From Verrucomicrobiales bacterium (GTDB lineage: Bacteria > Verrucomicrobiota > Verrucomicrobiia > Verrucomicrobiales > DEV007): DNA of 64,000 bases. Location: contig JARGPJ010000005.1 of NCBI GenBank assembly GCA_029212615.1, positions 248,001-312,000 of the forward strand. The letters are read 5' to 3'. Position 1 is the stretch's first letter; every line of letters begins with the position of its first letter. Positions 1 to 64,000 of this stretch are shown here, piece after piece. The notes beneath the pieces were generated by a model. It had not been told where the DNA came from and did no database searches. It was given only the letters and a program-made list of their open reading frames with translations. Both the position numbers and the translations under genes were made by a program.

Positions 1-19
1 CAGAGTCACTGTCACCGGA

Positions 20-49
20 AAACATAAGCTATTCTTTTGAACAGCTTAT
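20..49 (-). terminator. Probable rho-independent terminator downstream of carB
   Basis: Read on the minus strand, an 11-bp stem with one G-T wobble (ATAAGCTGTTC / GAATAGCTTAT) closes an AAAA loop and is followed by GTTTT. It lies about 80 bases past the carB stop codon. The U-tract is short, so termination strength is uncertain. No gene is visible between this hairpin and carB. Confidence 0.55.
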
Positions 50-130
50 CGTAATCCGTAAAACGCCTCCGCCAAGCGAAACTTTCGCCTTTCTCAACAG
101 ATTGCTCTGTCCCGGTGGCCTTGCCCAAGG

Positions 131-3100
131 TCAGCCGGGATGATATTCCTGCAACGCCATGACACTCATATCCGCCGACTTCATCGAACGAATCGAACGC
201 ACACAGGCATGAGCGGCTCTCAGCGTGGTGATAATCGGGACACGGTTGGCTAGCGCTCCACTCCGAATCCTTACTTCGTCACGTCTCGGGATACGCCCAC
301 TTGGTGTGTTAATCACCATGACGATTTCCCCGTTCTTAATCATGTCGAGAACATTGGGACGACCTTCCGCCAGCTTGTGCAGGCGATGCGTAGGCACTCC
401 CGCCTCGGAAAAACAGTCTGCCGTTCCCGAAGTGGAAAAGATCGTGAATCCCATGTCACTGAACTCTTTGGCAAGGGCAACGGCTTCCTCTTTATCGCGA
501 TCTTTGACGCTGATAAAGATGTTCCCTTCGAGCGGCAACTGCGATGAAGCAGCCATCTGCGCCTTCGCGTAGGCCATGCCGAGATCAGGATCAATCCCCA
601 TCACCTCGCCGGTGGACTTCATCTCAGGCCCGAGGCTGATGTCAATTCCGGGAAACTTAGCAAAAGGGAAAACCGCCTCTTTCACCGAATAGTGAACCGG
701 GAACACAGGCTCGGTGAACCCAAGATCGGCAAGTTTTTCACCCGCCATGACCTTTGCAGCCAGTTTTGCGAGTGGCACTCCAATCGCCTTCGAAACAAAA
801 GGAACTGTTCTCGAAGCCCTCGGATTAACCTCGATCACATAGAGTTCATCATCCTTGACGGCGAACTGAATATTCATGAGACCGTGCACCTTCAACTCAA
901 CGGCAAGAGCTTTCGCCGCGGTCGAAATCTGCTCACGCATCGAATCCGTGAGAGAAAATGACGGAATCACACAGGCACTATCGCCACTGTGAATCCCGGC
1001 CGCTTCAATATGCTCCATGATCGCTCCGACCACGGTGGTCTCACCGTCGGAAATACAATCGACATCCACTTCCGTTGCATCTTCAAGAAAACGATCAACA
1101 AGGACAGGACGATCCGGACTGACATCCACGGCATTCTGCATGTATTCGCGAAGCTCGTCGTCATGATAAACAATCATCATGGCCCGGCCTCCGAGAACGA
1201 AAGAAGGCCTCACCAATACCGGATATCCAATCCGACCGGCAATTTCGACCGCCTCATCAGCGGAAACAGCGGTTCCCGCCGGAGCCTGCTTCAAGTCCAG
1301 CTTATCGAGAAGCGCGGAGAAAAATTTACGGTCTTCCGCCTGTTCAATGCTCGTCGGTGAAGTACCGATAATATTACAACCGTGACGCTCCATATCAGCC
1401 GCAAGGTTGAGTGGAGTCTGGCCGCCAAACTGAACAATCGCCCCCCAGCAATCTTCCTGCTCATAGATATTGAGGACGTCCTCCAGTGTGAGCGGCTCAA
1501 AATAAAGCTTATCGCTGGTGTCGTAATCCGTCGACACTGTCTCAGGGTTACTGTTCACCATGATACTCTCGAAACCGAGCTCTTTCAGAGCAAACGCCGC
1601 GTGAACACAGCAATAGTCGAATTCAATTCCCTGGCCAATCCGGTTTGGACCGCCACCGAGAATCATGACCTTCTTCTTGTCGCTTTCACGAGCCTCATTC
1701 TCGATCCCGTACGTCGAATAGTAGTAAGGCGTGTAAGCCTCAAATTCAGCCGCGCAGGTGTCGACCAGGCGATAGGTGGGGATTACCCCCTTTTCCTTCC
1801 GTTTCGCCCGCACTTCGTCATGATCCTTCCCGGTGAGATGGGCCAATTGACGATCTGAAAAACCAAGTTTCTTTGCCCGGAGAAAATCGAGCGCATCAAG
1901 ATCAGTCCCCAGCTCTTTCTCCGAAAGAATGAGATCCTCCATGTTCTTCAGGAACCACGGATCTATCTTCGAAAGCTCGTGAATTTGCTCGAGAGTCATC
2001 CCTGCCTCAAAGGCGAGACGAACGAAGAAAATCCGCTCGGAGTTCGGCGTCGCGAGACGCTCGCGGATGTAGGAAATATCAGGCTTACCATCTTTCCCGT
2101 CACTGCCGAGCCCGCCGCGTCCGGTTTCAAGCGAACGAAGCGCCTTCTGAAGCGACTCTTTAAAGGTACGACCGATCGCCATCGCTTCACCGACGCTCTT
2201 CATTTGCGTCGTCAGCGTCGCATCAGCATCACGGAATTTTTCAAAGGTGAAACGCGGAATCTTGACGACACAATAGTCGATCGTCGGCTCAAAACTCGCC
2301 GGAGTCTCTCGAGTGATGTCATTCGGAATCTCGTCGAGGGTGTAACCGACCGCCAGCTTCGCCGCAATCTTCGCGATCGGAAAGCCCGTCGCTTTCGAAG
2401 CGAGAGCCGATGAACGGGAAACCCGTGGATTCATCTCAATCACGATCATGCGACCATTCTCGGGATTGATCGAAAACTGAATGTTCGAACCGCCGGTTTC
2501 GACGCCGATTTCGCGAATAACAGCAAAGGAGGCATCGCGCATGTGCTGATACTCACGATCTGTCAGCGTCTGAGCAGGTGCGACCGTAATCGAATCCCCT
2601 GTGTGCACACCCATTGGATCAAAATTCTCGATCGAACAGATCACGACACAGTTGTCGGCGTGGTCACGCATGACCTCCATTTCGTATTCTTTCCAGCCGA
2701 GAAGGGACTCTTCAATAAGCACCTCAGTGACCGGTGAAAGATCAAGACCACGACGAACGATGGTATCGAAGTCCTCTTTGTTATACGCAATACCACCGCC
2801 GGTGCCGCCTAGAGTATAGGCAGGCCGCACAATCAGAGGAAACGTTCCGATCTCAGCGGCAACGGCATAGCCCTCATCAATCGTGTGAGCGACACCGGAG
2901 TGAGGCATATCGAGGCCGATCTTCGTCATTGCCTCTTTAAAGAGAAGTCGGTCCTCACCTTTTTCAATCGCCTCCGCATTGGCCCCGATCATCCGGACAC
3001 CGGCCTGTTCGAGGTAACCCGAATTGAAAAGCTCCATCGAAGTGTTCAACGCCGTCTGCCCCCCCAAAGTGGGAAGGAGCGCGTCCGGCTTCTCTTTTTC

Positions 3101-3334
3101 AATGATCTTTTGAACGACTTCTGCAGTGATCGGCTCGACGTAAGTTTTATCGGCGAACTCCGGGTCCGTCATGATCGTCGCCGGGTTGGAGTTTACCAAA
3201 ACGACAGAATAGCCCTCTTCGCGAAGAGCTTTACAGGCTTGGACGCCTGAATAGTCGAACTCGCACCCTTGACCAATGACAATGGGGCCTGATCCAATCA
3301 GTAGAATTTTTTTAATCGAAGTATCTCGCGGCAT
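131..3334 (-). CDS. carB: Carbamoyl-phosphate synthase large subunit
   Basis: Makes carbamoyl phosphate from bicarbonate, ATP and glutamine-derived ammonia, for pyrimidine and arginine synthesis. The glutaminase partner CarA is not in this window. The protein shows the duplicated architecture of the family: two carboxyphosphate/ATP-grasp halves, each opening with a related motif ([17 protein letters not shown] near the N-terminus, [17 protein letters not shown] near residue 560), then a C-terminal MGS-like allosteric domain. The ORF can begin 11 codons upstream (3367), but the ATG at 3334 gives the usual [14 protein letters not shown] start and 1,067 residues, close to the normal length of about 1,070. 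A hairpin terminator follows. Identification is secure; only the start is open. Confidence 0.97.
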
Positions 3335-3599
3335 GAGGTTCCAGCTTAAATTTCTCACCGTTTGCATGGCGACGGATACTTCGCAATGGATGAAAGCACT
3401 TTTTCCCCTCTATTTCGGATAAAAGCCACTCACTCAGCCTGTGAGACTTCTATTTGCCGGATACAAAGGCCAATCCGTGTCGAGGCAAGAGGGTCAGGTC
3501 ACTGATCCAACCCGGTTCGATCGAATCCCTTTACGTGACAGATTCCGCTTGAAATCAGAGCAGTTTCTTCCAATGATGAATTCGGTATCCTCGACACCC

Positions 3600-3983
3600 A
3601 TGAAATTTCTTTCAGCTCTTCTTGCCCTTCTTTTCATCGGCCCCGGCATCGCCTCAGCCGACCAGTATGGTGATATCGCCCCGAAATTAAAATGCCACTA
3701 CTCCCGGAAGAATCGGAGCTTTTGTAAAATCTTCCCTCAATTCTCGCTGAAGCATAACATTTGCAATCCCGCCCCGGAGATTGTCGGAAACATTGAATGG
3801 TGCCGCGAGGACATCACCGTCACTGAACGCATGGAATGCGGCAACTTTGAGACCTACGAAGCAATCTCGATCACCTATCGCCCTGTCTATTGCAACGGGG
3901 CCTGGGGGGAAAAGTTCACCAAGACATACCGTAAGGAGGCCACTCTCATCACCCCTCCTCTCGCCAAAAATTCGATCAAATAG
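3600..3983 (+). CDS. Small secreted protein with six cysteines, unknown function
   Basis: I do not recognise a family. The ORF is open from 3441, but the ATG at 3600 starts a clear signal peptide (MKFLSALLALLFIGPGIASA), giving 127 residues. Upstream ATGs at 3573 and 3576 are less likely. The mature part of about 105 residues has six cysteines (KCH, FCK, ICN, WCR, ECG, YCN), an even number that would suit disulfides in the periplasm or outside the cell. It is transcribed divergently from carB and lies 18 bases before a flavin reductase gene, with which it may share a transcript. Function is unknown. Confidence 0.6.
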   Translation: MKFLSALLALLFIGPGIASADQYGDIAPKLKCHYSRKNRSFCKIFPQFSLKHNICNPAPEIVGNIEWCREDITVTERMECGNFETYEAISITYRPVYCNGAWGEKFTKTYRKEATLITPPLAKNSIK

Positions 3984-4001
3984 GGGCTCTACCCTGAATT
4001 C

Positions 4002-4604
4002 ATGGAGTTTGATCTCACCGGCGAGCACCAGCGCTACGCCTACAAACTCCTCGCAGGACTCGTCACGCCGCGTCCAATCGCCTGGGTAACGACCCTGGAT
4101 GAAGGGGGAACTGTGAATGCCGCCCCCTTCTCCTTCTTTAACGTTTTCGGGACAAGACCACCCATTTTAGGGTTTGCCCCCGGCGATAAAGAGCCCGGCA
4201 TTCCGAAAGACACCGCACGAAACATCAGGCGAAGCGGTGAATTCGTCGTCAATCTCGTCGATGAAGCCTCCGCCGAAGCGATGAATCAATCGTCGCGGGA
4301 CCACGACTACGGCATCAGTGAAGTTGATTTACTTCAACTGGAGACTTCTCCGAGCACCAGCATTGCTCCCCCGCGCCTTACCGCAGCCCCCGTCGCGCTG
4401 GAATGCCGCGAATGGTCGACGCTCGAAATCGGACAAAACCGTCTCGTCATCGGCCTCATCGACCGTATTCACACACAGGATGGCGTTCTCGATCCCAAGA
4501 CCCTCCTCGTCAACGGGGACCAGTTTTCGCCAATCGGGCGAATGGAAGTTCCTTCCGGCTACTGTCGCACTCAGGACCGCTTTCAAATGAAGCGACCGGA
4601 TTGA
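4002..4604 (+). CDS. Flavin reductase family protein (FMN-binding split barrel)
   Basis: A 200-residue cytoplasmic protein of the flavin reductase-like domain family, which binds FMN and uses NAD(P)H to reduce flavin or another acceptor. The N-terminal segment TPRPIAWVTT followed by NAAPFSFFNVF is the typical FMN-contacting part of the split barrel, and a later stretch (ARNIRRSGEFVVNLV) also fits the family. Length is normal and no partner oxygenase domain is fused. It starts 18 bases after the small Cys-rich gene and is followed by a 134-base gap before a dynamin-like gene. The substrate cannot be told from sequence. Confidence 0.88.
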   Translation: MEFDLTGEHQRYAYKLLAGLVTPRPIAWVTTLDEGGTVNAAPFSFFNVFGTRPPILGFAPGDKEPGIPKDTARNIRRSGEFVVNLVDEASAEAMNQSSRDHDYGISEVDLLQLETSPSTSIAPPRLTAAPVALECREWSTLEIGQNRLVIGLIDRIHTQDGVLDPKTLLVNGDQFSPIGRMEVPSGYCRTQDRFQMKRPD

Positions 4605-4738
4605 AACTCAGGACTATCCGAACGGCGCCATATTTAATTTGGCAAAGTGAATTAATTCGCTTCACTTAAGTGATAGCGAACGACTAATGATCCGGAGATC
4701 ACTTTTTCAACGATCGCTGAATCTTCCTGCTTAACATC

Positions 4739-6499
4739 GTGGCTGACGCTCCTTCAGAACTACTCGGTAAAAACTACTTCCAAACACGGGAGAAGTTGAG
4801 TGATGCCATCCAGTCCCTTAACGACCTCGGGCAGGAGAGCGGAATCAATCCCGCAAGAATTGCCCTTCTCAAAAACCTTCTCGCCAATCTCGAAGACCCC
4901 TTTCTCTTCGTCGTTGTCGGTGAAGTGAACGCAGGTAAGTCGACACTCCTCAATGCCCTCTTTGGCGAGGACTTCTGCAATGCGGATGTGATTCCAACGA
5001 CGGACCGAATCGCCTTCTTCAAATATGGCGAAGAAGCACACGAATTCGAATTTTCCGATGACATCGTCGAAGTGTTCCGACCAAACCCTTTCCTAAAGGA
5101 TTTTAATCTCGTCGATACCCCCGGCACGAACTCGATCGAATCAGATCACCAGCAGATCACCGAGCAGTTTCTACCCATGGCGGACCTCGCCATCTTCGTC
5201 TTTTCAGTGACCAATCCGTGGGGAGCGAGCACCTGGGATTTTCTCGATCGCATCCATCACCAGTGGAAGAAAAAAATCATCTTTGTCCTGCAACAATGCG
5301 ATCTGCGCACGGACGAAGAAGTGAGCGCTATTCTTGAGCACCTCCAAAAGACAGCTCATCATCGTTTTGGTCAGCATTTCCCCACCTTTGCCGTTTCAGC
5401 GAAACAGGCCTATCTTGCAAAAAGCTCTGAATCAGGGAACGATGAACTCTCCGAAGACAGCCAGATAGCCGGTCTCGAACGTTACATATCCGGCGTCGTT
5501 GAGTCGTCCGAGCCGCGCCTCGTGAAACTGATTCACGCCTGGCGCGCCTCTTGTTTCGTTCTCGGTGAAATCAAAGAGACCCTCGGGGCTGCTTCAGAAA
5601 TCATCCGCGCCGACGACGAACTTCTCAGCGAACTGGAACCGGCGAGTAAAATTCAGCAGGAACGCACGCTCAAAAAATGCGAGCCTCTCTTTGAAGCCTT
5701 TGATCAGAGCTTCATGGCCGCCGGTCTGCAGGCCGAACCGCTGCTCGACTCAGAGTTCCGGATCACTTCAGCCCTGCTCCCACAACGCAAGAGCGCCGAA
5801 GAGATCGAAGGCCTCATCTTTGCCACGACCATGAAAGCCGTGCGACGCAGCGTCGGCGCCGGTTCCAACGCGGTCAGAGAAGATGTCCAGCATCTCTGGG
5901 AGCGCGTCTCCGACGAGATGCAGCAGCACTTCAATCTAGAGCTCAGTGTCGGTGAAGACGGCACCCCTGACTGGACACCGTCCTATGACCGCATCCAGGA
6001 GCGCGTCGAAGAAGCCACCGCGGAGTCGCTCCGTGAACTGAGCCTGAAAGACGAACTGGGACGCCTTTTCGCGCGTCGCAGCCGTTCAATCTGGAGCTTC
6101 ATTTTTTCATCTATTATCGCGGCCCTTGGCGGAGTAATCCTTTCCATGGTCGACCTATCCCCCTGGAACGCCCTCGCTTTCGGCCTCTCCGCCATTTTCC
6201 TCGCTCTCGGGACGATGGTTGGCGCGCAGTCCGTGAAAAGGACGAGAGCCTTCTACTCCGGAGTCATTGAACAGCACCGTGAAAAAGTTGCACAGGCCCA
6301 GCGCGATGCTTTTTCAAAAGCGACCTCTGAATTCTACGCCGATTTCGTGAATCTCTTTGAACCGCTTCGTCGCGTCTGCCGCGAACATCGGTCCAAGTAT
6401 GAACCGCAGCTCGTCGCGATTCGAAAGACTGAACAAGCCCTTGGCCAACTGGAGCAAATACTCGCCCCCGTCGAAAAAGCACTTAACTCCCGGAAATAG
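4739..6499 (+). CDS. Dynamin-like GTPase with C-terminal membrane hairpin
   Basis: A 586-residue large GTPase of the bacterial dynamin-like type. The P-loop is GEVNAGKST at residues 61-69, with a G2-like threonine in IPTTDR and the G3 motif DTPGTNS near residues 125-131. A helical middle region follows, then a hydrophobic pair of segments (about 451-495, WSFIFSSIIAALGGVILS and LAFGLSAIFLALGTMVG), and a helical tail. This is the usual arrangement for a GTPase that inserts into and remodels membranes. The start is GTG; no better ATG precedes the P-loop. The gene stands alone rather than in the tandem pair seen in some bacteria, and its last 17 bases overlap the end of gmhA on the opposite strand. 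The membrane process served is unknown. Confidence 0.85.
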   Translation: MADAPSELLGKNYFQTREKLSDAIQSLNDLGQESGINPARIALLKNLLANLEDPFLFVVVGEVNAGKSTLLNALFGEDFCNADVIPTTDRIAFFKYGEEAHEFEFSDDIVEVFRPNPFLKDFNLVDTPGTNSIESDHQQITEQFLPMADLAIFVFSVTNPWGASTWDFLDRIHHQWKKKIIFVLQQCDLRTDEEVSAILEHLQKTAHHRFGQHFPTFAVSAKQAYLAKSSESGNDELSEDSQIAGLERYISGVVESSEPRLVKLIHAWRASCFVLGEIKETLGAASEIIRADDELLSELEPASKIQQERTLKKCEPLFEAFDQSFMAAGLQAEPLLDSEFRITSALLPQRKSAEEIEGLIFATTMKAVRRSVGAGSNAVREDVQHLWERVSDEMQQHFNLELSVGEDGTPDWTPSYDRIQERVEEATAESLRELSLKDELGRLFARRSRSIWSFIFSSIIAALGGVILSMVDLSPWNALAFGLSAIFLALGTMVGAQSVKRTRAFYSGVIEQHREKVAQAQRDAFSKATSEFYADFVNLFEPLRRVCREHRSKYEPQLVAIRKTEQALGQLEQILAPVEKALNSRK

Positions 6500-7085
6500 T
6501 CGACACGGTGTCGGAAAAAGCGATCTCCGCGAGATCGCAAATGAGGTGCCCCGCAATAAGATGGCATTCCTGAACTCTTGCCGTTATCTCCGACGGCACT
6601 GCGAGGAGCAGATCTGCCAGCTCACCACAACGCCCGCCACCGGCACCCGTAAACGCGAAAGTAGTGACCCCGGAGGCCTTCGCCACCTCGAGGCCCTTCA
6701 CCACATTTGCACTTCCGCCGGAAGTGGAGATGCCCACCACGATGTCACCGGGCGAACAAAGGGCTTCCACCTGTCGGGCATAGACTGATTCAAAACCGAA
6801 ATCGTTCGCACACGCCGTCAGGACAGAGGTATCGGTGGTGAAAGCCAGTGACGGAAGCCCCTTTCGATTCCGGGTGAAACGCACCACGAACTCAGCCGCA
6901 AAATGCTGAGCATCAGCGGCACTGCCTCCATTCCCGAAAAAACAGACCTTGTTTCCAGCCTCAAGCGCTTCAACACACTTGGCTCCCATTTCCTCGATTA
7001 CACCTGAGCAGGCTTCCTCGAAAGCCATCACCGTGCTGGCGTGCCCCGCAATCGTATTTTGAATCAGTTCAGAAGAAGTAGACAT
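6483..7085 (-). CDS. gmhA: Phosphoheptose isomerase (sedoheptulose-7-phosphate isomerase)
   Basis: A 200-residue SIS-domain protein that converts sedoheptulose 7-phosphate to D-glycero-D-manno-heptose 7-phosphate, the first step to ADP-heptose for the LPS core. Family motifs are clear: GNGGSAADAQHFAAEF at residues 51-66, a phosphate-binding STSGGSANV, and the C-terminal TARVQECHLIAGHLICDL. Length matches GmhA. It lies 18 bases downstream of the heptose-phosphate kinase gene on the same strand, so the two should be co-transcribed. No GmhB phosphatase or adenylyltransferase is nearby. The 3' end overlaps the convergent dynamin-like gene by 17 bases. Confidence 0.92.
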   Translation of the reverse strand: MSTSSELIQNTIAGHASTVMAFEEACSGVIEEMGAKCVEALEAGNKVCFFGNGGSAADAQHFAAEFVVRFTRNRKGLPSLAFTTDTSVLTACANDFGFESVYARQVEALCSPGDIVVGISTSGGSANVVKGLEVAKASGVTTFAFTGAGGGRCGELADLLLAVPSEITARVQECHLIAGHLICDLAEIAFSDTVSTISGS

Positions 7086-7103
7086 GATAATAAGGTGAGT
7101 AGA

Positions 7104-8141
7104 TCAGGCGAGAGGCAATCCATCCGGATATTCCTTTCGAATGGAATCGAGAAGTTCGTCTTTTTCAATCGGACTCGTACCGAGCTTACCAACCACAATA
7201 CTACTTGCGAGATTGGCAACCCCGGCGGCATCGGTCGCGGAAAGCCCGGCACAAAGACAAAGGGTGTATAGCGCGATCGCCGTATCACCAGCCCCCGATA
7301 CATCAAAGACTTCGCGTGCCTTCGCCGGCATCAGGACCGGTTCGCCCTCTTCGGAAAAAACCAGCATCCCCTGTTCACCCAGCGTGAGGAGAACCTGATG
7401 GCAGGCCCAGCGCTTCAGCAGCTCGCGTCCCACCGAAAGTAAGGGCTCATCTGTCAAAGGATCAACGCCGCCGTCCCGATTGACATCTTCGACTCCCGCA
7501 CAGGCGAAAGCCTCCGAACGGTTTGGCTTCACCGTCGTAACCCCCCGCCACTCGATCGGATTGCCCGGCTTCGGATCAACCGTGATAATAAGGCCATGAG
7601 GTTCGGCCGCCTTTAAAAGCATCTCGACCAATTCAGCCGTGATGAGACCTTTGCCGTAGTCCTCGATGATAATTCCATCCAGCTGAGGGAGAACCGACTC
7701 CAACTTCTGCATCAGCGCAGCAACCTGGGCGGAGGAAATGGATCTCCGCTTCTCACGATCAATCCTCACGACCTGCTGCTGGCGGGCGACGACACGCGTC
7801 TTTGTGATCGTTGCCATCGATTCATCCTCCAGGCAAAGAGCAGTCCCAATCCCGCATTCCCTGAGCGTATCAGCGAGCAGCGCCCCGTTTGGGTCGGTGC
7901 CATAGAGTCCTGCCAATTCAATATGAGCGCCAAACGGAGTGATGTTTCGAGCCACATTTGCCGCCCCTCCGGGGTATCGGGACTCCCGCTGGACTTCAAC
8001 CACTGGAACAGGTGCTTCCGGCGAAATCCGGGCAACACTCCCCCAGATAAACCAGTCCAGCATGACATCTCCGATCACGAGGACCCGCTGCTCCGAAAAC
8101 TGTTCGAGCAGCGCTTCTGGACTGATGAATGAAGCTCCCAT
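7104..8141 (-). CDS. hldA: D-glycero-beta-D-manno-heptose-7-phosphate kinase (PfkB family)
   Basis: A PfkB/ribokinase-type kinase that phosphorylates heptose 7-phosphate at C1 on the way to ADP-heptose. Motifs include DVMLDWFIWG near the N-terminus, the substrate-site stretch YPGGAANVARN, and the C-terminal ATP/anion-hole motif VSGAGDTAIALYTL. The ORF track starts at a TTG (8180); I prefer the ATG at 8141 (MGASFISPEALLEQF), giving 345 residues. The adenylyltransferase half found in E. coli HldE is absent, so this is the stand-alone HldA/RfaE1 form and a separate HldC/RfaE2 must be encoded elsewhere. It is followed by gmhA, which supports the heptose assignment over other PfkB sugar kinases. 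Confidence 0.88.
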   Translation of the reverse strand: MGASFISPEALLEQFSEQRVLVIGDVMLDWFIWGSVARISPEAPVPVVEVQRESRYPGGAANVARNITPFGAHIELAGLYGTDPNGALLADTLRECGIGTALCLEDESMATITKTRVVARQQQVVRIDREKRRSISSAQVAALMQKLESVLPQLDGIIIEDYGKGLITAELVEMLLKAAEPHGLIITVDPKPGNPIEWRGVTTVKPNRSEAFACAGVEDVNRDGGVDPLTDEPLLSVGRELLKRWACHQVLLTLGEQGMLVFSEEGEPVLMPAKAREVFDVSGAGDTAIALYTLCLCAGLSATDAAGVANLASSIVVGKLGTSPIEKDELLDSIRKEYPDGLPLA

Positions 8142-8290
8142 ATTGGCCGCTAGGCTAGAGTGGACCCTCGGGGAATGCAACCAATCGCTAGTGCTCTCCT
8201 GAGGTCCCCATTACCAGAGAAAAGGCCGGAAAGTACAACTCACCGGACAACCATGTCAGTATCACTGCCGCATTTCCGGCAAACCGCTCC

Positions 8291-8734
8291 CTAACCCCGG
8301 GGAGCCCGTTCCATTATCTCCACAAGTTCCGGGTAATTACCGTTCCTCGCGGTGCTCACCGCGGTTTCCCCGTCTCGATTCGCAATCAAAGGGTTTGCCC
8401 CCCGCCCGAGAAGAAGCTTCACCGTAGAGGCATGGCCACGGGAGGCGGCGAAGAGAATCGGAGTGTTCCCTCTAGTCGTTTGAATATTGATGGCGGCTCC
8501 TGCATTCAGAAGAACCTTCACCGCGCCATCCTGACCTGAGGCAGCAGCCTTCGAAAGCGGATACCACCCCTCCGAGTCCTTTTGATCTACCGGAACCCCT
8601 GAATCAATCATTTCGACGACACGTTTCCAATCGCCTTCCCCGGAAGCTTTGGTGAGATCATCGATATCGAAAGCGCCGGCGTCGCCGATACTGATGAGTG
8701 AGAACAGGGCAGTTGCTACAAGGATGATCTTCAT
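8291..8734 (-). CDS. Secreted ankyrin-repeat protein
   Basis: A 147-residue protein with a signal peptide (MKIILVATALFSLISIGDAGA) followed by about three to four ankyrin repeats that fill the mature protein; examples are GWYPLSKAAASGQDGAVKVL, GNTPILFAASRGHASTVKLL and GETAVSTARNGNYPELVEIM. Ankyrin repeats bind other proteins, so a periplasmic adaptor role is possible, but no catalytic domain is present and the partner is unknown. It lies 77 bases downstream of the NusG-like gene on the same strand and 149 bases upstream of the kinase start, so operon membership is uncertain. Confidence 0.8.
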   Translation of the reverse strand: MKIILVATALFSLISIGDAGAFDIDDLTKASGEGDWKRVVEMIDSGVPVDQKDSEGWYPLSKAAASGQDGAVKVLLNAGAAINIQTTRGNTPILFAASRGHASTVKLLLGRGANPLIANRDGETAVSTARNGNYPELVEIMERAPRG

Positions 8735-8811
8735 AGGGGGGGAATTCGGATTTGTTGTCTTTCTTGGACGATTCTATTCTCCTCATATGAAAAAAGATTC
8801 ACAATACCGGT

Positions 8812-9372
8812 CTAAGCTCCCCTGATCTCGGTGCGAATCTCTCCCGGGCGACTCACGGACTTAACCGAAACCTCCGCTTCGCGTTCCTGTCCCAACCACT
8901 CGAGGAGTACCCGCACCCTGTCCTGACCCGCAATAATTTTAGTCACCACCGTCTTCAATCCGGTCATGGCGCCTTCAGTGAGAATCACTTCATCTCCCTC
9001 ATGAATCGTCGCTTCGATCACTCTCACCTCGTTTTCCTCTTCCGGAAACTCGGCCCTCATTTCCTCGATCTCTTCCGCAGTGATCGTCGCGTAGTGGTCT
9101 GAGAACTTGAGAACACCAAGGACTCCCGAAGCCGCATTGACGGCCCGTAGGTCTGTGACGAGGTCAAAACGGGCGAACACATAACCCGGGAAAAGAGCTT
9201 CGACGAACCAGACCTTCCCCCGCTGCGTCGACTTCTGATAACGGATCCTCGGGCAGAAAACTTCATCGAGATGAGCAAAGCCCTGCAAATGACGTGCCGC
9301 GAGGTGCTCGCTCTTCGGCTTCGTCCGGACGCAATACCATCCGGTTTCTGTTGGCTGAGAGAGTTCTGACAT
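8812..9372 (-). CDS. NusG-family specialised antiterminator (RfaH-like)
   Basis: A NusG-fold protein of 186 residues from the ATG at 9372 (MSELSQPTETGWYCVRTKPK). The ORF track extends 43 codons upstream with sequence that does not look like the family. The N-terminal NGN domain opens with the conserved WYCVRTKPKSEHLAARHLQ and contains ALFPGYVFARFD. A C-terminal KOW segment is present (HEGDEVILTEGAMTGLKTVV). The sequence and the lack of ribosomal neighbours (no secE or rplK) point to a RfaH/UpxY-type paralogue that helps RNA polymerase through long envelope or polysaccharide operons, rather than housekeeping NusG. It is divergent from an MsbA-like exporter and close to heptose genes, which suits an LPS role. 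Targets are an inference. Confidence 0.82.
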   Translation of the reverse strand: MSELSQPTETGWYCVRTKPKSEHLAARHLQGFAHLDEVFCPRIRYQKSTQRGKVWFVEALFPGYVFARFDLVTDLRAVNAASGVLGVLKFSDHYATITAEEIEEMRAEFPEEENEVRVIEATIHEGDEVILTEGAMTGLKTVVTKIIAGQDRVRVLLEWLGQEREAEVSVKSVSRPGEIRTEIRGA

Positions 9373-9410
9373 GAAGCGTCCTGAAAAGATCGGGGAGAAA
9401 AACCTAAATC

Positions 9411-9430
9411 CTTTCCCGCCACAGGGAAAG
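9411..9430 (-). promoter_or_regulatory. Hairpin in the leader of the NusG-like gene
   Basis: A perfect 7-bp inverted repeat (CTTTCCC / GGGAAAG, 6-base loop) lies about 40 bases upstream of the NusG-like start. On the minus strand it is followed by GATTTAGGTTTTTC. This could act as a leader attenuator, but the T-run is separated from the stem by several bases, so the role is speculative. Confidence 0.25.
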
Positions 9431-9510
9431 CCTGAATCACCCTCTCCGCAAGCGCCCTTGAACCCTTGCGAAACGGAAAATTCACCCTTACCAGTCCTCA
9501 CCCCTTTGCT

Positions 9511-11403
9511 ATGGCTGAAACCTCCCCCCAGACGACACCTGAGCGTGCTCTCGACATTGCAAACTCTTCCTCCGACGACCTCGCCGGCGACCGCCGAAGA
9601 GTCTTCCGTCGCCTCCTTTCCTACATCGGTCCCTATCGCTCACGGCTCGCCTGGGGAATTCTCTTCGGTGTCCTCGCCGGATTAGTTAACGGGGCCTTTC
9701 TCCTCGTTCTACAGATCGTCTTCGACATCATCATTCCCGCCGCCGACGGGCAACCCATGAAGGACGTTTACTACCCCTTCGCGGATCTCCCTGTATTTCA
9801 GGATTTCGAGATTCGACCTCCCGCCTTTGTCGAGGGAAAAGAGTGGATCTTTGCCCTCATCATCGGCCTGAGCCTCCCGTGCATCATGCTGCTGCGCGGA
9901 CTGTTTCACTATCTCCACGCGTATTGCATGCTCTGGATCAACATGAAGGTACTCTACCGCCTGCGCGACGAGTCTTTCACGAGCCTGATGTCACAGTCGC
10001 TGAGTTTCTTTAACCAGGTCAAGCAGGGCGAACTCATTCAAACGGTCGCAAATCAGACCCGCACGACCGCAGATGCCGGAGCACAACTCCTGAGTGCCCT
10101 GATCCAGTACCCGATCGCCATTGTTGCCATCATCGTCACTGCTTTGATTCTCGACCCGCTCTACACCCTCGCGGCGATCACGGTTTTCCCCCTATGCATT
10201 CTCCCGGTCGCTCTCATCAGCCGGAAAGTCCGGAAGGCCGGCGGCAAAGAAGAGGAGGAATCAGAAGGCCTCATGGTCACGCTGCACGAGAGTTTCAGCG
10301 GAGTCCGCCTCGTCAAAGCACACGGACGCGAGGACTACCAGCGCGAGCGCTTCAATGACGGCAACGGAAAGATCATCAAGTTCATCATGCGCTGGCGGAA
10401 GGCGATGGAAGTGTCCAGCCCGATGGTCGAGATTGTCGCCGCGCTCGGGGTTTCCCTCGGAATGGTCTATGCGTGGACAAGCGACATCAGCACCGCAACG
10501 TTCACGACGATCAATCTCGGGCTGATCAGCCTCTATCCGCACGCCAAGGCATTGAGCCGGATTCAGATCCAGGTGCAAAAGTGCTTCGTTGCCGCCCTCA
10601 AAGTTTTCGCTTACATCGACGCTACTCCGGAGGTGAAGGACAAAGAAGGCGCAAAAATCCTGACAGCTTGCAAGGGTGACATCAGCCTCAATGACGTCAC
10701 CTTTTCCTACGTCGAAGACAAAGCGGCGCTCAATGGCGTCTCGCTGAACTTTGAGCAGGGCAGGCGCTATGCCCTCGTCGGCCAGAGCGGATCGGGAAAA
10801 TCGACAATCCTTTCGCTGATCCTGCGATTCTACGATCCTGACAAAGGCGTCATTCAAATAGACGGAACCGACATCACTGACTACACGCAGCAGTCACTCC
10901 GCGATCAGATCGGGTTGGTGAGTCAGGACACTTTTCTCTTTCACGACACGATCTTTAACAATATTCGCTATGGACTCCTCGATGCGACCCGCGAACAGGT
11001 GATTCGCGCGGCAAAGATGGCCCATGCGCACGAGTTCATCCTCGAACAGGCCGACGGCTACGACACCATGCTGGGAGACAAAGGCTGCACCCTCTCGGGC
11101 GGCCAACAACAGCGCCTCTCGATCGCCCGTGCGATCCTGCGCGATGCCCCCATCCTCTTTCTCGATGAAGCAACCTCCGCCCTCGACTCTGAGTCCGAGC
11201 GTGCGATTCAGGATGCGATCAGCGAGCTTTCCCGGGGAAAGACAGTCATCGCGATCGCCCACCGGCTCTCAACCGTCCTCGATTCAGATGAGATTGTCGT
11301 CATGAGCGAAGGGCAGGTCGTCGACAAAGCACCTCATGAGGTACTTCTGGAACGTTGCCCTGAATACCAGCGTCTCTATCAGCTGCAGTTCGACGGCAAC
11401 TGA
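9511..11403 (+). CDS. ABC exporter, fused permease and ATPase (MsbA-like)
   Basis: A 630-residue half-transporter. The N-terminal region has six membrane segments of the ABC exporter type. The C-terminal ATPase has Walker A GQSGSGKST (about residue 425), signature LSGGQQQRLSIARA (about 529) and Walker B PILFLDEATSALD (about 547), followed by the H-loop in IAIAHRLST. It would act as a homodimer in the inner membrane. MsbA-like lipid A flippases and multidrug exporters look alike here; nearby heptose genes and an RfaH-like regulator favour lipid A or another envelope lipid, but this is inference. The ORF extends to a TTG at 9466; the ATG at 9511 (MAETSPQTTPERAL) is the better start. Confidence 0.88.
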   Translation: MAETSPQTTPERALDIANSSSDDLAGDRRRVFRRLLSYIGPYRSRLAWGILFGVLAGLVNGAFLLVLQIVFDIIIPAADGQPMKDVYYPFADLPVFQDFEIRPPAFVEGKEWIFALIIGLSLPCIMLLRGLFHYLHAYCMLWINMKVLYRLRDESFTSLMSQSLSFFNQVKQGELIQTVANQTRTTADAGAQLLSALIQYPIAIVAIIVTALILDPLYTLAAITVFPLCILPVALISRKVRKAGGKEEEESEGLMVTLHESFSGVRLVKAHGREDYQRERFNDGNGKIIKFIMRWRKAMEVSSPMVEIVAALGVSLGMVYAWTSDISTATFTTINLGLISLYPHAKALSRIQIQVQKCFVAALKVFAYIDATPEVKDKEGAKILTACKGDISLNDVTFSYVEDKAALNGVSLNFEQGRRYALVGQSGSGKSTILSLILRFYDPDKGVIQIDGTDITDYTQQSLRDQIGLVSQDTFLFHDTIFNNIRYGLLDATREQVIRAAKMAHAHEFILEQADGYDTMLGDKGCTLSGGQQQRLSIARAILRDAPILFLDEATSALDSESERAIQDAISELSRGKTVIAIAHRLSTVLDSDEIVVMSEGQVVDKAPHEVLLERCPEYQRLYQLQFDGN

Positions 11404-11493
11404 ATTTCAGAGATCTCACTGGAAAATTACGACTTCTCTGCGCCATGGTTTCCACCTTGTCGCACGGCCTCCTATCAGTCACGATAGCGGACT

Positions 11494-13314
11494 ATGAAAT
11501 CTGTCCGGTTTTTGGCTTTCGCCACCCTCACTCAGCTCATCTTTTCGACGCTTGCCTTCGCGCAGCCATCAGAAAAGCCCAACATCGTCATCGTGATCAC
11601 GGATGATCAAGGATACGGAGATCTCTCGGTACATGGGAATCCCATCCTGAAAACCCCGAACATTGACAAGCTCGCGCACGAATCCGTTCGCCTCGACGAT
11701 TATCACGTCGCCCCGACCTGCTCGCCGACCCGCTGTGCTCTCCTCACCGGTCACTGGACGAACCGCACCGGCGTCTGGCACACCATCATGGGTCGTTCCA
11801 TGCTCAGAGAAAACGAAGTCACGATCGGCCAGATATTCAAAGACAACGGCTACGCGACCGGGATGTTCGGAAAATGGCACCTCGGAGACAACTACCCGTT
11901 TCGCCCCGAAGACCGGGGTTTCACGGAAGTCCTTCGTCACGGCGGCGGCGGTGTCGGACAAACCCCCGACCTGTGGAACAACGCCTATTTTGACGGCTCT
12001 TATTTTCACAACAAAGTCCCGGTCGCCGTTGAAGGCTACTGCACCGATATCTTCTTTGACTACGCCAAAGATTTCATGAGCGAGCAGCTCGATGAAGGAA
12101 AACCGTTTTTAACCTATATCTCCACCAACGCGCCTCACAGCCCCTACCATTCTCCTGAAAAATACGTCGAACCCTATGCTGAACTGGGCACTGCGACGGC
12201 CCACTTTTTCGGGATGATCGCCAATATCGATGAAAACGTCGGAGCTCTTCGTGACTGGCTCGATGAAAAAGGGCAAACCGAAAACACAATCTTCATTTTC
12301 ACGACCGACAACGGCACCGCCGGCGGCAGCAAAATCCACAACAGCGGCATGCGCGGCAAAAAGGGCAGTGAGTACGACGGCGGCCACCGCGTCCCCTTCT
12401 TCATGCACTGGCCCGGGGGCGGATACGAAGAAGAGCTCATGATCGAAACGATCACCGCACACGTTGACATTGTGCCCACCCTGATTGATCTGGCCGGAGT
12501 CGAGGCACCGGAATCCGTAAAATTCGATGGTGTTTCGATTCGCCCGCTTCTCGAGAGCAAAGACAAACATGGCGATTGGCCTGATCGCATTCTCGTGACG
12601 GACGGACAGCGGGTCAAAGATCCCATTAAATGGCGCAAATCTGCGGTGATGACTAATCAATGGCGTCTCGTCAATGATTTCACGAAAGACGGAACCGTAA
12701 GGCACGAACTCTATGACATCGAGAGCGATCCGGGGCAGGAGAATGAAATCATCAAAGACCACCCTGAAGTTGCCGCCCGCCTGAAGAAGTTTTACGAAGA
12801 CTGGTGGGCGGAGCTGGAACCTACCTTTGGCGATCCCGCCCGAATCAAAATCGGTCATCCCGCTGAGAACCCCTCACGCCTCACCGGACACGACTGGATC
12901 ACAACCGGTCTCGCCCCCTGGAATCAGGCTCATATTCGCGAAGGCGACAACAAGCCTGAGAACACCGGATTCTGGTATCTCGATATTGTTGAGGCAGGCG
13001 ACTACGAAATCGAACTGCGCCGCTGGCCCAATGAAGGTGACGTCGCCCGGGTCCCTCTCACGGGAGGAGTCGAGCCCGGCGAGCCCGTCCCCGGATCACA
13101 GGCATTCCGCACCCGCGAAGGCCGCGCAATTCCATTCACCGACGCTCACCTTGAGATAGCCGGAAGTAAGAAGTCCATGAAAATCAGCGCCGAAGATACT
13201 CATGCAACCTTCACCGTTTCCCTGGATGCCGGGCCTGCTGAGCTCGCCGCCACTTTCACCACTGAAGACGGAGAAGTCTGGGGCGCCTACTACGCTTATG
13301 TGAAAAAGCTATAA
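11494..13314 (+). CDS. Secreted sulfatase (arylsulfatase family)
   Basis: A 606-residue sulfatase that would hydrolyse sulfate esters, probably on a sulfated glycan, outside the cytoplasm. It has a signal peptide ending near AFAQ, the metal-site start IVIVITDDQGYGDLS, and the CSPTR motif at residues 76-80, whose cysteine is converted to formylglycine by a maturase not seen here. GKWHLGD and the later metal motif TTDNGTAGG also fit the family. About 130 residues beyond the catalytic domain form a beta-rich tail (NTGFWYLDIVEAGDYEIELR) that may be a carbohydrate-binding or accessory domain. It appears to be a single-gene unit; the substrate is unknown. Confidence 0.92.
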   Translation: MKSVRFLAFATLTQLIFSTLAFAQPSEKPNIVIVITDDQGYGDLSVHGNPILKTPNIDKLAHESVRLDDYHVAPTCSPTRCALLTGHWTNRTGVWHTIMGRSMLRENEVTIGQIFKDNGYATGMFGKWHLGDNYPFRPEDRGFTEVLRHGGGGVGQTPDLWNNAYFDGSYFHNKVPVAVEGYCTDIFFDYAKDFMSEQLDEGKPFLTYISTNAPHSPYHSPEKYVEPYAELGTATAHFFGMIANIDENVGALRDWLDEKGQTENTIFIFTTDNGTAGGSKIHNSGMRGKKGSEYDGGHRVPFFMHWPGGGYEEELMIETITAHVDIVPTLIDLAGVEAPESVKFDGVSIRPLLESKDKHGDWPDRILVTDGQRVKDPIKWRKSAVMTNQWRLVNDFTKDGTVRHELYDIESDPGQENEIIKDHPEVAARLKKFYEDWWAELEPTFGDPARIKIGHPAENPSRLTGHDWITTGLAPWNQAHIREGDNKPENTGFWYLDIVEAGDYEIELRRWPNEGDVARVPLTGGVEPGEPVPGSQAFRTREGRAIPFTDAHLEIAGSKKSMKISAEDTHATFTVSLDAGPAELAATFTTEDGEVWGAYYAYVKKL

Positions 13315-13360
13315 GCTGACTCAGGTAATTCCCGCACCTTCCCCATGTAAACAGAGGTCG

Positions 13361-13420
13361 CGGAACGGCGGTTGATCGATTATTGTCGATCCATCAGACA
13401 ATCGTCTGCCCCCCGTTCCG
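13361..13420 (+). promoter_or_regulatory. Nested inverted repeat covering the DedA-gene leader
   Basis: A perfect 8-bp repeat CGGAACGG / CCGTTCCG encloses an inner 6-bp repeat GATCGA / TCGATC. The outer arm ends three bases before the DedA ATG. If transcribed it would fold over the translation-start region. No T-run follows, so it is not a terminator. Function is an inference. Confidence 0.35.
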
Positions 13421-13423
13421 TGG

Positions 13424-14161
13424 ATGTCTCTTTTCCAAAAGTCGATCTCAGCCCTGCTTCTCACAGGGCTTTGCTTTACCCTGACCGCTTGCGGCCCGGA
13501 GACCTCTGTCTTTGATCATTTATCCGACGCAGCCGAACTCCCCCTCTGGCAACGGGTCACCGCGATTGCTCTTTCCACCCTCATCAGTGAGGATCTCGCC
13601 TGCATCGCCGCAGGAATGCTGGCCAGCGAGGGCGCTATTTCGTTCACCTGGGCTTTAATCGCTGCTTTTCTCGGAATCTACTTCGGGGATTTACTCCTCT
13701 ATCTCCTCGGCCGCATCGGCGGACTCGGCCTACTCAAGAAACCGCCGTTCCGCTGGATGATCAAAGAATCTCAAGTCGTGCAGGCGGAAACCCTCTTTCG
13801 GGAGCATGGCGCCAAACTGATTTTCTCTTCACGACTCCTTCCCGGCTCGCGGCTGCCGATCTACGCCGCCGCCGGAGTTCTGAATTACCCGCTCTGGCGC
13901 TTCGCTCTCTTCATGTTTCTCGCGGGAACGCTTTCCGCGTTTGTTCTCGTGGGTCTTTCCAATCAGCTCGGCGAAGTCGTTTTTGACTGGCTCAAAATCT
14001 ACGAGCACTATGCCGTTCCCGTATTTGTCGCGGTGGTCCTCATCGTCTACCTCACGGTGAAAATTCTTGAGATTCTTGCTACCAAACGGAGTCGCCTCGT
14101 CTTTCTTTCCCGTTGCCGAAAGATCTACTTCCGCTTTACTGAAAAACCCCGTCGATCCTGA
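13424..14161 (+). CDS. DedA/SNARE-associated family membrane protein with lipobox-like N-terminus
   Basis: A 245-residue polytopic protein of the DedA (VTT/SNARE-associated) family, inner-membrane proteins linked to lipid scrambling or undecaprenyl-phosphate recycling and envelope homeostasis. The family core is visible: re-entrant-type ISEDLACIAAGMLASEG, then FLGIYFGDLLLYLLGRIGG, FSSRLLPGSRLPIYAAAGV and a C-terminal membrane segment. Unusually, the N-terminus MSLFQKSISALLLTGLCFTL is followed by TACGPE, so LTAC reads like a lipoprotein lipobox, which DedA proteins normally lack. It leads a closely spaced run: the next ATG is 5 bases past its stop. Confidence 0.85.
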   Translation: MSLFQKSISALLLTGLCFTLTACGPETSVFDHLSDAAELPLWQRVTAIALSTLISEDLACIAAGMLASEGAISFTWALIAAFLGIYFGDLLLYLLGRIGGLGLLKKPPFRWMIKESQVVQAETLFREHGAKLIFSSRLLPGSRLPIYAAAGVLNYPLWRFALFMFLAGTLSAFVLVGLSNQLGEVVFDWLKIYEHYAVPVFVAVVLIVYLTVKILEILATKRSRLVFLSRCRKIYFRFTEKPRRS

Positions 14162-14166
14162 TTTTT

Positions 14167-14517
14167 ATGCCCAAAACAATCATCTGGTTTCGTTTCTATG
14201 CTGCATGCTTAGCGCTTTCCTACCTTTTCCTGGCCGGCGTGGGCGTCATTTTTTTGACCCATCCCCCGGCTGACCTTGAAATGTCGCCGACGGAGGGGGC
14301 CTTTCTTGGCTCGATCTTTATAGCGATGGGTCTGCTGTTTTTTATCGCGGTCCTACCCGCCTTTTTCCTCCCCCGTCGCGGGTGGGCCTGGATTTATGGC
14401 CTCGTTCTCATCGTTTTCGGTCTCACCAGCCTCCTTTACATCCCTCTGAGCCTTCCTATCCTCATCTTCTGGCTCAGGGATCCGGTGAAGAACTGGTTTG
14501 TGCCAATTGTCTCTTGA
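14167..14517 (+). CDS. Small integral membrane protein, unknown
   Basis: A 116-residue protein with four predicted hydrophobic segments (for example FYAACLALSYLFLAGVGVIF, GSIFIAMGLLFFIAVLPAFF, WAWIYGLVLIVFGLTSLLYI) and no motif I recognise. It starts 5 bases after the DedA stop codon and ends 48 bases before the FtsX-type permease gene, so it is very likely translated as part of that transcript. A role in the same membrane-lipid or lipoprotein process is plausible but unproven. Confidence 0.75.
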   Translation: MPKTIIWFRFYAACLALSYLFLAGVGVIFLTHPPADLEMSPTEGAFLGSIFIAMGLLFFIAVLPAFFLPRRGWAWIYGLVLIVFGLTSLLYIPLSLPILIFWLRDPVKNWFVPIVS

Positions 14518-14565
14518 GGACCTGCCTTTCTGCCGGTATCGATAGCTTTTCACCTTCATCGACCT

Positions 14566-15810
14566 GTGAACTGGATCTCCCTGGCCCTCCGAAACCTGCT
14601 TCGTAACAGCCGCCGTTCAATCACCACGATTGCTGCGGTCGCGCTCGGCTATTCAGCGACAAACATCTTTGCCGGATTCGCCGGCTACATGTTCGCCAGC
14701 ATTAAGGAAGCGCACATCTATGAGCAGGTAAATGGCCACGTCCAAATCTGGAAAAAAGACGCTCGCGACTACGGGGGTTCTGATCCTGCTGCCTATCTCA
14801 TCGAATCTGAAAAATTCGAGGAAATCAGGTCTCTTGCGGCGAATGATGACCGGATCGAACTGGCCGCCGGGATGCTTGAGGTCAAAGGCAATCTCGACTA
14901 CGACGGAAATCCCGGATTCTTTTTCGGACAGGCGATGGTTCCTTCTGAAAAGGACTCGATTTTCTCCCGATCCACCGCTTTGAAGAGTGCCTCAGGCCCG
15001 GGAGATATCGGTAAAGAAATCACCGACGAAACGCCCTACGCACTCTCGATCGCCCCCGGCATGGCAGAGAACCTCGGACTGGAACCGGGAACAGATGTCA
15101 TTCTCATGGCTCCATCGATCAGTGGACAGATGAATGCGGTCGATGCCCAGGTGTTTCAAATCGTTGATGTTGCTTCTGAAGCGTTGAACAATCGCTATGT
15201 CTTTATGCCGCTTGAACTGGCTCAGACCCTTTATGATACCAGCGGTGTCAGCTGTATCAGGATCCTCCTGCAGAAGGATGAAGACACCGACGCCGTCATA
15301 GCCGATCTCAGGGCGCAACTTTCACCGGAAGAGTGGGAAGTAATCCCCTGGTATGACGTCTCCCGTCTCTACCTGCGAACCAAACGAATGTTCGACATCA
15401 TCTTCGGACTCGTCTTTGTCATCATCGCGACCATTGTCATCATGTCAGTCCTCAACACCATCGGCATGGCCGTCGTCGAGCGGACACGGGAAATCGGAAC
15501 GCTCCGGGCCATCGGGTTGAAACGACCGGGAGTCGTTCGACTTTTCGGCATTGAGAGCGCCTTCCTCGGCATTATCGGTGCGCTGACCGGTTTGGTCATT
15601 ACGGTTGGCTTCGCCCTTTTTATCCATTGGCTTCAGCCGACCTGGGAACCTCCGGTCACTGCCCGGGAAATCGTCTGGGAGATCCGAATCCTACCGAAAT
15701 ACCTTCTCATGACCCTGCTCCTCCTTGTCTTCTTTACATCCCTCGCAGCGATTGCGCCGGCGCGAAGAGCATCGAAGCAAAGTATTGTCGATTCTTTGGG
15801 TCACGTTTAA
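14566..15810 (+). CDS. ABC transporter permease, FtsX/MacB/LolE type
   Basis: A 414-residue permease with the MacB/LolC-E plan: one membrane segment at the N-terminus (TTIAAVALGYSATNIFAGFA), a large periplasmic MacB-PCD-like domain (about residues 45-265), and three C-terminal membrane segments in the FtsX domain with the signature VVERTREIGTLRAIGLKRPG. The start is GTG at 14566. These permeases are not pores; they couple a cytoplasmic ATPase to mechanical work on periplasmic lipoproteins or substrates. The expected ATPase is not adjacent, which is unusual. The next gene, 13 bases downstream, encodes a LolA-like protein, which supports a role in lipoprotein or lipid extraction. Confidence 0.88.
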   Translation: MNWISLALRNLLRNSRRSITTIAAVALGYSATNIFAGFAGYMFASIKEAHIYEQVNGHVQIWKKDARDYGGSDPAAYLIESEKFEEIRSLAANDDRIELAAGMLEVKGNLDYDGNPGFFFGQAMVPSEKDSIFSRSTALKSASGPGDIGKEITDETPYALSIAPGMAENLGLEPGTDVILMAPSISGQMNAVDAQVFQIVDVASEALNNRYVFMPLELAQTLYDTSGVSCIRILLQKDEDTDAVIADLRAQLSPEEWEVIPWYDVSRLYLRTKRMFDIIFGLVFVIIATIVIMSVLNTIGMAVVERTREIGTLRAIGLKRPGVVRLFGIESAFLGIIGALTGLVITVGFALFIHWLQPTWEPPVTAREIVWEIRILPKYLLMTLLLLVFFTSLAAIAPARRASKQSIVDSLGHV

Positions 15811-15823
15811 TATCGCTACCTAC

Positions 15824-16549
15824 ATGAACTCCCGAATTCTATCCCTACTCCTTCTCGCCAGCTTTAGCACCCCACTCATCGCGGATGAGGCGGCCCTCAT
15901 TGCCGCTGAACAAGCCCGGGGAATCATGACCGGAAACACCGGCGTGCAGTGGACTGTCAGTGTTTCCGGAAACAAGAGCGCCAAGTTTGTCGCAACCTCT
16001 CAAGGGGGCAAAGTATTCGCTGAAGTGATCGAACCTGCTGAAGCACAGGGGAGGCGCTATCTCGCTGAAGCGAAAGGAAACATGTGGTTCTGGAAACCCG
16101 GAATCAGCCGCCCTGTCTCCGTCTCGAAACGCCAGCGGCTCTCCGGAGATGCCGCGATCGGAGATATTGCTTCCACCAGTTTTGTCGAAGGTTACAAGCT
16201 CGTCGGAAAGGAAGCCGGTGAAGTGAACGGCGAGGCCGCAACCGTCTATTCCTTGAAAGCAAATTCCCTGGGTGACACCTATGCCATGATTAAATATTGG
16301 GTCACCACAAACGGCAATCTCGGTAAAAAAGCTGAGTTCTACGCAAAATCAGGCACCCTCCTTCGCTCCTCAAACATGGAGTATAACAACTCAGCGAACG
16401 GTCGTCCATTTCTCTCAAAAATGCAGATTCGTGACGGGGGCAACACCATCACCCTGCAATTCTCCAACGTGAAGATCGGAAGCTATCCGGCAGCCATGTT
16501 CGAACGCGAATATCTCGGCGGCCCCAAGTCATCAGGACCCGGCCGCTGA
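15824..16549 (+). CDS. LolA-like outer-membrane lipoprotein-sorting protein
   Basis: A 241-residue periplasmic protein of the LolA/LolB-like superfamily (the family named outer membrane lipoprotein-sorting protein, PF17131 type). The ATG at 15824 starts a signal peptide (MNSRILSLLLLASFSTPLIA); the ORF track start is about 100 bases too early and lies inside the permease gene. The family stretch MWFWKPGISRPVSVSKRQRL followed by SGDAAIGDIASTSFVEGY is well conserved. It follows an FtsX-type permease by 13 bases, the common partner of this family. It probably carries a lipid or lipoprotein between membranes; the ligand is unknown. Confidence 0.82.
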   Translation: MNSRILSLLLLASFSTPLIADEAALIAAEQARGIMTGNTGVQWTVSVSGNKSAKFVATSQGGKVFAEVIEPAEAQGRRYLAEAKGNMWFWKPGISRPVSVSKRQRLSGDAAIGDIASTSFVEGYKLVGKEAGEVNGEAATVYSLKANSLGDTYAMIKYWVTTNGNLGKKAEFYAKSGTLLRSSNMEYNNSANGRPFLSKMQIRDGGNTITLQFSNVKIGSYPAAMFEREYLGGPKSSGPGR

Positions 16550-16573
16550 TCCCTGTCACGTAACTGTTTAACG

Positions 16574-17944
16574 ATGTCTGCACCGGAGTTTCCAGCCGAA
16601 GAACTGGAGAACGCTGTCAGTGTCCTGCAATCACTGATCCGGTTCGATACGACCAATCCTCCCGGCAATGAACGGGAGGCAATCGAGTTTGCGGCGACAC
16701 AGTGCGAAGCAGCGGGACTCACGACCACGATTGTCGGCAAATCAGAGGCTCGCCCCAACCTTGTTGCAAAGTGGTCGGCCGGCGGGCACCGGCAGTTTAG
16801 CAGGCCCCTTATCCTGAGCTGCCATCTTGATGTGGTTCCTGCTGAGGCCCCGGCGTGGACTCACCCTCCTTTCTCAGCGCACAACGATGGAACCTACATT
16901 TGGGGCCGGGGCGCGATTGATATGAAAGGATTTGCCGCAATGGGGCTGGCGGCAATCACCCGCCTTCGGAAAGAGAATCTTCCCATCAATCGCGATCTCA
17001 TTTTTGTCGCCGTGTGCGACGAAGAAGCCGGCACTCACCACGGTTCACAGTGGCTCGTCGAGAACCATCACGAACTTCTGGGGACGAACCCGGAGTATGT
17101 CATTAACGAAGTCGGCGGATTCACCGTGCATCAGAAAGGTCGGCGATTCTATCCTGTTCAAGTCGCCGAAAAAGGAGTCGCCTGGATTCGCCTGACCGTC
17201 TCCGGAACCTCCGGGCACAGCTCGCTGCCAAGTGAAGACAATGCAGTCGTTCATCTCTCAAAAGCCATTACCGCCATCGGAAGCACCCCGCTTCCATGGC
17301 ACCCCGGCAAAGAGGTGAAGCGCTTCATTGCTGGATTCGCTGAACCTGAAGGCCCCCTTGCCCGCGCTCTTTGCCCGCTGCTTTCCCACCCCGTGATTGG
17401 ACCGAAGCTTCTCCCGCTAGCGGTCGCAAACCCGTCACGGAGGCGATCAATAGAAGCGCTCCTGCGCAATACCGCCAACCCCACCTCGCTGATCACCCAC
17501 CATCCGATCAACGTAATTCCCGCCGTCGCCTCAGTCGATATTGACGGCCGACTTGCACCGGGGCAAAGCGGCGACGATCTTATCCGGGAATTAGAAACGA
17601 TCACAGACCGTATTCCCGGAGTGACTGCCAGCTACGAAATTCTGGAGGAATCCCCCTCGGTTTCCTTTGATACCGACACAGATCTTTTCCGAAACATTGA
17701 AGAAGTCATGGCGGACGCAGATCCGGAAGGCCACCTTGTCCCGTCTATGATTCCTGGATTTACCGACAGCCGGAACTACGCAAAACTGGGAGCAAACTGC
17801 TATGGATTCTATCCTCTTCAGCTCCCTGAAGAGATTGACTTTGCTTCCCTTTTTCATGGAGTTGACGAGCGAATTCCCATCGAGGGTCTTCATTGGGGAA
17901 TCAAAACCCTCACTCGCGTCCTTCGCCGCTTCCTGACAGATTAA
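16574..17944 (+). CDS. M20 family metallopeptidase (ArgE/DapE/CPG2-like)
   Basis: A 456-residue zinc amidohydrolase. Metal-site residues can be seen: H84 and D86 in SCHLDVV, the bridging D in GRGAIDMKG, the catalytic/metal pair in DEEAG (about residues 150-153), and a C-terminal H in FHGVDERIP. A dimerisation domain begins at about residue 195 (GVAWIRLTVSGTSGHSSLPS). Family members cleave N-acyl amino acids, dipeptides or similar amides; the exact substrate cannot be assigned, so I avoid calling it ArgE or DapE. No signal peptide is present. It ends exactly where the convergent giant gene ends: its TAA is immediately followed by the other gene's TGA read in reverse. Confidence 0.88.
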   Translation: MSAPEFPAEELENAVSVLQSLIRFDTTNPPGNEREAIEFAATQCEAAGLTTTIVGKSEARPNLVAKWSAGGHRQFSRPLILSCHLDVVPAEAPAWTHPPFSAHNDGTYIWGRGAIDMKGFAAMGLAAITRLRKENLPINRDLIFVAVCDEEAGTHHGSQWLVENHHELLGTNPEYVINEVGGFTVHQKGRRFYPVQVAEKGVAWIRLTVSGTSGHSSLPSEDNAVVHLSKAITAIGSTPLPWHPGKEVKRFIAGFAEPEGPLARALCPLLSHPVIGPKLLPLAVANPSRRRSIEALLRNTANPTSLITHHPINVIPAVASVDIDGRLAPGQSGDDLIRELETITDRIPGVTASYEILEESPSVSFDTDTDLFRNIEEVMADADPEGHLVPSMIPGFTDSRNYAKLGANCYGFYPLQLPEEIDFASLFHGVDERIPIEGLHWGIKTLTRVLRRFLTD

Positions 17945-20900
17945 TCAGCGCTGAGGTGGTTTCACCTCACGCACGAGTGCTCCGTCTTTCTCACTCATGA
18001 CAAGCAGGCTGAGTGATTCAACTTCGTCGAGATCATTTGTACTGAGGCTGGCGTAATCAAATTTACCGCGCAGATCGGTGTATCCATCCTTAAAGAACTG
18101 AACGTCACCGTTCTTCATCTTTGCATAGACTTTGACATAGATCTTCGAAAGCGGGTCCTTTCGGTCCTTACCCCTTACCTCAAGTCGTCCGTAGCGTTCT
18201 GCCAGCTGCACATCAAGGCGATTAGAGAATACCGCCACCGCCGACTTTTGTCCGGCTCCGACAGTTTCCACGAGAACGTTCTTACTCGCAAACTCTTCAG
18301 GAATCTCGAACCGCCATTTGGTTTCACCCTCGGGCAGCTCTATTTTCTCCACCCGGTTGGGCTTTACATAAGCAAACTGTCCGCTGTCCCCCGAAACAAA
18401 GGGTTTGCTTGAAAAGAGGAACTCAAGATCCATCTCGTAGTAGTTCACCGTGACTGCTTCAATATTATGATAGTTCAGTTCTCCTTCCCGCCCTGCTGCT
18501 GACAATTCCAGAAATGGATCCCCGGAGGAAAGCGTCTCCCCGTCCGGAAGCTCTTTATCTCCGGACTTTTTCCCTGTCACTTCGGTCAGTTGACGGGACA
18601 CTTCGGCAAACTTCCTCCTCCAATGCTCTACCGGGTAATCTTCATATTCGTCGGAAATCGCGCCCGCCGTTTTTAAGTCCTCCCGGTAGAATGCGGCATA
18701 CGCGGAGAGGTAGTCATACTGCAAAGTTGAAGACAACTCCTTCGCCTCCACAGATTCCTGCCAGGCGAGCCCCTCCTCGATACGATCCTGAAGAAATAGA
18801 TAGGCAGAAACAGCAAGACGATCCTCATTCGAAATCTCAGGCTTATAACTCAGGAGCTGCAATTTCGAAAGATACTGCGCCCTGAAACGATCATTCAAAA
18901 TACTGCGTTCCCGACCGAGTCGATGGGCACGCGCGTTTACAAGCGGAGAATACTCCAGGTGCTGATACCAGTTTCGGTCCACCGGATCAATACTGACCAA
19001 CTCACTCTCAATCCACATCCCTGCCTGCCTTAAAAAGGCTTCCTGATGCTTCAGATACTCCTGCGCGACGCTGTTCTCCCCATAGTAGAGTCCATAACTC
19101 CAGAGAGTGTCATCGTAGCCGTGACGCTCCGCGATAAGTGAGGTTACCTCACGAAAGAAATCAATATCTTCACGCATCCTCCAGGCGATCCTGCTCAGAT
19201 TGATGCGGTGCAGATTTGCACCCATCAAATAGCTGAGCACATCCTCTCCTGAACCTTCCTGAGAAAGATAATCCCAGGAGGCTTCATCAATATTGGAAAG
19301 ACGTTCAACCACATTAAAAGTTGCCCTCGCACCGCTTGCGATAACTTTTTCATCTTTGGCAACCTGAGCAGGAAAAGAAGTGAACACCTCCCCTTCCGAA
19401 GGTTTCGGAAAATAGAAACTCACCTCAAGGCGCCTCGTCGAAAACGGATCGAGCGAAAGTGGGTAGGACTTCGTGTAATCACTCCCGCCAACAGGAACCG
19501 AACCTGCCGGAATTTGCAGAAGCAAGTCAAGACGATGGGTGGTTGAAGTGGGGTTGGTAACCACGACCTGACTCCCATAAACAACACCGACGAGAAATTC
19601 ATCCGTTACAAACTTGTCTTCCTTTTCTCCGTTCACAATTCGAAATCGATCATCAGCCCGGTAAAAATTCTGACTTACGAGGACAGGTGCCTCGTCTTCG
19701 ACAACTTCGCCCTCCTCAATCTCTTCGTGAAAAACGATCAGCGGGGACCTGGCCGTAAGCTGCATTTCGTTAGCATTGATCGTGACGCCATGCTCTTCTC
19801 CTTCAAAGGGAAGGTCCAGAACACTCAACGCAAACATCATCTCAGTGAAATTTCGAGTCGCCGCGGTAAACTCCCGGGAATAGAAGCCGCCCTCACCATT
19901 CCAATTCGCAAAATCCTTCCAGAAACCATTGACCGGAATGAGCTCAGCGTTCTGTTGATCGACAGGCAACTCAAAATAGTTGTTCTCCGCCCATTCCCTC
20001 GTCGATTCAATCTGACGGAAAAGCCGCTCACTGATTGCTTCCTCCCTGATCTGTCGCACTTGCGCAGCGTCCATATCCAACCCGCGGCCGCCGATAGACC
20101 CCCGGGCCTGCATCGCGGGACGAGCGACCAATTGCGCCACTGCCGCCGGCTCTTCCATGATATTTCCTTCGAAGCGATCTTCAGAACTGTGACCGTAAGC
20201 CAGTTCCGGCACAGGCATAGCAAACGCGACTTCATCACCCACCGCACCGGACCTGCGGCCACGAAGAGCCTGTGCGAAATTGAATGCGGCCAGACTGTCA
20301 TCCTTCGGAATGAGTTCATAAAGGCTCACGACATGATCAGCAGTTGATGATCGCCAATCCCCTCCCAATCGCCGCCCAAGAAGAATTCGTTCCACGATGT
20401 TCAAGCGACTGAACTCCCATGGAGCGAGGAAGGCCTCCAGATTCTCCCCGAGGAGGTATCGATCAATAAAGGTTTTATCCTTCTTGTGAGCGAGATAGGG
20501 CCGCACGACCTTCTCAAAGAAGTCCTTATCTTTCTCCGCAAGAAAAACATGTAACTCGTGAGAGGCAAACTTTGCATAGAGCCTTCTCTTTTCAGAATCC
20601 TCAAGGGACGGCCACTTTGTAACAAAACCAAACCGGGTAAAGTCGGGGTCCGAATTAATTGCCAGCAAGGTGGAATAGACTTCGCTCAAGGTATCATATA
20701 CCTCGAGCTCGGCGGAACGAAGATCGTCGATCGTCAGTGATTCTCCGGCGTGAAGAAGCGTCACCTTTCGCTGCTGAGTATATGACTTCTTTTCGTCAAA
20801 AGATCGCTCAAGGCGAAGATCTTTAAAAGGAACAGGATCATCCGGCGCAGACAGCGCCAACTGCCTCGACGCCGATTCGTTGGCATTAACAACCATCAAC

Positions 20901-23900
20901 TGAAGATGTTGACGCCCTTTCAAAACCTCCTTGTTCAGTTCGAGGCGACCGTCTTCCCCCGGTTCGAGATTTGTTAACACCAATGATGGTTGCTCGAGAA
21001 ACTGAAGCGAAGGGGAACTCACCGCCCGTAGCGGCGCCGGAGCACTCTGCGTCGGCATCGCACCCGGCTTAGCTCGACTCGCTGTTTTCATCTCCCGGCC
21101 CTTCCGGTAGGCGTCACCCTCTTCCGCTTCATCCAATTCAGTACTTGTCTCATTCAGCTCCCACGGATTCAGGAGTAGACCGGGTCGATCCAACATATTC
21201 CCCGGATAGTGGGTCATGGAGCGGCGTTCCAGAATGTAGCGATACTCTTCACCGATATCGCGCCCTGAAACATAGAGAGATCTATTGCTTCCTCTAGAGA
21301 TACGGAAGAGCGGTAGCTCTTTGGCATTCTTCAGACTCTCGTATGGATCAAAAGAAGGGAGGAATCTCGTCGCAACAAGATGAACCCTGGTTAGCTTATC
21401 GGAATTTTTGACTTCAATGACTATTTTATCCCCATCTTCCTCAAACGAAGAAATATAGAGTGGCGTTGAATCTGACGCCTGTAGATGTCTACTCCCGGAA
21501 AGCGCGTATCCAGCCACCTTGCCGGTTGACTCCGTGACATGTATATCAACAACTTTCCCCTCTCTCCGGAAATACGCACGATAGTCCCCACGGGCCAGGC
21601 CTCTAAGCTCCAGCGCGCCACTCGCTAAAGAGACCGAACTGAACTTATCCTGAGCCGGGACTCCTGATCGAATCTCGAACAAAGCGAAGTCGCTTCGCGA
21701 AAGAGCCTCGATACTGGCGGCTATCGGAAGAATCACTACTTCGCCTGCCATAGCGTGAACTGAGCCGGGGAGTTCGTAGCGACCGTCCTCAAGCTTCCAC
21801 TGGCGGGGTTCTGCACCATTGCCGGAGACTTGTAGCCGAACTATCTCTCCAAGCGGTCCCAACTGAATGCGCCCCGAACTGTCAGATTTAAGCACCGCCG
21901 AATGAGGACGCGAGAAATCATCATGCGTGAGAGTCAACGAAACGGGTTGATCCACGACCGCTTCACCGGACTTCCCGAGAACCTCCAGATAGTATCCCTC
22001 TTCGAACCGGCTCAGAAACAAATCAAAAACCTGCTCATTTGTGTCAGTCCCATTTACCTGAAAATCTCTCCGGGCGCTATATCTCTCCGGTTCACCGGGT
22101 GCACTGACAAGTGGAATCCCCCCTTCAAGAGTAACCTGAATATTTTGAAGGCGTGGCGGCACTCGAAAAGCATGACCAGATTCCCGATCATCAAAGAGAG
22201 GAAAGTCATCCACCTCGACGATGGATTCTATACCGTCCTGATCAGTCGTCTTAATTCGAAGCGTTGGATTCTCAAGGAGAGAGCTTGAGACAGGCTCTCC
22301 GTTTAAACTCAATTGAGGGCGGACCGTGATCACTGATTCACGACCGGCAATGAGGCTCTCTTGCTCAAGAAAGAAACCCGCGTCGAGTGAGTAGGTTTCC
22401 CGAGGCAGATCGAGAGTAACCAGACTCGAAATCTCACCATCGGAAAGAATCACTGACGCTGCTCCTGCCTCCGAGAACGGCAGCAGAATAGATCCTTCCG
22501 CGGACGCGTCATACCGCTTTCCGCCGAAAAGAGCGAAAGCATTTTTCACCCACTCATTCTCCTCGCTCAAGACCTGGATCATCTCACCACCGGGAGTCGT
22601 CGTCGAAAGGTACTGAAGCTTACCCTTCCGAACAAGTGCACGCGAACTGATGCCATTCCCGATCAATTCCACCACCCAAACGCCGCGTTTTCCGCTCAAC
22701 GACTCGAAGGAAAACACCTCACTATGTCGAATCATCGAAGTATCGTCATATTTGTAACGCTTCTCCTCATTCGCGACGAGACCATCTAAATTGAGGTCGG
22801 TATTGATCTCACGTTGCTGATCCAGGTAGTAGGCGTGCGAATTGATCTCATAGACTTTAACGAGGAGATCACTGACATTTTTTACGGCAACTTTCAGCAC
22901 GACCTCGTCATCCGATCCGAAGGAAGCGGGGTTATCAGGAAGGAAAGAAATCTCTACACGTTCCTTGATTGACTGAACTTGGGCGGGAGTGAGCAGGGAA
23001 AAATATTCAGCAGGATCACCAAGCCCCCCAACCAACTTTGTCTCTGCAAAAACCTCCTTCAAATAGTCCTCCCGGAGATAGGCACTGAATCGCTGATAGG
23101 ATTCATCTTCGACAAATGCTGCCTCCAGAAAGTGACGAACAATTGCTTCATCATTCATGATGGGAGGGAATCCCGTCGTTGAAGAAAAATCGGCGTTGAG
23201 GTCAGCCATCGCTACCTGTTGACTCCTTCCCTCGAGGTAACGGGGCGACATATATGCGGCCGGACGCGGCAACTGGAGATAGCTCAGAAATTCATCCAAC
23301 GGAAACTCGCCTCGCGCCCGTGCTTCGGAAAGCCGCTGGTGCAGAACTGAAACTTTCAGGGAATTGAAAGCGGGGGCGAGTTGACTAACATAAGACCATA
23401 ATCGATCAAGATATGCCTGCCGTTCCTCGGCGGAATGTTCAAGATCAATATCTCCATTCGGACGCAAACGAAGAAGCTTTGCATCCACAAAGGCAGGGCT
23501 CGCGGCCAGCTCCGGGCGAAGTCCCTCCAATTCGTCCAGCTGCGCGAGCGTCAACTGTAAATGAATCGGGAACTCACCGAACCCGCGGCTCTCGCGAGTC
23601 CTCAGATCAGCTGCGATGAGACCAACCAGTCTCTCATAGTCAGGAAAGGTAAGCCGGCTCAGTAGTTCGCGACGCTGTGCAGGATTCAATTCCCTTTCCT
23701 CACGAAGAAGTCGATCAAGACCGGAATCCTCGATCTGACCAATGCTATCCCGGCTAATTGAGCGATCATAAAACGATTCCCATGAAATCTCTTCTTCATT
23801 GAGGGCTGTCGGAAAATCAGGTTTCCTGTCCAGTTTCGCCTGCTCATGATCGAAGCGAAGCCCCAGCTGTCTCTTCAGGTAGGCCAGCGAACCTTCTTTA

Positions 23901-24235
23901 TCAGTCGAATAGGAGAGTAATGCCTGACGATGACGAATTTCATTTACCCGAACCGTTTCGCCATGACGCTTGATCCAGGGCTCAAGAAATCCGGCAACTT
24001 CGTCGAGCCGCCCTTCCTGCTGCGCGAGCAACGCTGAGTAGTAGTAGTAATCCTCAGTCCCCGGTACCAGTTCCCTGAGAATTGATCCCCGGTCTTCGGC
24101 AAGGGCAAAGCGTTCCAGGAAGCCAAAGCTTTCGTTGGCTCTAACAGAAAAAGGTAAAGGCATGAGGAGGAGGGTAATAAACAGAAGGTTGATTCCGATT
24201 CGGAGATCCAGCGACGAGGCAGCGTGAGGTTTCAT
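17945..24235 (-). CDS. Giant secreted protein (2,096 aa), cysteine-free, possibly alpha-2-macroglobulin-like
   Basis: A very large exported protein with a signal peptide (hydrophobic core INLLFITLLLMPLPFSV). I cannot name a family with certainty. Residues about 35-420 are helical; about 440-1040 and 1600-1720 are rich in beta strands resembling macroglobulin-type sandwich domains; about 1040-1065 is a low-complexity linker (KTASRAKPGAMPTQSAPAP); 1700-1920 is helical; and the last 100 residues form a beta domain containing KDGYTDLRGKFDYASLS. Reading the whole translation I found no cysteine, so there is no thioester motif of alpha-2-macroglobulins and no disulfide. The gene follows a terminator and is probably monocistronic. 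It abuts the M20 gene at its 3' end. A surface or periplasmic structural or protease-trapping role is speculation. Confidence 0.8.
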   Translation of the reverse strand: MKPHAASSLDLRIGINLLFITLLLMPLPFSVRANESFGFLERFALAEDRGSILRELVPGTEDYYYYSALLAQQEGRLDEVAGFLEPWIKRHGETVRVNEIRHRQALLSYSTDKEGSLAYLKRQLGLRFDHEQAKLDRKPDFPTALNEEEISWESFYDRSISRDSIGQIEDSGLDRLLREERELNPAQRRELLSRLTFPDYERLVGLIAADLRTRESRGFGEFPIHLQLTLAQLDELEGLRPELAASPAFVDAKLLRLRPNGDIDLEHSAEERQAYLDRLWSYVSQLAPAFNSLKVSVLHQRLSEARARGEFPLDEFLSYLQLPRPAAYMSPRYLEGRSQQVAMADLNADFSSTTGFPPIMNDEAIVRHFLEAAFVEDESYQRFSAYLREDYLKEVFAETKLVGGLGDPAEYFSLLTPAQVQSIKERVEISFLPDNPASFGSDDEVVLKVAVKNVSDLLVKVYEINSHAYYLDQQREINTDLNLDGLVANEEKRYKYDDTSMIRHSEVFSFESLSGKRGVWVVELIGNGISSRALVRKGKLQYLSTTTPGGEMIQVLSEENEWVKNAFALFGGKRYDASAEGSILLPFSEAGAASVILSDGEISSLVTLDLPRETYSLDAGFFLEQESLIAGRESVITVRPQLSLNGEPVSSSLLENPTLRIKTTDQDGIESIVEVDDFPLFDDRESGHAFRVPPRLQNIQVTLEGGIPLVSAPGEPERYSARRDFQVNGTDTNEQVFDLFLSRFEEGYYLEVLGKSGEAVVDQPVSLTLTHDDFSRPHSAVLKSDSSGRIQLGPLGEIVRLQVSGNGAEPRQWKLEDGRYELPGSVHAMAGEVVILPIAASIEALSRSDFALFEIRSGVPAQDKFSSVSLASGALELRGLARGDYRAYFRREGKVVDIHVTESTGKVAGYALSGSRHLQASDSTPLYISSFEEDGDKIVIEVKNSDKLTRVHLVATRFLPSFDPYESLKNAKELPLFRISRGSNRSLYVSGRDIGEEYRYILERRSMTHYPGNMLDRPGLLLNPWELNETSTELDEAEEGDAYRKGREMKTASRAKPGAMPTQSAPAPLRAVSSPSLQFLEQPSLVLTNLEPGEDGRLELNKEVLKGRQHLQLMVVNANESASRQLALSAPDDPVPFKDLRLERSFDEKKSYTQQRKVTLLHAGESLTIDDLRSAELEVYDTLSEVYSTLLAINSDPDFTRFGFVTKWPSLEDSEKRRLYAKFASHELHVFLAEKDKDFFEKVVRPYLAHKKDKTFIDRYLLGENLEAFLAPWEFSRLNIVERILLGRRLGGDWRSSTADHVVSLYELIPKDDSLAAFNFAQALRGRRSGAVGDEVAFAMPVPELAYGHSSEDRFEGNIMEEPAAVAQLVARPAMQARGSIGGRGLDMDAAQVRQIREEAISERLFRQIESTREWAENNYFELPVDQQNAELIPVNGFWKDFANWNGEGGFYSREFTAATRNFTEMMFALSVLDLPFEGEEHGVTINANEMQLTARSPLIVFHEEIEEGEVVEDEAPVLVSQNFYRADDRFRIVNGEKEDKFVTDEFLVGVVYGSQVVVTNPTSTTHRLDLLLQIPAGSVPVGGSDYTKSYPLSLDPFSTRRLEVSFYFPKPSEGEVFTSFPAQVAKDEKVIASGARATFNVVERLSNIDEASWDYLSQEGSGEDVLSYLMGANLHRINLSRIAWRMREDIDFFREVTSLIAERHGYDDTLWSYGLYYGENSVAQEYLKHQEAFLRQAGMWIESELVSIDPVDRNWYQHLEYSPLVNARAHRLGRERSILNDRFRAQYLSKLQLLSYKPEISNEDRLAVSAYLFLQDRIEEGLAWQESVEAKELSSTLQYDYLSAYAAFYREDLKTAGAISDEYEDYPVEHWRRKFAEVSRQLTEVTGKKSGDKELPDGETLSSGDPFLELSAAGREGELNYHNIEAVTVNYYEMDLEFLFSSKPFVSGDSGQFAYVKPNRVEKIELPEGETKWRFEIPEEFASKNVLVETVGAGQKSAVAVFSNRLDVQLAERYGRLEVRGKDRKDPLSKIYVKVYAKMKNGDVQFFKDGYTDLRGKFDYASLSTNDLDEVESLSLLVMSEKDGALVREVKPPQR

Positions 24236-24342
24236 GGGGGCGTCAGATTTTCGTTTCCTTTATAACGCAAAGACAGACGAATAGTTGAGCCAGAAGTTGT
24301 AAAGAATTTGCAAGCTTCACCGTTTTTCGCGGTGGACACAAA

Positions 24343-24369
24343 AAAAGCGACCCGGAAAGGGCCGCTTTT
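24343..24369 (-). terminator. Rho-independent terminator of the DUF1501-PPC-PSCyt operon
   Basis: AAAAGCG-A-CCC pairs with GGG-C-CGCTTTT around a GGAAA loop (one internal mismatch). On the minus strand the stem is followed by a T-run. It lies 39 bases past the stop of the PSCyt/PSD1 gene and before the giant-protein gene, so it separates the two transcription units. Confidence 0.75.
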
Positions 24370-24408
24370 ACTAATAGAAATGCTCTTCGAGCAACAGTCG
24401 TGGCCGAA

Positions 24409-27240
24409 TCAGTGGTTGAACATGAACTCCTTGGAATTCAAAACTGCCCAGAAGACATCATTCAAGACCAATTCAATCTGAGCCTTGTCTTCACCAACAG
24501 CGTTTACCTGCGCCATCAACTGTTTCTTCTCCTCCGCTGTCGGCTTTCGAGTGAACGAACGAATATAGAGATCATCGATCACTTCTTCGGGTTTCTTTCC
24601 TGCCGCAAGAAGAGACTTCACGACCTTCCCTTTCTCAATCTTCGACGTCACCGTCGGACCATTCAAGAGGTGCAATGCCTGGGAAAGACTTGGATCCATC
24701 ACCACTTCACAGGAGCACACCGTTTCCCGTGTCGCCCGTCCGAAGGTCGTCAAAAAGTAGTCAGTCGTCTGACCATCAGCAATCTGCACGGCTCTGGAAC
24801 CAAGAGGCAAGCCCTTGAATTTGTTCTGCGTCACGGTTACCTGAGTGATCGTATCGAGCATGACCTCAGCACGTTGACGACGAACACGAGCCCTCGCAAA
24901 ATTGTTCATGTCATCCTTATTCGAAGGCGTCGCTTTCGTCGTGCGCTGATAAGTAGCTGAATTACAAATATCCCTTACCAACTGTTTAAAGTCGTAGCCA
25001 TACTCCCCTTCGAATCGGGACGCCAGCGCGTGAAGAAGTTCAGGATTGGAGGCCGGATTACTCACGCGAACGTCGTCCACCGGATCAATGATTCCAACAC
25101 CCAGGAAGTGAGACCAGACGATATTCACGATATTGCTCGCAAAATAAGGATTGTCAGGTGAGGCCAACCACTCAGCTAAAACCTCCCGGCGGTCTTTTCC
25201 TTTCACGTCCGGAACATCACCACCAAGAAACTTAGGAGCCATCGATTTACCCCCAATCAAATGCTTCACCTCACCGCTGCCGCGATTGTAAACAATTTGC
25301 TCACGCTGATCGACCCCCTGTTTCCGTCCGATCTGCGAGAAGAAGGCAGCCCAGCTGTAGTAGTCATCCATCGTCCAGCGGTCGAAGGGATGGTTGTGGC
25401 ACTGCGCGCACTGAAGACGCATCCCCATAAATACCTGGGCTACGTTTTCCGAAAGCTTTAATGAATCCCGCTCAACCTGGTAAAAATTTGTGGCAGGGTT
25501 CGAAAAGGTTCCACCCTCTGAGCTGATCAAATCAATCACCCACTCATTTAATGGCTCGTTCGCCGCAATCTGATCACGCAACCAACCGTTATAAAGAAGA
25601 GCAGACTTGTAGGAAATCCCGAGATTGATGTTCTGATCAGAGCGGATTTGCAGCAGTTCAGACCACTTCATGACCCACATCTCGGTGAACTCTTTCCGCT
25701 CCAGCAACTGGTCAACGAGCTTCTCGCGTTTCTTCGGATCCTTATCCGCCACAAAGCTGTGGTATTCCTCCACCGTTGGAAGTTGCCCAACGATATCAAG
25801 GGAGACGCGACGAAGAAACTCATCATCGGAACATTGGCCCGAAGGAACCATTCTCAGCTTATGCAGTTTATCGTGAACGAAGCCGTCGATATAATTGTTC
25901 TCCGTCATTTCCGGACGGGTGTAATCAAGCCCCTCAGGTATCACAATCGTTTGGATGCCCACTGTTTTCGTTTCATAACGAGCCATGATGAAAGCCTCCC
26001 CGCGTTTTCCAGCGGTGATCTTACCAAATTCATCAACTGCTGCAGTCGGCTCATTGTTTGTTACAAATGACGCGAGATGGGTGACATCCCGATCGTGACC
26101 ATCTGAATACTTAGCGCGAATCGTGAGCTGCTGCTGGGCCCCTGAACCTTCGAGCACCAGTTTCGGAGGATAGACTTCAAGAGCGACCACGGTGGGAAGA
26201 TTCTTCGGATCATCATTTGTCGCGCCGTCAGCGATCCACTCGACCATGGTATTATAGCCGTGCCCGCCCTTTTCCATGAGCTTTCCTCCTGTGTGAGGAA
26301 CTGCCTCAATGGACTTCTCAACGAGCAGGGATTCCTCAGGAATCGCGAGATTGATACGGTAGCCGGCCAATTCGCGCGTCAGGCGAAAATGATCACCATC
26401 AGGATCATAACCAAACAACGAAAGCATGAAGCCGTCCTGCCCGCGGGCCGATCCATGACAGGCCCCCGTATTACAGCCCTCGCGCATAAACACCGGCATC
26501 ACGTCGAGGTTAAAACTAATTGGCCTGTCCTCAGCCGCCTGGGTAACCGAAACCGGAAGCTTCACTGATTTATCCGCCACCTTGATCGAAAGCTCCGTTT
26601 TTCCATCCTTGACCGGGATGAAGTGATTTCGGGTCTTCAGCGCGATAAGAGAGGGATCTCCAAAGGTAAATGTCGCATTCGCCGTGACATCCAGCGTTGT
26701 GTCATCATCGTAGGTGGCCATGACCACAACAGATTGAGTATCCCGCTTTTTCTCGAGATTTATGTCTTGAGGAAAAGCTTCGATCTTGACGATTTTTTTC
26801 CCATTATCAGCAAGCGGTTCAGCCCCCTTAAAATCGTCTTCATTGCGGGCCGTTAGCAGCAACTCTTCCGGCCAGCTGGCGCCTTCTTTAATCCACTGGC
26901 GAAGCTTCGCAATTTCATGATCATGAAGGGTGCGTCCTTCCGGAGGCATCACATCCATGTCATCAGAAGGCAACTCGACCATTTCAATCATGAGCGAATT
27001 ATCAGGCTCCCCTTTCACGAGCGCCGGACCGCCGTCGCCTCCTTCGAAGAAAAGAGCTGCCTGATCAAAACGAAGACCACCTTTTACTTTTGCCTCGTGA
27101 TGACATTTAACGCAGTTGAACTCGAGAATCGGCTGGATGTCTTTCACAAAATCAATCCCGGAATCAGCATTCCCCTCCGCGCGGAGCGAAACACCGGCGG
27201 CACATACAAGAATAAGGAAGAGACGAATCGGATTTTTCAT
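24409..27240 (-). CDS. PSCyt1/PSCyt2/PSD1 multi-domain protein with cytochrome c motifs (DUF1549/DUF1553)
   Basis: A 943-residue exported protein of the Planctomycete cytochrome type. After the signal peptide comes PSCyt1 with the heme motif CVKCH (residues 43-47) and a possible axial methionine in MPPEG. A second cluster, CNTGACH, lies near residue 260. A bacterial Ig-like (BIG2) segment follows (LEVYPPKLVLEGSGAQQQLT), then DUF1549/PSCyt2 and DUF1553/PSD1, with another CAQCH near residue 610. It is the last gene of a three-gene operon (DUF1501, PPC, this) with gaps of 29 and 48 bases. The biochemical role of the family is not established; links to polysaccharide use have been proposed from genomic context. 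Confidence 0.9.
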   Translation of the reverse strand: MKNPIRLFLILVCAAGVSLRAEGNADSGIDFVKDIQPILEFNCVKCHHEAKVKGGLRFDQAALFFEGGDGGPALVKGEPDNSLMIEMVELPSDDMDVMPPEGRTLHDHEIAKLRQWIKEGASWPEELLLTARNEDDFKGAEPLADNGKKIVKIEAFPQDINLEKKRDTQSVVVMATYDDDTTLDVTANATFTFGDPSLIALKTRNHFIPVKDGKTELSIKVADKSVKLPVSVTQAAEDRPISFNLDVMPVFMREGCNTGACHGSARGQDGFMLSLFGYDPDGDHFRLTRELAGYRINLAIPEESLLVEKSIEAVPHTGGKLMEKGGHGYNTMVEWIADGATNDDPKNLPTVVALEVYPPKLVLEGSGAQQQLTIRAKYSDGHDRDVTHLASFVTNNEPTAAVDEFGKITAGKRGEAFIMARYETKTVGIQTIVIPEGLDYTRPEMTENNYIDGFVHDKLHKLRMVPSGQCSDDEFLRRVSLDIVGQLPTVEEYHSFVADKDPKKREKLVDQLLERKEFTEMWVMKWSELLQIRSDQNINLGISYKSALLYNGWLRDQIAANEPLNEWVIDLISSEGGTFSNPATNFYQVERDSLKLSENVAQVFMGMRLQCAQCHNHPFDRWTMDDYYSWAAFFSQIGRKQGVDQREQIVYNRGSGEVKHLIGGKSMAPKFLGGDVPDVKGKDRREVLAEWLASPDNPYFASNIVNIVWSHFLGVGIIDPVDDVRVSNPASNPELLHALASRFEGEYGYDFKQLVRDICNSATYQRTTKATPSNKDDMNNFARARVRRQRAEVMLDTITQVTVTQNKFKGLPLGSRAVQIADGQTTDYFLTTFGRATRETVCSCEVVMDPSLSQALHLLNGPTVTSKIEKGKVVKSLLAAGKKPEEVIDDLYIRSFTRKPTAEEKKQLMAQVNAVGEDKAQIELVLNDVFWAVLNSKEFMFNH

Positions 27241-27288
27241 TCTGCTGGTTTGGAAAAAGGAGGCATACGCCTCACAGGGAATTCAATT

Positions 27289-29784
27289 TTACTGACTTGA
27301 TGACTCTTTCTGAGCCTCCAGGCGGAGCTGCTCCAACCTTGAAAGAGGCTTTTCTTTTGCCTCATTGCTGGCGACCACTTTCTCACCGGAAGCAGGCTTC
27401 TCAGCGACAGGCTCTTTCGGTTTGGGATCAACACGGAAAACACCGCCCATGCCGACTCGATGAACCACCGGCTCACCGTTCTGTAATACGGTCACCGTGC
27501 AAAAAAGGTTTTTATGCTGCCCTACCGGAGTCTTCTCAGTCGTTTGAATCGGAAGACGAAGTTCTTCAGTTTTCTGATCAATTTTCAGTACGGGAACCGT
27601 CGCGTGAGCAGGAACAGCAAAGAGCTGCACATCCGCCTGACCGCTAAACTCGCGGAGATTCTCGACTTCAGCAAGCATCTCGATCGACTCCCCCTGCTTG
27701 GCCGTCGCCATCGAAAGCTTCATGTTCACAAAAGGCTCCTCAACATCCAGCTTCACAAATGGCGCGGCCGACATCATGACACCTTTACCGCCATCAGATT
27801 CAGAAATCACGGTGACGTTCCAGGAGTTTATCTCCGCAGTCGCATTCGCATTCAACTCATACTCCAATTCCGTGTCCTTCTCCCCGAAGGTCATCGTCGA
27901 AGGACTTGTGATACCCGGAGGCTTCCAGAGAAACCTCACCGTAATCTTCTTGTCATAACCATCCTTCCGATGGGCACGCACTTTCAGCTTTTTAGTCCCG
28001 TTGCGAACGATCGGTGACTTCGGTTGGTCAATGGTGATGCTGTAGGGGATCTCCTCAACAACCGCGACAGGCAGCTTCTCGTGATAGCGAGTGTAATATT
28101 CCACCCCGTTTTGCGGCCCCCTCACCAGATCAATGCCCTGTTTAAACAAGCCTTCAACCGGCTTCTCCTGATCAACCGTCTTCACCTTCAACTCATACAT
28201 CCCCCCCGCAATGGGAGCGTCAGGAGCTGCCTTCAAAAGAATAGGAAACTGGCTCACCGTTTTCGGAATGGTACCGGACTCCCAGGTCACCCCTTTCGGA
28301 AGATCGGGCAGATCAAAAACCAATTCACCCGAAACACTCCGGCGCGTGGTGTTGACGACCATGGCGTAGTAACCTCCACGCGGCACATTAAATTGCTTTC
28401 GATACTGCAGATCCCGTCGAAGCATTTCAGGCATCGTCACTTCAATACGCGGGCTCGAGGCTACCGCTTCGATCCGATAAACATAGTCGGCTCCGCCGCG
28501 ATCCAGCATATCCTTCACACGCACATAGTATTCACCGTCCTCAGCCGCTTTCAGATCGACCTGACTGTCCTTCGTACCGTTGGCATCATCGGAACCACCG
28601 GCTGACTTAAACTTCGCATCGTAGAGGTTCAAAACCGGATCTACCGGAGAGCCAATTGTATCAGCATAAACTTTAAAGCGAAAACTCTGCCCCTTCTTAG
28701 CAGTGAACTTAAAAATATCGATATCCCCCTCTTTTTCGAGAATACCGTTAAAAGCCAGGGGCAGGGCACCCAACACCTTGATCGCAGGCTCACGAAGCTC
28801 ATCATTTGGCTCCGCCTCGAGAACGTTTGTCAAGTCACTCACCCTGACCGGGTTAGGTGAGGGAGGAAACAGACCATCCTGCTTCGCAAGAACGCCGAAA
28901 GTTCCCTCTTCTGTCGTCAATGGAAGGGTTGCCCCCGTCTTGTATTCACCCTTCACATCGCCGAGCATCGTAAATTCCATTTCTTCACCGGGTTTCCCTC
29001 CCGCGGGAAATATGCCGGTTGGCCGTGGAAAGGTTCCGATATGAGCACGGTAAGCTCCCCGCCCCTGATAGGCTGAATCACGAATTTCGACAATGTAGTC
29101 CCCATCTTCGGGTATAACCATCGAGAGGATGGACTCCTGCTTTAAGAGTGCGGACCCATCCGCGGAAGCGAGTTCGAAACCGTCTTTGTTGAAGATAGAC
29201 ACAAAGGGGTCAATCGCGATCCTCTGCCGGATGTTATTGATCCGCAACCCTTCAACCTCTACCGAGAGCCGTTGCCCCTTCTTCATCGAAACCTGATAAA
29301 AATCAGTCTCCTCCGCCTTCGCCTCAGCTTCGATCGTTACATTGAGATCTATTTTCTGCGGGACATCAAAGTCATCATTCGGCTCGACTTCAGCCACATT
29401 CGGAAATTGGGAAACCCAGAAGTTCCTGGCATAACTGATACCGCTCTTACAGCGAACGCGTAGATGATGCTCCCCGAGCCGGCAATCAGGCGCAATAACC
29501 AGAGTCGCCTCAACCTTCTTATTATCAAGGACGTTCAGCTCTTTGACCGTGATTCCGGGGTAATGAAAAATAATTTCCTCTGCGTCTTCAAGACGATTAC
29601 CGAAAAAGGTCACCTTCGTTTCCACCCCGCGTTGAGCTCCCCGGGGAGTTGTGTTTTGGAGGTCGGGAGAAGCAGCCTCAAGAAGAGCACTCGAAAAAAG
29701 CACCGCAAGCAGACAAGCTGCCGCGGCCACCTTCTTCAGAGAGGACCTCTGGACCGCACCCTGAATTGTCAGAATACGTTTCAT
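27289..29784 (-). CDS. Exported PPC-domain protein of the DUF1501/PSCyt operon
   Basis: An 831-residue secreted protein. The signal peptide lies after an extended basic start (hydrophobic core VAAAACLLAVLFSSALLEA). The mature protein opens with an IPT/TIG-like segment (TTPRGAQRGVETKVTFFG), then carries two bacterial pre-peptidase C-terminal (PPC) type beta domains (VEPNDDFDVPQKIDLN ... and AEPNDELREPAIKVLG ...), each with the acidic EPND signature, followed by further beta-sandwich segments. The C-terminus is Lys/Glu rich. PPC domains are usually non-catalytic accessory modules on secreted enzymes; here there is no protease domain. It is the middle gene of the operon, which implies a complex or shared pathway with DUF1501 and PSCyt proteins. 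Confidence 0.85.
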   Translation of the reverse strand: MKRILTIQGAVQRSSLKKVAAAACLLAVLFSSALLEAASPDLQNTTPRGAQRGVETKVTFFGNRLEDAEEIIFHYPGITVKELNVLDNKKVEATLVIAPDCRLGEHHLRVRCKSGISYARNFWVSQFPNVAEVEPNDDFDVPQKIDLNVTIEAEAKAEETDFYQVSMKKGQRLSVEVEGLRINNIRQRIAIDPFVSIFNKDGFELASADGSALLKQESILSMVIPEDGDYIVEIRDSAYQGRGAYRAHIGTFPRPTGIFPAGGKPGEEMEFTMLGDVKGEYKTGATLPLTTEEGTFGVLAKQDGLFPPSPNPVRVSDLTNVLEAEPNDELREPAIKVLGALPLAFNGILEKEGDIDIFKFTAKKGQSFRFKVYADTIGSPVDPVLNLYDAKFKSAGGSDDANGTKDSQVDLKAAEDGEYYVRVKDMLDRGGADYVYRIEAVASSPRIEVTMPEMLRRDLQYRKQFNVPRGGYYAMVVNTTRRSVSGELVFDLPDLPKGVTWESGTIPKTVSQFPILLKAAPDAPIAGGMYELKVKTVDQEKPVEGLFKQGIDLVRGPQNGVEYYTRYHEKLPVAVVEEIPYSITIDQPKSPIVRNGTKKLKVRAHRKDGYDKKITVRFLWKPPGITSPSTMTFGEKDTELEYELNANATAEINSWNVTVISESDGGKGVMMSAAPFVKLDVEEPFVNMKLSMATAKQGESIEMLAEVENLREFSGQADVQLFAVPAHATVPVLKIDQKTEELRLPIQTTEKTPVGQHKNLFCTVTVLQNGEPVVHRVGMGGVFRVDPKPKEPVAEKPASGEKVVASNEAKEKPLSRLEQLRLEAQKESSSQ

Positions 29785-29813
29785 GAATGGGGAAGATAAA
29801 AAAATACCGATAC

Positions 29814-31142
29814 CTAACTCTTCGCGAGAAGCTCCTTGATGACACTTCCGCCATCAACAATCTCCATCGGGCGCGGCCCGGGAGCGATAAGTTCTTTGTC
29901 AGCATTGATTCCGAGCTGGTTGTAAACCGTCTTGGCAAATGACTGAACATCGACAGGGTTCGTATCAGGCTCTGAGGCAAGAGAGTCAGAGGATCCGTAG
30001 ACAAAGCCACGCTTCACGCCTCCACCCGCAAGCATGGTGGAGAAGACACGGGGCCAGTGATCACGGCCGTCAGTCTTGTTAATTTTCGGCGTCCGTCCGA
30101 ATTCCGAGGTAACCATCACCAGAGTCGAATCAAGGAGGCCTCGCTCATCAAGATCAGTGAGGAGAGTCGCAAGAGCCTTATCAAACGCAGGAACATGACG
30201 TCCGATATTATCCTTAATCTTGTCGTGGTGATCCCAACTCCCGTAAGTCATGGTTACGAGGCGAACCCCTGACTCCACGAGTCGACGGGAAAGAAGCATG
30301 CGCATTCCGGCAGCGTTCTTGCCGTAACGATCTTTCATCTTGTCGTCCTCTTTCGTGAGATCAAAGGCATCACGGGCTTCCGCAGAACCAATCAGGCTGT
30401 ATGCCTTCTGGTAAAAGTCATCCATCGCGTCAATTGAATCCGCCTGCTCCATGTTACGGAAATGACTGTCCACCGCCTCAAGAAGAGTGCGACGACGCTC
30501 AAAGCGGGCTCCATCAACTCCACCCGGGAGAGTGAGGTCACGCACCTTGAAATTCTTTATGTCAGCAGGGTCACTACCAACGGAAAAAGGACCATACATC
30601 GAACTGAGATAGCCGGTCCCTGCGAATTCATTCGGAGAATTTGGAACACAAACATAAGGAGGAAGGTTCTTTCTCGGCCCGAATTCGTGAGAAACCACCG
30701 AACCAAAAGACGGGAAACTGATCGCCGGACTCGGCCGGTAACCGGTAAACATATTGTGAGTGCCGCGCTCATGAGCCGCCTCACCATGGGTCATGGACCG
30801 GATCACGGTCATCTTGTCCGCAACTTTAGCGAGATTCTTGAAGTTCTCACTGAACTGCAAACCGTCGACATTTGTGTTAATCGCCTTGTATGGCCCGCGG
30901 TATTCGGAAGGAGCATACGGCTTCGGGTCCCATGTTTCCTGTTGAGCCATCCCGCCCGGCAAGTAAATATGAATAAGCGACTTAGCGACCCCCTCTTTCG
31001 ATTCGTAGAACTTCGCCTGCCCTTTTGCCTCCACCTTCAATAGCTCAGGAAGTGAGAGACCTACCCCACCGGCAAAGCCGACTTGGAGGAACTCGCGACG
31101 GTTCGCTAGACCGGAATTAAAGAAGCTTGAACAGCCTTTCAT
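29814..31142 (-). CDS. DUF1501 family protein, Tat-exported
   Basis: A 442-residue protein of the DUF1501 family, distantly related to the alkaline phosphatase/sulfatase fold. The N-terminus carries a Tat-type signal (NRREFLQVGFAGGVGLSLPE), so it is probably exported folded. Family segments seen include IHIYLPGGMAQQETWDPKP, SMTHGEAAHERGTHNMFTGY, YGSWDHHDKIKDN and VMVTSEFGRTPKINKTDGRDHWP, which contain the conserved His and Asp residues expected for metal binding. It is the first gene of the operon with PPC and PSCyt/PSD1 genes. Its substrate is unknown. Confidence 0.92.
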   Translation of the reverse strand: MKGCSSFFNSGLANRREFLQVGFAGGVGLSLPELLKVEAKGQAKFYESKEGVAKSLIHIYLPGGMAQQETWDPKPYAPSEYRGPYKAINTNVDGLQFSENFKNLAKVADKMTVIRSMTHGEAAHERGTHNMFTGYRPSPAISFPSFGSVVSHEFGPRKNLPPYVCVPNSPNEFAGTGYLSSMYGPFSVGSDPADIKNFKVRDLTLPGGVDGARFERRRTLLEAVDSHFRNMEQADSIDAMDDFYQKAYSLIGSAEARDAFDLTKEDDKMKDRYGKNAAGMRMLLSRRLVESGVRLVTMTYGSWDHHDKIKDNIGRHVPAFDKALATLLTDLDERGLLDSTLVMVTSEFGRTPKINKTDGRDHWPRVFSTMLAGGGVKRGFVYGSSDSLASEPDTNPVDVQSFAKTVYNQLGINADKELIAPGPRPMEIVDGGSVIKELLAKS

Positions 31143-31390
31143 AACAAAGTGTGGTTGGGTGATAGTTCGGTGTCGAATTAATCGTTCAAAACCTTATACA
31201 ACAAGAGACGTCTTTACGTAGAGGCGGAACTAAGCGGGTCAAAACTACCCGAAAGGGCCCCCTGATCCGCGCGATATCGCCATCCAAATAAGAGCGACTC
31301 ACGCTGAAAATATCGTATATTATCAGGTTTTAACAAACGGGAATGATTCAGGCGACCTGCTCAAGTTCGTAACCATCACCGATCCCCCTC
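31143..31390 (+). promoter_or_regulatory. Divergent intergenic region between DUF1501 operon and cytochrome-WD40 gene
   Basis: A 248-base region that must hold promoters for both directions. It contains a 10-bp palindrome GCGATATCGC (31271-31280) and an AT-rich imperfect palindrome AATAT-CGT-ATATT (31309-31321) on the side of the plus-strand gene. I could not define convincing -35/-10 pairs; shared regulation of the two units is an inference from the arrangement. Confidence 0.35.
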
Positions 31391-34300
31391 ATGAAGAGAC
31401 ACCTTGCTCCCCTCATTTTATCTTTGGCTGCAGCTGCCCACGACGCGCATTCCGCTGAAGACGCCGCGAAAGTGACCTTCGCTGATCACGTGTTCCCCAT
31501 TCTTGAGAACAAGTGCTTGAACTGCCACAACGCAGACGAAGCAAAAGGGGGGCTCGACCTCTCAACCTACGGAGCAACCCTCACAGGCGGTTCAGGTGGT
31601 GAGATCGTTGTATCTGAAGACCCAGGATCCAGCCGGCTTTTCACCCTCTCGGCCCACACCGAGGAGCCATTCATGCCGCCAAAGGGAACGCCGGCGAATG
31701 AAAAGGAGTTGAAAGTCCTTTCCGACTGGATTGCCGGAGGTCTCCTTGAAACCTCCAACAGCAAAGCCAGAAAATCCGATAAACCGAAGATAGATTTCAA
31801 TTCCATTACCTCGACAGGGAAGCCGGAGGGCCCCCCTGCAATGCCCGAGCACCTTATCCTCGAGCCGGAAATCATCACGGAACGCCCGAATGCGGTCCCT
31901 GCAATGGCGCACAGCCCCTGGGCTCCTATTCTGGCCGTTGCCGGTCAAAAGCAGGTCCTTCTCTTTCATTCTGAAGACCACGACCTCCTCGGTGTGCTGC
32001 CCTACCCCGAAGGTTTTCCACAAACGCTCTCCTTCAGCCCGAATGGAGCCTATCTCTCCTGCGGCGGCGGGCGGGCCGGCAAATCGGGAAATGTCGTCGC
32101 CTGGGACATTAAAACCGGTGAACGAATCATCGAGGTTGGTAAAGAGTACGATATCGTTCTCGGCGCGGACGTTTCCCCCGATTTAAAGAACGCCATCCTC
32201 GGCGGACCAAAACGGAATATTAAAATCTGGGACACCGCTGCCGGAGAAGAGGTCAACAGTATCAAGAAGCATTCTGACTGGCTTCTCACCGCTGCCTACA
32301 GCCCCGATGGAGTCATCTTCGCGACCGGGGGACGAAATGGCGGCCTCTTTGTCTGGGAGACGGAAACCGGCTACGAATTCTACACCCTCAAAGGTCACAC
32401 CGCTGCCGTTACAGACATTGCCTGGCGCTCTGACGGCAACCTTCTCGCCTCATGCAGTGAGGACGGACAGATCATCCTGTGGGAGATGAATGAAGGCAAG
32501 CAGGTCAAAAAATGGAATGCCCATCCGGGAGGCGCGCTCGCGGTGACCTTCTCACCCGATGGAAAAATCGCTTCAGTAGGCCGCGACAAAAAAGCAAAAA
32601 TCTGGCAAGCCGACGGAAAGGAACTTAAAACGATCAACGCTTCCGATGACATCGTTCTCAGTGTCGCTTTCAGCCACGACAACAAGCGGGTATTCACCGG
32701 CGACTGGCACGGAACGATTAAGGTCTGGAGCGTTGAGACCGGAGGAGAACTTGCCTTGATTGAGCCGAACCCTCCCACGATCGAAGAGCAGCTTGCCTAT
32801 TCCGAGAAACGTATTCGTGAACTGAGCGGGGAACTTCCCAAGCTTGAAGCAGGTATCAAAACCGCATCAAAAGAACTCACTGATGCCAAAGCCGCTCTCG
32901 CTGCCGCCGACAAGAAGATGGCGGAGTCGACCAAAGCCCGTGACCTCCAGAAGGGTGAAGTGGCTAAACTTGAAGGCACCGTAAAATCACTCACGCCTCA
33001 ACTCGAGCAGGCTGCAAAAACCGTCGCTGAACTCAACGCGAAAACGAAAGCGGCGAGTGATGCCCTCAATGCCGCGAACGCCGGACTCAAGCCCCAACAG
33101 GAGGCCGTCGCCAAAGCGGAAGCGGCCCTGAAGGCGCAGGATCAGAAAATCGCCGCCCTGGCAGCCAGCTTGACCGCCGCAAAAGCCGAAGCGGCAATAC
33201 CAGTGCTCGATGCTGCGAAAAAGAAACAGTACGACGAGCTTCTCGCCGCTCGCACCGCCGCCGCGAAAGCAAAAAAAGAGGCCGATGCAGCCTTCACCGG
33301 CAAAACCCGCGAACGTGATGCGACGGCCAAAGCGCTCGCCCTCTCGAAAACCGGTGTTTCAGCAGCTTCCGCTCAACTTGAACGATCTAAGAAGGCAGTC
33401 AGCGAAGCTGACGCGCTCACAAAAACAGCTACCACTGCACGGATGAAAGCAGACGCTGCTCTCGTGGAAGCGTCAAAAGACGGAATAATCCCTCCCGTGA
33501 ATCTTGTCGACGCTCAGGCTAAAGCCGCTGAAAGTGAGCGCCTTGCCCTGTTAAAAGCAAATCAGGCCAAAGCTGCTCTCGCTGCTCCCGAAACCGAATG
33601 GAAACAAGCAAACGACTCATTCAAGCAGCAGAACGCCCAACTCACCGCTCAGAATGCAGAACTTGCCCTCCTGACCGCTGACCAAAAGGCCAAAGGCGAA
33701 ATTCTCGCCGGGGCCGAAACAGCGTTCAAGCCGCTTCTGGAGGCATTCAATGCCGGGCAGGATCGCCTCAACCGGACGAAAGCCACTCTCACAGCGAAGA
33801 CCGCTGAATATCAGCAGGAAGAAAAAAATCGGAACGCCGCCACCGCACAACTTGACTCGGCGAGAAAGTCACTCGCAGAAGCCACCGCGAAAATGGAGAA
33901 ACTGAAGACTGACTTGGCAAACACTCAAGCTGCCGAAAAAAAGGCAGGCGAACTCCTCGCGGCCAAAAAAACTGAGCTGGAGGGAGCAAAAGCCAAACTC
34001 GCCGCGACTCAAGGCACCCTGAAAAAAGCAGAGGAATCTCTCGCCGCGGTCACGAAACAGAAAGAAGCGGCTAAAGCGTCAGTTGATGCCGTCGTGAAAA
34101 AAGAGGCAGCAACGAAGAAGTCGATCCAACTCGCTAAAGAAGAGCTGAAAGACAGCCAGTTCCTCGTCAAAAAATGGCAGGCCGCCGCCATCAACCTTAC
34201 CGCGAAGCAGGAGTCCGATGAACTGGGCGACATGGAAGGCGATCTCGAAGACATGAAAGAAGAGGAGGTCGAAGCCAAGACGGAAGTCTCTGAAGCCAAG

Positions 34301-34912
34301 CAGGCACGCGTCGAAGCCGAAACCACACTTGCAGATGCGAAAAAGACAGTCAACGAAGGCACTAAAAACCTTCAGGAAAAATCCACTACGGTCCTGGAAC
34401 GCGCGCTCCAGCTCGTCGCAAGCCGTGCCATCGCCGAGCTGAAAGAAGATGCCGGACTCGGGCAAAGTGAATCCAACACGACAGAACTGGCTGCCCTATT
34501 CAAAGAGGAACCTTCCACCGACCTCACACAGATTGGTGACATGCCTGAAGAAATTGAAGAGGAACAGGTAATTGAAACAGTCGCCGCCGAAGCTCTTGCC
34601 TATAAGTCCCGCGATGAGATCACCGAAGAAGTGGAAACCCTTCGCAAGCGGCTCAGTGAAATCGAAAGCTTCCTCGCCACCACCTACACCGCTGCTGACG
34701 AAACCAAAGCAACCGTCGATCAGGCAAGCAAGGTAGCAAGAGAGACGCCGAAAGTAATTCAGGAACGCGCCCAGATTGAAACCGCAGCGGCAAGAGAGTT
34801 AGCGGAAGCGGAGGCCGAGAGAAAGCGCCAGGAAGCAGCCCTTGCTGAACAGCAGCGAAAAATCGAAGAACTTCGGAAGAAATACCTCGCGACACTGCCG
34901 GAGCGGGAGTGA
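31391..34912 (+). CDS. Cytochrome c motif + WD40 propeller + long coiled-coil protein
   Basis: A 1,173-residue exported protein with three parts. After a signal peptide is a PSCyt1-type domain with heme motif CLNCH (residues 42-46) and a candidate axial Met in MPPKG. Residues about 165-465 form a WD40 beta-propeller of roughly seven repeats (for example FSPDGKIASVGRDKKAKIWQ). Residues about 470 to the end are an Ala/Lys/Glu-rich coiled coil, with no membrane segment at the C-terminus. It is transcribed divergently from the DUF1501 operon, whose last gene has the same PSCyt1 module, so a joint role at the cell surface is likely. A possible function is a redox-bearing scaffold in the periplasm; this is inference. 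Confidence 0.88.
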   Translation: MKRHLAPLILSLAAAAHDAHSAEDAAKVTFADHVFPILENKCLNCHNADEAKGGLDLSTYGATLTGGSGGEIVVSEDPGSSRLFTLSAHTEEPFMPPKGTPANEKELKVLSDWIAGGLLETSNSKARKSDKPKIDFNSITSTGKPEGPPAMPEHLILEPEIITERPNAVPAMAHSPWAPILAVAGQKQVLLFHSEDHDLLGVLPYPEGFPQTLSFSPNGAYLSCGGGRAGKSGNVVAWDIKTGERIIEVGKEYDIVLGADVSPDLKNAILGGPKRNIKIWDTAAGEEVNSIKKHSDWLLTAAYSPDGVIFATGGRNGGLFVWETETGYEFYTLKGHTAAVTDIAWRSDGNLLASCSEDGQIILWEMNEGKQVKKWNAHPGGALAVTFSPDGKIASVGRDKKAKIWQADGKELKTINASDDIVLSVAFSHDNKRVFTGDWHGTIKVWSVETGGELALIEPNPPTIEEQLAYSEKRIRELSGELPKLEAGIKTASKELTDAKAALAAADKKMAESTKARDLQKGEVAKLEGTVKSLTPQLEQAAKTVAELNAKTKAASDALNAANAGLKPQQEAVAKAEAALKAQDQKIAALAASLTAAKAEAAIPVLDAAKKKQYDELLAARTAAAKAKKEADAAFTGKTRERDATAKALALSKTGVSAASAQLERSKKAVSEADALTKTATTARMKADAALVEASKDGIIPPVNLVDAQAKAAESERLALLKANQAKAALAAPETEWKQANDSFKQQNAQLTAQNAELALLTADQKAKGEILAGAETAFKPLLEAFNAGQDRLNRTKATLTAKTAEYQQEEKNRNAATAQLDSARKSLAEATAKMEKLKTDLANTQAAEKKAGELLAAKKTELEGAKAKLAATQGTLKKAEESLAAVTKQKEAAKASVDAVVKKEAATKKSIQLAKEELKDSQFLVKKWQAAAINLTAKQESDELGDMEGDLEDMKEEEVEAKTEVSEAKQARVEAETTLADAKKTVNEGTKNLQEKSTTVLERALQLVASRAIAELKEDAGLGQSESNTTELAALFKEEPSTDLTQIGDMPEEIEEEQVIETVAAEALAYKSRDEITEEVETLRKRLSEIESFLATTYTAADETKATVDQASKVARETPKVIQERAQIETAAARELAEAEAERKRQEAALAEQQRKIEELRKKYLATLPERE

Positions 34913-34973
34913 GGGCATTACTTTTCACCGGGAAGACAATTTCGGCTTATCGCTGCAGGCCGTTCGACGGAAA

Positions 34974-37900
34974 CTACGGCTGTTGGCTTCTTAGCTTATT
35001 TTTCAAAAAGCTAACGCCACGTGCGTTTCCGCGATCAAGCCGGAGCGCCTCCTGGACGAGCGCTTCCTCCCCCGTGTCGATGAGCTGTTCGACATACTCC
35101 TCTTTCGTCATCGATTCGGTAGGGCCGGGGCATCGCACATCGTTCCCCGAAAGAAGCCAGGAAGCATAGCGAAAGGCGATTCCATCTCTATTTTCTGACG
35201 GCATACCCTCTTCAGGAATAACCTCAGCCAGCGCCTGCAGCGAGTCCTCAACAAGGTTCTCAATCGAACCATCCGCCGCCAACCTTCGGCCCCCCATTTT
35301 CTCTGCAAAAACGAGAAACCACGGAGGGATTCTCAGTTCAGGGGGAGGAATCTCGAAGCGTCCTAAGGTATCATCAGCAAAGAGCAGATCAATCTGCGTG
35401 TCACGATCCGTAAAGCGCACGCCACGAAGTTCAGCAGAATTGAGGCGTATCGAGGGAGTCAGCTCTTCACCGGACCGGGGATCCCACATCACCAATCGAC
35501 CTTCCTTGCTCAGGATCGCGACCTGGCTTCCGTCTCGACGCATCGTCCACGAGGCAATTGCCTGAATCGACCGAATCGAGAAACTTCCAAATTCACCCTC
35601 TGACCTGAGAACGGAACGCGAGACCTGTTTGACGACGACGTTACCGGATTCATCGCTCATTTTCTGAGGGCTGAGTTCCCCGAACATTTCTGTGCTATCG
35701 ATCTTCCTCCCCGGGGAGACCCTCCATACCCAGGCTGGATCACGATCAATCTCATACACCGCGAGGCGACGACGCTTGTCAGACATCGTCGCAAAATATC
35801 CCCTTGAGCTACTCATCGCGACCGCACTGCTTTGAGAAGTTCCCGGGAAGGTTTCCCCCGATCCATCACTCGCATTCCAAATCCGGACCGAACCCGATTC
35901 ACCTGCAGTAATGAAAGCACCTGCGTCAGACGTCGGCGCGCCAAATACAACAGGGCTTCGATGGTGTTGTGCCGGAGGAAGGAATGCCCCGGTATTCAAA
36001 TCCCAAAGCCGCGCGAAGCCATCATCAGATCCGCTCATGAGACGGCGATAGGAGGAATTCATATTCATCACACGCACCGCATCCCCATGATAAAGCGGGC
36101 CGCCAACCTTAAGCATTTGCCGCGTCCGCCAGAGATAAACCTGCCCGGCCTCATCTCCACTGGCAAAGTGAGTCCCGCTTTCAGAAAGGGCGAGAGCGGT
36201 AATTCTGCTTCGGTGCGATTCAGCATCCCGGGACTGAAAACCGAAATCCACGCCCCAAACCCCCACCTCTCCGCTCGCAGTTCCATACCCCGTGAGACCT
36301 CCCTCACGGGTCGCTACCACCGCTGTGACCGGAGAATCCGACAGTTTCCGCTGACCCACCAATTGACCCGTTCTAACGCTCCACAGAAACGCAGTCCCGT
36401 CTTCACAACCTCCAACTACCGCGCTGGAATCCCCGGACGAAGCGATACTCACAATTGGGGACTCTGCTTCATATCGAAACAAGGTCTCGCCCGGGTTGTC
36501 GACTGATCGGAGCTCAACTTTCCGATGAGATGAAAGAAGGAATTGACGGATTGAACCACCCGGGAGAAGAGAAAAGACAGGCTCATCAAATCCAGTCGGA
36601 AAGCTTTCGTAATGCCTCTCTTTTACATTCCACCGAGCCAGACTCCCTGATTCCGGAATGAGACTGAGGACATCATCTCCATCATCAAAGACCAGAGGCA
36701 TTCGCCCCGAGGAAACCCCTTCAGGGTAATCCATTGCAGCATACACATTCTTAGTAAATTTCTGAGTAGCGAGAAGAGAAAGCAAACAGGAGGCGGAAGC
36801 ATGATGATTCGGATCCGTACGCAACGAGCGACAAAAGTAGGCAATCGCATCGGCCGGCCGCCTTCTTGCAGCCATTTGCAAACCCAGTTTATAGTCTGAG
36901 TCTCTGAACTGACGACTGAGCTCTATCTCACGTATCTGCAGATCCTCACTCAACTTTGTTGCCTTGAGGAATTGTAGAGTGCTCACCGTCGCAGCGGCGA
37001 GCAGTATGGCAAAAACAAGCGTTCCCGCAATCACTGTGGTTTGGTGCCTCTGCGCAAACTTGCGTATCCGATACCAGTTCGAAGGGGCCGCGGCTTCGAC
37101 CGGGCGATGATGAAGAATCCGGTCCAATTCACGGGCAAGCGCCCCCGCACTGTCATAACGATCTTCCGGATCTTTCTCCATCGCTCTTGCAATGACCCAT
37201 TCGGTTTCGCCCCGCAGCGCGGGAACGAAACGCGACATCGGAGGGGGCTCCTCTTCTCTGACGCGACGCAACAACTCAGAAATCCCGGATTTCCCGTCCC
37301 TCTCGTTTTTGAAAGGTTGCACGCCTGTCAGGGTCTCGTAAAAGAGAATCCCCAGACTGTAGATGTCGCAGCGGCCATCCAGCGGAGTATTATCAAGCGC
37401 CGCCTGTTCCGGACTCATGTATGCCGGGGTCCCGACGATCTGATGAAACTCAGTGAAGAGCACGTGCCCTGTCAGGGAAACGTCCAGAGCCCTCGCAATC
37501 CCGAAATCGATCACCTTCGGCACAGGACGCCCATCGATCTCGGCGATTAAAATATTCGACGGTTTGATATCCCGATGGAGAACGCCTTTGAGATGAGCGT
37601 GCTGAACGGCCTCACAAACGCTCCGGAAAATTTCGAGAAGCGTATCAACATCAAGCACCTTCTCAGTGGAAAACTCAGTGATGGAAGCCCCCGCGACATA
37701 TTCCATGGCAAACCAGGGATCCCCCTCAGCCGTTTCCCCGGCATCATACACTGAGGCAATGTTAGGGTGATCCATAATTGCCAGTGCCTGCCGCTCCGCA
37801 TCAAATCGCGCAAGAACTTGCGGAGAACTAACATCAGGCTTCAGGATTTTGAGCGCTACGTATCGCCGCACCGGCTCGAGTTGCTCCGCCTCGTAAACCA

Positions 37901-38075
37901 GCGCAAAGCCTCCTTCCCCGATCTGCCGAACAAGACGATAACCGGGGATTAATTCATCGACTGCCTCCTCAACCTCGTCTGCCACGGCCGGAGCTCCGCT
38001 CAAAAGACAGCCGGGACACAATCCCAACGGAGCATCTCCGGGGATGGTTGAACCACAATCCTCACAAATCTCCAT
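34974..38075 (-). CDS. Membrane Ser/Thr protein kinase with zinc ribbon and WD40 sensor region
   Basis: A 1,033-residue Hanks-type kinase. An N-terminal zinc ribbon (C4xxC7 ... C20xxC23) precedes the kinase domain, in which IGEGGFALV, lysine K76, the catalytic HRD (D169) and DFG (D190) are all intact, so it should be active. One membrane segment follows (about 345-365, VIAGTLVFAILLAAATVSTL). The C-terminal region of about 650 residues includes WD40-type repeats (ITALALSESGTHFASGDEAG, SSYRRLMSGSDDGFARLWDL) and would lie outside the cytoplasm. It starts 10 bases after the stop of an ECF-type sigma gene, so the two form an operon and probably a signalling pair. The signal and substrates are unknown. 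Confidence 0.92.
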   Translation of the reverse strand: MEICEDCGSTIPGDAPLGLCPGCLLSGAPAVADEVEEAVDELIPGYRLVRQIGEGGFALVYEAEQLEPVRRYVALKILKPDVSSPQVLARFDAERQALAIMDHPNIASVYDAGETAEGDPWFAMEYVAGASITEFSTEKVLDVDTLLEIFRSVCEAVQHAHLKGVLHRDIKPSNILIAEIDGRPVPKVIDFGIARALDVSLTGHVLFTEFHQIVGTPAYMSPEQAALDNTPLDGRCDIYSLGILFYETLTGVQPFKNERDGKSGISELLRRVREEEPPPMSRFVPALRGETEWVIARAMEKDPEDRYDSAGALARELDRILHHRPVEAAAPSNWYRIRKFAQRHQTTVIAGTLVFAILLAAATVSTLQFLKATKLSEDLQIREIELSRQFRDSDYKLGLQMAARRRPADAIAYFCRSLRTDPNHHASASCLLSLLATQKFTKNVYAAMDYPEGVSSGRMPLVFDDGDDVLSLIPESGSLARWNVKERHYESFPTGFDEPVFSLLPGGSIRQFLLSSHRKVELRSVDNPGETLFRYEAESPIVSIASSGDSSAVVGGCEDGTAFLWSVRTGQLVGQRKLSDSPVTAVVATREGGLTGYGTASGEVGVWGVDFGFQSRDAESHRSRITALALSESGTHFASGDEAGQVYLWRTRQMLKVGGPLYHGDAVRVMNMNSSYRRLMSGSDDGFARLWDLNTGAFLPPAQHHRSPVVFGAPTSDAGAFITAGESGSVRIWNASDGSGETFPGTSQSSAVAMSSSRGYFATMSDKRRRLAVYEIDRDPAWVWRVSPGRKIDSTEMFGELSPQKMSDESGNVVVKQVSRSVLRSEGEFGSFSIRSIQAIASWTMRRDGSQVAILSKEGRLVMWDPRSGEELTPSIRLNSAELRGVRFTDRDTQIDLLFADDTLGRFEIPPPELRIPPWFLVFAEKMGGRRLAADGSIENLVEDSLQALAEVIPEEGMPSENRDGIAFRYASWLLSGNDVRCPGPTESMTKEEYVEQLIDTGEEALVQEALRLDRGNARGVSFLKNKLRSQQP

Positions 38076-38085
38076 GATACTGAAA

Positions 38086-38814
38086 TCAATCTCGGAAGGC
38101 AGCCATCATCCACTGGATCTCTTCATCCACCTCCTCCGGAGATTCCACTGTCGCAGTGATATGTCGACAAAGGAGATCACGAAACCGCTTCCGCAAGCGG
38201 TGCGCTGCCATTTTCACCGCCGCTTCCTGCATCTCAAGCGACCTTGCCACTTCCGCATAGCTTTCCGCGCCGCCCCGCCCGGTTAAAAACCCTGACAAGG
38301 CATCAAATACATTACCTTTCTCCAGGCGGATATATTCGGCACGCAACTCATCAAGAGCATTGTCCAGAATCGTAAGCGCCCAGCGACGCTCAAAGAGTTT
38401 CTCCGGTGTGACAGAATCAACCGGCTCATTGCCATAACGATGCTCAGCCAACTCAGCATCTATTGAAATCACGGTTTGCCCCCCACCCCGTTTCTGAGCC
38501 TGCTCAGACCTTCTCGACTGAGAGAGAAAATGGCTGACAGCCGTACAGAGGAAGGATCGCAAGCGCCCCTTTGCCTGATCAACACTTCCAAAGTCCTTCC
38601 TTTCAAGGAAATGAAAAAAGAACTCCTGAGTGAGGTCTTCGGTATCGTGCGCTGTTTTTCCACGGCGTCGAATATACGCATAGACCGGATACCAATAGAG
38701 CTGGCACAGGTCAGCAAGAGCATTATTGCCGAGAGTGTTCTCCACCTTTGCCTGAAACAATACGGTCCAAGGCGTTTCCGGGAAAACTCCGGCCTCCGAT
38801 TTCTCTCCCCTCAT
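38086..38814 (-). CDS. ECF-type RNA polymerase sigma factor linked to the kinase
   Basis: A 242-residue sigma-70 family protein. Region 2 is recognisable (LADLCQLYWYPVYAYIRRRG, then AHDTEDLTQEFFFHFLERKD), and region 4 forms a C-terminal helix-turn-helix (ESYAEVARSLEMQEAAVKMA, then AHRLRKRFRDLL). A linker of about 50 residues, longer than usual for ECF factors, separates them. No anti-sigma gene is adjacent; instead the kinase gene follows by 10 bases. In PVC bacteria such sigma factors commonly sit beside Ser/Thr kinases, and phosphorylation is the likely means of control. Target promoters are unknown. It is divergent from the tandem-repeat protein gene, which could be a target. Confidence 0.88.
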   Translation of the reverse strand: MRGEKSEAGVFPETPWTVLFQAKVENTLGNNALADLCQLYWYPVYAYIRRRGKTAHDTEDLTQEFFFHFLERKDFGSVDQAKGRLRSFLCTAVSHFLSQSRRSEQAQKRGGGQTVISIDAELAEHRYGNEPVDSVTPEKLFERRWALTILDNALDELRAEYIRLEKGNVFDALSGFLTGRGGAESYAEVARSLEMQEAAVKMAAHRLRKRFRDLLCRHITATVESPEEVDEEIQWMMAAFRD

Positions 38815-38942
38815 CGCTTCTGATCATCGGCGGAAGGTCACTCAGGTCAAGGCTCTAAAAAAAGTTTCAATCTCCCTGTTACCTTTCCGGCCGGATTGCT
38901 CAATACCAGGTGAACCCGAATAAAACCTATTCTTCAAACCAC

Positions 38943-40013
38943 ATGAAACTGTATTCAAAAATATCCCGCAATCTCATCGCCATCACCTCTGTGATCGGAC
39001 TGGGAACGTTAACCCTGACCTCTCCCGCAAACGCCCAACTCCCGGCTGAGACGGATTCTATTAAGGAAAATACAAACGACACCGGATTTCGAATCCGAAC
39101 GAAACCACTCGGAGATGGCACCGTCCTGGTCACGCTTACCGGCGAATTTCAAAAGGGGGCACCTGAAGCGCATGCCGTCGCGCAGGCCTTTTCCCAAGGC
39201 GGATTAGCAAGCCTCGTCGGCTCTGATGCCGCGGACAGCTTCGACGGCGGCGATGGGCCCGACTACCTCCAAAGCAACGCTCTCGTCGGCTCTGATGCCG
39301 CGGACAGCTTCGACGGCGGCGATGGGCCCGACTACCTCCAAAGCAACGCTCTCGTCGGCTCTGATGCCGCAGACAGCTTTGACGGCGGCGATGGTCCCGA
39401 CTACCTCCAAAGCAACGCTCTCGTCGGCTCTGATGCCGCAGACAGCTTTGACGGCGGCGATGGTCCCGACTACCTCCAAAGCAACGCTCTCGTCGGCTCT
39501 GATGCCGCAGACAGCCTCGTTGGATCGGACGCCGCGGACAGCTTCACCCCCCCGTTTGACGGCGGTGACGGCCCTGACTATTTCACCAACCTTGAACTGC
39601 AGCTTCTCGCACATCAGGAGGACATGCCGACCATCCGAAGGATCGCCGAAGCCATCACCGATGTGGTGACAATGGCTTACGACAGCCTCCCCATTTCGAT
39701 CCCCGCCAATGAACTCAAAACGAACGGCAACGAAGTCGCTCTTTCCGAAGCCTACCGGGTTTCATTGAATTTCAGCAGCGATGGAATGGCGACGATCCAA
39801 TCACTCGATCAAAGAAATATTGAAGAGCGTTGGTTCAACTGGAGCCTGCTCTACCCTTCACCAGAGGCAGAAATCATATCAGCGCTCGCTTTTGACCTCG
39901 ATTCTCTTCTCATCGAAAAAGAATTCGAAGTGCTGGAAGACAACGAATTTGACGAAGCGGTCGAGCTGGCTCTGATCGATACCCTTCTCTTCTTCGGATT
40001 TTTTGCCCATTAG
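38943..40013 (+). CDS. Secreted tandem-repeat protein with RTX-like motifs
   Basis: A 356-residue secreted protein, unknown family. The ATG at 38943 starts a signal peptide (MKLYSKISRNLIAITSVIGL ... ANAQ); the track's GTG at 38910 is a less likely start. About residues 91-220 consist of a 23-residue repeat (LVGSDAADSFDGGDGPDYLQ SNA) present four times in full, plus a truncated copy and a diverged final copy. The segment GGDGPDYLQ matches the calcium-binding RTX nonapeptide pattern GGxGxDxLx, and GSDAADSFD is a degenerate version. The remaining C-terminal 140 residues are acidic and have no recognised domain. There is no type I secretion gene nearby. It is flanked by the sigma-kinase operon (divergent) and ends at a double hairpin. 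Confidence 0.82.
   Translation: MKLYSKISRNLIAITSVIGLGTLTLTSPANAQLPAETDSIKENTNDTGFRIRTKPLGDGTVLVTLTGEFQKGAPEAHAVAQAFSQGGLASLVGSDAADSFDGGDGPDYLQSNALVGSDAADSFDGGDGPDYLQSNALVGSDAADSFDGGDGPDYLQSNALVGSDAADSFDGGDGPDYLQSNALVGSDAADSLVGSDAADSFTPPFDGGDGPDYFTNLELQLLAHQEDMPTIRRIAEAITDVVTMAYDSLPISIPANELKTNGNEVALSEAYRVSLNFSSDGMATIQSLDQRNIEERWFNWSLLYPSPEAEIISALAFDLDSLLIEKEFEVLEDNEFDEAVELALIDTLLFFGFFAH
39213..39587 (+). repeat. 69-bp in-frame tandem repeat array
   Basis: Four full 69-base units start at 39213, 39282, 39351 and 39420, then a 27-base partial unit at 39489 and a diverged unit from 39516. Units 1 and 2 are identical; units 3 and 4 are identical; the two pairs differ at three synonymous sites (GCG/GCA, TTC/TTT, GGG/GGT). 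The last unit contains a run of seven C. The repeat keeps several other frames open, which explains the shadow ORFs here. Confidence 0.95.
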
Positions 40014-40020
40014 GCATTTA

Positions 40021-40105
40021 CCCGCCCCACCGCACGGAAGGGGCGGGAGAGGGATTTGTCCTGATGAAGAGCCCCTGCGGCTTACTTCGTCAGGACTTCT
40101 TTATT
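40021..40105 (+). terminator. Double hairpin terminator after the tandem-repeat gene
   Basis: Two hairpins in series. The first is CCCGCCCC / GGGGCGGG (40021-40047). The second has a 12-bp stem GTCCTGATGAAG / CTTCGTCAGGAC (one T-G wobble) with an inner AGCC/GGCT stem (40058-40096), followed by TTCTTTATT. The arms are symmetrical enough to also serve the convergent sulfatase gene, whose stop is at 40127. Confidence 0.7.
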
Positions 40106-40126
40106 CATCCCCGCCTCATCCCTCAC

Positions 40127-41983
40127 TCATCCCTCAAAATCCATGAGGATCTTTTTGAGCAAATTCCTGACGTATCCATTGATCCGTGGAGCGTCTTTAC
40201 CGGGAGTTTCCGGCAGGGCTTTGATCTCGGCGAGTCGGGACACCGCGAGATCATCGGCATAGTCGAGCGCATTTACCGCAAGAATCGCTTCATGAACATT
40301 TCCCTCCCTTTGATTGGCGAAGCTCATGAGGACATCGAGCGCCTTCTCACGGTCTTCCTCTCTACCAAAACGAATCACTCCCTCTGCGGCAACAATGGCA
40401 ACACTCGGACACTCGTCTTCGAGGGTCGCAAGAAGGGAATCATATCCGGCTTCGACTCCAGCTCTTTCCTGAATCAGCAATCCAGTCGCGCCCCAGTAGC
40501 GGGCCGAAAGATCTTCACTGTCGAGGAGCTGAATTATCTCAGGAAGGTCTTCAGCTTTTTGTGATGTTGCGAGCTGAGCCGTCCTGAAAGCGGTTTCAAA
40601 ATCATACTGTTCGGGATCCTGTCCCATCTCGTAAGGGGTCGATCCTTTGCTGCGCTTGTGAATCTCGGCCTCAGGAAGAAAACTGAGATCACGAATCTCC
40701 CTCTCCCACGCGATATGAGCGTCGCGCATTTTCCCAAGGACTTCCTGATGCTCAGGAGAACCGGCTAGGTTGTTCACTTCATCCGGGTCGGTTTCGAGAT
40801 CATAAAGCTCCTCCGTCGGTTTCTTCTCCCAAAAATGGGACTGCGCCTCGTTCAATTCCCCGTCGTGATACATCTGATGCCAGACTTGCGTAGTCGGGGT
40901 TTGAAACATGTAATCAATGTACTGTCCGTAGATGCGATGAGGCATGTAGTGGCGCAGATAGACGTAGCGTTTCCCGAGAACGGTACGGACGAGGTCATAC
41001 CGTTCATCCATGCGCCCGCGGAAACCGTAGCTGTAATCGCCCCCTTCCACTTCGTGCTTACCGGCGAAGGCATGCCCCTGCATAAACGCCTTGGGCTCGA
41101 TCCCGACCAGACTGAGCATCGTTGGCGCCAGATCAACAAATCCGATCATGCGATCACTCTTTCCTCCCTCCGCATATTCATCGGGAGCAAGTTCTTTGAA
41201 CTTCTCAGGGACATGGAGAAGAAAGGGAACATGGAGCCCTGAGTTGTAGGGCCAGCGCTTGTTTCGAGGCATTCCTGATCCATGATCGCCCCAGTAGATG
41301 ATGATCGTGTTGTCGCTCAATCCTGCGTCCTCGACTTCCTTTAACCATTTGCCGATTTCTTCATCCATCTCGGTGATGCGATCATAGTACTGCGCCCAGT
41401 CTTTTCGAACTTCCGGAGTGTCCGGGTGATAAGCGGGAACTCGAGCCTTGGCAGGGTCATGAATTCGCAACTCGTCCGCGATTTCATTCCTGATCTTTGA
41501 TTCGTGAGAAATCGTAGAGTTAAAGACGGCGAAAAAGGGCTGACCGGGAGCACGGTTTTTCCAATGAGCCTTACCACCACTTTCATCCCAGACGTCATCG
41601 GACTTTTCGAGATTGTAGTCCTCCTTCGCTTTGTTAGTGGTGTAGTAGCCGAGTTCACGAAGGTAGGCCGGGAACATTTTGACAGCCGCGGGAAGGGGCG
41701 CATTCGAACGCATGTGCGGAGCACCCGTTGCCGGCGGATAGATACCGGAAATCACCGTTGTTCGGGCCGGAGCACATACCGGGGCATTCGAACTTGCCCG
41801 GGTGTAGAGGAGACTCTTCGATGCCAGGGCATCAATGTTAGGTGACACGGCATACTCGTCACCATAGCACCCAAGATGAGGACCATTGTCTTCTGAAGTG
41901 ACCCAGAGAATATTCGGCAATTCGGCCGCGTTGGTCATGACCGCCGGAAAGACAGCCAGCAAAATGAGGAGGATTTTTTTCAT
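40127..41983 (-). CDS. Secreted sulfatase with C-terminal HEAT-like region
   Basis: A 618-residue sulfatase with a signal peptide (MKKILLILLAVFPAVMTNA). It shows ILWVTSEDNGPHLGCYGDEY for metal binding, the formylglycine motif CAPAR at residues 70-74, and IYWGDHGSGMPRNKRWPYN. Roughly residues 480-618 are helical and look like HEAT repeats (AEDLPEIIQLLDSEDLSARY, ATLEDECPSVAIVAAEGVIR), an extra domain seen in some PVC sulfatases. The sequence belongs to the heparan N-sulfatase-like or choline-sulfatase-like side of the family, but the substrate cannot be assigned. It follows a Gfo/Idh oxidoreductase gene on the same strand (80-base gap), so they may be co-transcribed. Confidence 0.92.
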   Translation of the reverse strand: MKKILLILLAVFPAVMTNAAELPNILWVTSEDNGPHLGCYGDEYAVSPNIDALASKSLLYTRASSNAPVCAPARTTVISGIYPPATGAPHMRSNAPLPAAVKMFPAYLRELGYYTTNKAKEDYNLEKSDDVWDESGGKAHWKNRAPGQPFFAVFNSTISHESKIRNEIADELRIHDPAKARVPAYHPDTPEVRKDWAQYYDRITEMDEEIGKWLKEVEDAGLSDNTIIIYWGDHGSGMPRNKRWPYNSGLHVPFLLHVPEKFKELAPDEYAEGGKSDRMIGFVDLAPTMLSLVGIEPKAFMQGHAFAGKHEVEGGDYSYGFRGRMDERYDLVRTVLGKRYVYLRHYMPHRIYGQYIDYMFQTPTTQVWHQMYHDGELNEAQSHFWEKKPTEELYDLETDPDEVNNLAGSPEHQEVLGKMRDAHIAWEREIRDLSFLPEAEIHKRSKGSTPYEMGQDPEQYDFETAFRTAQLATSQKAEDLPEIIQLLDSEDLSARYWGATGLLIQERAGVEAGYDSLLATLEDECPSVAIVAAEGVIRFGREEDREKALDVLMSFANQREGNVHEAILAVNALDYADDLAVSRLAEIKALPETPGKDAPRINGYVRNLLKKILMDFEG

Positions 41984-42063
41984 AGTAGGGGAAAAAGGGG
42001 AATCCTTGCTTAACAGGATTGGATCAATGACTCAACCCTCTTGAGCTCAAAGGCGGATGACGT

Positions 42064-43404
42064 CTATACGGTAGGGTATTCCCACGGACCACGATAGTCA
42101 CGGGTAAGGAGCGCAGCAGCTTCTTTGTCTCCCGGAATGGTTTCATTCTCTCCATCCCACTCAATGCTGCGGCCTACTTTGTAGCTGATCATCCCGAGGA
42201 GACTCATGTTGGTCGCAAGATGTCCGATCTCAGCATCAGCAACGGGACGGCGGGAGCGATCTTCGATGCACTCAATAAAGTCCCTCCAGAGTGGCGGGAC
42301 ATTGTGCCCGTCTTTTTCGTTATCAAAGGTCGGGTCCTCATGGACCGGAGTGCCCCCCTTGGCCGGGTAAAAAGTCCATCCATCCCGCCACCCCATGTGA
42401 AAAGTGCCCTTCTCTCCGTAGAAATAACAGCCGACCCTGGATTTCTCCGCTTCATTTCCCGCAAAACGACGATGCTCCCATACCGCGGTGAAATTCTCAA
42501 ATTCGTAAGTCGCCACCTGATGGTCCGGAGCATCACTGGTTTGTTCCTTTTCATTCAGGATCGCCGGCCCCCGCACCGGGCGCCCCCCGGTCGAATAGAC
42601 TCGCTTCGGCTGTTTCTCATCCGTCCACCAGAGAATCTGATCAAGCCAGTGCACCCCCCAATCCCCGAGGGTTCCGTTGGCAAAATCAAGAAAATTACGA
42701 AATCCACCCGGGTGAATCCGGCGATTAAAAGGGCGTATCGGAGCCGGTCCACAGTAGAGATCCCAATCGAGGTTCCCCGGCACCGGCTCATTCGGAGTCG
42801 GCCCCTCGAAGCCCCCTCCCCCATGAGCGAAGGCTCGAACCATCCCGATCTTTCCGGCCCCTCCTTCCTTTAGGAATTTCATCCCGCTGAGATGATGGGG
42901 GGCGATGCGACGATGCATCCCGACTTGAACGACACGATCCGCTTTTCCCGCCGCTTCAACGAGTGCGCGGCTCTCTCCGATTGTATGCCCGGTAGGCTTT
43001 TCGATGAAGACATGAGCGCCTGCCTCCACGCACGCAATCCCCTGCAGCGCATGCCAGTGATCCGGCGTGGAAATAATAACAATATCCAGTTCCTCCTTTT
43101 CCAACATCTCACGATAGTCGCGATACATGTTGGGCAACGTTCCGGTCATCCCGTCAACTTCATCGGCGGAAACCTCTAGTTCATCAGCATCGACATCACA
43201 GAGCGCAACCACATTGATGCTACCGTCCTCGATCGCGACGCGGAGGATATTCATCCCCCACCACCCTGAACCAATCAAAGCAGCTTTGTATTTCCTGCCC
43301 GATTTTGACTCTGCTCTTACCCAGGGGGCGGTCACGGTTCCGGCAAAAGCCGCCGCGCCGGCAGCGACTCCTATAAACTGACGACGATCAAAAGGTGAAG
43401 GCAT
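42064..43404 (-). CDS. Gfo/Idh/MocA family oxidoreductase, Tat-exported
   Basis: A 446-residue NAD(P)-dependent sugar or inositol oxidoreductase-like protein. The N-terminus has a Tat signal (DRRQFIGVAAGAAAFAGTVT). A Rossmann fold follows (KAALIGSGWWGMNILRVAIE), then ISTPDHWHALQGIACVEAG and the family signature EKPTGHT. The C-terminal domain matches the secreted Verrucomicrobia/Planctomycete subgroup (DWGVHWLDQILWW). Exported members carry bound cofactor and act on carbohydrates in the periplasm, though many have no tested substrate. The following sulfatase gene suggests action on the same glycan. It is divergent from the lactate dehydrogenase gene. Confidence 0.9.
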   Translation of the reverse strand: MPSPFDRRQFIGVAAGAAAFAGTVTAPWVRAESKSGRKYKAALIGSGWWGMNILRVAIEDGSINVVALCDVDADELEVSADEVDGMTGTLPNMYRDYREMLEKEELDIVIISTPDHWHALQGIACVEAGAHVFIEKPTGHTIGESRALVEAAGKADRVVQVGMHRRIAPHHLSGMKFLKEGGAGKIGMVRAFAHGGGGFEGPTPNEPVPGNLDWDLYCGPAPIRPFNRRIHPGGFRNFLDFANGTLGDWGVHWLDQILWWTDEKQPKRVYSTGGRPVRGPAILNEKEQTSDAPDHQVATYEFENFTAVWEHRRFAGNEAEKSRVGCYFYGEKGTFHMGWRDGWTFYPAKGGTPVHEDPTFDNEKDGHNVPPLWRDFIECIEDRSRRPVADAEIGHLATNMSLLGMISYKVGRSIEWDGENETIPGDKEAAALLTRDYRGPWEYPTV

Positions 43405-43469
43405 GACTGGGTAATTTCGTTGAGAAAACGTTGCATGATGGATAAGCAGACGCGACCTACGTGAATACG

Positions 43470-44474
43470 ATGATGAAGGTCGCTTTCTACGATGCCAAGC
43501 CCTACGATGAGGACTTTTTCACCCGGCAAAACCATTCGGGAGCGCTTGAATTCATCTTTCACTCCTTCCGCCTCGACGAATCAACGGCCATCACTGCGCA
43601 AGGCTGCAGTGCCGTGTGTGTCTTTGTGAACGACAAGGTGAACCGCCGCTGCCTCGAAGCGCTCGCCCAACATGGCGTCCGGCTCGTCGCACTGCGTTGC
43701 GCGGGATTCAACAACGTCGACCTCACCGCTGCGGCCGAACTGAACCTCTCCGTGGTGAGAGTTCCTGCCTACTCCCCCTACGCTGTCGCCGAACATGCGC
43801 TGGCCCTCCTCCTCACACTGAACCGGCGCATTCACCGCGCCTACAACCGGGTCCGTGAACTGAACTTCTCCCTGAACGGTCTCGTCGGGTTCGACCTCCA
43901 TGGGAAGACTGTCGGCATCATCGGAACAGGCAAAATCGGAAAACTCACCGCTCAGATCTTCCGGGGATTTGGATGTGAAGTGATCTCGTACGACCTCTAT
44001 CCGGACGATGGGTGGGCGGCGGCACATCAAATCCGCTATGCCTCTCTCGCGGAAATCTACGAGAAGAGTGAAATCATTTCTTTGCACACGCCGCTCACAC
44101 CGGAAACGCATCACCTGATCAATGAAGCGGCTCTCTCTCAGATGAAAAAATCGCCCTGCCTCATCAACACGAGCCGCGGGAAGCTGATCGATACCACTGC
44201 CCTTATCCTCGCGCTGAAAAACAAGCAGCTTCGTGGTGTCGCCCTCGACGTCTACGAGATTGAAGAAGGCATCTTTTTTGAAGACCTCTCACACGACGTC
44301 CTCCAGGACGACGAACTCGCCCGCCTTCTCACCTTTAACAATGTGCTTATCACCTCCCATCAGGGATTCCTCACGGAAGAGGCACTGAGTGAAATTTCGC
44401 GAGTCACCTGCGAAAATCTCGTCTGCCTCAGTGAAAATAAACCTTTTCTGGAAGGGACCCGGGTCGAACCGTAA
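43470..44474 (+). CDS. ldhA: D-lactate dehydrogenase (fermentative, NAD-dependent)
   Basis: A 2-hydroxyacid dehydrogenase very similar along its whole length to E. coli LdhA, reducing pyruvate to D-lactate with NADH. Characteristic stretches include VCVFVNDKVNRRCLEALAQH, LRCAGFNNVDLTAAAEL, VGIIGTGKIGKLTAQIFRGF (NAD site), NTSRGKLIDT and the catalytic-histidine region TSHQGFLTEEAL. The ORF track starts at a GTG (43461); the tandem ATG codons at 43470/43473 give the family start MKVAFYDAKPYDEDFF. It implies some fermentative capacity. The following phosphatase gene starts 9 bases after its stop, so co-transcription is possible. Confidence 0.93.
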   Translation: MMKVAFYDAKPYDEDFFTRQNHSGALEFIFHSFRLDESTAITAQGCSAVCVFVNDKVNRRCLEALAQHGVRLVALRCAGFNNVDLTAAAELNLSVVRVPAYSPYAVAEHALALLLTLNRRIHRAYNRVRELNFSLNGLVGFDLHGKTVGIIGTGKIGKLTAQIFRGFGCEVISYDLYPDDGWAAAHQIRYASLAEIYEKSEIISLHTPLTPETHHLINEAALSQMKKSPCLINTSRGKLIDTTALILALKNKQLRGVALDVYEIEEGIFFEDLSHDVLQDDELARLLTFNNVLITSHQGFLTEEALSEISRVTCENLVCLSENKPFLEGTRVEP

Positions 44475-44483
44475 AATCACACC

Positions 44484-44972
44484 ATGACTTCCCCGACTCG
44501 ACTCCTTTTCGTCTGTCTCGGCAATATCTGCCGCTCACCTTCCGGTGAAAATGTGATGCGCCATCTCCTCAAAGAGGAAAACCTCACCGAACAGTTCGTT
44601 CTCGATTCCGCCGGGACCGCAAGTTGGCATACCGGAAAATCTCCCGACTCCCGCATGACGGCAGCAGCCCGGGCCCGGGGCATTGAAATGACAGGCCGGG
44701 CCCGACAGGTGAAACCGGAGGACTTTGCTGAATTTGACTACATCTTCGCGATGGATCGCAGCAACTACGAGGATCTACTCGAAGTCAAAGATCGCTGCGA
44801 TCATCCAGGCGCCCAACTCCTCCTCTTTTGCGAACTCTGCGAAGAACATGAAGAGGAAGAAGTTCCCGACCCCTACTACGGAGGCCCCGCGGGCTTTGAG
44901 AAAGTTCTCGATCTTCTCGCAGATGGTTGCGGAGCATTCCTCAGGCGCTGGCGCGAAAAGGACATGCCATGA
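44484..44972 (+). CDS. Low-molecular-weight protein-tyrosine-phosphatase family
   Basis: A 162-residue LMW-PTP. The active-site loop CLGNICR (C11 nucleophile, R17) follows LLFV at the N-terminus, and the general-acid aspartate sits in VPDPYYGG near the C-terminus. Length is normal. Its stop codon overlaps the ATG of the fructosamine-kinase gene (ATGA), implying coupled translation. Bacterial FN3K homologues have been reported beside LMW-PTP genes, where the phosphatase can act on ribulosamine 5-phosphates before the kinase acts; that makes a deglycation role at least as likely here as tyrosine or arginine dephosphorylation of proteins. Confidence 0.92.
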   Translation: MTSPTRLLFVCLGNICRSPSGENVMRHLLKEENLTEQFVLDSAGTASWHTGKSPDSRMTAAARARGIEMTGRARQVKPEDFAEFDYIFAMDRSNYEDLLEVKDRCDHPGAQLLLFCELCEEHEEEEVPDPYYGGPAGFEKVLDLLADGCGAFLRRWREKDMP

Positions 44973-45844
44973 TTTCGCCGGAGTTGGTCGATTGGCTTGA
45001 AGGAAAAATCCATTCCGGGATTCTGCCGGATTCTGCCCGGCATGTTGGTGGCGGGTGCATTCATGAATCAATGTTGGTGGACCTCATCGACGGTCGATCC
45101 ATTTTCCTAAAACAAAACACCCCGGACCAACTGCCCGTTTTCGAAGCCGAAAAAGCCTCTCTCGAACTGCTCAGAACGGCCGGCGCTATTCGTGTCCCTG
45201 CCCCCCTCGCTTCAGGAGTGATCGGCGGACGGGCTTGCCTGGCGATGGAGGGTCTCCCCCTCACCTCCTCTTCAGAATCCACCGGCGGAGCGGAACTGGG
45301 AGCAAAAATCGCCAAACTCCATCAAACACTGTCACCCCATGGTAAGTTCGGAGCCCCCTTTGATAACTTCATCGGAGCGACACCTCAATCAAACCGCTGG
45401 AGCGAAGACTGGGCTGATTTTTTCGTTAACCGGCGCCTTGTCCCCCAGTTTCGGCTCGCCGAAAAGCGGGGCCGTCGTTTTGAAAATGAGGAGCGCGTTT
45501 GTACAATCATTCATGCTCACCTCAGGCCCCTCGAAATCAACCCCTCCCTTGTCCATGGCGATCTCTGGAACGGGAATGTCGGATTATTGAGCGACGGGGA
45601 ACCGGCCATTTTCGACCCCGCGACCTACTTTGGTGATCCTGAGACAGATATCGCATTCACACGAATGTTCGGCGGATTCTCACCCTCTTTCTATGTCGCC
45701 TACCGGGCGGTGCATCCCGCACCCGAGCCCGGCCGGGAAATGATCTACAATCTCTATCACCTCCTCAATCATTGGAATCTTTTCGGCGGCAGCTATGGAA
45801 TGAGCGCAGAAGTTTCCATGCAGAGCATACTGAAATCACATTAA
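44969..45844 (+). CDS. Fructosamine/ribulosamine kinase family protein
   Basis: A 291-residue kinase of the fructosamine-3-kinase family, which phosphorylates ketoamines formed by glycation so that they detach from proteins. Motifs include HVGGGCIHESMLVDL near the N-terminus, a lysine in IFLKQNTPDQLPVFEAEKA, the catalytic LVHGDLWNGNVG and the metal-binding IFDPATYFGDPETDIAFT. The ATG at 44969 overlaps the preceding phosphatase stop by four bases; the track's earlier start lies inside that gene. A bidirectional terminator follows. The pair is a probable protein-repair unit; the exact ketoamine is not determined. Confidence 0.93.
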   Translation: MISPELVDWLEGKIHSGILPDSARHVGGGCIHESMLVDLIDGRSIFLKQNTPDQLPVFEAEKASLELLRTAGAIRVPAPLASGVIGGRACLAMEGLPLTSSSESTGGAELGAKIAKLHQTLSPHGKFGAPFDNFIGATPQSNRWSEDWADFFVNRRLVPQFRLAEKRGRRFENEERVCTIIHAHLRPLEINPSLVHGDLWNGNVGLLSDGEPAIFDPATYFGDPETDIAFTRMFGGFSPSFYVAYRAVHPAPEPGREMIYNLYHLLNHWNLFGGSYGMSAEVSMQSILKSH

Positions 45845-45902
45845 ACTGAACCCTCCACGGCGCGGCGTGAGCTCTCCTCGAAACAGCCCGTCCGGACACG
45901 AA

Positions 45903-45938
45903 AAAACCCGCTGACGTGAAATCACATCAGCGGGCTTT
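45903..45938 (+). terminator. Strong bidirectional terminator
   Basis: AAAACCCGCTGACGTG pairs with CACATCAGCGGGCTTT around an AAAT loop. A-rich and T-rich flanks on both sides suit termination in both directions, between the fructosamine kinase (ending 45844) and the convergent EF-hand gene (ending 45963). Confidence 0.85.
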
Positions 45939-45962
45939 CGAAAATTGCCCGGGAGCTAAAGC

Positions 45963-46334
45963 TTACTCAGCGTCTTCTGCGCCTTTGCCACCTTTACCTT
46001 TTCCCTTGCCTTTGCCTTTGCCGCCCTTGCGTGGAGCGGAAAGCTCAGCTTTGTCGAGCTCACCATCACTGTTGGTGTCACGAGCTGCGAACATTTTGTC
46101 GAGCATGCCTTCTTTGCCCTTCGCCTTTTCAGGTTTTGGAGCGGCAGCGAACTCTTCGAGGGAAATGCCGCCACTGCCATCAGTGTCGAGCTTCTTGAGC
46201 ATAGCATCGGCGCGGGCAGCAGGATCTCCGCCCTTGCCTTTACCTTTTCCACCCTTATCGCCTTCTTCGGCTTGAGCGAGGCCAAGAGCCATTCCGGAAA
46301 CGATAACAGTAGCGAGAATAAGGATTTTTTTCAT
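45963..46334 (-). CDS. Secreted EF-hand protein with Lys/Gly-rich tail
   Basis: A 123-residue protein from the ATG at 46334, which starts a signal peptide (MKKILILATVIVSGMALGLA). Two EF-hand calcium loops are present, DTDGSGGISLEE and DTNSDGELDKAE, each with the expected acidic positions. Both ends of the mature protein are rich in Lys and Gly (GKGKGKGG near the start, KGGKGKGKGKGKGGKG at the end). It probably binds calcium in the periplasm or outside the cell; the basic tails could contact polyanions such as nucleic acid or sulfated glycans, which is speculation. Small secreted EF-hand proteins are common in PVC bacteria. Confidence 0.87.
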   Translation of the reverse strand: MKKILILATVIVSGMALGLAQAEEGDKGGKGKGKGGDPAARADAMLKKLDTDGSGGISLEEFAAAPKPEKAKGKEGMLDKMFAARDTNSDGELDKAELSAPRKGGKGKGKGKGKGGKGAEDAE

Positions 46335-46413
46335 GAATCTAAATTGGGTTTGATTGATCGGGAAAAATTGCTCTCCCGTGGACGAGTGAACGCCGCCACC
46401 CCCAAAAGGTTTC

Positions 46414-46434
46414 AAAAAATAGTGGTTATTTTTT
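46414..46434 (-). terminator. Possible weak terminator overlapping the htpG stop
   Basis: AAAAAATA / TATTTTTT with a 5-base loop, overlapping the htpG stop codon (46426-46428). The stem is only A/T pairs, so it may be weak or chance. Confidence 0.25.
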
Positions 46435-48291
46435 TAGCGCCTGCTCCATGAGTTTAAATCCGCGATCCACGAGGCTGGTCCGGTCGTCAAGAAGTCCTGC
46501 CGCAAGAAGTGCCTGATCGTACAGCTGGGAAGCAACCAACTTCGCCAACTCAGGATTCGACTCACGAGCGTCTGCGAGCGAATGGATCAGGGGGTGATGA
46601 GAATTAATCTCCATCTGGACCTGAACCGGTGGAAGTGGCTCATCCGGATTCATCGCCTGCATCATTTGACGCATCTGAGGTGCCATCCCGTGTTCAGGGG
46701 TAAGGACCGCAACAGGGCTGCTGACGAGACGCTTTCCTGCCTCCACCTTTTCAACGCCTTCGCCGAGTTCCTCTTTCAGAAACTCACAAAGAGCCTTCAC
46801 CGTTTCTTCGGGAAGTGCCTCTCCGGCCTGCTCAATGCTGTCATCATCTTCAAGTTCGAGCCCGGCACTGGCAGCGGATACGAGAGATTTCCCATCGAAT
46901 TCGTTGAGATGCTGGAGAAGGTATTCGTCGATATTATCGGTAAAGAAAATCACCTCAAGCCCACGCGATTTGAGCGCTTCAAGATAAGGCCCTGCTTCGA
47001 CCGCGGCACGATCGGTTCCCGCGAGATAATAAATCTTCTCCTGACCTTCTTTCGCGCGAGTCACATATTCCTCAAACGAGGTCTGCTCACCCTTCTCAGT
47101 CATTGAGCTTTCAAAACGGAGAAGCTTGGCAAGAGCGGCGCGATGATCAAAATCGACCACGATCCCCTCTTTCAGGAAGCGACCGAACTTCGCGTAAAAC
47201 TCTTTGTATTTGTCAGCATCATCTTTCGCTTCCGCATCGAGGAACTTGAGGAAACGCTTCGTCACGACCCTGTTGAGCTTGCGGACAAGACTGCTGTCCT
47301 GCATCGACTCACGACTGATGTTCAGCGGAATATCAGCACTGTCGATCACCCCGCGGAGAAAGCGAAGCCACTCAGGAAGGAGACCTTCCGGTTTCTCGTC
47401 GATGAGGACGTTCTTGCAGTAAAGCGAAACACCCGCCTCCATCTGTCCCATTCCGAAGAGCTCGGTGTTCTCCGTCGGAACAAAGAGAAGCGCATTAATC
47501 TCGATGGGCATATCGGCGCTGAAATGCATGCGGTAACGCGGCTCATCGAACGCCTTTGAAGCGAACTTGTAGAACTCGTTGTACTGCTCATCCGTGACCT
47601 CGGATTTCTTCTTCCGCCAGATCGCCTCGACTGTGTTGATGCGATCTTCTCCGATGAGAATCGGGAACGAAACGAAGCTGGAGTAGTTCTCCAGGATCTG
47701 CTTGATGCGCCCATCGTCTGCAAACTCCTCGCATTCTTCACGAAGCTTCAAGACGATACGCGAACCACGCTCCAACTCCTCCTCAGAATCTTCAATTTCG
47801 TAACCGGTTTTTCCGTCACTGGTCCAGACAAGGCTTTCGCCCTCCGGTCTCCATGAGCGGGTGTAAACCGTCACTTCATCCGCGACCATGAAAGCGGAGT
47901 AAAAACCGACACCGAACTGTCCGATGAGCGAGCTTTCCTTTTGCTTGGATTCCTCCATCGCTTTAACGAAAGCCTTCGATCCGGAATGAGCAATGGTTCC
48001 GAGATTCTCATGCAGTTCATCTTTAGTCATACCAAGACCATGATCCGCAATCGTGATTGTCTTGGCCTCGCTGTCGACGGCAATCGTGATATTCAGCTCA
48101 AGCTCAGGCTGGTGCACTTCGCTCTCCATAAGCTGCGTGTGACGCAGTTTTTCGAGCGCATCAGAAGCGTTCGAAACCAGCTCGCGGACGAAAATTTCTT
48201 TATCCGTGTAGAGCGAATTAATGACAATATCGAGGACCTGGCTGACCTCTGCCTGGAACTCACGTTTTTCGGGGGCTGTTGTAGATGACAT
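46426..48291 (-). CDS. htpG: Molecular chaperone HtpG (Hsp90)
   Basis: A 621-residue cytoplasmic Hsp90. The GHKL ATPase domain is clear: FVRELVSNASDALEKLRHTQ, ITIADHGLGMTKDELHENLG and IGQFGVGFYSAFMVAD. The middle domain holds RGVIDSADIPLNISRE, and the C-terminal dimerisation domain is present. Length is normal for bacterial HtpG. It assists late folding steps and stress recovery. It stands alone between an EF-hand gene and an AsmA-like gene on the same strand; no heat-shock promoter or CIRCE element was recognised upstream. Confidence 0.97.
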   Translation of the reverse strand: MSSTTAPEKREFQAEVSQVLDIVINSLYTDKEIFVRELVSNASDALEKLRHTQLMESEVHQPELELNITIAVDSEAKTITIADHGLGMTKDELHENLGTIAHSGSKAFVKAMEESKQKESSLIGQFGVGFYSAFMVADEVTVYTRSWRPEGESLVWTSDGKTGYEIEDSEEELERGSRIVLKLREECEEFADDGRIKQILENYSSFVSFPILIGEDRINTVEAIWRKKKSEVTDEQYNEFYKFASKAFDEPRYRMHFSADMPIEINALLFVPTENTELFGMGQMEAGVSLYCKNVLIDEKPEGLLPEWLRFLRGVIDSADIPLNISRESMQDSSLVRKLNRVVTKRFLKFLDAEAKDDADKYKEFYAKFGRFLKEGIVVDFDHRAALAKLLRFESSMTEKGEQTSFEEYVTRAKEGQEKIYYLAGTDRAAVEAGPYLEALKSRGLEVIFFTDNIDEYLLQHLNEFDGKSLVSAASAGLELEDDDSIEQAGEALPEETVKALCEFLKEELGEGVEKVEAGKRLVSSPVAVLTPEHGMAPQMRQMMQAMNPDEPLPPVQVQMEINSHHPLIHSLADARESNPELAKLVASQLYDQALLAAGLLDDRTSLVDRGFKLMEQALKK

Positions 48292-48391
48292 CGGTGTTTT
48301 CTATTAAAATTTAGAGTCGTGAAAATGGTGACTCCTCGCCGGAAGTCAAGCGCTCCTATGAAGAGGATCTGTTTTCAAAAAAACAAATGAA

Positions 48392-51025
48392 TCACTCGGA
48401 CACTTCTCCCGATTGATTCTTTTTCGGAAGCAGCTGAAAAAGTTTTCGACGATTCGACTCCCCCCCAATCTCCGGGGCGGTCGCCTCTACCTCTGCACGT
48501 TCCCTCTTCGATTCACCGAAGAGCCCCTGTCCGATCAGTTTCAATCCTTCGACCGGTATATTCGTGATCTCGGTAATCGCCTGAGCGGGAAGCTTTCCAA
48601 GATTGGAAATATGTTTAGCCTTCCAAACCGGTTCCTGAACCGTCCCGGTACAGGAGAACGTCAGCAATTCACTCACCGGAGTGAGGACAGCTCGCGTGAG
48701 GCCGTCCCTGGGATTGACGACCGCTTCGAAATCCACCCCCTGATCCACGAGCGAAACGTCCCCGGCAGCGCGAACCCTGAAATTATCGGTAAAGGCTTCC
48801 AAATCATCTGTCCGGAGAACGCCGTTCACGATTTGCAAACTCGCGCTCGCTTCACGCGCAATACTGTGGCCGGCACTTTCCTGACCCGGATTCGCCTTGG
48901 CGATTGCTTTTGAAAGCGGACCAAGTACCGGAATCGCAAAGAGATTCCCATTGCTGATTTGAAGCCGCCCGTGACCGTTATAGCTCGCGATTTGAGCGGC
49001 ATTACCCGAGAGATGAAACGTTCCCGCAACGGAACCTTTCACCGACTCCGTGTCTGCATAAAGCTTCGTCACCGCCTCAAGAGGGATCCCGGAAACCTGC
49101 ATCGTCGCATCAAATGGACGGTCAGCGGAGCGGACGTTCTTCGCATCGTATTCGAGCCGGAGTTCTCCTCCCAACACATCAGCCCGAAGCGAACGCATAT
49201 GGACGCGACTGCGATCGACTGAAAGAGTGCCGGACGAATCAGTGAGGCGCAGCGTCTTCCCAATAAAATCATACTCGGCCAGCCCTTCACTTTCGAAAGA
49301 GATCTCAACCTCGTTTCGCCGGGCCTCGTCACCCACTTCCTCGGGGCGTCGGGAATCAAGCGTCCCATTCAAACGAACAAGAGGAGGTCTGGAAAAACGA
49401 TAAGCGCCCAGGGCTTTCGCCAACTTAGGACTGAAGGCCTTCGCTCCCGCAGCAAGATCAACCGTCGATTCAACTCCTTTAACTTTCCAGAGCTTCGCTT
49501 CCTTATTGTGCTCGGCAACTTCGGCCTCAATTCGGCCTTCGTCGCGCACCAGGAGGATATTCCGGAACCACTGGAGAACCCCCTCACTTTCGAAATCAGC
49601 CTCCATTTCATTGAAGCTCACTCCGTTGAGCGCAAAGTTTCTGAGATCGATGACTCCCTTATTCTCCCACGTTCTCATGTCCCAGTTCCTCCCCCTGCCG
49701 GCAGCAGCAAGATAGATCGCGGTCGAAGGATCAAAGTCCCAGGCATCAATAAACTTCCGCCCGTTTTCATCGAAGAATGGCCTGAAAATGTGCGGATCAA
49801 GTTTAATCTCTGTCTGATATTGGACCGCCTCCTCCCCGCCATCAGGATCAACCTTCAGGTTCAAGAAAGCGACACCTGACTTGTGATCAAGGCGCAGATT
49901 TCGAAAGTAATATTTTTCATCCGCGATACTGAACCCGAATTCGAGCCCGGTGAAAACACTTCCTCGAGAGACGAAACGCTCAGATTGAAATTCCCCCATG
50001 ATCTCTCCGGGAAATCCGGGTGCTCCTTCTCTGATTTTATTGAAATCGAGATGACCACTCCCCTTGATCTCAGGTGGGGTGAAAAAAACCACCTCTCCCA
50101 GCTTTCGATCATTCCAAAAGAGGCCGGCGAGGCGTGAAATATCAGCGTTCGATTCCACCTGAAACTTGAACAGGTTGGTATCCTCACTCCATTCGCCGGA
50201 GAGAGAAAGCTCCCCCTGTTCATCCAACAGTCTCAGTTCCTCGATCCGGGCGGTCTTTTCCAACCCGTCGAAGTTCAGCCGCGCGGTGAGTTCACTCACC
50301 TCACACGGCTGCCCTTTTTTCCGGAATTTCCCGCATTCAAAAAGCCCGCTCGCAGTGATCGTATCCAACTCATCAAGATCCCCTCTGAACTCAATGGAAA
50401 GACGGGGCCGATCCTCCGGAAATTCGTAATTTTCCAATTCACGCAGGGTGACAAGAAGTTTTTCCCTCACGGTGACGAAACGGTTCCCGTCACTCTTTTG
50501 AGCCGGCTCTTCATCGTCACGCTGACGAGGAGGACGAATCAAAGTCCCCTTCAGATAGACGTCAAAATCCGCAAGCGCCGCTTCGACTTTAACAATCTCG
50601 ATCATGCTCTCGGTGATCACGATCCTACCGGAGAGCCCTTCCACCTGCAAACGGCGACCGTTCGGATTGCCGGGCTCCAGCGGGAGCGACATTCTCGCCT
50701 CCTGCACATCAAGTGTGTTTACCGACACCTCCTTGCTGAAGATCCGGCTCAAATCGACGTCGAGATAGACATCGTTTAAAAAGGCGACCGGCTGATTCTT
50801 TTTATCATCCTGATAGAAAGTGACGTCTTCAGCAACGAGCCCGCGGAACGCACCCAGGGTTATCTTTCCAATTTCGGTGTGATAACCCCGGTCACTGAAC
50901 TCGGCCTCGATCAAATTCCGCCAGCTTTCCGTAAACCCCTGCTTCCGGGCATAAATCGCCCCCCAAATCACGGCAGCAGTCGCGAAAAAGCAAAAAAGAA
51001 CGAATAATCGTCGAATCCAGCGCAT
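48392..51025 (-). CDS. Large AsmA/TamB-like periplasmic protein
   Basis: An 877-residue protein with an N-terminal membrane anchor (RLFVLFCFFATAAVIWGAIY) and a long beta-rich periplasmic region. The start resembles AsmA-type proteins (YHTEIGKITLGAFRGLVAED), and the C-terminus is AsmA-like: VKGSVAGTFHLSGNAAQIAS, then GHGRLQISNGNLFAIPVLGP and FRVRAAGDVSLVDQGVDFEA. Such proteins form hydrophobic grooves and are implicated in phospholipid movement to the outer membrane. The ORF track's first codon is TTG; the ATG at 51025 is preferred. It is upstream of htpG on the same strand with 100 bases between. Confidence 0.78.
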   Translation of the reverse strand: MRWIRRLFVLFCFFATAAVIWGAIYARKQGFTESWRNLIEAEFSDRGYHTEIGKITLGAFRGLVAEDVTFYQDDKKNQPVAFLNDVYLDVDLSRIFSKEVSVNTLDVQEARMSLPLEPGNPNGRRLQVEGLSGRIVITESMIEIVKVEAALADFDVYLKGTLIRPPRQRDDEEPAQKSDGNRFVTVREKLLVTLRELENYEFPEDRPRLSIEFRGDLDELDTITASGLFECGKFRKKGQPCEVSELTARLNFDGLEKTARIEELRLLDEQGELSLSGEWSEDTNLFKFQVESNADISRLAGLFWNDRKLGEVVFFTPPEIKGSGHLDFNKIREGAPGFPGEIMGEFQSERFVSRGSVFTGLEFGFSIADEKYYFRNLRLDHKSGVAFLNLKVDPDGGEEAVQYQTEIKLDPHIFRPFFDENGRKFIDAWDFDPSTAIYLAAAGRGRNWDMRTWENKGVIDLRNFALNGVSFNEMEADFESEGVLQWFRNILLVRDEGRIEAEVAEHNKEAKLWKVKGVESTVDLAAGAKAFSPKLAKALGAYRFSRPPLVRLNGTLDSRRPEEVGDEARRNEVEISFESEGLAEYDFIGKTLRLTDSSGTLSVDRSRVHMRSLRADVLGGELRLEYDAKNVRSADRPFDATMQVSGIPLEAVTKLYADTESVKGSVAGTFHLSGNAAQIASYNGHGRLQISNGNLFAIPVLGPLSKAIAKANPGQESAGHSIAREASASLQIVNGVLRTDDLEAFTDNFRVRAAGDVSLVDQGVDFEAVVNPRDGLTRAVLTPVSELLTFSCTGTVQEPVWKAKHISNLGKLPAQAITEITNIPVEGLKLIGQGLFGESKRERAEVEATAPEIGGESNRRKLFQLLPKKNQSGEVSE

Positions 51026-51164
51026 CAAAAAGTTTCCTGTGGGGCAGGATGAGACAGTCCTCGAAAGGAGCGCTTTTCACCAGTAAAAAGCCTCCCCTAT
51101 CTGCATCTTGTGAACATAAACGATTGGAGACTGAGAATCCTTGGGATAATCTCCCGTTTCACCT

Positions 51165-51719
51165 ATGAGAATCATCGCCGGCCAGGCGGGAAGCCTTCGA
51201 TTAAGCGTCCCGCCGTCCCTCACCCGCCCGACCACCGACCGGGTTCGCGAAGCTGTTTTTTCTTCACTGGGAACCAAAGTCGAAGAATCAAGGGTTCTTG
51301 ATCTCTTCGCCGGTTCCGGCTCTCTGGGGATTGAATCCCTCAGCCGCGGGGCCGCCTCAGCTGTTTTCGTGGATAACAATGCCGCTGCGGAGAAAGCCAT
51401 CCTCGCGAATCTTCGTCAAAGCAGGCTGGAAGGAGCTCGATTCGTCAGGCGTGATGTAATCAGCTATCTCAGCAGTGCTCCAACCGACACCTTCGACCTT
51501 ATTTTTGCCGACCCTCCCTATGCACGCGACGAGGAAACCGGCGAACTTCTCGCCACCCTCCTGCAAAAGGAATCCCTGTCCGCCTCACTTAAACCTGACG
51601 GCATTCTCGTTCTTGAAAGCTTTGCGAAAAGCCCACTCCCTGAAGCCCCGCTCTGGGAGACAGTGAAAGAAAAGGTTTACGGGAAAACCCGCGTCAGCTA
51701 CCTGACTCCGACCGTTTGA
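51165..51719 (+). CDS. rsmD: 16S rRNA (guanine966-N2)-methyltransferase
   Basis: A 184-residue SAM-dependent methyltransferase. It starts with the family sequence MRIIAGQAGSLRL followed by RPTTDRVREAVFSSLG. Motif I is LDLFAGSGSLGIESLSRGA (about residues 46-64), and the catalytic N-methyltransferase motif is DPPY at residues 116-119. It methylates 16S rRNA during small-subunit assembly. The waaA gene starts 4 bases after its stop, so they are co-transcribed. The usual partner coaD is not adjacent. Confidence 0.93.
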   Translation: MRIIAGQAGSLRLSVPPSLTRPTTDRVREAVFSSLGTKVEESRVLDLFAGSGSLGIESLSRGAASAVFVDNNAAAEKAILANLRQSRLEGARFVRRDVISYLSSAPTDTFDLIFADPPYARDEETGELLATLLQKESLSASLKPDGILVLESFAKSPLPEAPLWETVKEKVYGKTRVSYLTPTV

Positions 51720-51723
51720 CCCC

Positions 51724-53070
51724 ATGCCCCGCTTTCTCGTATATCTGATCTACAATACCCTGCTGCCTTTCGTCCTGCTGCTTGGGTTCCCCGGATTCAT
51801 TGTTAAAGGCATACGTCGCGGGGGACTTGCCCGAAACTTCCGTCAACGCTTCGGCCATTACCGGCCTGAAGTCCGCAAAGCAATCTCGGGAAGAGATTCC
51901 ATCTGGATTCATGCCGTCAGCGTCGGCGAAGTCTTTCTTGCTCTCAAAATCGTCGAGGCGATCCACACCGCAAAACCCGGTCAACATGTCGTCCTCACCA
52001 CCACCACCACTACCGGGCATGCCGTCGCCGAAGACAAAGCCTCGGCACTTCTCAGTGTGATTCACAACCCCGTCGACCTCCCCTGGATCGTCAGTCGCGT
52101 CCTCGATGTGATACGACCCGGGGCAATCGTTCTGGTCGAGTCTGAGATCTGGCCGAACCTTCTCGCTGCAGCAAATAGACGGGGCATTCCCGTAAAGCTT
52201 GCCAACGCGCGGCTCTCACCTCGCTCAGGGCGCCGCTACGCCACCTTCCGGGCGCTGATCGAACCCATTTTTTCCCAACTCACGGCAGTCAGTGTCCCTT
52301 TTGAAATCGACCGCCCCAGATGGAGCGCCCTCGGGATCCCGGAAGATCGTATTCATGTCCTCGGGAGCGTTAAATTCGATCAGGCGGGCGGGAACGAAGC
52401 CTCGAACCGGAAAGTAGCGGAAATTCAACGCTGGCTCGATGAAACAGGCTTTCCGAAAGGACAACGAATTCTCCTCGCAGGGTCAACTCATGCCGGGGAA
52501 GAGGAACTCATCGCAAAGGTTTTCATGAAACTCCGCGAATCCCTCTCCGATGTGGCACTCGTGATCGTCCCCCGTCACGCCGAGCGCGGTGTCGAAATCT
52601 CATCACAACTCTCAAACCTGGGGCTGACGGCACTACTAAAAGCGGGACCCAACAGGGTTGAGTCAATGACCCAACAGGGTTCACTCGACCCCGCGAAACA
52701 TGTCTGGCTCGCCAACACGACAGGGGAACTCAGGGCCTGGTTTCATCTAGCCGAAGCCGTTATCATCGGAAAAAGCTTCTGCGGCGAAGGGGGACAGAAC
52801 CCGGTCGAACCGATTCTCGCAGGCCGCCCTGTCATCGTCGGTCCGAACATGCAGAATTTTGCTGATGTCATGGCCGACCTGAATTCGGTCCGGGGGATAA
52901 AACAGCTCAACTCCGCAAATGACCTCGAATTGGCGCTCAAGGAGGTCTTTGAAAAGAAGGGGGAAAGCGACGAGATGGCAAAACGAGGCACCGAAGCGAT
53001 GGCCCGCCACATCGGAGCAGCTGAGAGAACCGCCCGTTTCATCCTCGAGGAAGATTCCGCCCCTATTTAA
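51724..53070 (+). CDS. waaA: 3-deoxy-D-manno-octulosonic acid (Kdo) transferase
   Basis: A 448-residue GT30 glycosyltransferase that adds Kdo to lipid A at the inner face of the inner membrane. The N-terminal hydrophobic anchor is VYLIYNTLLPFVLLLGFPGF; then come IWIHAVSVGEVFLALKIVEA, VLVESEIWPNLLAAANRRGI, the family stretch KLANARLSPRSGRRY, and the C-terminal donor-binding region KSFCGEGGQNPVEPILAGRP. It shows that the cell makes LPS, in line with hldA-like and gmhA. It lies between rsmD (4 bases) and plsY (83 bases). Confidence 0.94.
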   Translation: MPRFLVYLIYNTLLPFVLLLGFPGFIVKGIRRGGLARNFRQRFGHYRPEVRKAISGRDSIWIHAVSVGEVFLALKIVEAIHTAKPGQHVVLTTTTTTGHAVAEDKASALLSVIHNPVDLPWIVSRVLDVIRPGAIVLVESEIWPNLLAAANRRGIPVKLANARLSPRSGRRYATFRALIEPIFSQLTAVSVPFEIDRPRWSALGIPEDRIHVLGSVKFDQAGGNEASNRKVAEIQRWLDETGFPKGQRILLAGSTHAGEEELIAKVFMKLRESLSDVALVIVPRHAERGVEISSQLSNLGLTALLKAGPNRVESMTQQGSLDPAKHVWLANTTGELRAWFHLAEAVIIGKSFCGEGGQNPVEPILAGRPVIVGPNMQNFADVMADLNSVRGIKQLNSANDLELALKEVFEKKGESDEMAKRGTEAMARHIGAAERTARFILEEDSAPI

Positions 53071-53153
53071 GGTCAACAAATCCGTCGCTGGACAGAGCGC
53101 CTCATCTCCTTCACTCTATCGAGCATTTCCTCCCGCAAGGGGAGTCTTATCCC

Positions 53154-53795
53154 ATGTCTGAATTTTCTGATGTTTTTTCCCATTGGTGGCCAGCTCTTCT
53201 GGCCTACTTCGTGGGGGCAACGCCCTTCGGTTTCCTTGCCGGAAAGATGAAAGGCATCGACATTCGCGATCATGGAAGCGGCAACATCGGCGCGACCAAC
53301 GTGATTCGAACCCTCGGCAAGCCGATTGGCATCACCGTCCTCGTTTTCGATATATTTAAGGGAATGATCCCGGTCATTATTTCCAAATCAGTAAGCGACG
53401 ACTCAGCCGTTCACATTGCTACCGCCGTCGCTGCGATTCTCGGACATAACTACACTTTCTGGCTCGGTTTCAAAGGGGGGAAAGGCATCGCAACGACCGC
53501 CGGTGCCGTGATCCCCATTCTGACCATTCCCATCCTCGCGGCCATCGCGACATGGCTCATCGTTGTCAAAGTGAGCCGCTACGTTTCCGTCGCCTCCATT
53601 GCCGCCGCTCTCGCCATTCCCATCACCCTGAGCATTCAAAACTTTATCTCAGGCCAGTGGGACTGGGTCGTCTTCGGCCTCGCCGCCTTCGTCTGCTTCC
53701 TCGCCATCTGGAAACACCGGGCCAACATTCAGCGACTTCGCCGGGGCGAGGAAAATCGCGTCGCGCCCAAATCTTCGAAAACGAACCCCTCTTAA
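53154..53795 (+). CDS. plsY: Acyl-phosphate:glycerol-3-phosphate acyltransferase
   Basis: A 213-residue inner-membrane acyltransferase that moves an acyl group from acyl phosphate to glycerol 3-phosphate, the first step of phospholipid synthesis. All three cytoplasmic motifs are present: GSGNIGATNV, GHNYTFWLGFKGGKGIATT, and a C-terminal loop before KHRANIQRLRRGEENRV. About five membrane segments can be seen. The next gene, 7 bases downstream, is gpsA, which makes its substrate; this is a sensible functional pair. Confidence 0.95.
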   Translation: MSEFSDVFSHWWPALLAYFVGATPFGFLAGKMKGIDIRDHGSGNIGATNVIRTLGKPIGITVLVFDIFKGMIPVIISKSVSDDSAVHIATAVAAILGHNYTFWLGFKGGKGIATTAGAVIPILTIPILAAIATWLIVVKVSRYVSVASIAAALAIPITLSIQNFISGQWDWVVFGLAAFVCFLAIWKHRANIQRLRRGEENRVAPKSSKTNPS

Positions 53796-53802
53796 ATTTA
53801 TC

Positions 53803-54798
53803 ATGGAAAAAGCCGCTGTTCTTGGAGCCGGTAGCTGGGGCACCGCCCTTGCCCTCACCCTTGCCGATCGTGGACTCGATGTCGTCCTTTACGGCAACGA
53901 GCCGACCATCGCCAACGATGTAAACGACAATCATCGCAACTCGAAATACCTCCCCGAAGTCGAGCTCCCCGCCAATGTTCGAGGATCGATTGAAATGAAA
54001 GACGCCGCTGAGATGCCACTGATTCTTCTCGTGGTTCCCTCTCAGGTTGCCAGCATCGTGTTAAAGCAACTCGCTGAAACCGGCATCAGCAAGGACACCT
54101 TGCTGATCAGCTGCACCAAGGGGATCGATCCCGGTTCAGGAAGCCTCATGCACGAGCTCCTCGAGTCCTTCTTTCCCGATAATCCAATCGCAGTTCTTTC
54201 AGGCCCCAGTCATGCTGAGGAAGTCGCGAACCGCATGGCGACACTCGCCACCATCGGATCTGAGAATGCCGAAATCGCGGCGAAAGCGCAGGAAGTGTTC
54301 CGGCTCCCCTGGTTCCGGACTTATACCAGCTCTGACGTGGTCGGCATTGAGATCGGCAGCGTTGTGAAAAACGTCTTTGCGATTGCGGCAGGCGCCGCTG
54401 ACGGCCTTGGGCTCGGTGACAACGCCAAGGCGGCTCTTGTCACTCGTGGCCTCGCTGAAATGACACGACTCGGCGTCGCACTGGGCGCCCGGGAAGAAAC
54501 ATTCCGCGGGCTCAGCGGCATTGGAGATCTCATTGTCACCTGCTACAGCGTTCACAGTCGCAACAACCGGGTGGGACGCTACCTGGGACAAGGCAAAACG
54601 CTTCAGGAAGCCATCGACGCAATGAACCAGGTTGCTGAGGGTGTTCCCAATGCGAAAAATGCGTTTGAACTTGCCCGCAAACTCAACGTGCGGACACCGA
54701 TTATCGATCAAACCTACGCTGTCATCCACGAAAACAAGCCCTGCGCTCTCGCTCTCAAAGAACTTCTCGAGCGCAATCCCCGCCCCGAACACGACTGA
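53803..54798 (+). CDS. gpsA: Glycerol-3-phosphate dehydrogenase [NAD(P)+]
   Basis: A 331-residue dehydrogenase that reduces dihydroxyacetone phosphate to sn-glycerol 3-phosphate for lipid synthesis. The N-terminal nucleotide site is GAGSWGTALALTLADRGLDV. Conserved stretches ISCTKGIDPGSGSLMHELL, VLSGPSHAEEV, IEIGSVVKNVFAIAAGAADG and GLSGIGDLIVTCYSVHSRNN, where the catalytic lysine and substrate-binding residues sit, are intact. It follows plsY by 7 bases and is followed by a small membrane-protein gene after 5 bases. Confidence 0.96.
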   Translation: MEKAAVLGAGSWGTALALTLADRGLDVVLYGNEPTIANDVNDNHRNSKYLPEVELPANVRGSIEMKDAAEMPLILLVVPSQVASIVLKQLAETGISKDTLLISCTKGIDPGSGSLMHELLESFFPDNPIAVLSGPSHAEEVANRMATLATIGSENAEIAAKAQEVFRLPWFRTYTSSDVVGIEIGSVVKNVFAIAAGAADGLGLGDNAKAALVTRGLAEMTRLGVALGAREETFRGLSGIGDLIVTCYSVHSRNNRVGRYLGQGKTLQEAIDAMNQVAEGVPNAKNAFELARKLNVRTPIIDQTYAVIHENKPCALALKELLERNPRPEHD

Positions 54799-54803
54799 GT
54801 ATC

Positions 54804-55625
54804 GTGCCTTTGTCTAAATTCATGCTCCTCCGACTCGCGCTTATCTGCCTCCTCATCGGCAGCTCAAGTCGGCTGCATGCCTGGACGCTTCTCTCCGGAG
54901 AAACCATCGAAGGCAAGCCGGTGGCCTTCCAATTCGAGGAGAAAGTCCTCGTATTCGAGAACCCGCTCGTCGAGGGCCCGATCGAGATTCAATCAAAGGA
55001 CCTTTCGCTTCGCGACCGCCAACGGCTCCTGATCTCTCCTCTTTTCTACAAGAGCTTTCCCGGAAACCCCGCCTGGCCCCGCGAAAAACGAAACCTCCTC
55101 CTCTTCGCGGTATTCTCTCCGGTTGCGGCCCTCCTCATCGGATTTTGGATTGCAGGTATTCTCGTGGCCCGAAAAATCAGCCCGATCAGAGCTTTGTGCG
55201 GATTCTGCGGGGGATGGATCCTTGGAATCCTGTTCTTTTCCCTCTATCTCTACTTTTCCTCCAAAATAGGAGGCGGGATCACGACCGTTCTCTTCGGATC
55301 CGGAATGGGGCTGATGATTCTCTCCTTCTACATCTCCGCCATCTACAGCTGTAATATTTTTAAAGGGCTTCTTATTTTCCTTCTTCAGCTTTTTATCGGC
55401 ACAGCGCTTTCTCTATCATTTATCTTTGCCGGCGACCTCATGTTTGATCAACACAACGTCGAACGCTTCTGGAATGAAAAAGTCTTTGCCCCGGTCGGTT
55501 TAATTGACGACCCAAACCCGTTTCATTCCGTAAAAAGCGACTCAAGCCAGGCGAGGTATTCAGGCATCGCCTCGCTATTCTCTTCCGGTGCCCAAACTGC
55601 AAAGACCTTGTCAGTGTCATCGTAG
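54804..55625 (+). CDS. Membrane protein with N-terminal signal, unknown
   Basis: A 273-residue protein I do not recognise. The GTG start at 54804 is 5 bases after gpsA; an ATG at 54822 would also preserve the signal peptide (LLRLALICLLIGSSSRLHAW). A periplasmic part of about 65 residues follows (SGETIEGKPVAFQFEEKVLV), then four hydrophobic segments in residues about 95-215. The last 34 codons run antisense through the end of the wbuC-like gene, a 103-base convergent overlap. The composition of that tail (Ser/Ala-rich) suggests it may be dispensable or recently gained by loss of an earlier stop codon. Function is unknown. Confidence 0.7.
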   Translation: MPLSKFMLLRLALICLLIGSSSRLHAWTLLSGETIEGKPVAFQFEEKVLVFENPLVEGPIEIQSKDLSLRDRQRLLISPLFYKSFPGNPAWPREKRNLLLFAVFSPVAALLIGFWIAGILVARKISPIRALCGFCGGWILGILFFSLYLYFSSKIGGGITTVLFGSGMGLMILSFYISAIYSCNIFKGLLIFLLQLFIGTALSLSFIFAGDLMFDQHNVERFWNEKVFAPVGLIDDPNPFHSVKSDSSQARYSGIASLFSSGAQTAKTLSVSS

Positions 55626-56014
55626 GGGCCCCGCTTAATCTCAAGAATCACCGTATCGGGAGCGAGCGCGACGACGCCATGCCAGACCCGCGCTTCGATA
55701 TCGATCAGTTCGCCCGGCTTTAAACGATGAACGGATTTCAGACTGCCTCCTTCGTCAAAGACAACAAAGCCCATTTCCCCCTGCATCACTAAAATCGTCT
55801 CAGTAGCAAAATCCCGTGGATGCTGATGTGGTTGAATGTAAGTCCCCTCCTGCATGAAGTTAACCATGCGCTGCACCATATCATCCTGATGCCGGTGGAT
55901 CGGGAGAAGCATGCGATGGCGGGGACTCGACCGCGAGGCGGCAAGGCCTTCCTTGAGCAGTTCAGGAGTGACAGTGAAAACAGAACCGGTCGGATTATCG
56001 AGCGCAAGCTTCAT
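55523..56014 (-). CDS. WbuC family cupin-fold metalloprotein
   Basis: A 163-residue cupin. The family stretch PIHRHQDDMVQRMVNFMQEG, then YIQPHQHPRDFATETILVMQ, is clear, with histidines placed for metal binding. GELIDIEARVWHGVVALAPD completes the second cupin motif. WbuC proteins are often found in O-antigen or polysaccharide regions but their reaction is not established. Here the gene is alone, divergent from a small membrane protein gene, and its 3' end overlaps the preceding convergent gene by 103 bases. Confidence 0.9.
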   Translation of the reverse strand: MKLALDNPTGSVFTVTPELLKEGLAASRSSPRHRMLLPIHRHQDDMVQRMVNFMQEGTYIQPHQHPRDFATETILVMQGEMGFVVFDEGGSLKSVHRLKPGELIDIEARVWHGVVALAPDTVILEIKRGPYDDTDKVFAVWAPEENSEAMPEYLAWLESLFTE

Positions 56015-56105
56015 GATGACGAAACGATCACGACGCAGCAGCGGGCAAGAGAATTTTTCTGCCTGATTGACTGCTTGATCAGAAAGAGCCTACGATCCTG
56101 AACTC

Positions 56106-56693
56106 ATGAATTCAGCCACCCCTCCCCCGATCGACCCTTCACTCACTCCGCCTCAAGAAGTGAAATGGCCCAAAACGCTTGGAATCATTGCCCTCGTTAT
56201 CGGTATTCTCGGACTGCTCCAGGTAGCCGTCGCCCCTATCAGTCTGATCTTCCTCAAGCAGCAAATGGCGATACTTGTCGAGCAGGGAGTGAACGAGGAA
56301 AAAGTGGAAACTTTTATGACCGCGATGAAAGCAACGACAATCCAGTCGGCCATCGCTCTGGGAGCCATCGCCATACTATTGACGGTTGGAGGAGTTCTTC
56401 TGCTTAAAAGAAAGCCTCTCTCAGCCGCCATCATTTCAGTCTGGGCAATCCTGAAGATCCTGATCGGCGGCTACTTCTCGATGCGCAGCCTCTCGATGAC
56501 GAAAATGCAGCTCGATATCACTATGTCAATGGGTGACGTCCAGGGTAAAGACGCGGAAATGATCAGCAGGATCACCGAATATGCGACCTATGCCGGAGCC
56601 GTTTTCGCAATTCTCTGGATCGCCGCACTTCCCGTTTTCTTCCTGATCTGGTTCAATCGACAGCCAGTTAAGAACGAGATTAAGACTTGGTAA
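56106..56693 (+). CDS. Four-helix membrane protein, unknown
   Basis: A 195-residue protein with a Pro-rich N-terminus (NSATPPPIDPSLTPPQEVKW) and four hydrophobic segments (GIIALVIGILGLLQVAVAPI, IALGAIAILLTVGGVLLL, AIISVWAILKILIGGYFS, AVFAILWIAALPVFFLIWF). No conserved motif is recognised. It ends 10 bases before the end of the convergent TPR-like gene, with no terminator between. Similar proline-rich short membrane proteins are widespread in PVC genomes and untested. Confidence 0.75.
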   Translation: MNSATPPPIDPSLTPPQEVKWPKTLGIIALVIGILGLLQVAVAPISLIFLKQQMAILVEQGVNEEKVETFMTAMKATTIQSAIALGAIAILLTVGGVLLLKRKPLSAAIISVWAILKILIGGYFSMRSLSMTKMQLDITMSMGDVQGKDAEMISRITEYATYAGAVFAILWIAALPVFFLIWFNRQPVKNEIKTW

Positions 56694-56703
56694 AATCTCC
56701 GGA

Positions 56704-57666
56704 CTACTCTGCTGCCGGCTGCCCTTTGGGAACGGACATGGCAGGGCGTACCGCATACTGACGGAACTGATCCGGCATCGAATCCCTGCCGAAACGCAGG
56801 CCGAAAAGGTAGGCAAGACTTTGCATCTCCGCGGCAACTTTACCGTTCGCCTTTTCGAGATTCGGATCGTTTGAGAGGATCAACATCGATTGGCCCATCG
56901 CCAATTTTGACAGGATCAGGTCGTTTCCATAGGCAAGGGTGAACACCCGGTAGTAGTCATCGAGAGCCTTTGATTTCTCCCCCGCCTCATCGAAAACTTT
57001 GGCCCTTAGAAAAGACAACTGCGCAAGGTGAGCAAGAGGCATCTTCACGAAATTCGGCGTCGCAAGGAGTTTGGCGTCCCCCGTGACAGGGGCTTCATAC
57101 GAAGCGAGTGCTGACTTCAGCCCCTCAAAGTCTCCTTCGCCAAGGAGTCCCCACAACTTCATGAACTCGAAATCTTTCCGGTAGGTCTCACCAAGCTTGG
57201 TATTGATTGTCTTTGCGGCCGGTGAATTCACGACCTTGGCAAGCAATGCAAACCGACCGGAACGACGCAAACACTCCGCCTGATAGAAGAGAGCTTCGGA
57301 CGCAAAATTCTGTGGAACGGAAAGGATGATGCCATACTCGCGGGCAACCTCGCCGAAAGCAGAAGCAGCTTCCGTGTAGTCCCCCTTCGAGAAGAGAGCT
57401 CTGGCATCAGCAAGAGCGCTCGCGCGCTCATCAAAGCGAATCAACTTATCAAGCCCGTCCCCGCGAATGTCACTGTAGGGGATAAGTCGCCCCGCCGAAC
57501 CGGGATTGGTGGCGAAGAAAACCCCTTTGTCATTGGAATTCTGAACGTAACCCTGTGGATTCGCCCCCCCTGCCAGACCAAGAGTGGCCGGCGTTTCTTT
57601 CACCTGAGCCTGAATCTGACCAGAGAGAACGAAGGCGAGGAGAGTATATAAAAGCGTGTTTTTCAT
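56704..57666 (-). CDS. Exported TPR-like protein, last gene of the ExbBD-TPR cluster
   Basis: A 320-residue protein with a signal peptide (MKNTLLYTLLAFVLSGQIQA). The mature protein is helical and contains TPR-like pairs (LADARALFSKGDYTEAASAF, SEALFYQAECLRRSGRFALL, LSFLRAKVFDEAGEKSKALD). It starts 25 bases after the stop of the large TPR gene, so the two are co-transcribed. It probably works with the large TPR protein in the periplasm; no enzyme motif is present. Confidence 0.78.
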   Translation of the reverse strand: MKNTLLYTLLAFVLSGQIQAQVKETPATLGLAGGANPQGYVQNSNDKGVFFATNPGSAGRLIPYSDIRGDGLDKLIRFDERASALADARALFSKGDYTEAASAFGEVAREYGIILSVPQNFASEALFYQAECLRRSGRFALLAKVVNSPAAKTINTKLGETYRKDFEFMKLWGLLGEGDFEGLKSALASYEAPVTGDAKLLATPNFVKMPLAHLAQLSFLRAKVFDEAGEKSKALDDYYRVFTLAYGNDLILSKLAMGQSMLILSNDPNLEKANGKVAAEMQSLAYLFGLRFGRDSMPDQFRQYAVRPAMSVPKGQPAAE

Positions 57667-57691
57667 CGAAGTATGATTGTTAGCTTTAAAA

Positions 57692-60600
57692 TTAGTTCGG
57701 GTCGGCGAGTCCCAGATCGATCAGAACCTGCTGCTCTTCTTCCGGAGTGATCGCAAGATCAGATTTCATGGTGTCGATATCGCGGCGGAGGCGGCGAAGA
57801 GCGCCAGAGGGCGAGTCCTCGTCCGTCAAATCCTGCCAGGAATACAGATACTTCCGCGAAAGTCGATACAGGGCGAGTTGACGGGCACGTTTGGCGGCAA
57901 TCTCCTCCTCTGTTCCAGCAGGCATGGCCTCGATGTCCTCGATACTATTAGGAATGTAACGCTCCCATGCCTGAGTCACCCAGTCGTAAAACGAGCCGTA
58001 AGCGCCCATCACAGCAACGTAAGCCTGATTGGCTTCCGCAGGCTCCCCCATTTCATCCAGAACGGTTCCCAATAGAAATCCAGCTTCGGCACGCTTTGCC
58101 CGATTCTCTTTGAAATAGTTCTTCTTCTTATTGATCACATCAAGAGCAGTGAACGCATCCCGCCATTCCTTGCTGTTCATGTGAAGCTTCGCAAGGTTGA
58201 GGTAGGCATCAGGGACGAGGCTCGCATCCTTGTATTTGTCGATAACACGCCGGAATCGCTCGCGGGCCGATTGAATTTTTGCCGGATCTGCCGCCCGCAT
58301 TTCAATGATACCCAGTTCCATTTCAGCAGCCCCTTTGAACGGGTCCGCTTCCGGATTTGTTCGTGCCAGGAGTTCATCAAAATAAGGGACACCAAGGAAC
58401 GGATTGTCTGTTCCGGAGAAATACAATCCGATCTGCTGAAGGGCGAACTCTGAAAGCTGGCGAATTTCGAACTTTTTCAGATCATCGAAGACCTGGGCAA
58501 TTTTTCCTTCCACGGCGGCATATTCAGGAGAATCCTTCTCCATTTCTTTCCGACTGCTCTGAAGAACAATGACCTGCTGAATTTTCAACCAGGTCTGCAA
58601 GGCCTGATTTGACGGGTCGACCCCGGGAAAATCGTCGAGCGTCGCAAGTGTTTGATCGAAGCCCCGAATTCTGACGGAAGCCTGAGCGTAGGAACCAATT
58701 GCCTGACGAAGGAGAGTAAGATCCTGCTCTTCGGGCGGTTGATTTCCGAGGAAAAGAATCATCTTTTCAACCTGCGCCAGTCCCTCCTCGCCACGGTCAG
58801 CGGCTTCGAGATGTTCCAGTGAAAACACGGATATCTGAGGCTCCCAGCGAGTCCCCGCGTAATCAGGGAAAAAGGCATCGTATTGAGCCAGGCCTTTCTC
58901 AATCTCACCGTTCGTATAATACTGATCGGCCGACTTCCAGAGACCTTCTGCGGCAATATTCTTATGATAGTCAGCCCGGTCGGGTTCCGAAACCATCGCA
59001 GCCTTTGCAGACTCAATCGCAGCGAGATAGGAATCAAGAGCAGCTTTTTCCCATTCTATCCTCTGCTCTTCCTGCTCCTTACTCTTAAGGGTGCCTGCCT
59101 GAATGAGATAGGAATCCCCTTTGATATTCTGGGTGCGGCCCAAAGCCGGTGAATCAGGCCGGGCTTCTTCGAGTCGCTCCGATGCCGTGATCGCCGCAGA
59201 GTAATCCTCCAAATTGAAACGTGCCACATTGAGGTCAGCGAGAGCCTTATCGAGGTATTCAGCAGAGTCGGGATAAGTATTCAGGAAGTCTTCAAGATAC
59301 TCGGCCGCCTCACGCATTTTTCCAAGCACGAGAGAGTTTGTCCCCCGGAAATACATGACCATTTCCCGGGTTTGCCCCTCAGGATAGGCCTTGATGTATT
59401 CGTTCATCGGCCCGGCAGCCTCTTCATGCATCTGTGTCGTGAAAAGCGCGAGGGCATAGTAGGAGTCAGCAAGTTCACGCTCCGGAGCCCCCGGCTCATA
59501 GCGATCCCGAACGCGTTCGGCAATACTCTTCACCTGATCATAATCTTTGGCCGCGAAAAGCGATTGAAGCATGAAGGAGGAAACATTGTTTCTCAGCGGG
59601 TTATCCTCCGGAACCTCACGATTGAACGTCTGCCCGAAATACTGAGCGGCGCTGTAATCACCGACAATCGAGGACAATCTGGATGCTTCGTGAAGAATTT
59701 CCCCTCTCGCCGCAGCCGGCACATCCGGAAACTGTTCCGCGAGACTCCAGTAAACAACCCGGGCGGCGCGGGGATTCCCCATGCGATCATAACAATTGGC
59801 AACGAGACGAAGCATCTCAGCATCCGGATGAAACTCAGCACTCTCTGCTGCCTGAATTCGATCAATAAGAATTTGATATTGAGACGGCGGGTCCGCCCCC
59901 AGAGGCTGTCTCGCAAGCCCCAGATTTATATCCTTTTTCACGTCCTCAAGGGTAGGTACCATCGCAAATATACGAAGAGCGAGAGGGTAGAGACCTGAAT
60001 TGCTTGCCTGAAATCCGAGGACGCGAAGCTGTCCGTAAAAACCGAAACGATAGCTGTCCAGCGGGGACAAGGTGAGCTTTGCCTCATTCGCATCGAGGAA
60101 TGAATTAGCGGCATCAGAGACCTTCTCCAATGCCACGCCATCGTCACCGGCGGCCTTGGCGTCTTCGACCCAGGCTAGCCCGAGGGCCAGAAGTCCCTGC
60201 ACTAGAAACTGAGACGAAATATTCTTAGACTCCTGATTGTCGAAAAGCTCCTGAATCACTGCAACGCCCTCGGCCTCCCTCCCCAAATTCACCAGAGAAG
60301 TTCCATAACGCAGCTTAAACGTGCCGTAGACCTGATTCATTTCATCAGCGGCCGGATTCGAGGCAATATACTCATCGTAGAGTTTCAAGGCCTCTTCGTG
60401 ATTTCCCAGTTGGGCTTCGCAGAAGCCAAGCTGAAAAGTAGCAAGACTCTTCCGGGCATTCTTTGACTTGATCGGGGTTTCGACGCGCTCGGCGATCTCT
60501 TCTGCTGTCACACAAACGGTGAAAGCAGCCTTGGCGTCTTCCCATCGTTGCTGAGGGAGAAGAGTCAGCCCGTAATCGAAAAAGAATCCTCCTGCTTGAG

Positions 60601-60823
60601 CCCCGTAGTCTTCAAAAAGGTGCTCGGTCCCACCCGCCTCTGAAAACAGCTTATCAAAGGTCTTCGACGCTTCAGCCGGCTGTCCTGACATGTTCTGTTC
60701 AACCGCCTTCTGATAGAGCCCCTCGATACTGTCATCATCCTGAGCCTGTGAGGCATTGGCGAGCATCCCCGTAACGAGGAGCGTGAGGAGGGAGGAAAGC
60801 TTCCTGTTTCGACTTATTTTCAT
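57692..60823 (-). CDS. Large exported TPR protein of the ExbBD-TPR cluster
   Basis: A protein of about 1,043 residues from the ATG at 60823 (MKISRNRKLSSLLTLLVTGM), which opens a signal peptide; the track's first codon at 60850 is GTG. The rest is built of TPR-type helical repeats (EALKLYDEYIASNPAADEMN, YPEGQTREMVMYFRGTNSLV, AAEYLEDFLNTYPDSAEYLD, KWRDAFTALDVI-like segments near the C-terminus). Periplasmic TPR proteins like this commonly follow exbB-exbD-exbD genes and are thought to link the energised complex to a transporter or envelope machine. A gap of 144 bases separates it from the second exbD, so it may have its own promoter. Confidence 0.85.
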   Translation of the reverse strand: MKISRNRKLSSLLTLLVTGMLANASQAQDDDSIEGLYQKAVEQNMSGQPAEASKTFDKLFSEAGGTEHLFEDYGAQAGGFFFDYGLTLLPQQRWEDAKAAFTVCVTAEEIAERVETPIKSKNARKSLATFQLGFCEAQLGNHEEALKLYDEYIASNPAADEMNQVYGTFKLRYGTSLVNLGREAEGVAVIQELFDNQESKNISSQFLVQGLLALGLAWVEDAKAAGDDGVALEKVSDAANSFLDANEAKLTLSPLDSYRFGFYGQLRVLGFQASNSGLYPLALRIFAMVPTLEDVKKDINLGLARQPLGADPPSQYQILIDRIQAAESAEFHPDAEMLRLVANCYDRMGNPRAARVVYWSLAEQFPDVPAAARGEILHEASRLSSIVGDYSAAQYFGQTFNREVPEDNPLRNNVSSFMLQSLFAAKDYDQVKSIAERVRDRYEPGAPERELADSYYALALFTTQMHEEAAGPMNEYIKAYPEGQTREMVMYFRGTNSLVLGKMREAAEYLEDFLNTYPDSAEYLDKALADLNVARFNLEDYSAAITASERLEEARPDSPALGRTQNIKGDSYLIQAGTLKSKEQEEQRIEWEKAALDSYLAAIESAKAAMVSEPDRADYHKNIAAEGLWKSADQYYTNGEIEKGLAQYDAFFPDYAGTRWEPQISVFSLEHLEAADRGEEGLAQVEKMILFLGNQPPEEQDLTLLRQAIGSYAQASVRIRGFDQTLATLDDFPGVDPSNQALQTWLKIQQVIVLQSSRKEMEKDSPEYAAVEGKIAQVFDDLKKFEIRQLSEFALQQIGLYFSGTDNPFLGVPYFDELLARTNPEADPFKGAAEMELGIIEMRAADPAKIQSARERFRRVIDKYKDASLVPDAYLNLAKLHMNSKEWRDAFTALDVINKKKNYFKENRAKRAEAGFLLGTVLDEMGEPAEANQAYVAVMGAYGSFYDWVTQAWERYIPNSIEDIEAMPAGTEEEIAAKRARQLALYRLSRKYLYSWQDLTDEDSPSGALRRLRRDIDTMKSDLAITPEEEQQVLIDLGLADPN

Positions 60824-60967
60824 CCTAAAACTATGCATTTCTGCTGACACCGATCTGATGCCGACCGGCGAAGCTTGAAGCCACGACCAAAAGGCGGGGC
60901 TTTCTATTTACTGAAGAGCGGACCGGGCCGCCGTAAGGTTCCTCGAAAGAAATTCTCAACCGGGAGA

Positions 60968-61420
60968 TCATTCCTCTTTGAAACCGGTGATCGTGACGTT
61001 ACGTATATCGACATCCTTGTCCGCAAGCGCGTTCAAAACATCAACGAATCGCTGTCCTTTCGCCGCATCATCCGCGGCAATGATCACCATGGGCTTCGAA
61101 TCGGTAAGGCGGGCACTTTCCGCATAGGTGCGAAGGCGATCCAAAAGAAGCGGCACCTCACGCTTACTGGCATCCGTATCGAGGACCTCTTCATTCAAAA
61201 CAATATGACCGGAGCTGTTCACCTCCACGGTCATCTGGTCAATTTCCACTTCGCTCGGGGCGCTGGACTGGCTGGTCGGCATCGTCATCCCGAGATCCGC
61301 TTCCTTCGGATCGAGAGTCGAAGTCACGAGGAAGTAAATGAGAAGAAGGAAACTGACGTCAATCAACGACGACATGTCCAAAGTTGGATCTTCTTCTTTA
61401 GGAGCTCGTCTGCGTGCCAT
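60968..61420 (-). CDS. ExbD/TolR family biopolymer transport protein (second copy)
   Basis: A 150-residue inner-membrane protein with one N-terminal membrane segment (MSSLIDVSFLLLIYFLVTST) bearing the conserved aspartate that carries protons in ExbD/TolR, and a periplasmic domain (TVEVNSSGHIVLNEEVLD ... PMVIIAADDAAKGQRFVDVL). It works with ExbB to turn the proton gradient into force on a TonB/TolA-like partner. It starts 23 bases after the first exbD stop. It differs enough from the first copy that the two may form a hetero-oligomer. No TonB is seen nearby. Confidence 0.9.
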   Translation of the reverse strand: MARRRAPKEEDPTLDMSSLIDVSFLLLIYFLVTSTLDPKEADLGMTMPTSQSSAPSEVEIDQMTVEVNSSGHIVLNEEVLDTDASKREVPLLLDRLRTYAESARLTDSKPMVIIAADDAAKGQRFVDVLNALADKDVDIRNVTITGFKEE

Positions 61421-61443
61421 GAATTGCTTCGATCAAATTTTAC

Positions 61444-61896
61444 TTACTTTTCAACGACGTAGCTGCCGAAAATCACGTCGTTCACCCCGGCATCCCCGGC
61501 CGCCTGAACCACCCGCTTGATGACTCGTGTGTCGACTTCTTCATCGGCACGAAGGTGTAGACGAGTCGTCACTCCCGAATCGTCATTTCGATTCTTAATC
61601 TCATCCACATAGTCAGTAATCGCTTCTGAAGTGGGAAGTTTCATCATTCCCTGACCCCAGATAGTGCCATCTGCAAGAACGTTGACGACGACCCGCCCCG
61701 TCGCATTTTTAGCGACCTGGGCATTAGCTGCCGTCGGAGGATTAACCCGCTTGTCGATCTCAACGATAATGAGATGGGAGCTGACCATAAAGAAAATCAA
61801 CAGCAGGAAAACGAGGTCGATCATGGACGACATATCCATTTCGAGCTGCTCATCATCGAGACTCTCGATTGCTGCTTTGAGTTTTTCTGAAGCCAT
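61444..61896 (-). CDS. ExbD/TolR family biopolymer transport protein (first copy)
   Basis: A 150-residue ExbD/TolR protein. The membrane segment MSSMIDLVFLLLIFFMVSSH contains the proton-carrying aspartate, followed by a periplasmic domain with NATGRVVVNVLADGTIWGQG and VDTRVIKRVVQAAGDAGVND. It starts 33 bases after the exbB stop, in one operon with exbB and the second exbD. Paired ExbD genes are usual in PVC and Bacteroidota clusters of this kind. Confidence 0.9.
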   Translation of the reverse strand: MASEKLKAAIESLDDEQLEMDMSSMIDLVFLLLIFFMVSSHLIIVEIDKRVNPPTAANAQVAKNATGRVVVNVLADGTIWGQGMMKLPTSEAITDYVDEIKNRNDDSGVTTRLHLRADEEVDTRVIKRVVQAAGDAGVNDVIFGSYVVEK

Positions 61897-61929
61897 CTTC
61901 TTTTCTTTCGGGACCGTCGCGTTTCAGGA

Positions 61930-62733
61930 TCAGCCTTCTGAAATACCTTCAGGAACTTTAGCAAGCTGCTGATCCGCATTCACGGCACCAACCGCGTAAT
62001 CCAGACCTTCAATCGAAATCTCCTGAGCTCCGCTAACCAGCGAGTTGAATTTATTTTTGAAAATGTAGAAACAGAAAATACTCGGAATCGCCACGACCAG
62101 TCCGCCGGCCGTCGTCATCAGGGCGAGTGAGATGTTTCCGGCCAGTTCGCTTGGATCAGCGCCACCACTGAGCCCCATCGTATCGAACGCCAGAATCATA
62201 CCGGCAACAGTACCGAACAGCCCGATCATCGGAGCCGCCTGCGCGATCACTGAAAAATAACCAATCCAGGACATATAGCGGGAATTCTCACGAATCGCGA
62301 AATCAGCGATCGCGTCCTCCACTCTGACACGCCCAAGTGTTTCGGTATCTGTCGCATCTACCAGCGGATAAGAGGTCGCAACCATCCGACCGAGATAGGA
62401 GGGATCCTGCGCCGCGATATCGATTGAACTGCGAACACGGACGTCAGCCATATTTTCGAGAATCTCATCCCTGAGACCAGCGGGAACGAACTTCTTTTTT
62501 GAAAGTTGAAGTGCATTGAAAACGGCAAGCGTGATCATGACAACAGAGAGGACACCAATCGGAGCCATGAACCACCCGGCGTCCAAAATCTTATCCATCA
62601 GGGTTTTTGTTTCCGGAGCGGAATCCCCGGCTTCCTGCGCAAACAGATCAGGTGACGCAAAAGCCACGATGAGAAAAACACCGAAGGTGATGAGACGACG
62701 CTGGGATCGAAGGAGTGACATCGTTTTTGACAT
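61930..62733 (-). CDS. MotA/TolQ/ExbB proton channel family protein
   Basis: An ExbB-like protein of about 267 residues. The ATG at 62733 (MSKTMSLLRSQRRLITFGVF) opens a signal-like hydrophobic segment; a second ATG at 62721 is also possible. The membrane core follows: FMAPIGVLSVVMITLAVFNA, then a cytoplasmic loop, then YFSVIAQAAPMIGLFGTVAG and NISLALMTTAGGLVVAIPSI, the typical MotA/TolQ/ExbB domain. With the two ExbD proteins it forms a proton-driven motor in the inner membrane. It is the first gene of the cluster; an ABC ATPase gene lies upstream on the same strand with 86 bases between. Confidence 0.92.
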   Translation of the reverse strand: MSKTMSLLRSQRRLITFGVFLIVAFASPDLFAQEAGDSAPETKTLMDKILDAGWFMAPIGVLSVVMITLAVFNALQLSKKKFVPAGLRDEILENMADVRVRSSIDIAAQDPSYLGRMVATSYPLVDATDTETLGRVRVEDAIADFAIRENSRYMSWIGYFSVIAQAAPMIGLFGTVAGMILAFDTMGLSGGADPSELAGNISLALMTTAGGLVVAIPSIFCFYIFKNKFNSLVSGAQEISIEGLDYAVGAVNADQQLAKVPEGISEG

Positions 62734-62819
62734 AAGATATTCTGTGGGTCTTTGGTAAAATGACAGTCGCTGTTCTTGAGACATTTGAGAGGTTCTGTAA
62801 AGGAAAAAAGAAAATTCAT

Positions 62820-63566
62820 CTACGCTTTTTCTGCAAGCTCTTGATCACCTGTGATCTCGAGAAATACCTCTTCGAAGGTCATTTCATGCTCATTCTCCGC
62901 CAGTTGCCTGATCTCACTGATTGTTCCCAGCGCTTCGAGTTTTCCGTGATTGATAATTCCGACCCGGTCCGCAAGTTCCTGCGCGACATTAAGGAGGTGA
63001 GTCGAAAGGAAAACGGTGACACCGGCTTCGCTCCTCGCTTTCAGCTCCTCCTTCACGACCAGCGCGTTCTTTGGGTCGAGACCAACCATTGGTTCATCAA
63101 TAATAATAACCTCAGGATCATGGAGCAGGGCCGAGGCGATCGCGAGCCTCTGCTTTGTTCCATGACTGAGATTCTCAATCCGCTGCCGGCCATAGGAAAC
63201 CAATGAAAACTGCTCCATCAGTTCAGGCGTTTTAAGGCGGGCCCTCGCCGGATCAACCTCAAAGAGATCCGCGATGAACCCCATGAATTCGAGCGGAGTC
63301 AGCTTGTCATAAAACTCAGCAACATCGGGAATATAGCCAATGCGGCGCTTCGCCTCCATCGGGTCTTTCTGAATATCAAACCCACAGATTTCAGCACAGC
63401 CTTCCGTCGGTTTCATGAGCCCGGTGAGAAGCTTGATCGTGGTCGTTTTCCCTGCGGCATTGGGCCCCAGAAAGGCGAAGAACTCCCCCCGTTCGATGGT
63501 TAGATCGAGACCATCAAGGGCGAGAAGATCGCCATAACGCATCGAAAGATTTCGAGTTTCAATCAT
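62820..63566 (-). CDS. ABC transporter ATP-binding protein (ABC-2 export type)
   Basis: An ATPase subunit of 248 residues from the ATG at 63566 (MIETRNLSMRYGDLLALDGL). Walker A is GPNAAGKTTTIKLLTGL, the signature LSHGTKQRLAIASALL and Walker B PEVIIIDEPMVGLDP. The sequence resembles ATPases of ABC-2 type exporters, such as antibiotic or gliding-type transporters. No permease gene is within the window on its upstream or downstream side, so the permease may be beyond the right edge. Its start overlaps the stop of the upstream gene by 8 bases, so they are translationally coupled. Confidence 0.9.
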   Translation of the reverse strand: MIETRNLSMRYGDLLALDGLDLTIERGEFFAFLGPNAAGKTTTIKLLTGLMKPTEGCAEICGFDIQKDPMEAKRRIGYIPDVAEFYDKLTPLEFMGFIADLFEVDPARARLKTPELMEQFSLVSYGRQRIENLSHGTKQRLAIASALLHDPEVIIIDEPMVGLDPKNALVVKEELKARSEAGVTVFLSTHLLNVAQELADRVGIINHGKLEALGTISEIRQLAENEHEMTFEEVFLEITGDQELAEKA

Positions 63567-64000
63567 CAGTCTTTGTCTCCTTTTTCTTCGAGTAGGCGTC
63601 AAGCGGCATGAGAATTTCAGAAATAGCCTCAAACCCGAGATCACTCTCAATCCGAAGAGGCTCCCCTACCTCGCTCAGGAAGACCTTCACGCCACTTCCT
63701 CCCTGCTTTCCACTGCTGAGAGTTAACAGGTAGGCCCGGAGATCCCGTCCTCCAAAGTTAAATTCCCCCATCCTCGCTGCGATGTCGAACTTCAAACTCT
63801 CCTGATCAATCTTCTCGAGCCCCAACATTGAAGCCATTGGCAGCATCTGAAGAGCGTTGAATCCAATCGAAGGCTGCGATGAGTCCGTTTTAAAGATCGT
63901 TTCGTCTCCCATCGTGAGTGAAGCTTTCACGACAGGTGGAAGGCCTTCGAAAGCAGCGTGAGCCGTCAAACTCCGGGCGGGCACCCTCACGGAAAATTCA
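63559..64000 (-). CDS. Partial protein of unknown family, coupled to the ABC ATPase
   Basis: Only the last 147 or so codons are in the window; the frame stays open past the track's GTG (63990) to the edge, so the start is outside. The visible part is beta-rich (KFDIAARMGEFNFGGRDLRA, GSGVKVFLSEVGEPLRIESD) and ends in a charged tail (SKKKETKTDD). It could be an AsmA-like or other lipid-related periplasmic domain, but I see no diagnostic motif. Its stop overlaps the ATPase start by 8 bases. Confidence 0.7.
   Translation of the reverse strand, partial: EFSVRVPARSLTAHAAFEGLPPVVKASLTMGDETIFKTDSSQPSIGFNALQMLPMASMLGLEKIDQESLKFDIAARMGEFNFGGRDLRAYLLTLSSGKQGGSGVKVFLSEVGEPLRIESDLGFEAISEILMPLDAYSKKKETKTDD

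Follow-up and report, generated by a model that had tools for sequence, protein, structure and literature searches.

An exported protein of 2,096 residues, encoded in the 64,000-nucleotide stretch of DNA analysed here (the window), contains a core that very probably shares one ancestor with the protease-trapping alpha-2-macroglobulins (A2Ms), as judged from sequence profiles. Its domain order, size, signal peptide and taxonomic spread, likened to a published domain map, make it a very probable member of the CAGE family of giant shell proteins. By analogy with these systems, its most likely role would be that of an extracytoplasmic hollow container, in which proteases or other clients are caught non-covalently.

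Gene, export and domain organisation

The gene (17945..24235) is an intact frame of 2,096 codons running from 24235 to 17945 on the minus strand, to which all the features below also belong; the original prediction had given no strand. Full-length homologues exist. Residues 1–33 (24137..24235) form a Sec signal peptide with a predicted cut between V-R-A and N, according to the sequence and the homologue N-termini, and every full-length same-genus homologue starts with a comparable hydrophobic N-terminus. No further strong hydrophobic segment was found in the protein. The signal peptide marks the protein, at the level of sequence, as one exported through the inner membrane, in agreement with the original prediction, and suggests a location outside the cytoplasm. 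Scans of the protein against Pfam, NCBIfam and PADLOC returned nothing, and searches of the PDB by single sequence and by profile gave nothing meaningful and no matching eukaryotic CAGE sequence. None of the Pfam models MG2, A2M, TED and bMG10 matched above the cut-off, in a test that the A2M of the same genome passes, and 18 family members gave stray weak matches alone against domain models. No relatives were found on plasmids or viral contigs.

The chain begins with an all-alpha region at residues 36–426 (22958..24130), seen in the model secondary structure at the position of CAGE domains 1–2 and showing no A2M similarity in the profile comparison. The macroglobulin chain follows at residues 425–1116 (20888..22963), as delineated by profile comparison (E 8e-12) and Foldseek. 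Within it lies hypervariable linker 1 (residues 1028–1079; 20999..21154), placed by alignment position and entropy at the A2M bait-region position between homologous flanks, and hence a candidate bait by position; in the family it is 48–88 aa long with 25% mean identity. Residues 1080–1127 (20855..20998) weakly match the beginning of PF00207, the A2M domain of Pfam, in profile comparison (E 0.0026 as an isolated window), with the same place found in A3 and A4. A helical region of the low-confidence model (residues 1183–1324; 20264..20689), at the position of CAGE domain 11, holds an A[CS]HEL motif. It is followed by the Ala/Gly-rich hypervariable linker 2 (residues 1327–1396; 20048..20257), which is even more variable than linker 1 (61–317 aa in the family) and is not at the bait position. 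Family conservation and the model define a conserved, mostly helical region at residues 1397–1480 (19796..20047), with the blocks EWAENNY...GGFYSREF...FTEMMFALSVLDLPF. The model then places a beta domain at residues 1484–1645 (19301..19786; position of CAGE domain 12) and a helical region at residues 1651–1887 (18575..19285; position of CAGE domains 13–14).

The chain ends with a macroglobulin pair (residues 1901–2096; 17948..18535; position of CAGE domain 15), recognised by profiles and Foldseek. It carries the signature KDGYTDLRGKFDY (residues 2049–2061; 18053..18091), identified by family conservation, and the block KDGYTDLRG..DY is invariant or nearly so across the family. The domain with KDGYTDLRGKFDY belongs to a pair that repeats the first macroglobulin domain pair, the internal duplication being detected between residues 446–570 and 1917–2037 (E 2.5e-5). 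The original prediction that the C-terminal domain is a conserved signature was correct; the family has no name in Pfam or NCBIfam, and a search of papers for the signature peptide found none.

Relation to alpha-2-macroglobulins

Profile comparison of 40 family members with 53 Verrucomicrobiota A2Ms gave one collinear match over residues 425–1116 (E 7.9e-12, probability 97.5%, 609 columns). With landmarks taken from the genome's own A2M, this match sets in at the domain preceding bMG3, takes in bMG3, MG2 and the bait-region domain, and ends at the beginning of the A2M domain. Control comparisons gave 0.67 for the reversed profile and 0.32 and 0.38 for two unrelated neighbouring families, and all E-values are to be read against a generic beta-sandwich likeness that reaches E near 0.01 here (0.009 for A2M against the PPC family). 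The same region was recovered in independent comparisons with smaller A2M profiles, and the C-terminal pair matched the A2M profile with E 2.2e-6. The macroglobulin-like beta segments of the original prediction are thus supported. AF2 models built from the window protein and five relatives had mean pLDDT of 57.5 and 39.4 and pTM of 0.27 and 0.25, and because these models are weak the Foldseek TM-scores were low (about 0.12). The best 39 PDB matches of the N-terminal model were all A2M, complement or TEP proteins, and the top match of the C-terminal model was E. coli A2M NIE-MG1.

The thioester motif CxEQ was absent from 53 of 53 family sequences, and it is impossible in the 2,096-residue protein, as had been predicted, because the protein has no Cys. 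No similarity to the TED was detectable in the family by profile comparison, the helical region 1651–1887 included. The missing thioester does not by itself set the protein apart from macroglobulins, because MagD and other bacterial A2Ms of Type II also lack a thioester, yet trap protease (PMC5764988). Among other candidate assignments, the C/S-H-E-L motif (residues 1225–1228) as a decayed thioester and residues 1139–1480 or 1651–1887 as a TED had no statistical support, and residues 1484–1645 were not accepted as MG7 or MG10, the E-value being about 0.01 in restricted windows alone.

Like Type I A2Ms (ECAM, Salmonella A2M and L088, the A2M of the same genome), the protein is large and exported, and it is homologous to them over residues 425–1116. 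It differs from them in having no CxEQ and no detectable TED or bMG10, and it adds N- and C-terminal helical regions and, at the C-terminus, the repeat of the first MG pair. Whereas L088 has GCVEQ and stands beside a PBP1C-like gene, the gene of the 2,096-residue protein is not next to PBP1C. With the Type II A2M MagD of Pseudomonas aeruginosa (PMC5764988) it shares export, a macroglobulin chain without thioester and a variable bait-like linker. However, MagD keeps recognisable A2M domains and belongs to a six-gene mag operon, whereas our protein is unmatched by Pfam A2M models, and no mag operon neighbours were found at its loci. Other Verrucomicrobiota MG2/A2M proteins of about 2,000 aa (for example L083, L085 and L092) resemble it in size, export and macroglobulin chain, but they match Pfam MG2/A2M, many with CxEQ, and form a separate family that co-exists in the same genomes.

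Likeness to CAGE and possible role

CAGE is a homotetrameric hollow shell of ~1 MDa described in Tetrahymena (CAGE1, I7MLD7) and Dictyostelium (AbpF) (McCafferty et al. 2025, preprint, PMC12485934). CAGE proteins have no Pfam domain, and their beta domains are most like alpha-2-macroglobulin; homologues are commonest in Planctomycetota and Verrucomicrobiota, the bacterial ones having signal peptides (PMC12485934). In the published order, an alpha part precedes a beta part (six sandwich domains, domain 8 being split), and a second alpha part, which carries a large insertion, is followed by beta, alpha and beta (PMC12485934). The 2,096-residue protein shares this alpha-beta-alpha-beta-alpha-beta order, the length of about 2,100–2,200 aa, the lack of a Pfam domain, the A2M-like beta domains, the bacterial signal peptide and the prevalence in Verrucomicrobiota. 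Successive segments, compared with those of CAGE1, measure 529 vs 578 (beta), 128 vs 130 (gap), 43 vs 45 (beta), 31 vs 30 (short beta), 142 vs 171 (helical), 65 vs 105 (variable gap), 162 vs 133 (beta), 237 vs 261 (helical) and 196 vs 202 (C-terminal beta). The order in the C-terminal half is read from the low-confidence model and conserved sequence blocks, and the whole chain fits the CAGE range of about 1,900–2,400 aa. Helical domains 1 and 13 are similar in published CAGE, a likeness not visible here at the sequence level.

The protein might instead be a giant Verrucomicrobiota envelope protein unrelated to CAGE, with macroglobulin-like beta domains serving as a structural or adhesive scaffold. 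The AF2 confidence is low and the CAGE likeness comes from comparison with the published map, which would leave room for such a scaffold; the almost segment-by-segment agreement in domain lengths with CAGE1 and the reported prevalence of CAGE in Verrucomicrobiota make it improbable. A closer competitor keeps the CAGE shell and makes it a holdase or container for extracytoplasmic clients with no protease link, the macroglobulin ancestry explaining the fold alone and the linkers being spacers. McCafferty et al. observed no cargo and do not settle the function; they favour a chaperone or container role and describe varied partners within the shell (PMC12485934). TED and thioester are undetectable in the family, its most variable linker (residues 1327–1396) is away from the bait position, and a trap for secreted proteases would be less sensible in the cytosol or in cilia, the sites of eukaryotic CAGE. 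Against this, the family in bacteria shares export with A2M and retains a variable linker precisely where A2M has its bait region, with homologous sequence on either side. We regard such a protease-independent container as possible but somewhat doubtful.

The explanation that we prefer as a whole, although its chance falls a little short of even, is an exported bacterial shell of the CAGE type with an A2M-homologous core and physical, non-covalent entrapment. The macroglobulin-domain chain would form the core and alpha-helical regions would take much of the remaining chain. If it resembles eukaryotic CAGE in assembly, a closed hollow shell of roughly 0.9–1 MDa would be built from four such chains, each of about 230 kDa. 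A protease or other client may enter the shell or cut hypervariable linker 1, which would lie exposed at the bait position, and would then be held by the shell, as in the thioester-less Type II A2Ms. That proteases specifically are entrapped is a more tentative suggestion. Less likely still is the wider scenario that the CAGE family is a branch of the A2M superfamily, which would have lost the TED, gained helical regions and a second first-MG-pair and become a tetrameric shell, acting in bacteria as a non-covalent protease trap with linker 1 as bait, while eukaryotes inherited a macroglobulin-type container.

As presented in 2025, CAGE is a conserved megadalton cage of unexplained function and origin, whose A2M likeness consists of single-domain fold matches only (PMC12485934). 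A collinear sequence-level match of a bacterial family to A2M across the bait position would turn this patchy resemblance into common descent, and the A2M link would point to a definite mechanism open to testing, with linker 1 as the particular site to assay. Single-copy bacterial members with signal peptides would be a convenient system for testing the trap mechanism.

Gene neighbourhood and cysteine content

The gene is flanked by genes for DUF1501, PPC, PSCyt2/PSD1 and peptidase M20 proteins. The order DUF1501 / PPC / PSCyt1-PSCyt2-PSD1 stands directly upstream in eight same-genus loci besides the window, as would be expected if the protein were a functional partner of this gene set. However, the 173-bp gap between the PSCyt2/PSD1 gene and the 2,096-aa gene contains a terminator-like hairpin with a T tail (24343..24369), and in two same-genus loci and all the more distant loci the gene is kept without DUF1501/PPC/PSD1 neighbours. 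An operon with this set was therefore rejected, since the hairpin intervenes and linkage is lost outside the genus, and a functional partnership is very improbable.

Recounting of the translation and codons found 0 Cys in 2,096 residues and neither TGT nor TGC in frame, so the original prediction was right on the count. It had called this absence very unlikely by chance, and that it is special was not confirmed: zero is rare against the exported-like proteins of nearby loci (mean 0.56% Cys, or about 12 expected in 2,096 aa), but a Poisson expectation from the same-genus mean gives zero in roughly 8% of relatives. It had further suggested that selection was at work, either because the protein is exposed or in an oxidising place or because the absence serves a structural role. 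Such selection would agree with the complete lack of Cys and with the Cys-poverty of exported proteins (0.56% vs 0.92%). Relatives, however, are not Cys-free as a rule, those of the same genus having 0–6 Cys (mean 2.3) and those elsewhere in Verrucomicrobiota up to 35 (1.7%), and family members with 0–35 Cys keep the same architecture. Two positions that hold Cys in roughly half of the members are simply Ser and Ala here, namely S1225 (20561..20563; Cys in 21 of 40 members) and A1738 (19022..19024; Cys in 17 of 40). Selection against Cys is largely refuted because homologues have ordinary Cys content, and we consider it most improbable. The absence is a minor lineage quirk and not a selected family trait; it may be a by-product in an extracytoplasmic protein without need of disulphides. 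Three more ORFs of the window also have no Cys, and two of these are exported-like.

Relationship to alpha-2-macroglobulin

The giant gene (24235 to 17945, minus strand) encodes a protein of 2,096 residues with an N-terminal signal peptide (predicted cut after V-R-A33). Beyond this peptide no further strong hydrophobic stretch was found, suggesting that the protein is exported and soluble. It is a single-copy protein in its own genome, and its homologues are common: 32 of the 57 near relatives carry one, as do 35 of the 289 genomes in a phylum-wide sample. Scans of the protein against Pfam, NCBIfam and PADLOC gave no match, and 18 family members searched against Pfam gave only stray weak matches (including CarboxypepD_reg in two, E = 0.0017). 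The family alignment showed conserved blocks over the entire chain. Two stretches are hypervariable: residues 1028-1079, which measure 48-88 aa in the family and average 25% identity to the window protein, and residues 1327-1396 (61-317 aa, 15%).

The original prediction saw macroglobulin-like beta segments in this protein, and profile comparisons supported it. A first hint of a link came from small order-level profiles of alpha-2-macroglobulin (A2M), which the family matched with E-values of 0.0028 and 0.00026. With an A2M profile of 53 sequences gathered across the phylum, the match reached E = 7.9e-12 (probability 97.5%, 609 collinear columns), aligning family residues 425-1116 with A2M residues 260-1126. 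The aligned stretch runs from the pre-bMG3 domain through bMG3, MG2 and the bait-region domain, crosses the bait position and reaches the opening strands of the Pfam A2M domain. As controls, the reversed profile gave E = 0.67 and two unrelated neighbourhood families 0.32 and 0.38; the A2M profile matched the PPC family with E = 0.009, a level reachable by generic beta-sandwich similarity. The isolated post-bait segment 1078-1135 matched A2M weakly (E = 0.0026), with the same landing place in three A2M profiles. In the window protein, the bait position is occupied by a hypervariable linker.

Residues 1917-2084 matched both the first A2M domain pair (A2M 280-467; E = 2.2e-6) and the family's own residues 446-570 (E = 2.5e-5; reversed control 0.16), indicating that the first macroglobulin pair recurs as a second copy in the C-terminal domain. 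This domain had been proposed as the possible signature of an unnamed family; its KDGYTDLRG..DY block is indeed conserved. TDLRGKFDY in this domain is the counterpart of the TD..G....f turn in the macroglobulin fold.

AF2 models, built from only five or six sequences, were weak (pLDDT 57.5 and 39.4; pTM 0.27 and 0.25). In a Foldseek search against 350,542 targets, the best 39 matches of the N-terminal model were A2M, CD109, TEP1, complement and bacterial A2M chains (E down to 2e-11), with a TM-score of about 0.12, which indicates that the domain arrangement was not predicted. The best match of the C-terminal model was Escherichia coli A2M NIE-MG1 (TM 0.54 on target).

A thioester had been considered impossible in this protein and, in agreement, the CxEQ motif was absent from the window protein and from all 53 family sequences. 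The helical blocks 1139-1480 and 1651-1887 showed no resemblance to the thioester domain (TED) in any window test. An A[CS]HEL motif (family position 1225-1228; 20552-20563, minus strand) has an invariant His and interchangeable Cys or Ser, each in about half of the members; profile window tests did not support it as a decayed thioester. Similarity of the beta domain 1484-1645 to MG7 or MG10 was non-significant. The same genome separately encodes a genuine A2M (L088:4277-9643) with bMG3, MG2, bait-region, A2M, TED and bMG10 Pfam domains and a GCVEQ thioester. Its gene adjoins one for a PBP1C-type transglycosylase/transpeptidase (L088:9671-11995), which is the classical Type I arrangement.

Correspondence to CAGE proteins and possible function

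The CAGE complex of Tetrahymena cilia and Dictyostelium (AbpF) is a homotetrameric hollow shell of roughly 1 MDa (PMC12485934). Its protein has no Pfam domains, the best fold match of its domains 4 and 6 is A2M, and its homologues are commonest in Planctomycetota and Verrucomicrobiota, where they carry signal peptides (PMC12485934). Tetrahymena CAGE1 is composed of alpha 1-443, beta 444-1021 and 1151-1195, beta 1215-1244, alpha 1244-1414, a gap, alpha 1519-1559, beta 1606-1738, alpha 1751-2011 and beta 2014-2215 (PMC12485934). The modelled window protein agrees closely in segment order and spacing: alpha 37-426, beta 428-956 and 1085-1127, beta 1150-1180, alpha 1183-1324, a variable gap, mostly alpha 1390-1472, beta 1484-1645, alpha 1651-1887 and beta 1901-2096. 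Judged by architecture, size, distribution and export, the window protein is very likely a bacterial CAGE protein, a member of this recently described, functionally unexplained family. New relative to the CAGE preprint are the A2M homology, which is collinear at the sequence level and takes in the bait position, and the C-terminal repeat of the first macroglobulin pair. On this evidence the CAGE family gains a probable ancestry and a mechanism that can be tested.

The window protein is an exported macroglobulin chain without a thioester and with a variable linker at the bait position. Such chains may assemble into a tetrameric shell, which would entrap a client or protease without a covalent bond; MagD, which lacks a thioester, is a precedent for non-covalent entrapment (PMC5764988). 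Chaperone, container and protease trap have been listed as candidate functions of CAGE (PMC12485934). A general container and a protease trap are close, and we place the trap slightly ahead because the bacterial protein probably lies outside the cytoplasm and has kept the bait position.

Cysteine content

A script recount confirmed that the window protein has no cysteine (0 TGT/TGC codons). In the loci analysed, exported-like proteins contain 0.56% Cys on average, corresponding to about 12 in this protein, and zero is rare against this pool, whose mean is raised by haem-binding (CxxCH) proteins. Full-length relatives of the same genus have 0-6 Cys (mean 2.3), so that zero is expected in about 8%; relatives elsewhere in the phylum average about 10, and one with the same architecture has 35 (1.7%). 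Position 1225 is Ser in the window protein and Cys in 21 of 40 family members, and position 1738 is Ala and Cys in 17 of 40. The view that freedom from cysteine is a special, selected property therefore did not hold, homologues of normal cysteine content having been found. The family tolerates cysteines, the lineage of the window protein lost them, and the anomaly as proposed is minor. Cys-free proteins are not unusual in the window, since three further ORFs also lack Cys: 15725-16549 and 38910-40013, both with exported-like N-termini, and 56106-56693 (all plus strand). L146, a true A2M of 1,783 aa from another member of the phylum, has no Cys besides that of its thioester, an example of how few cysteines such exported giants can have.

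Genomic surroundings

Genes for a DUF1501 protein, a PPC-domain protein and a PSCyt1/PSCyt2/PSD1 cytochrome-like protein stand in a row (24409-31142, minus strand) preceding the giant gene, and this order is kept in nine same-genus loci, namely the window and eight others. A terminator-like hairpin lies between these genes and the giant gene, and the linkage is missing at two same-genus loci and at all loci outside the genus; the giant gene is therefore most readily taken as a transcription unit of its own. Downstream of it, a peptidase M20 gene (16574-17944, plus strand) converges on it, with the two stop codons abutting at 17944/17945 and zero bases between them.
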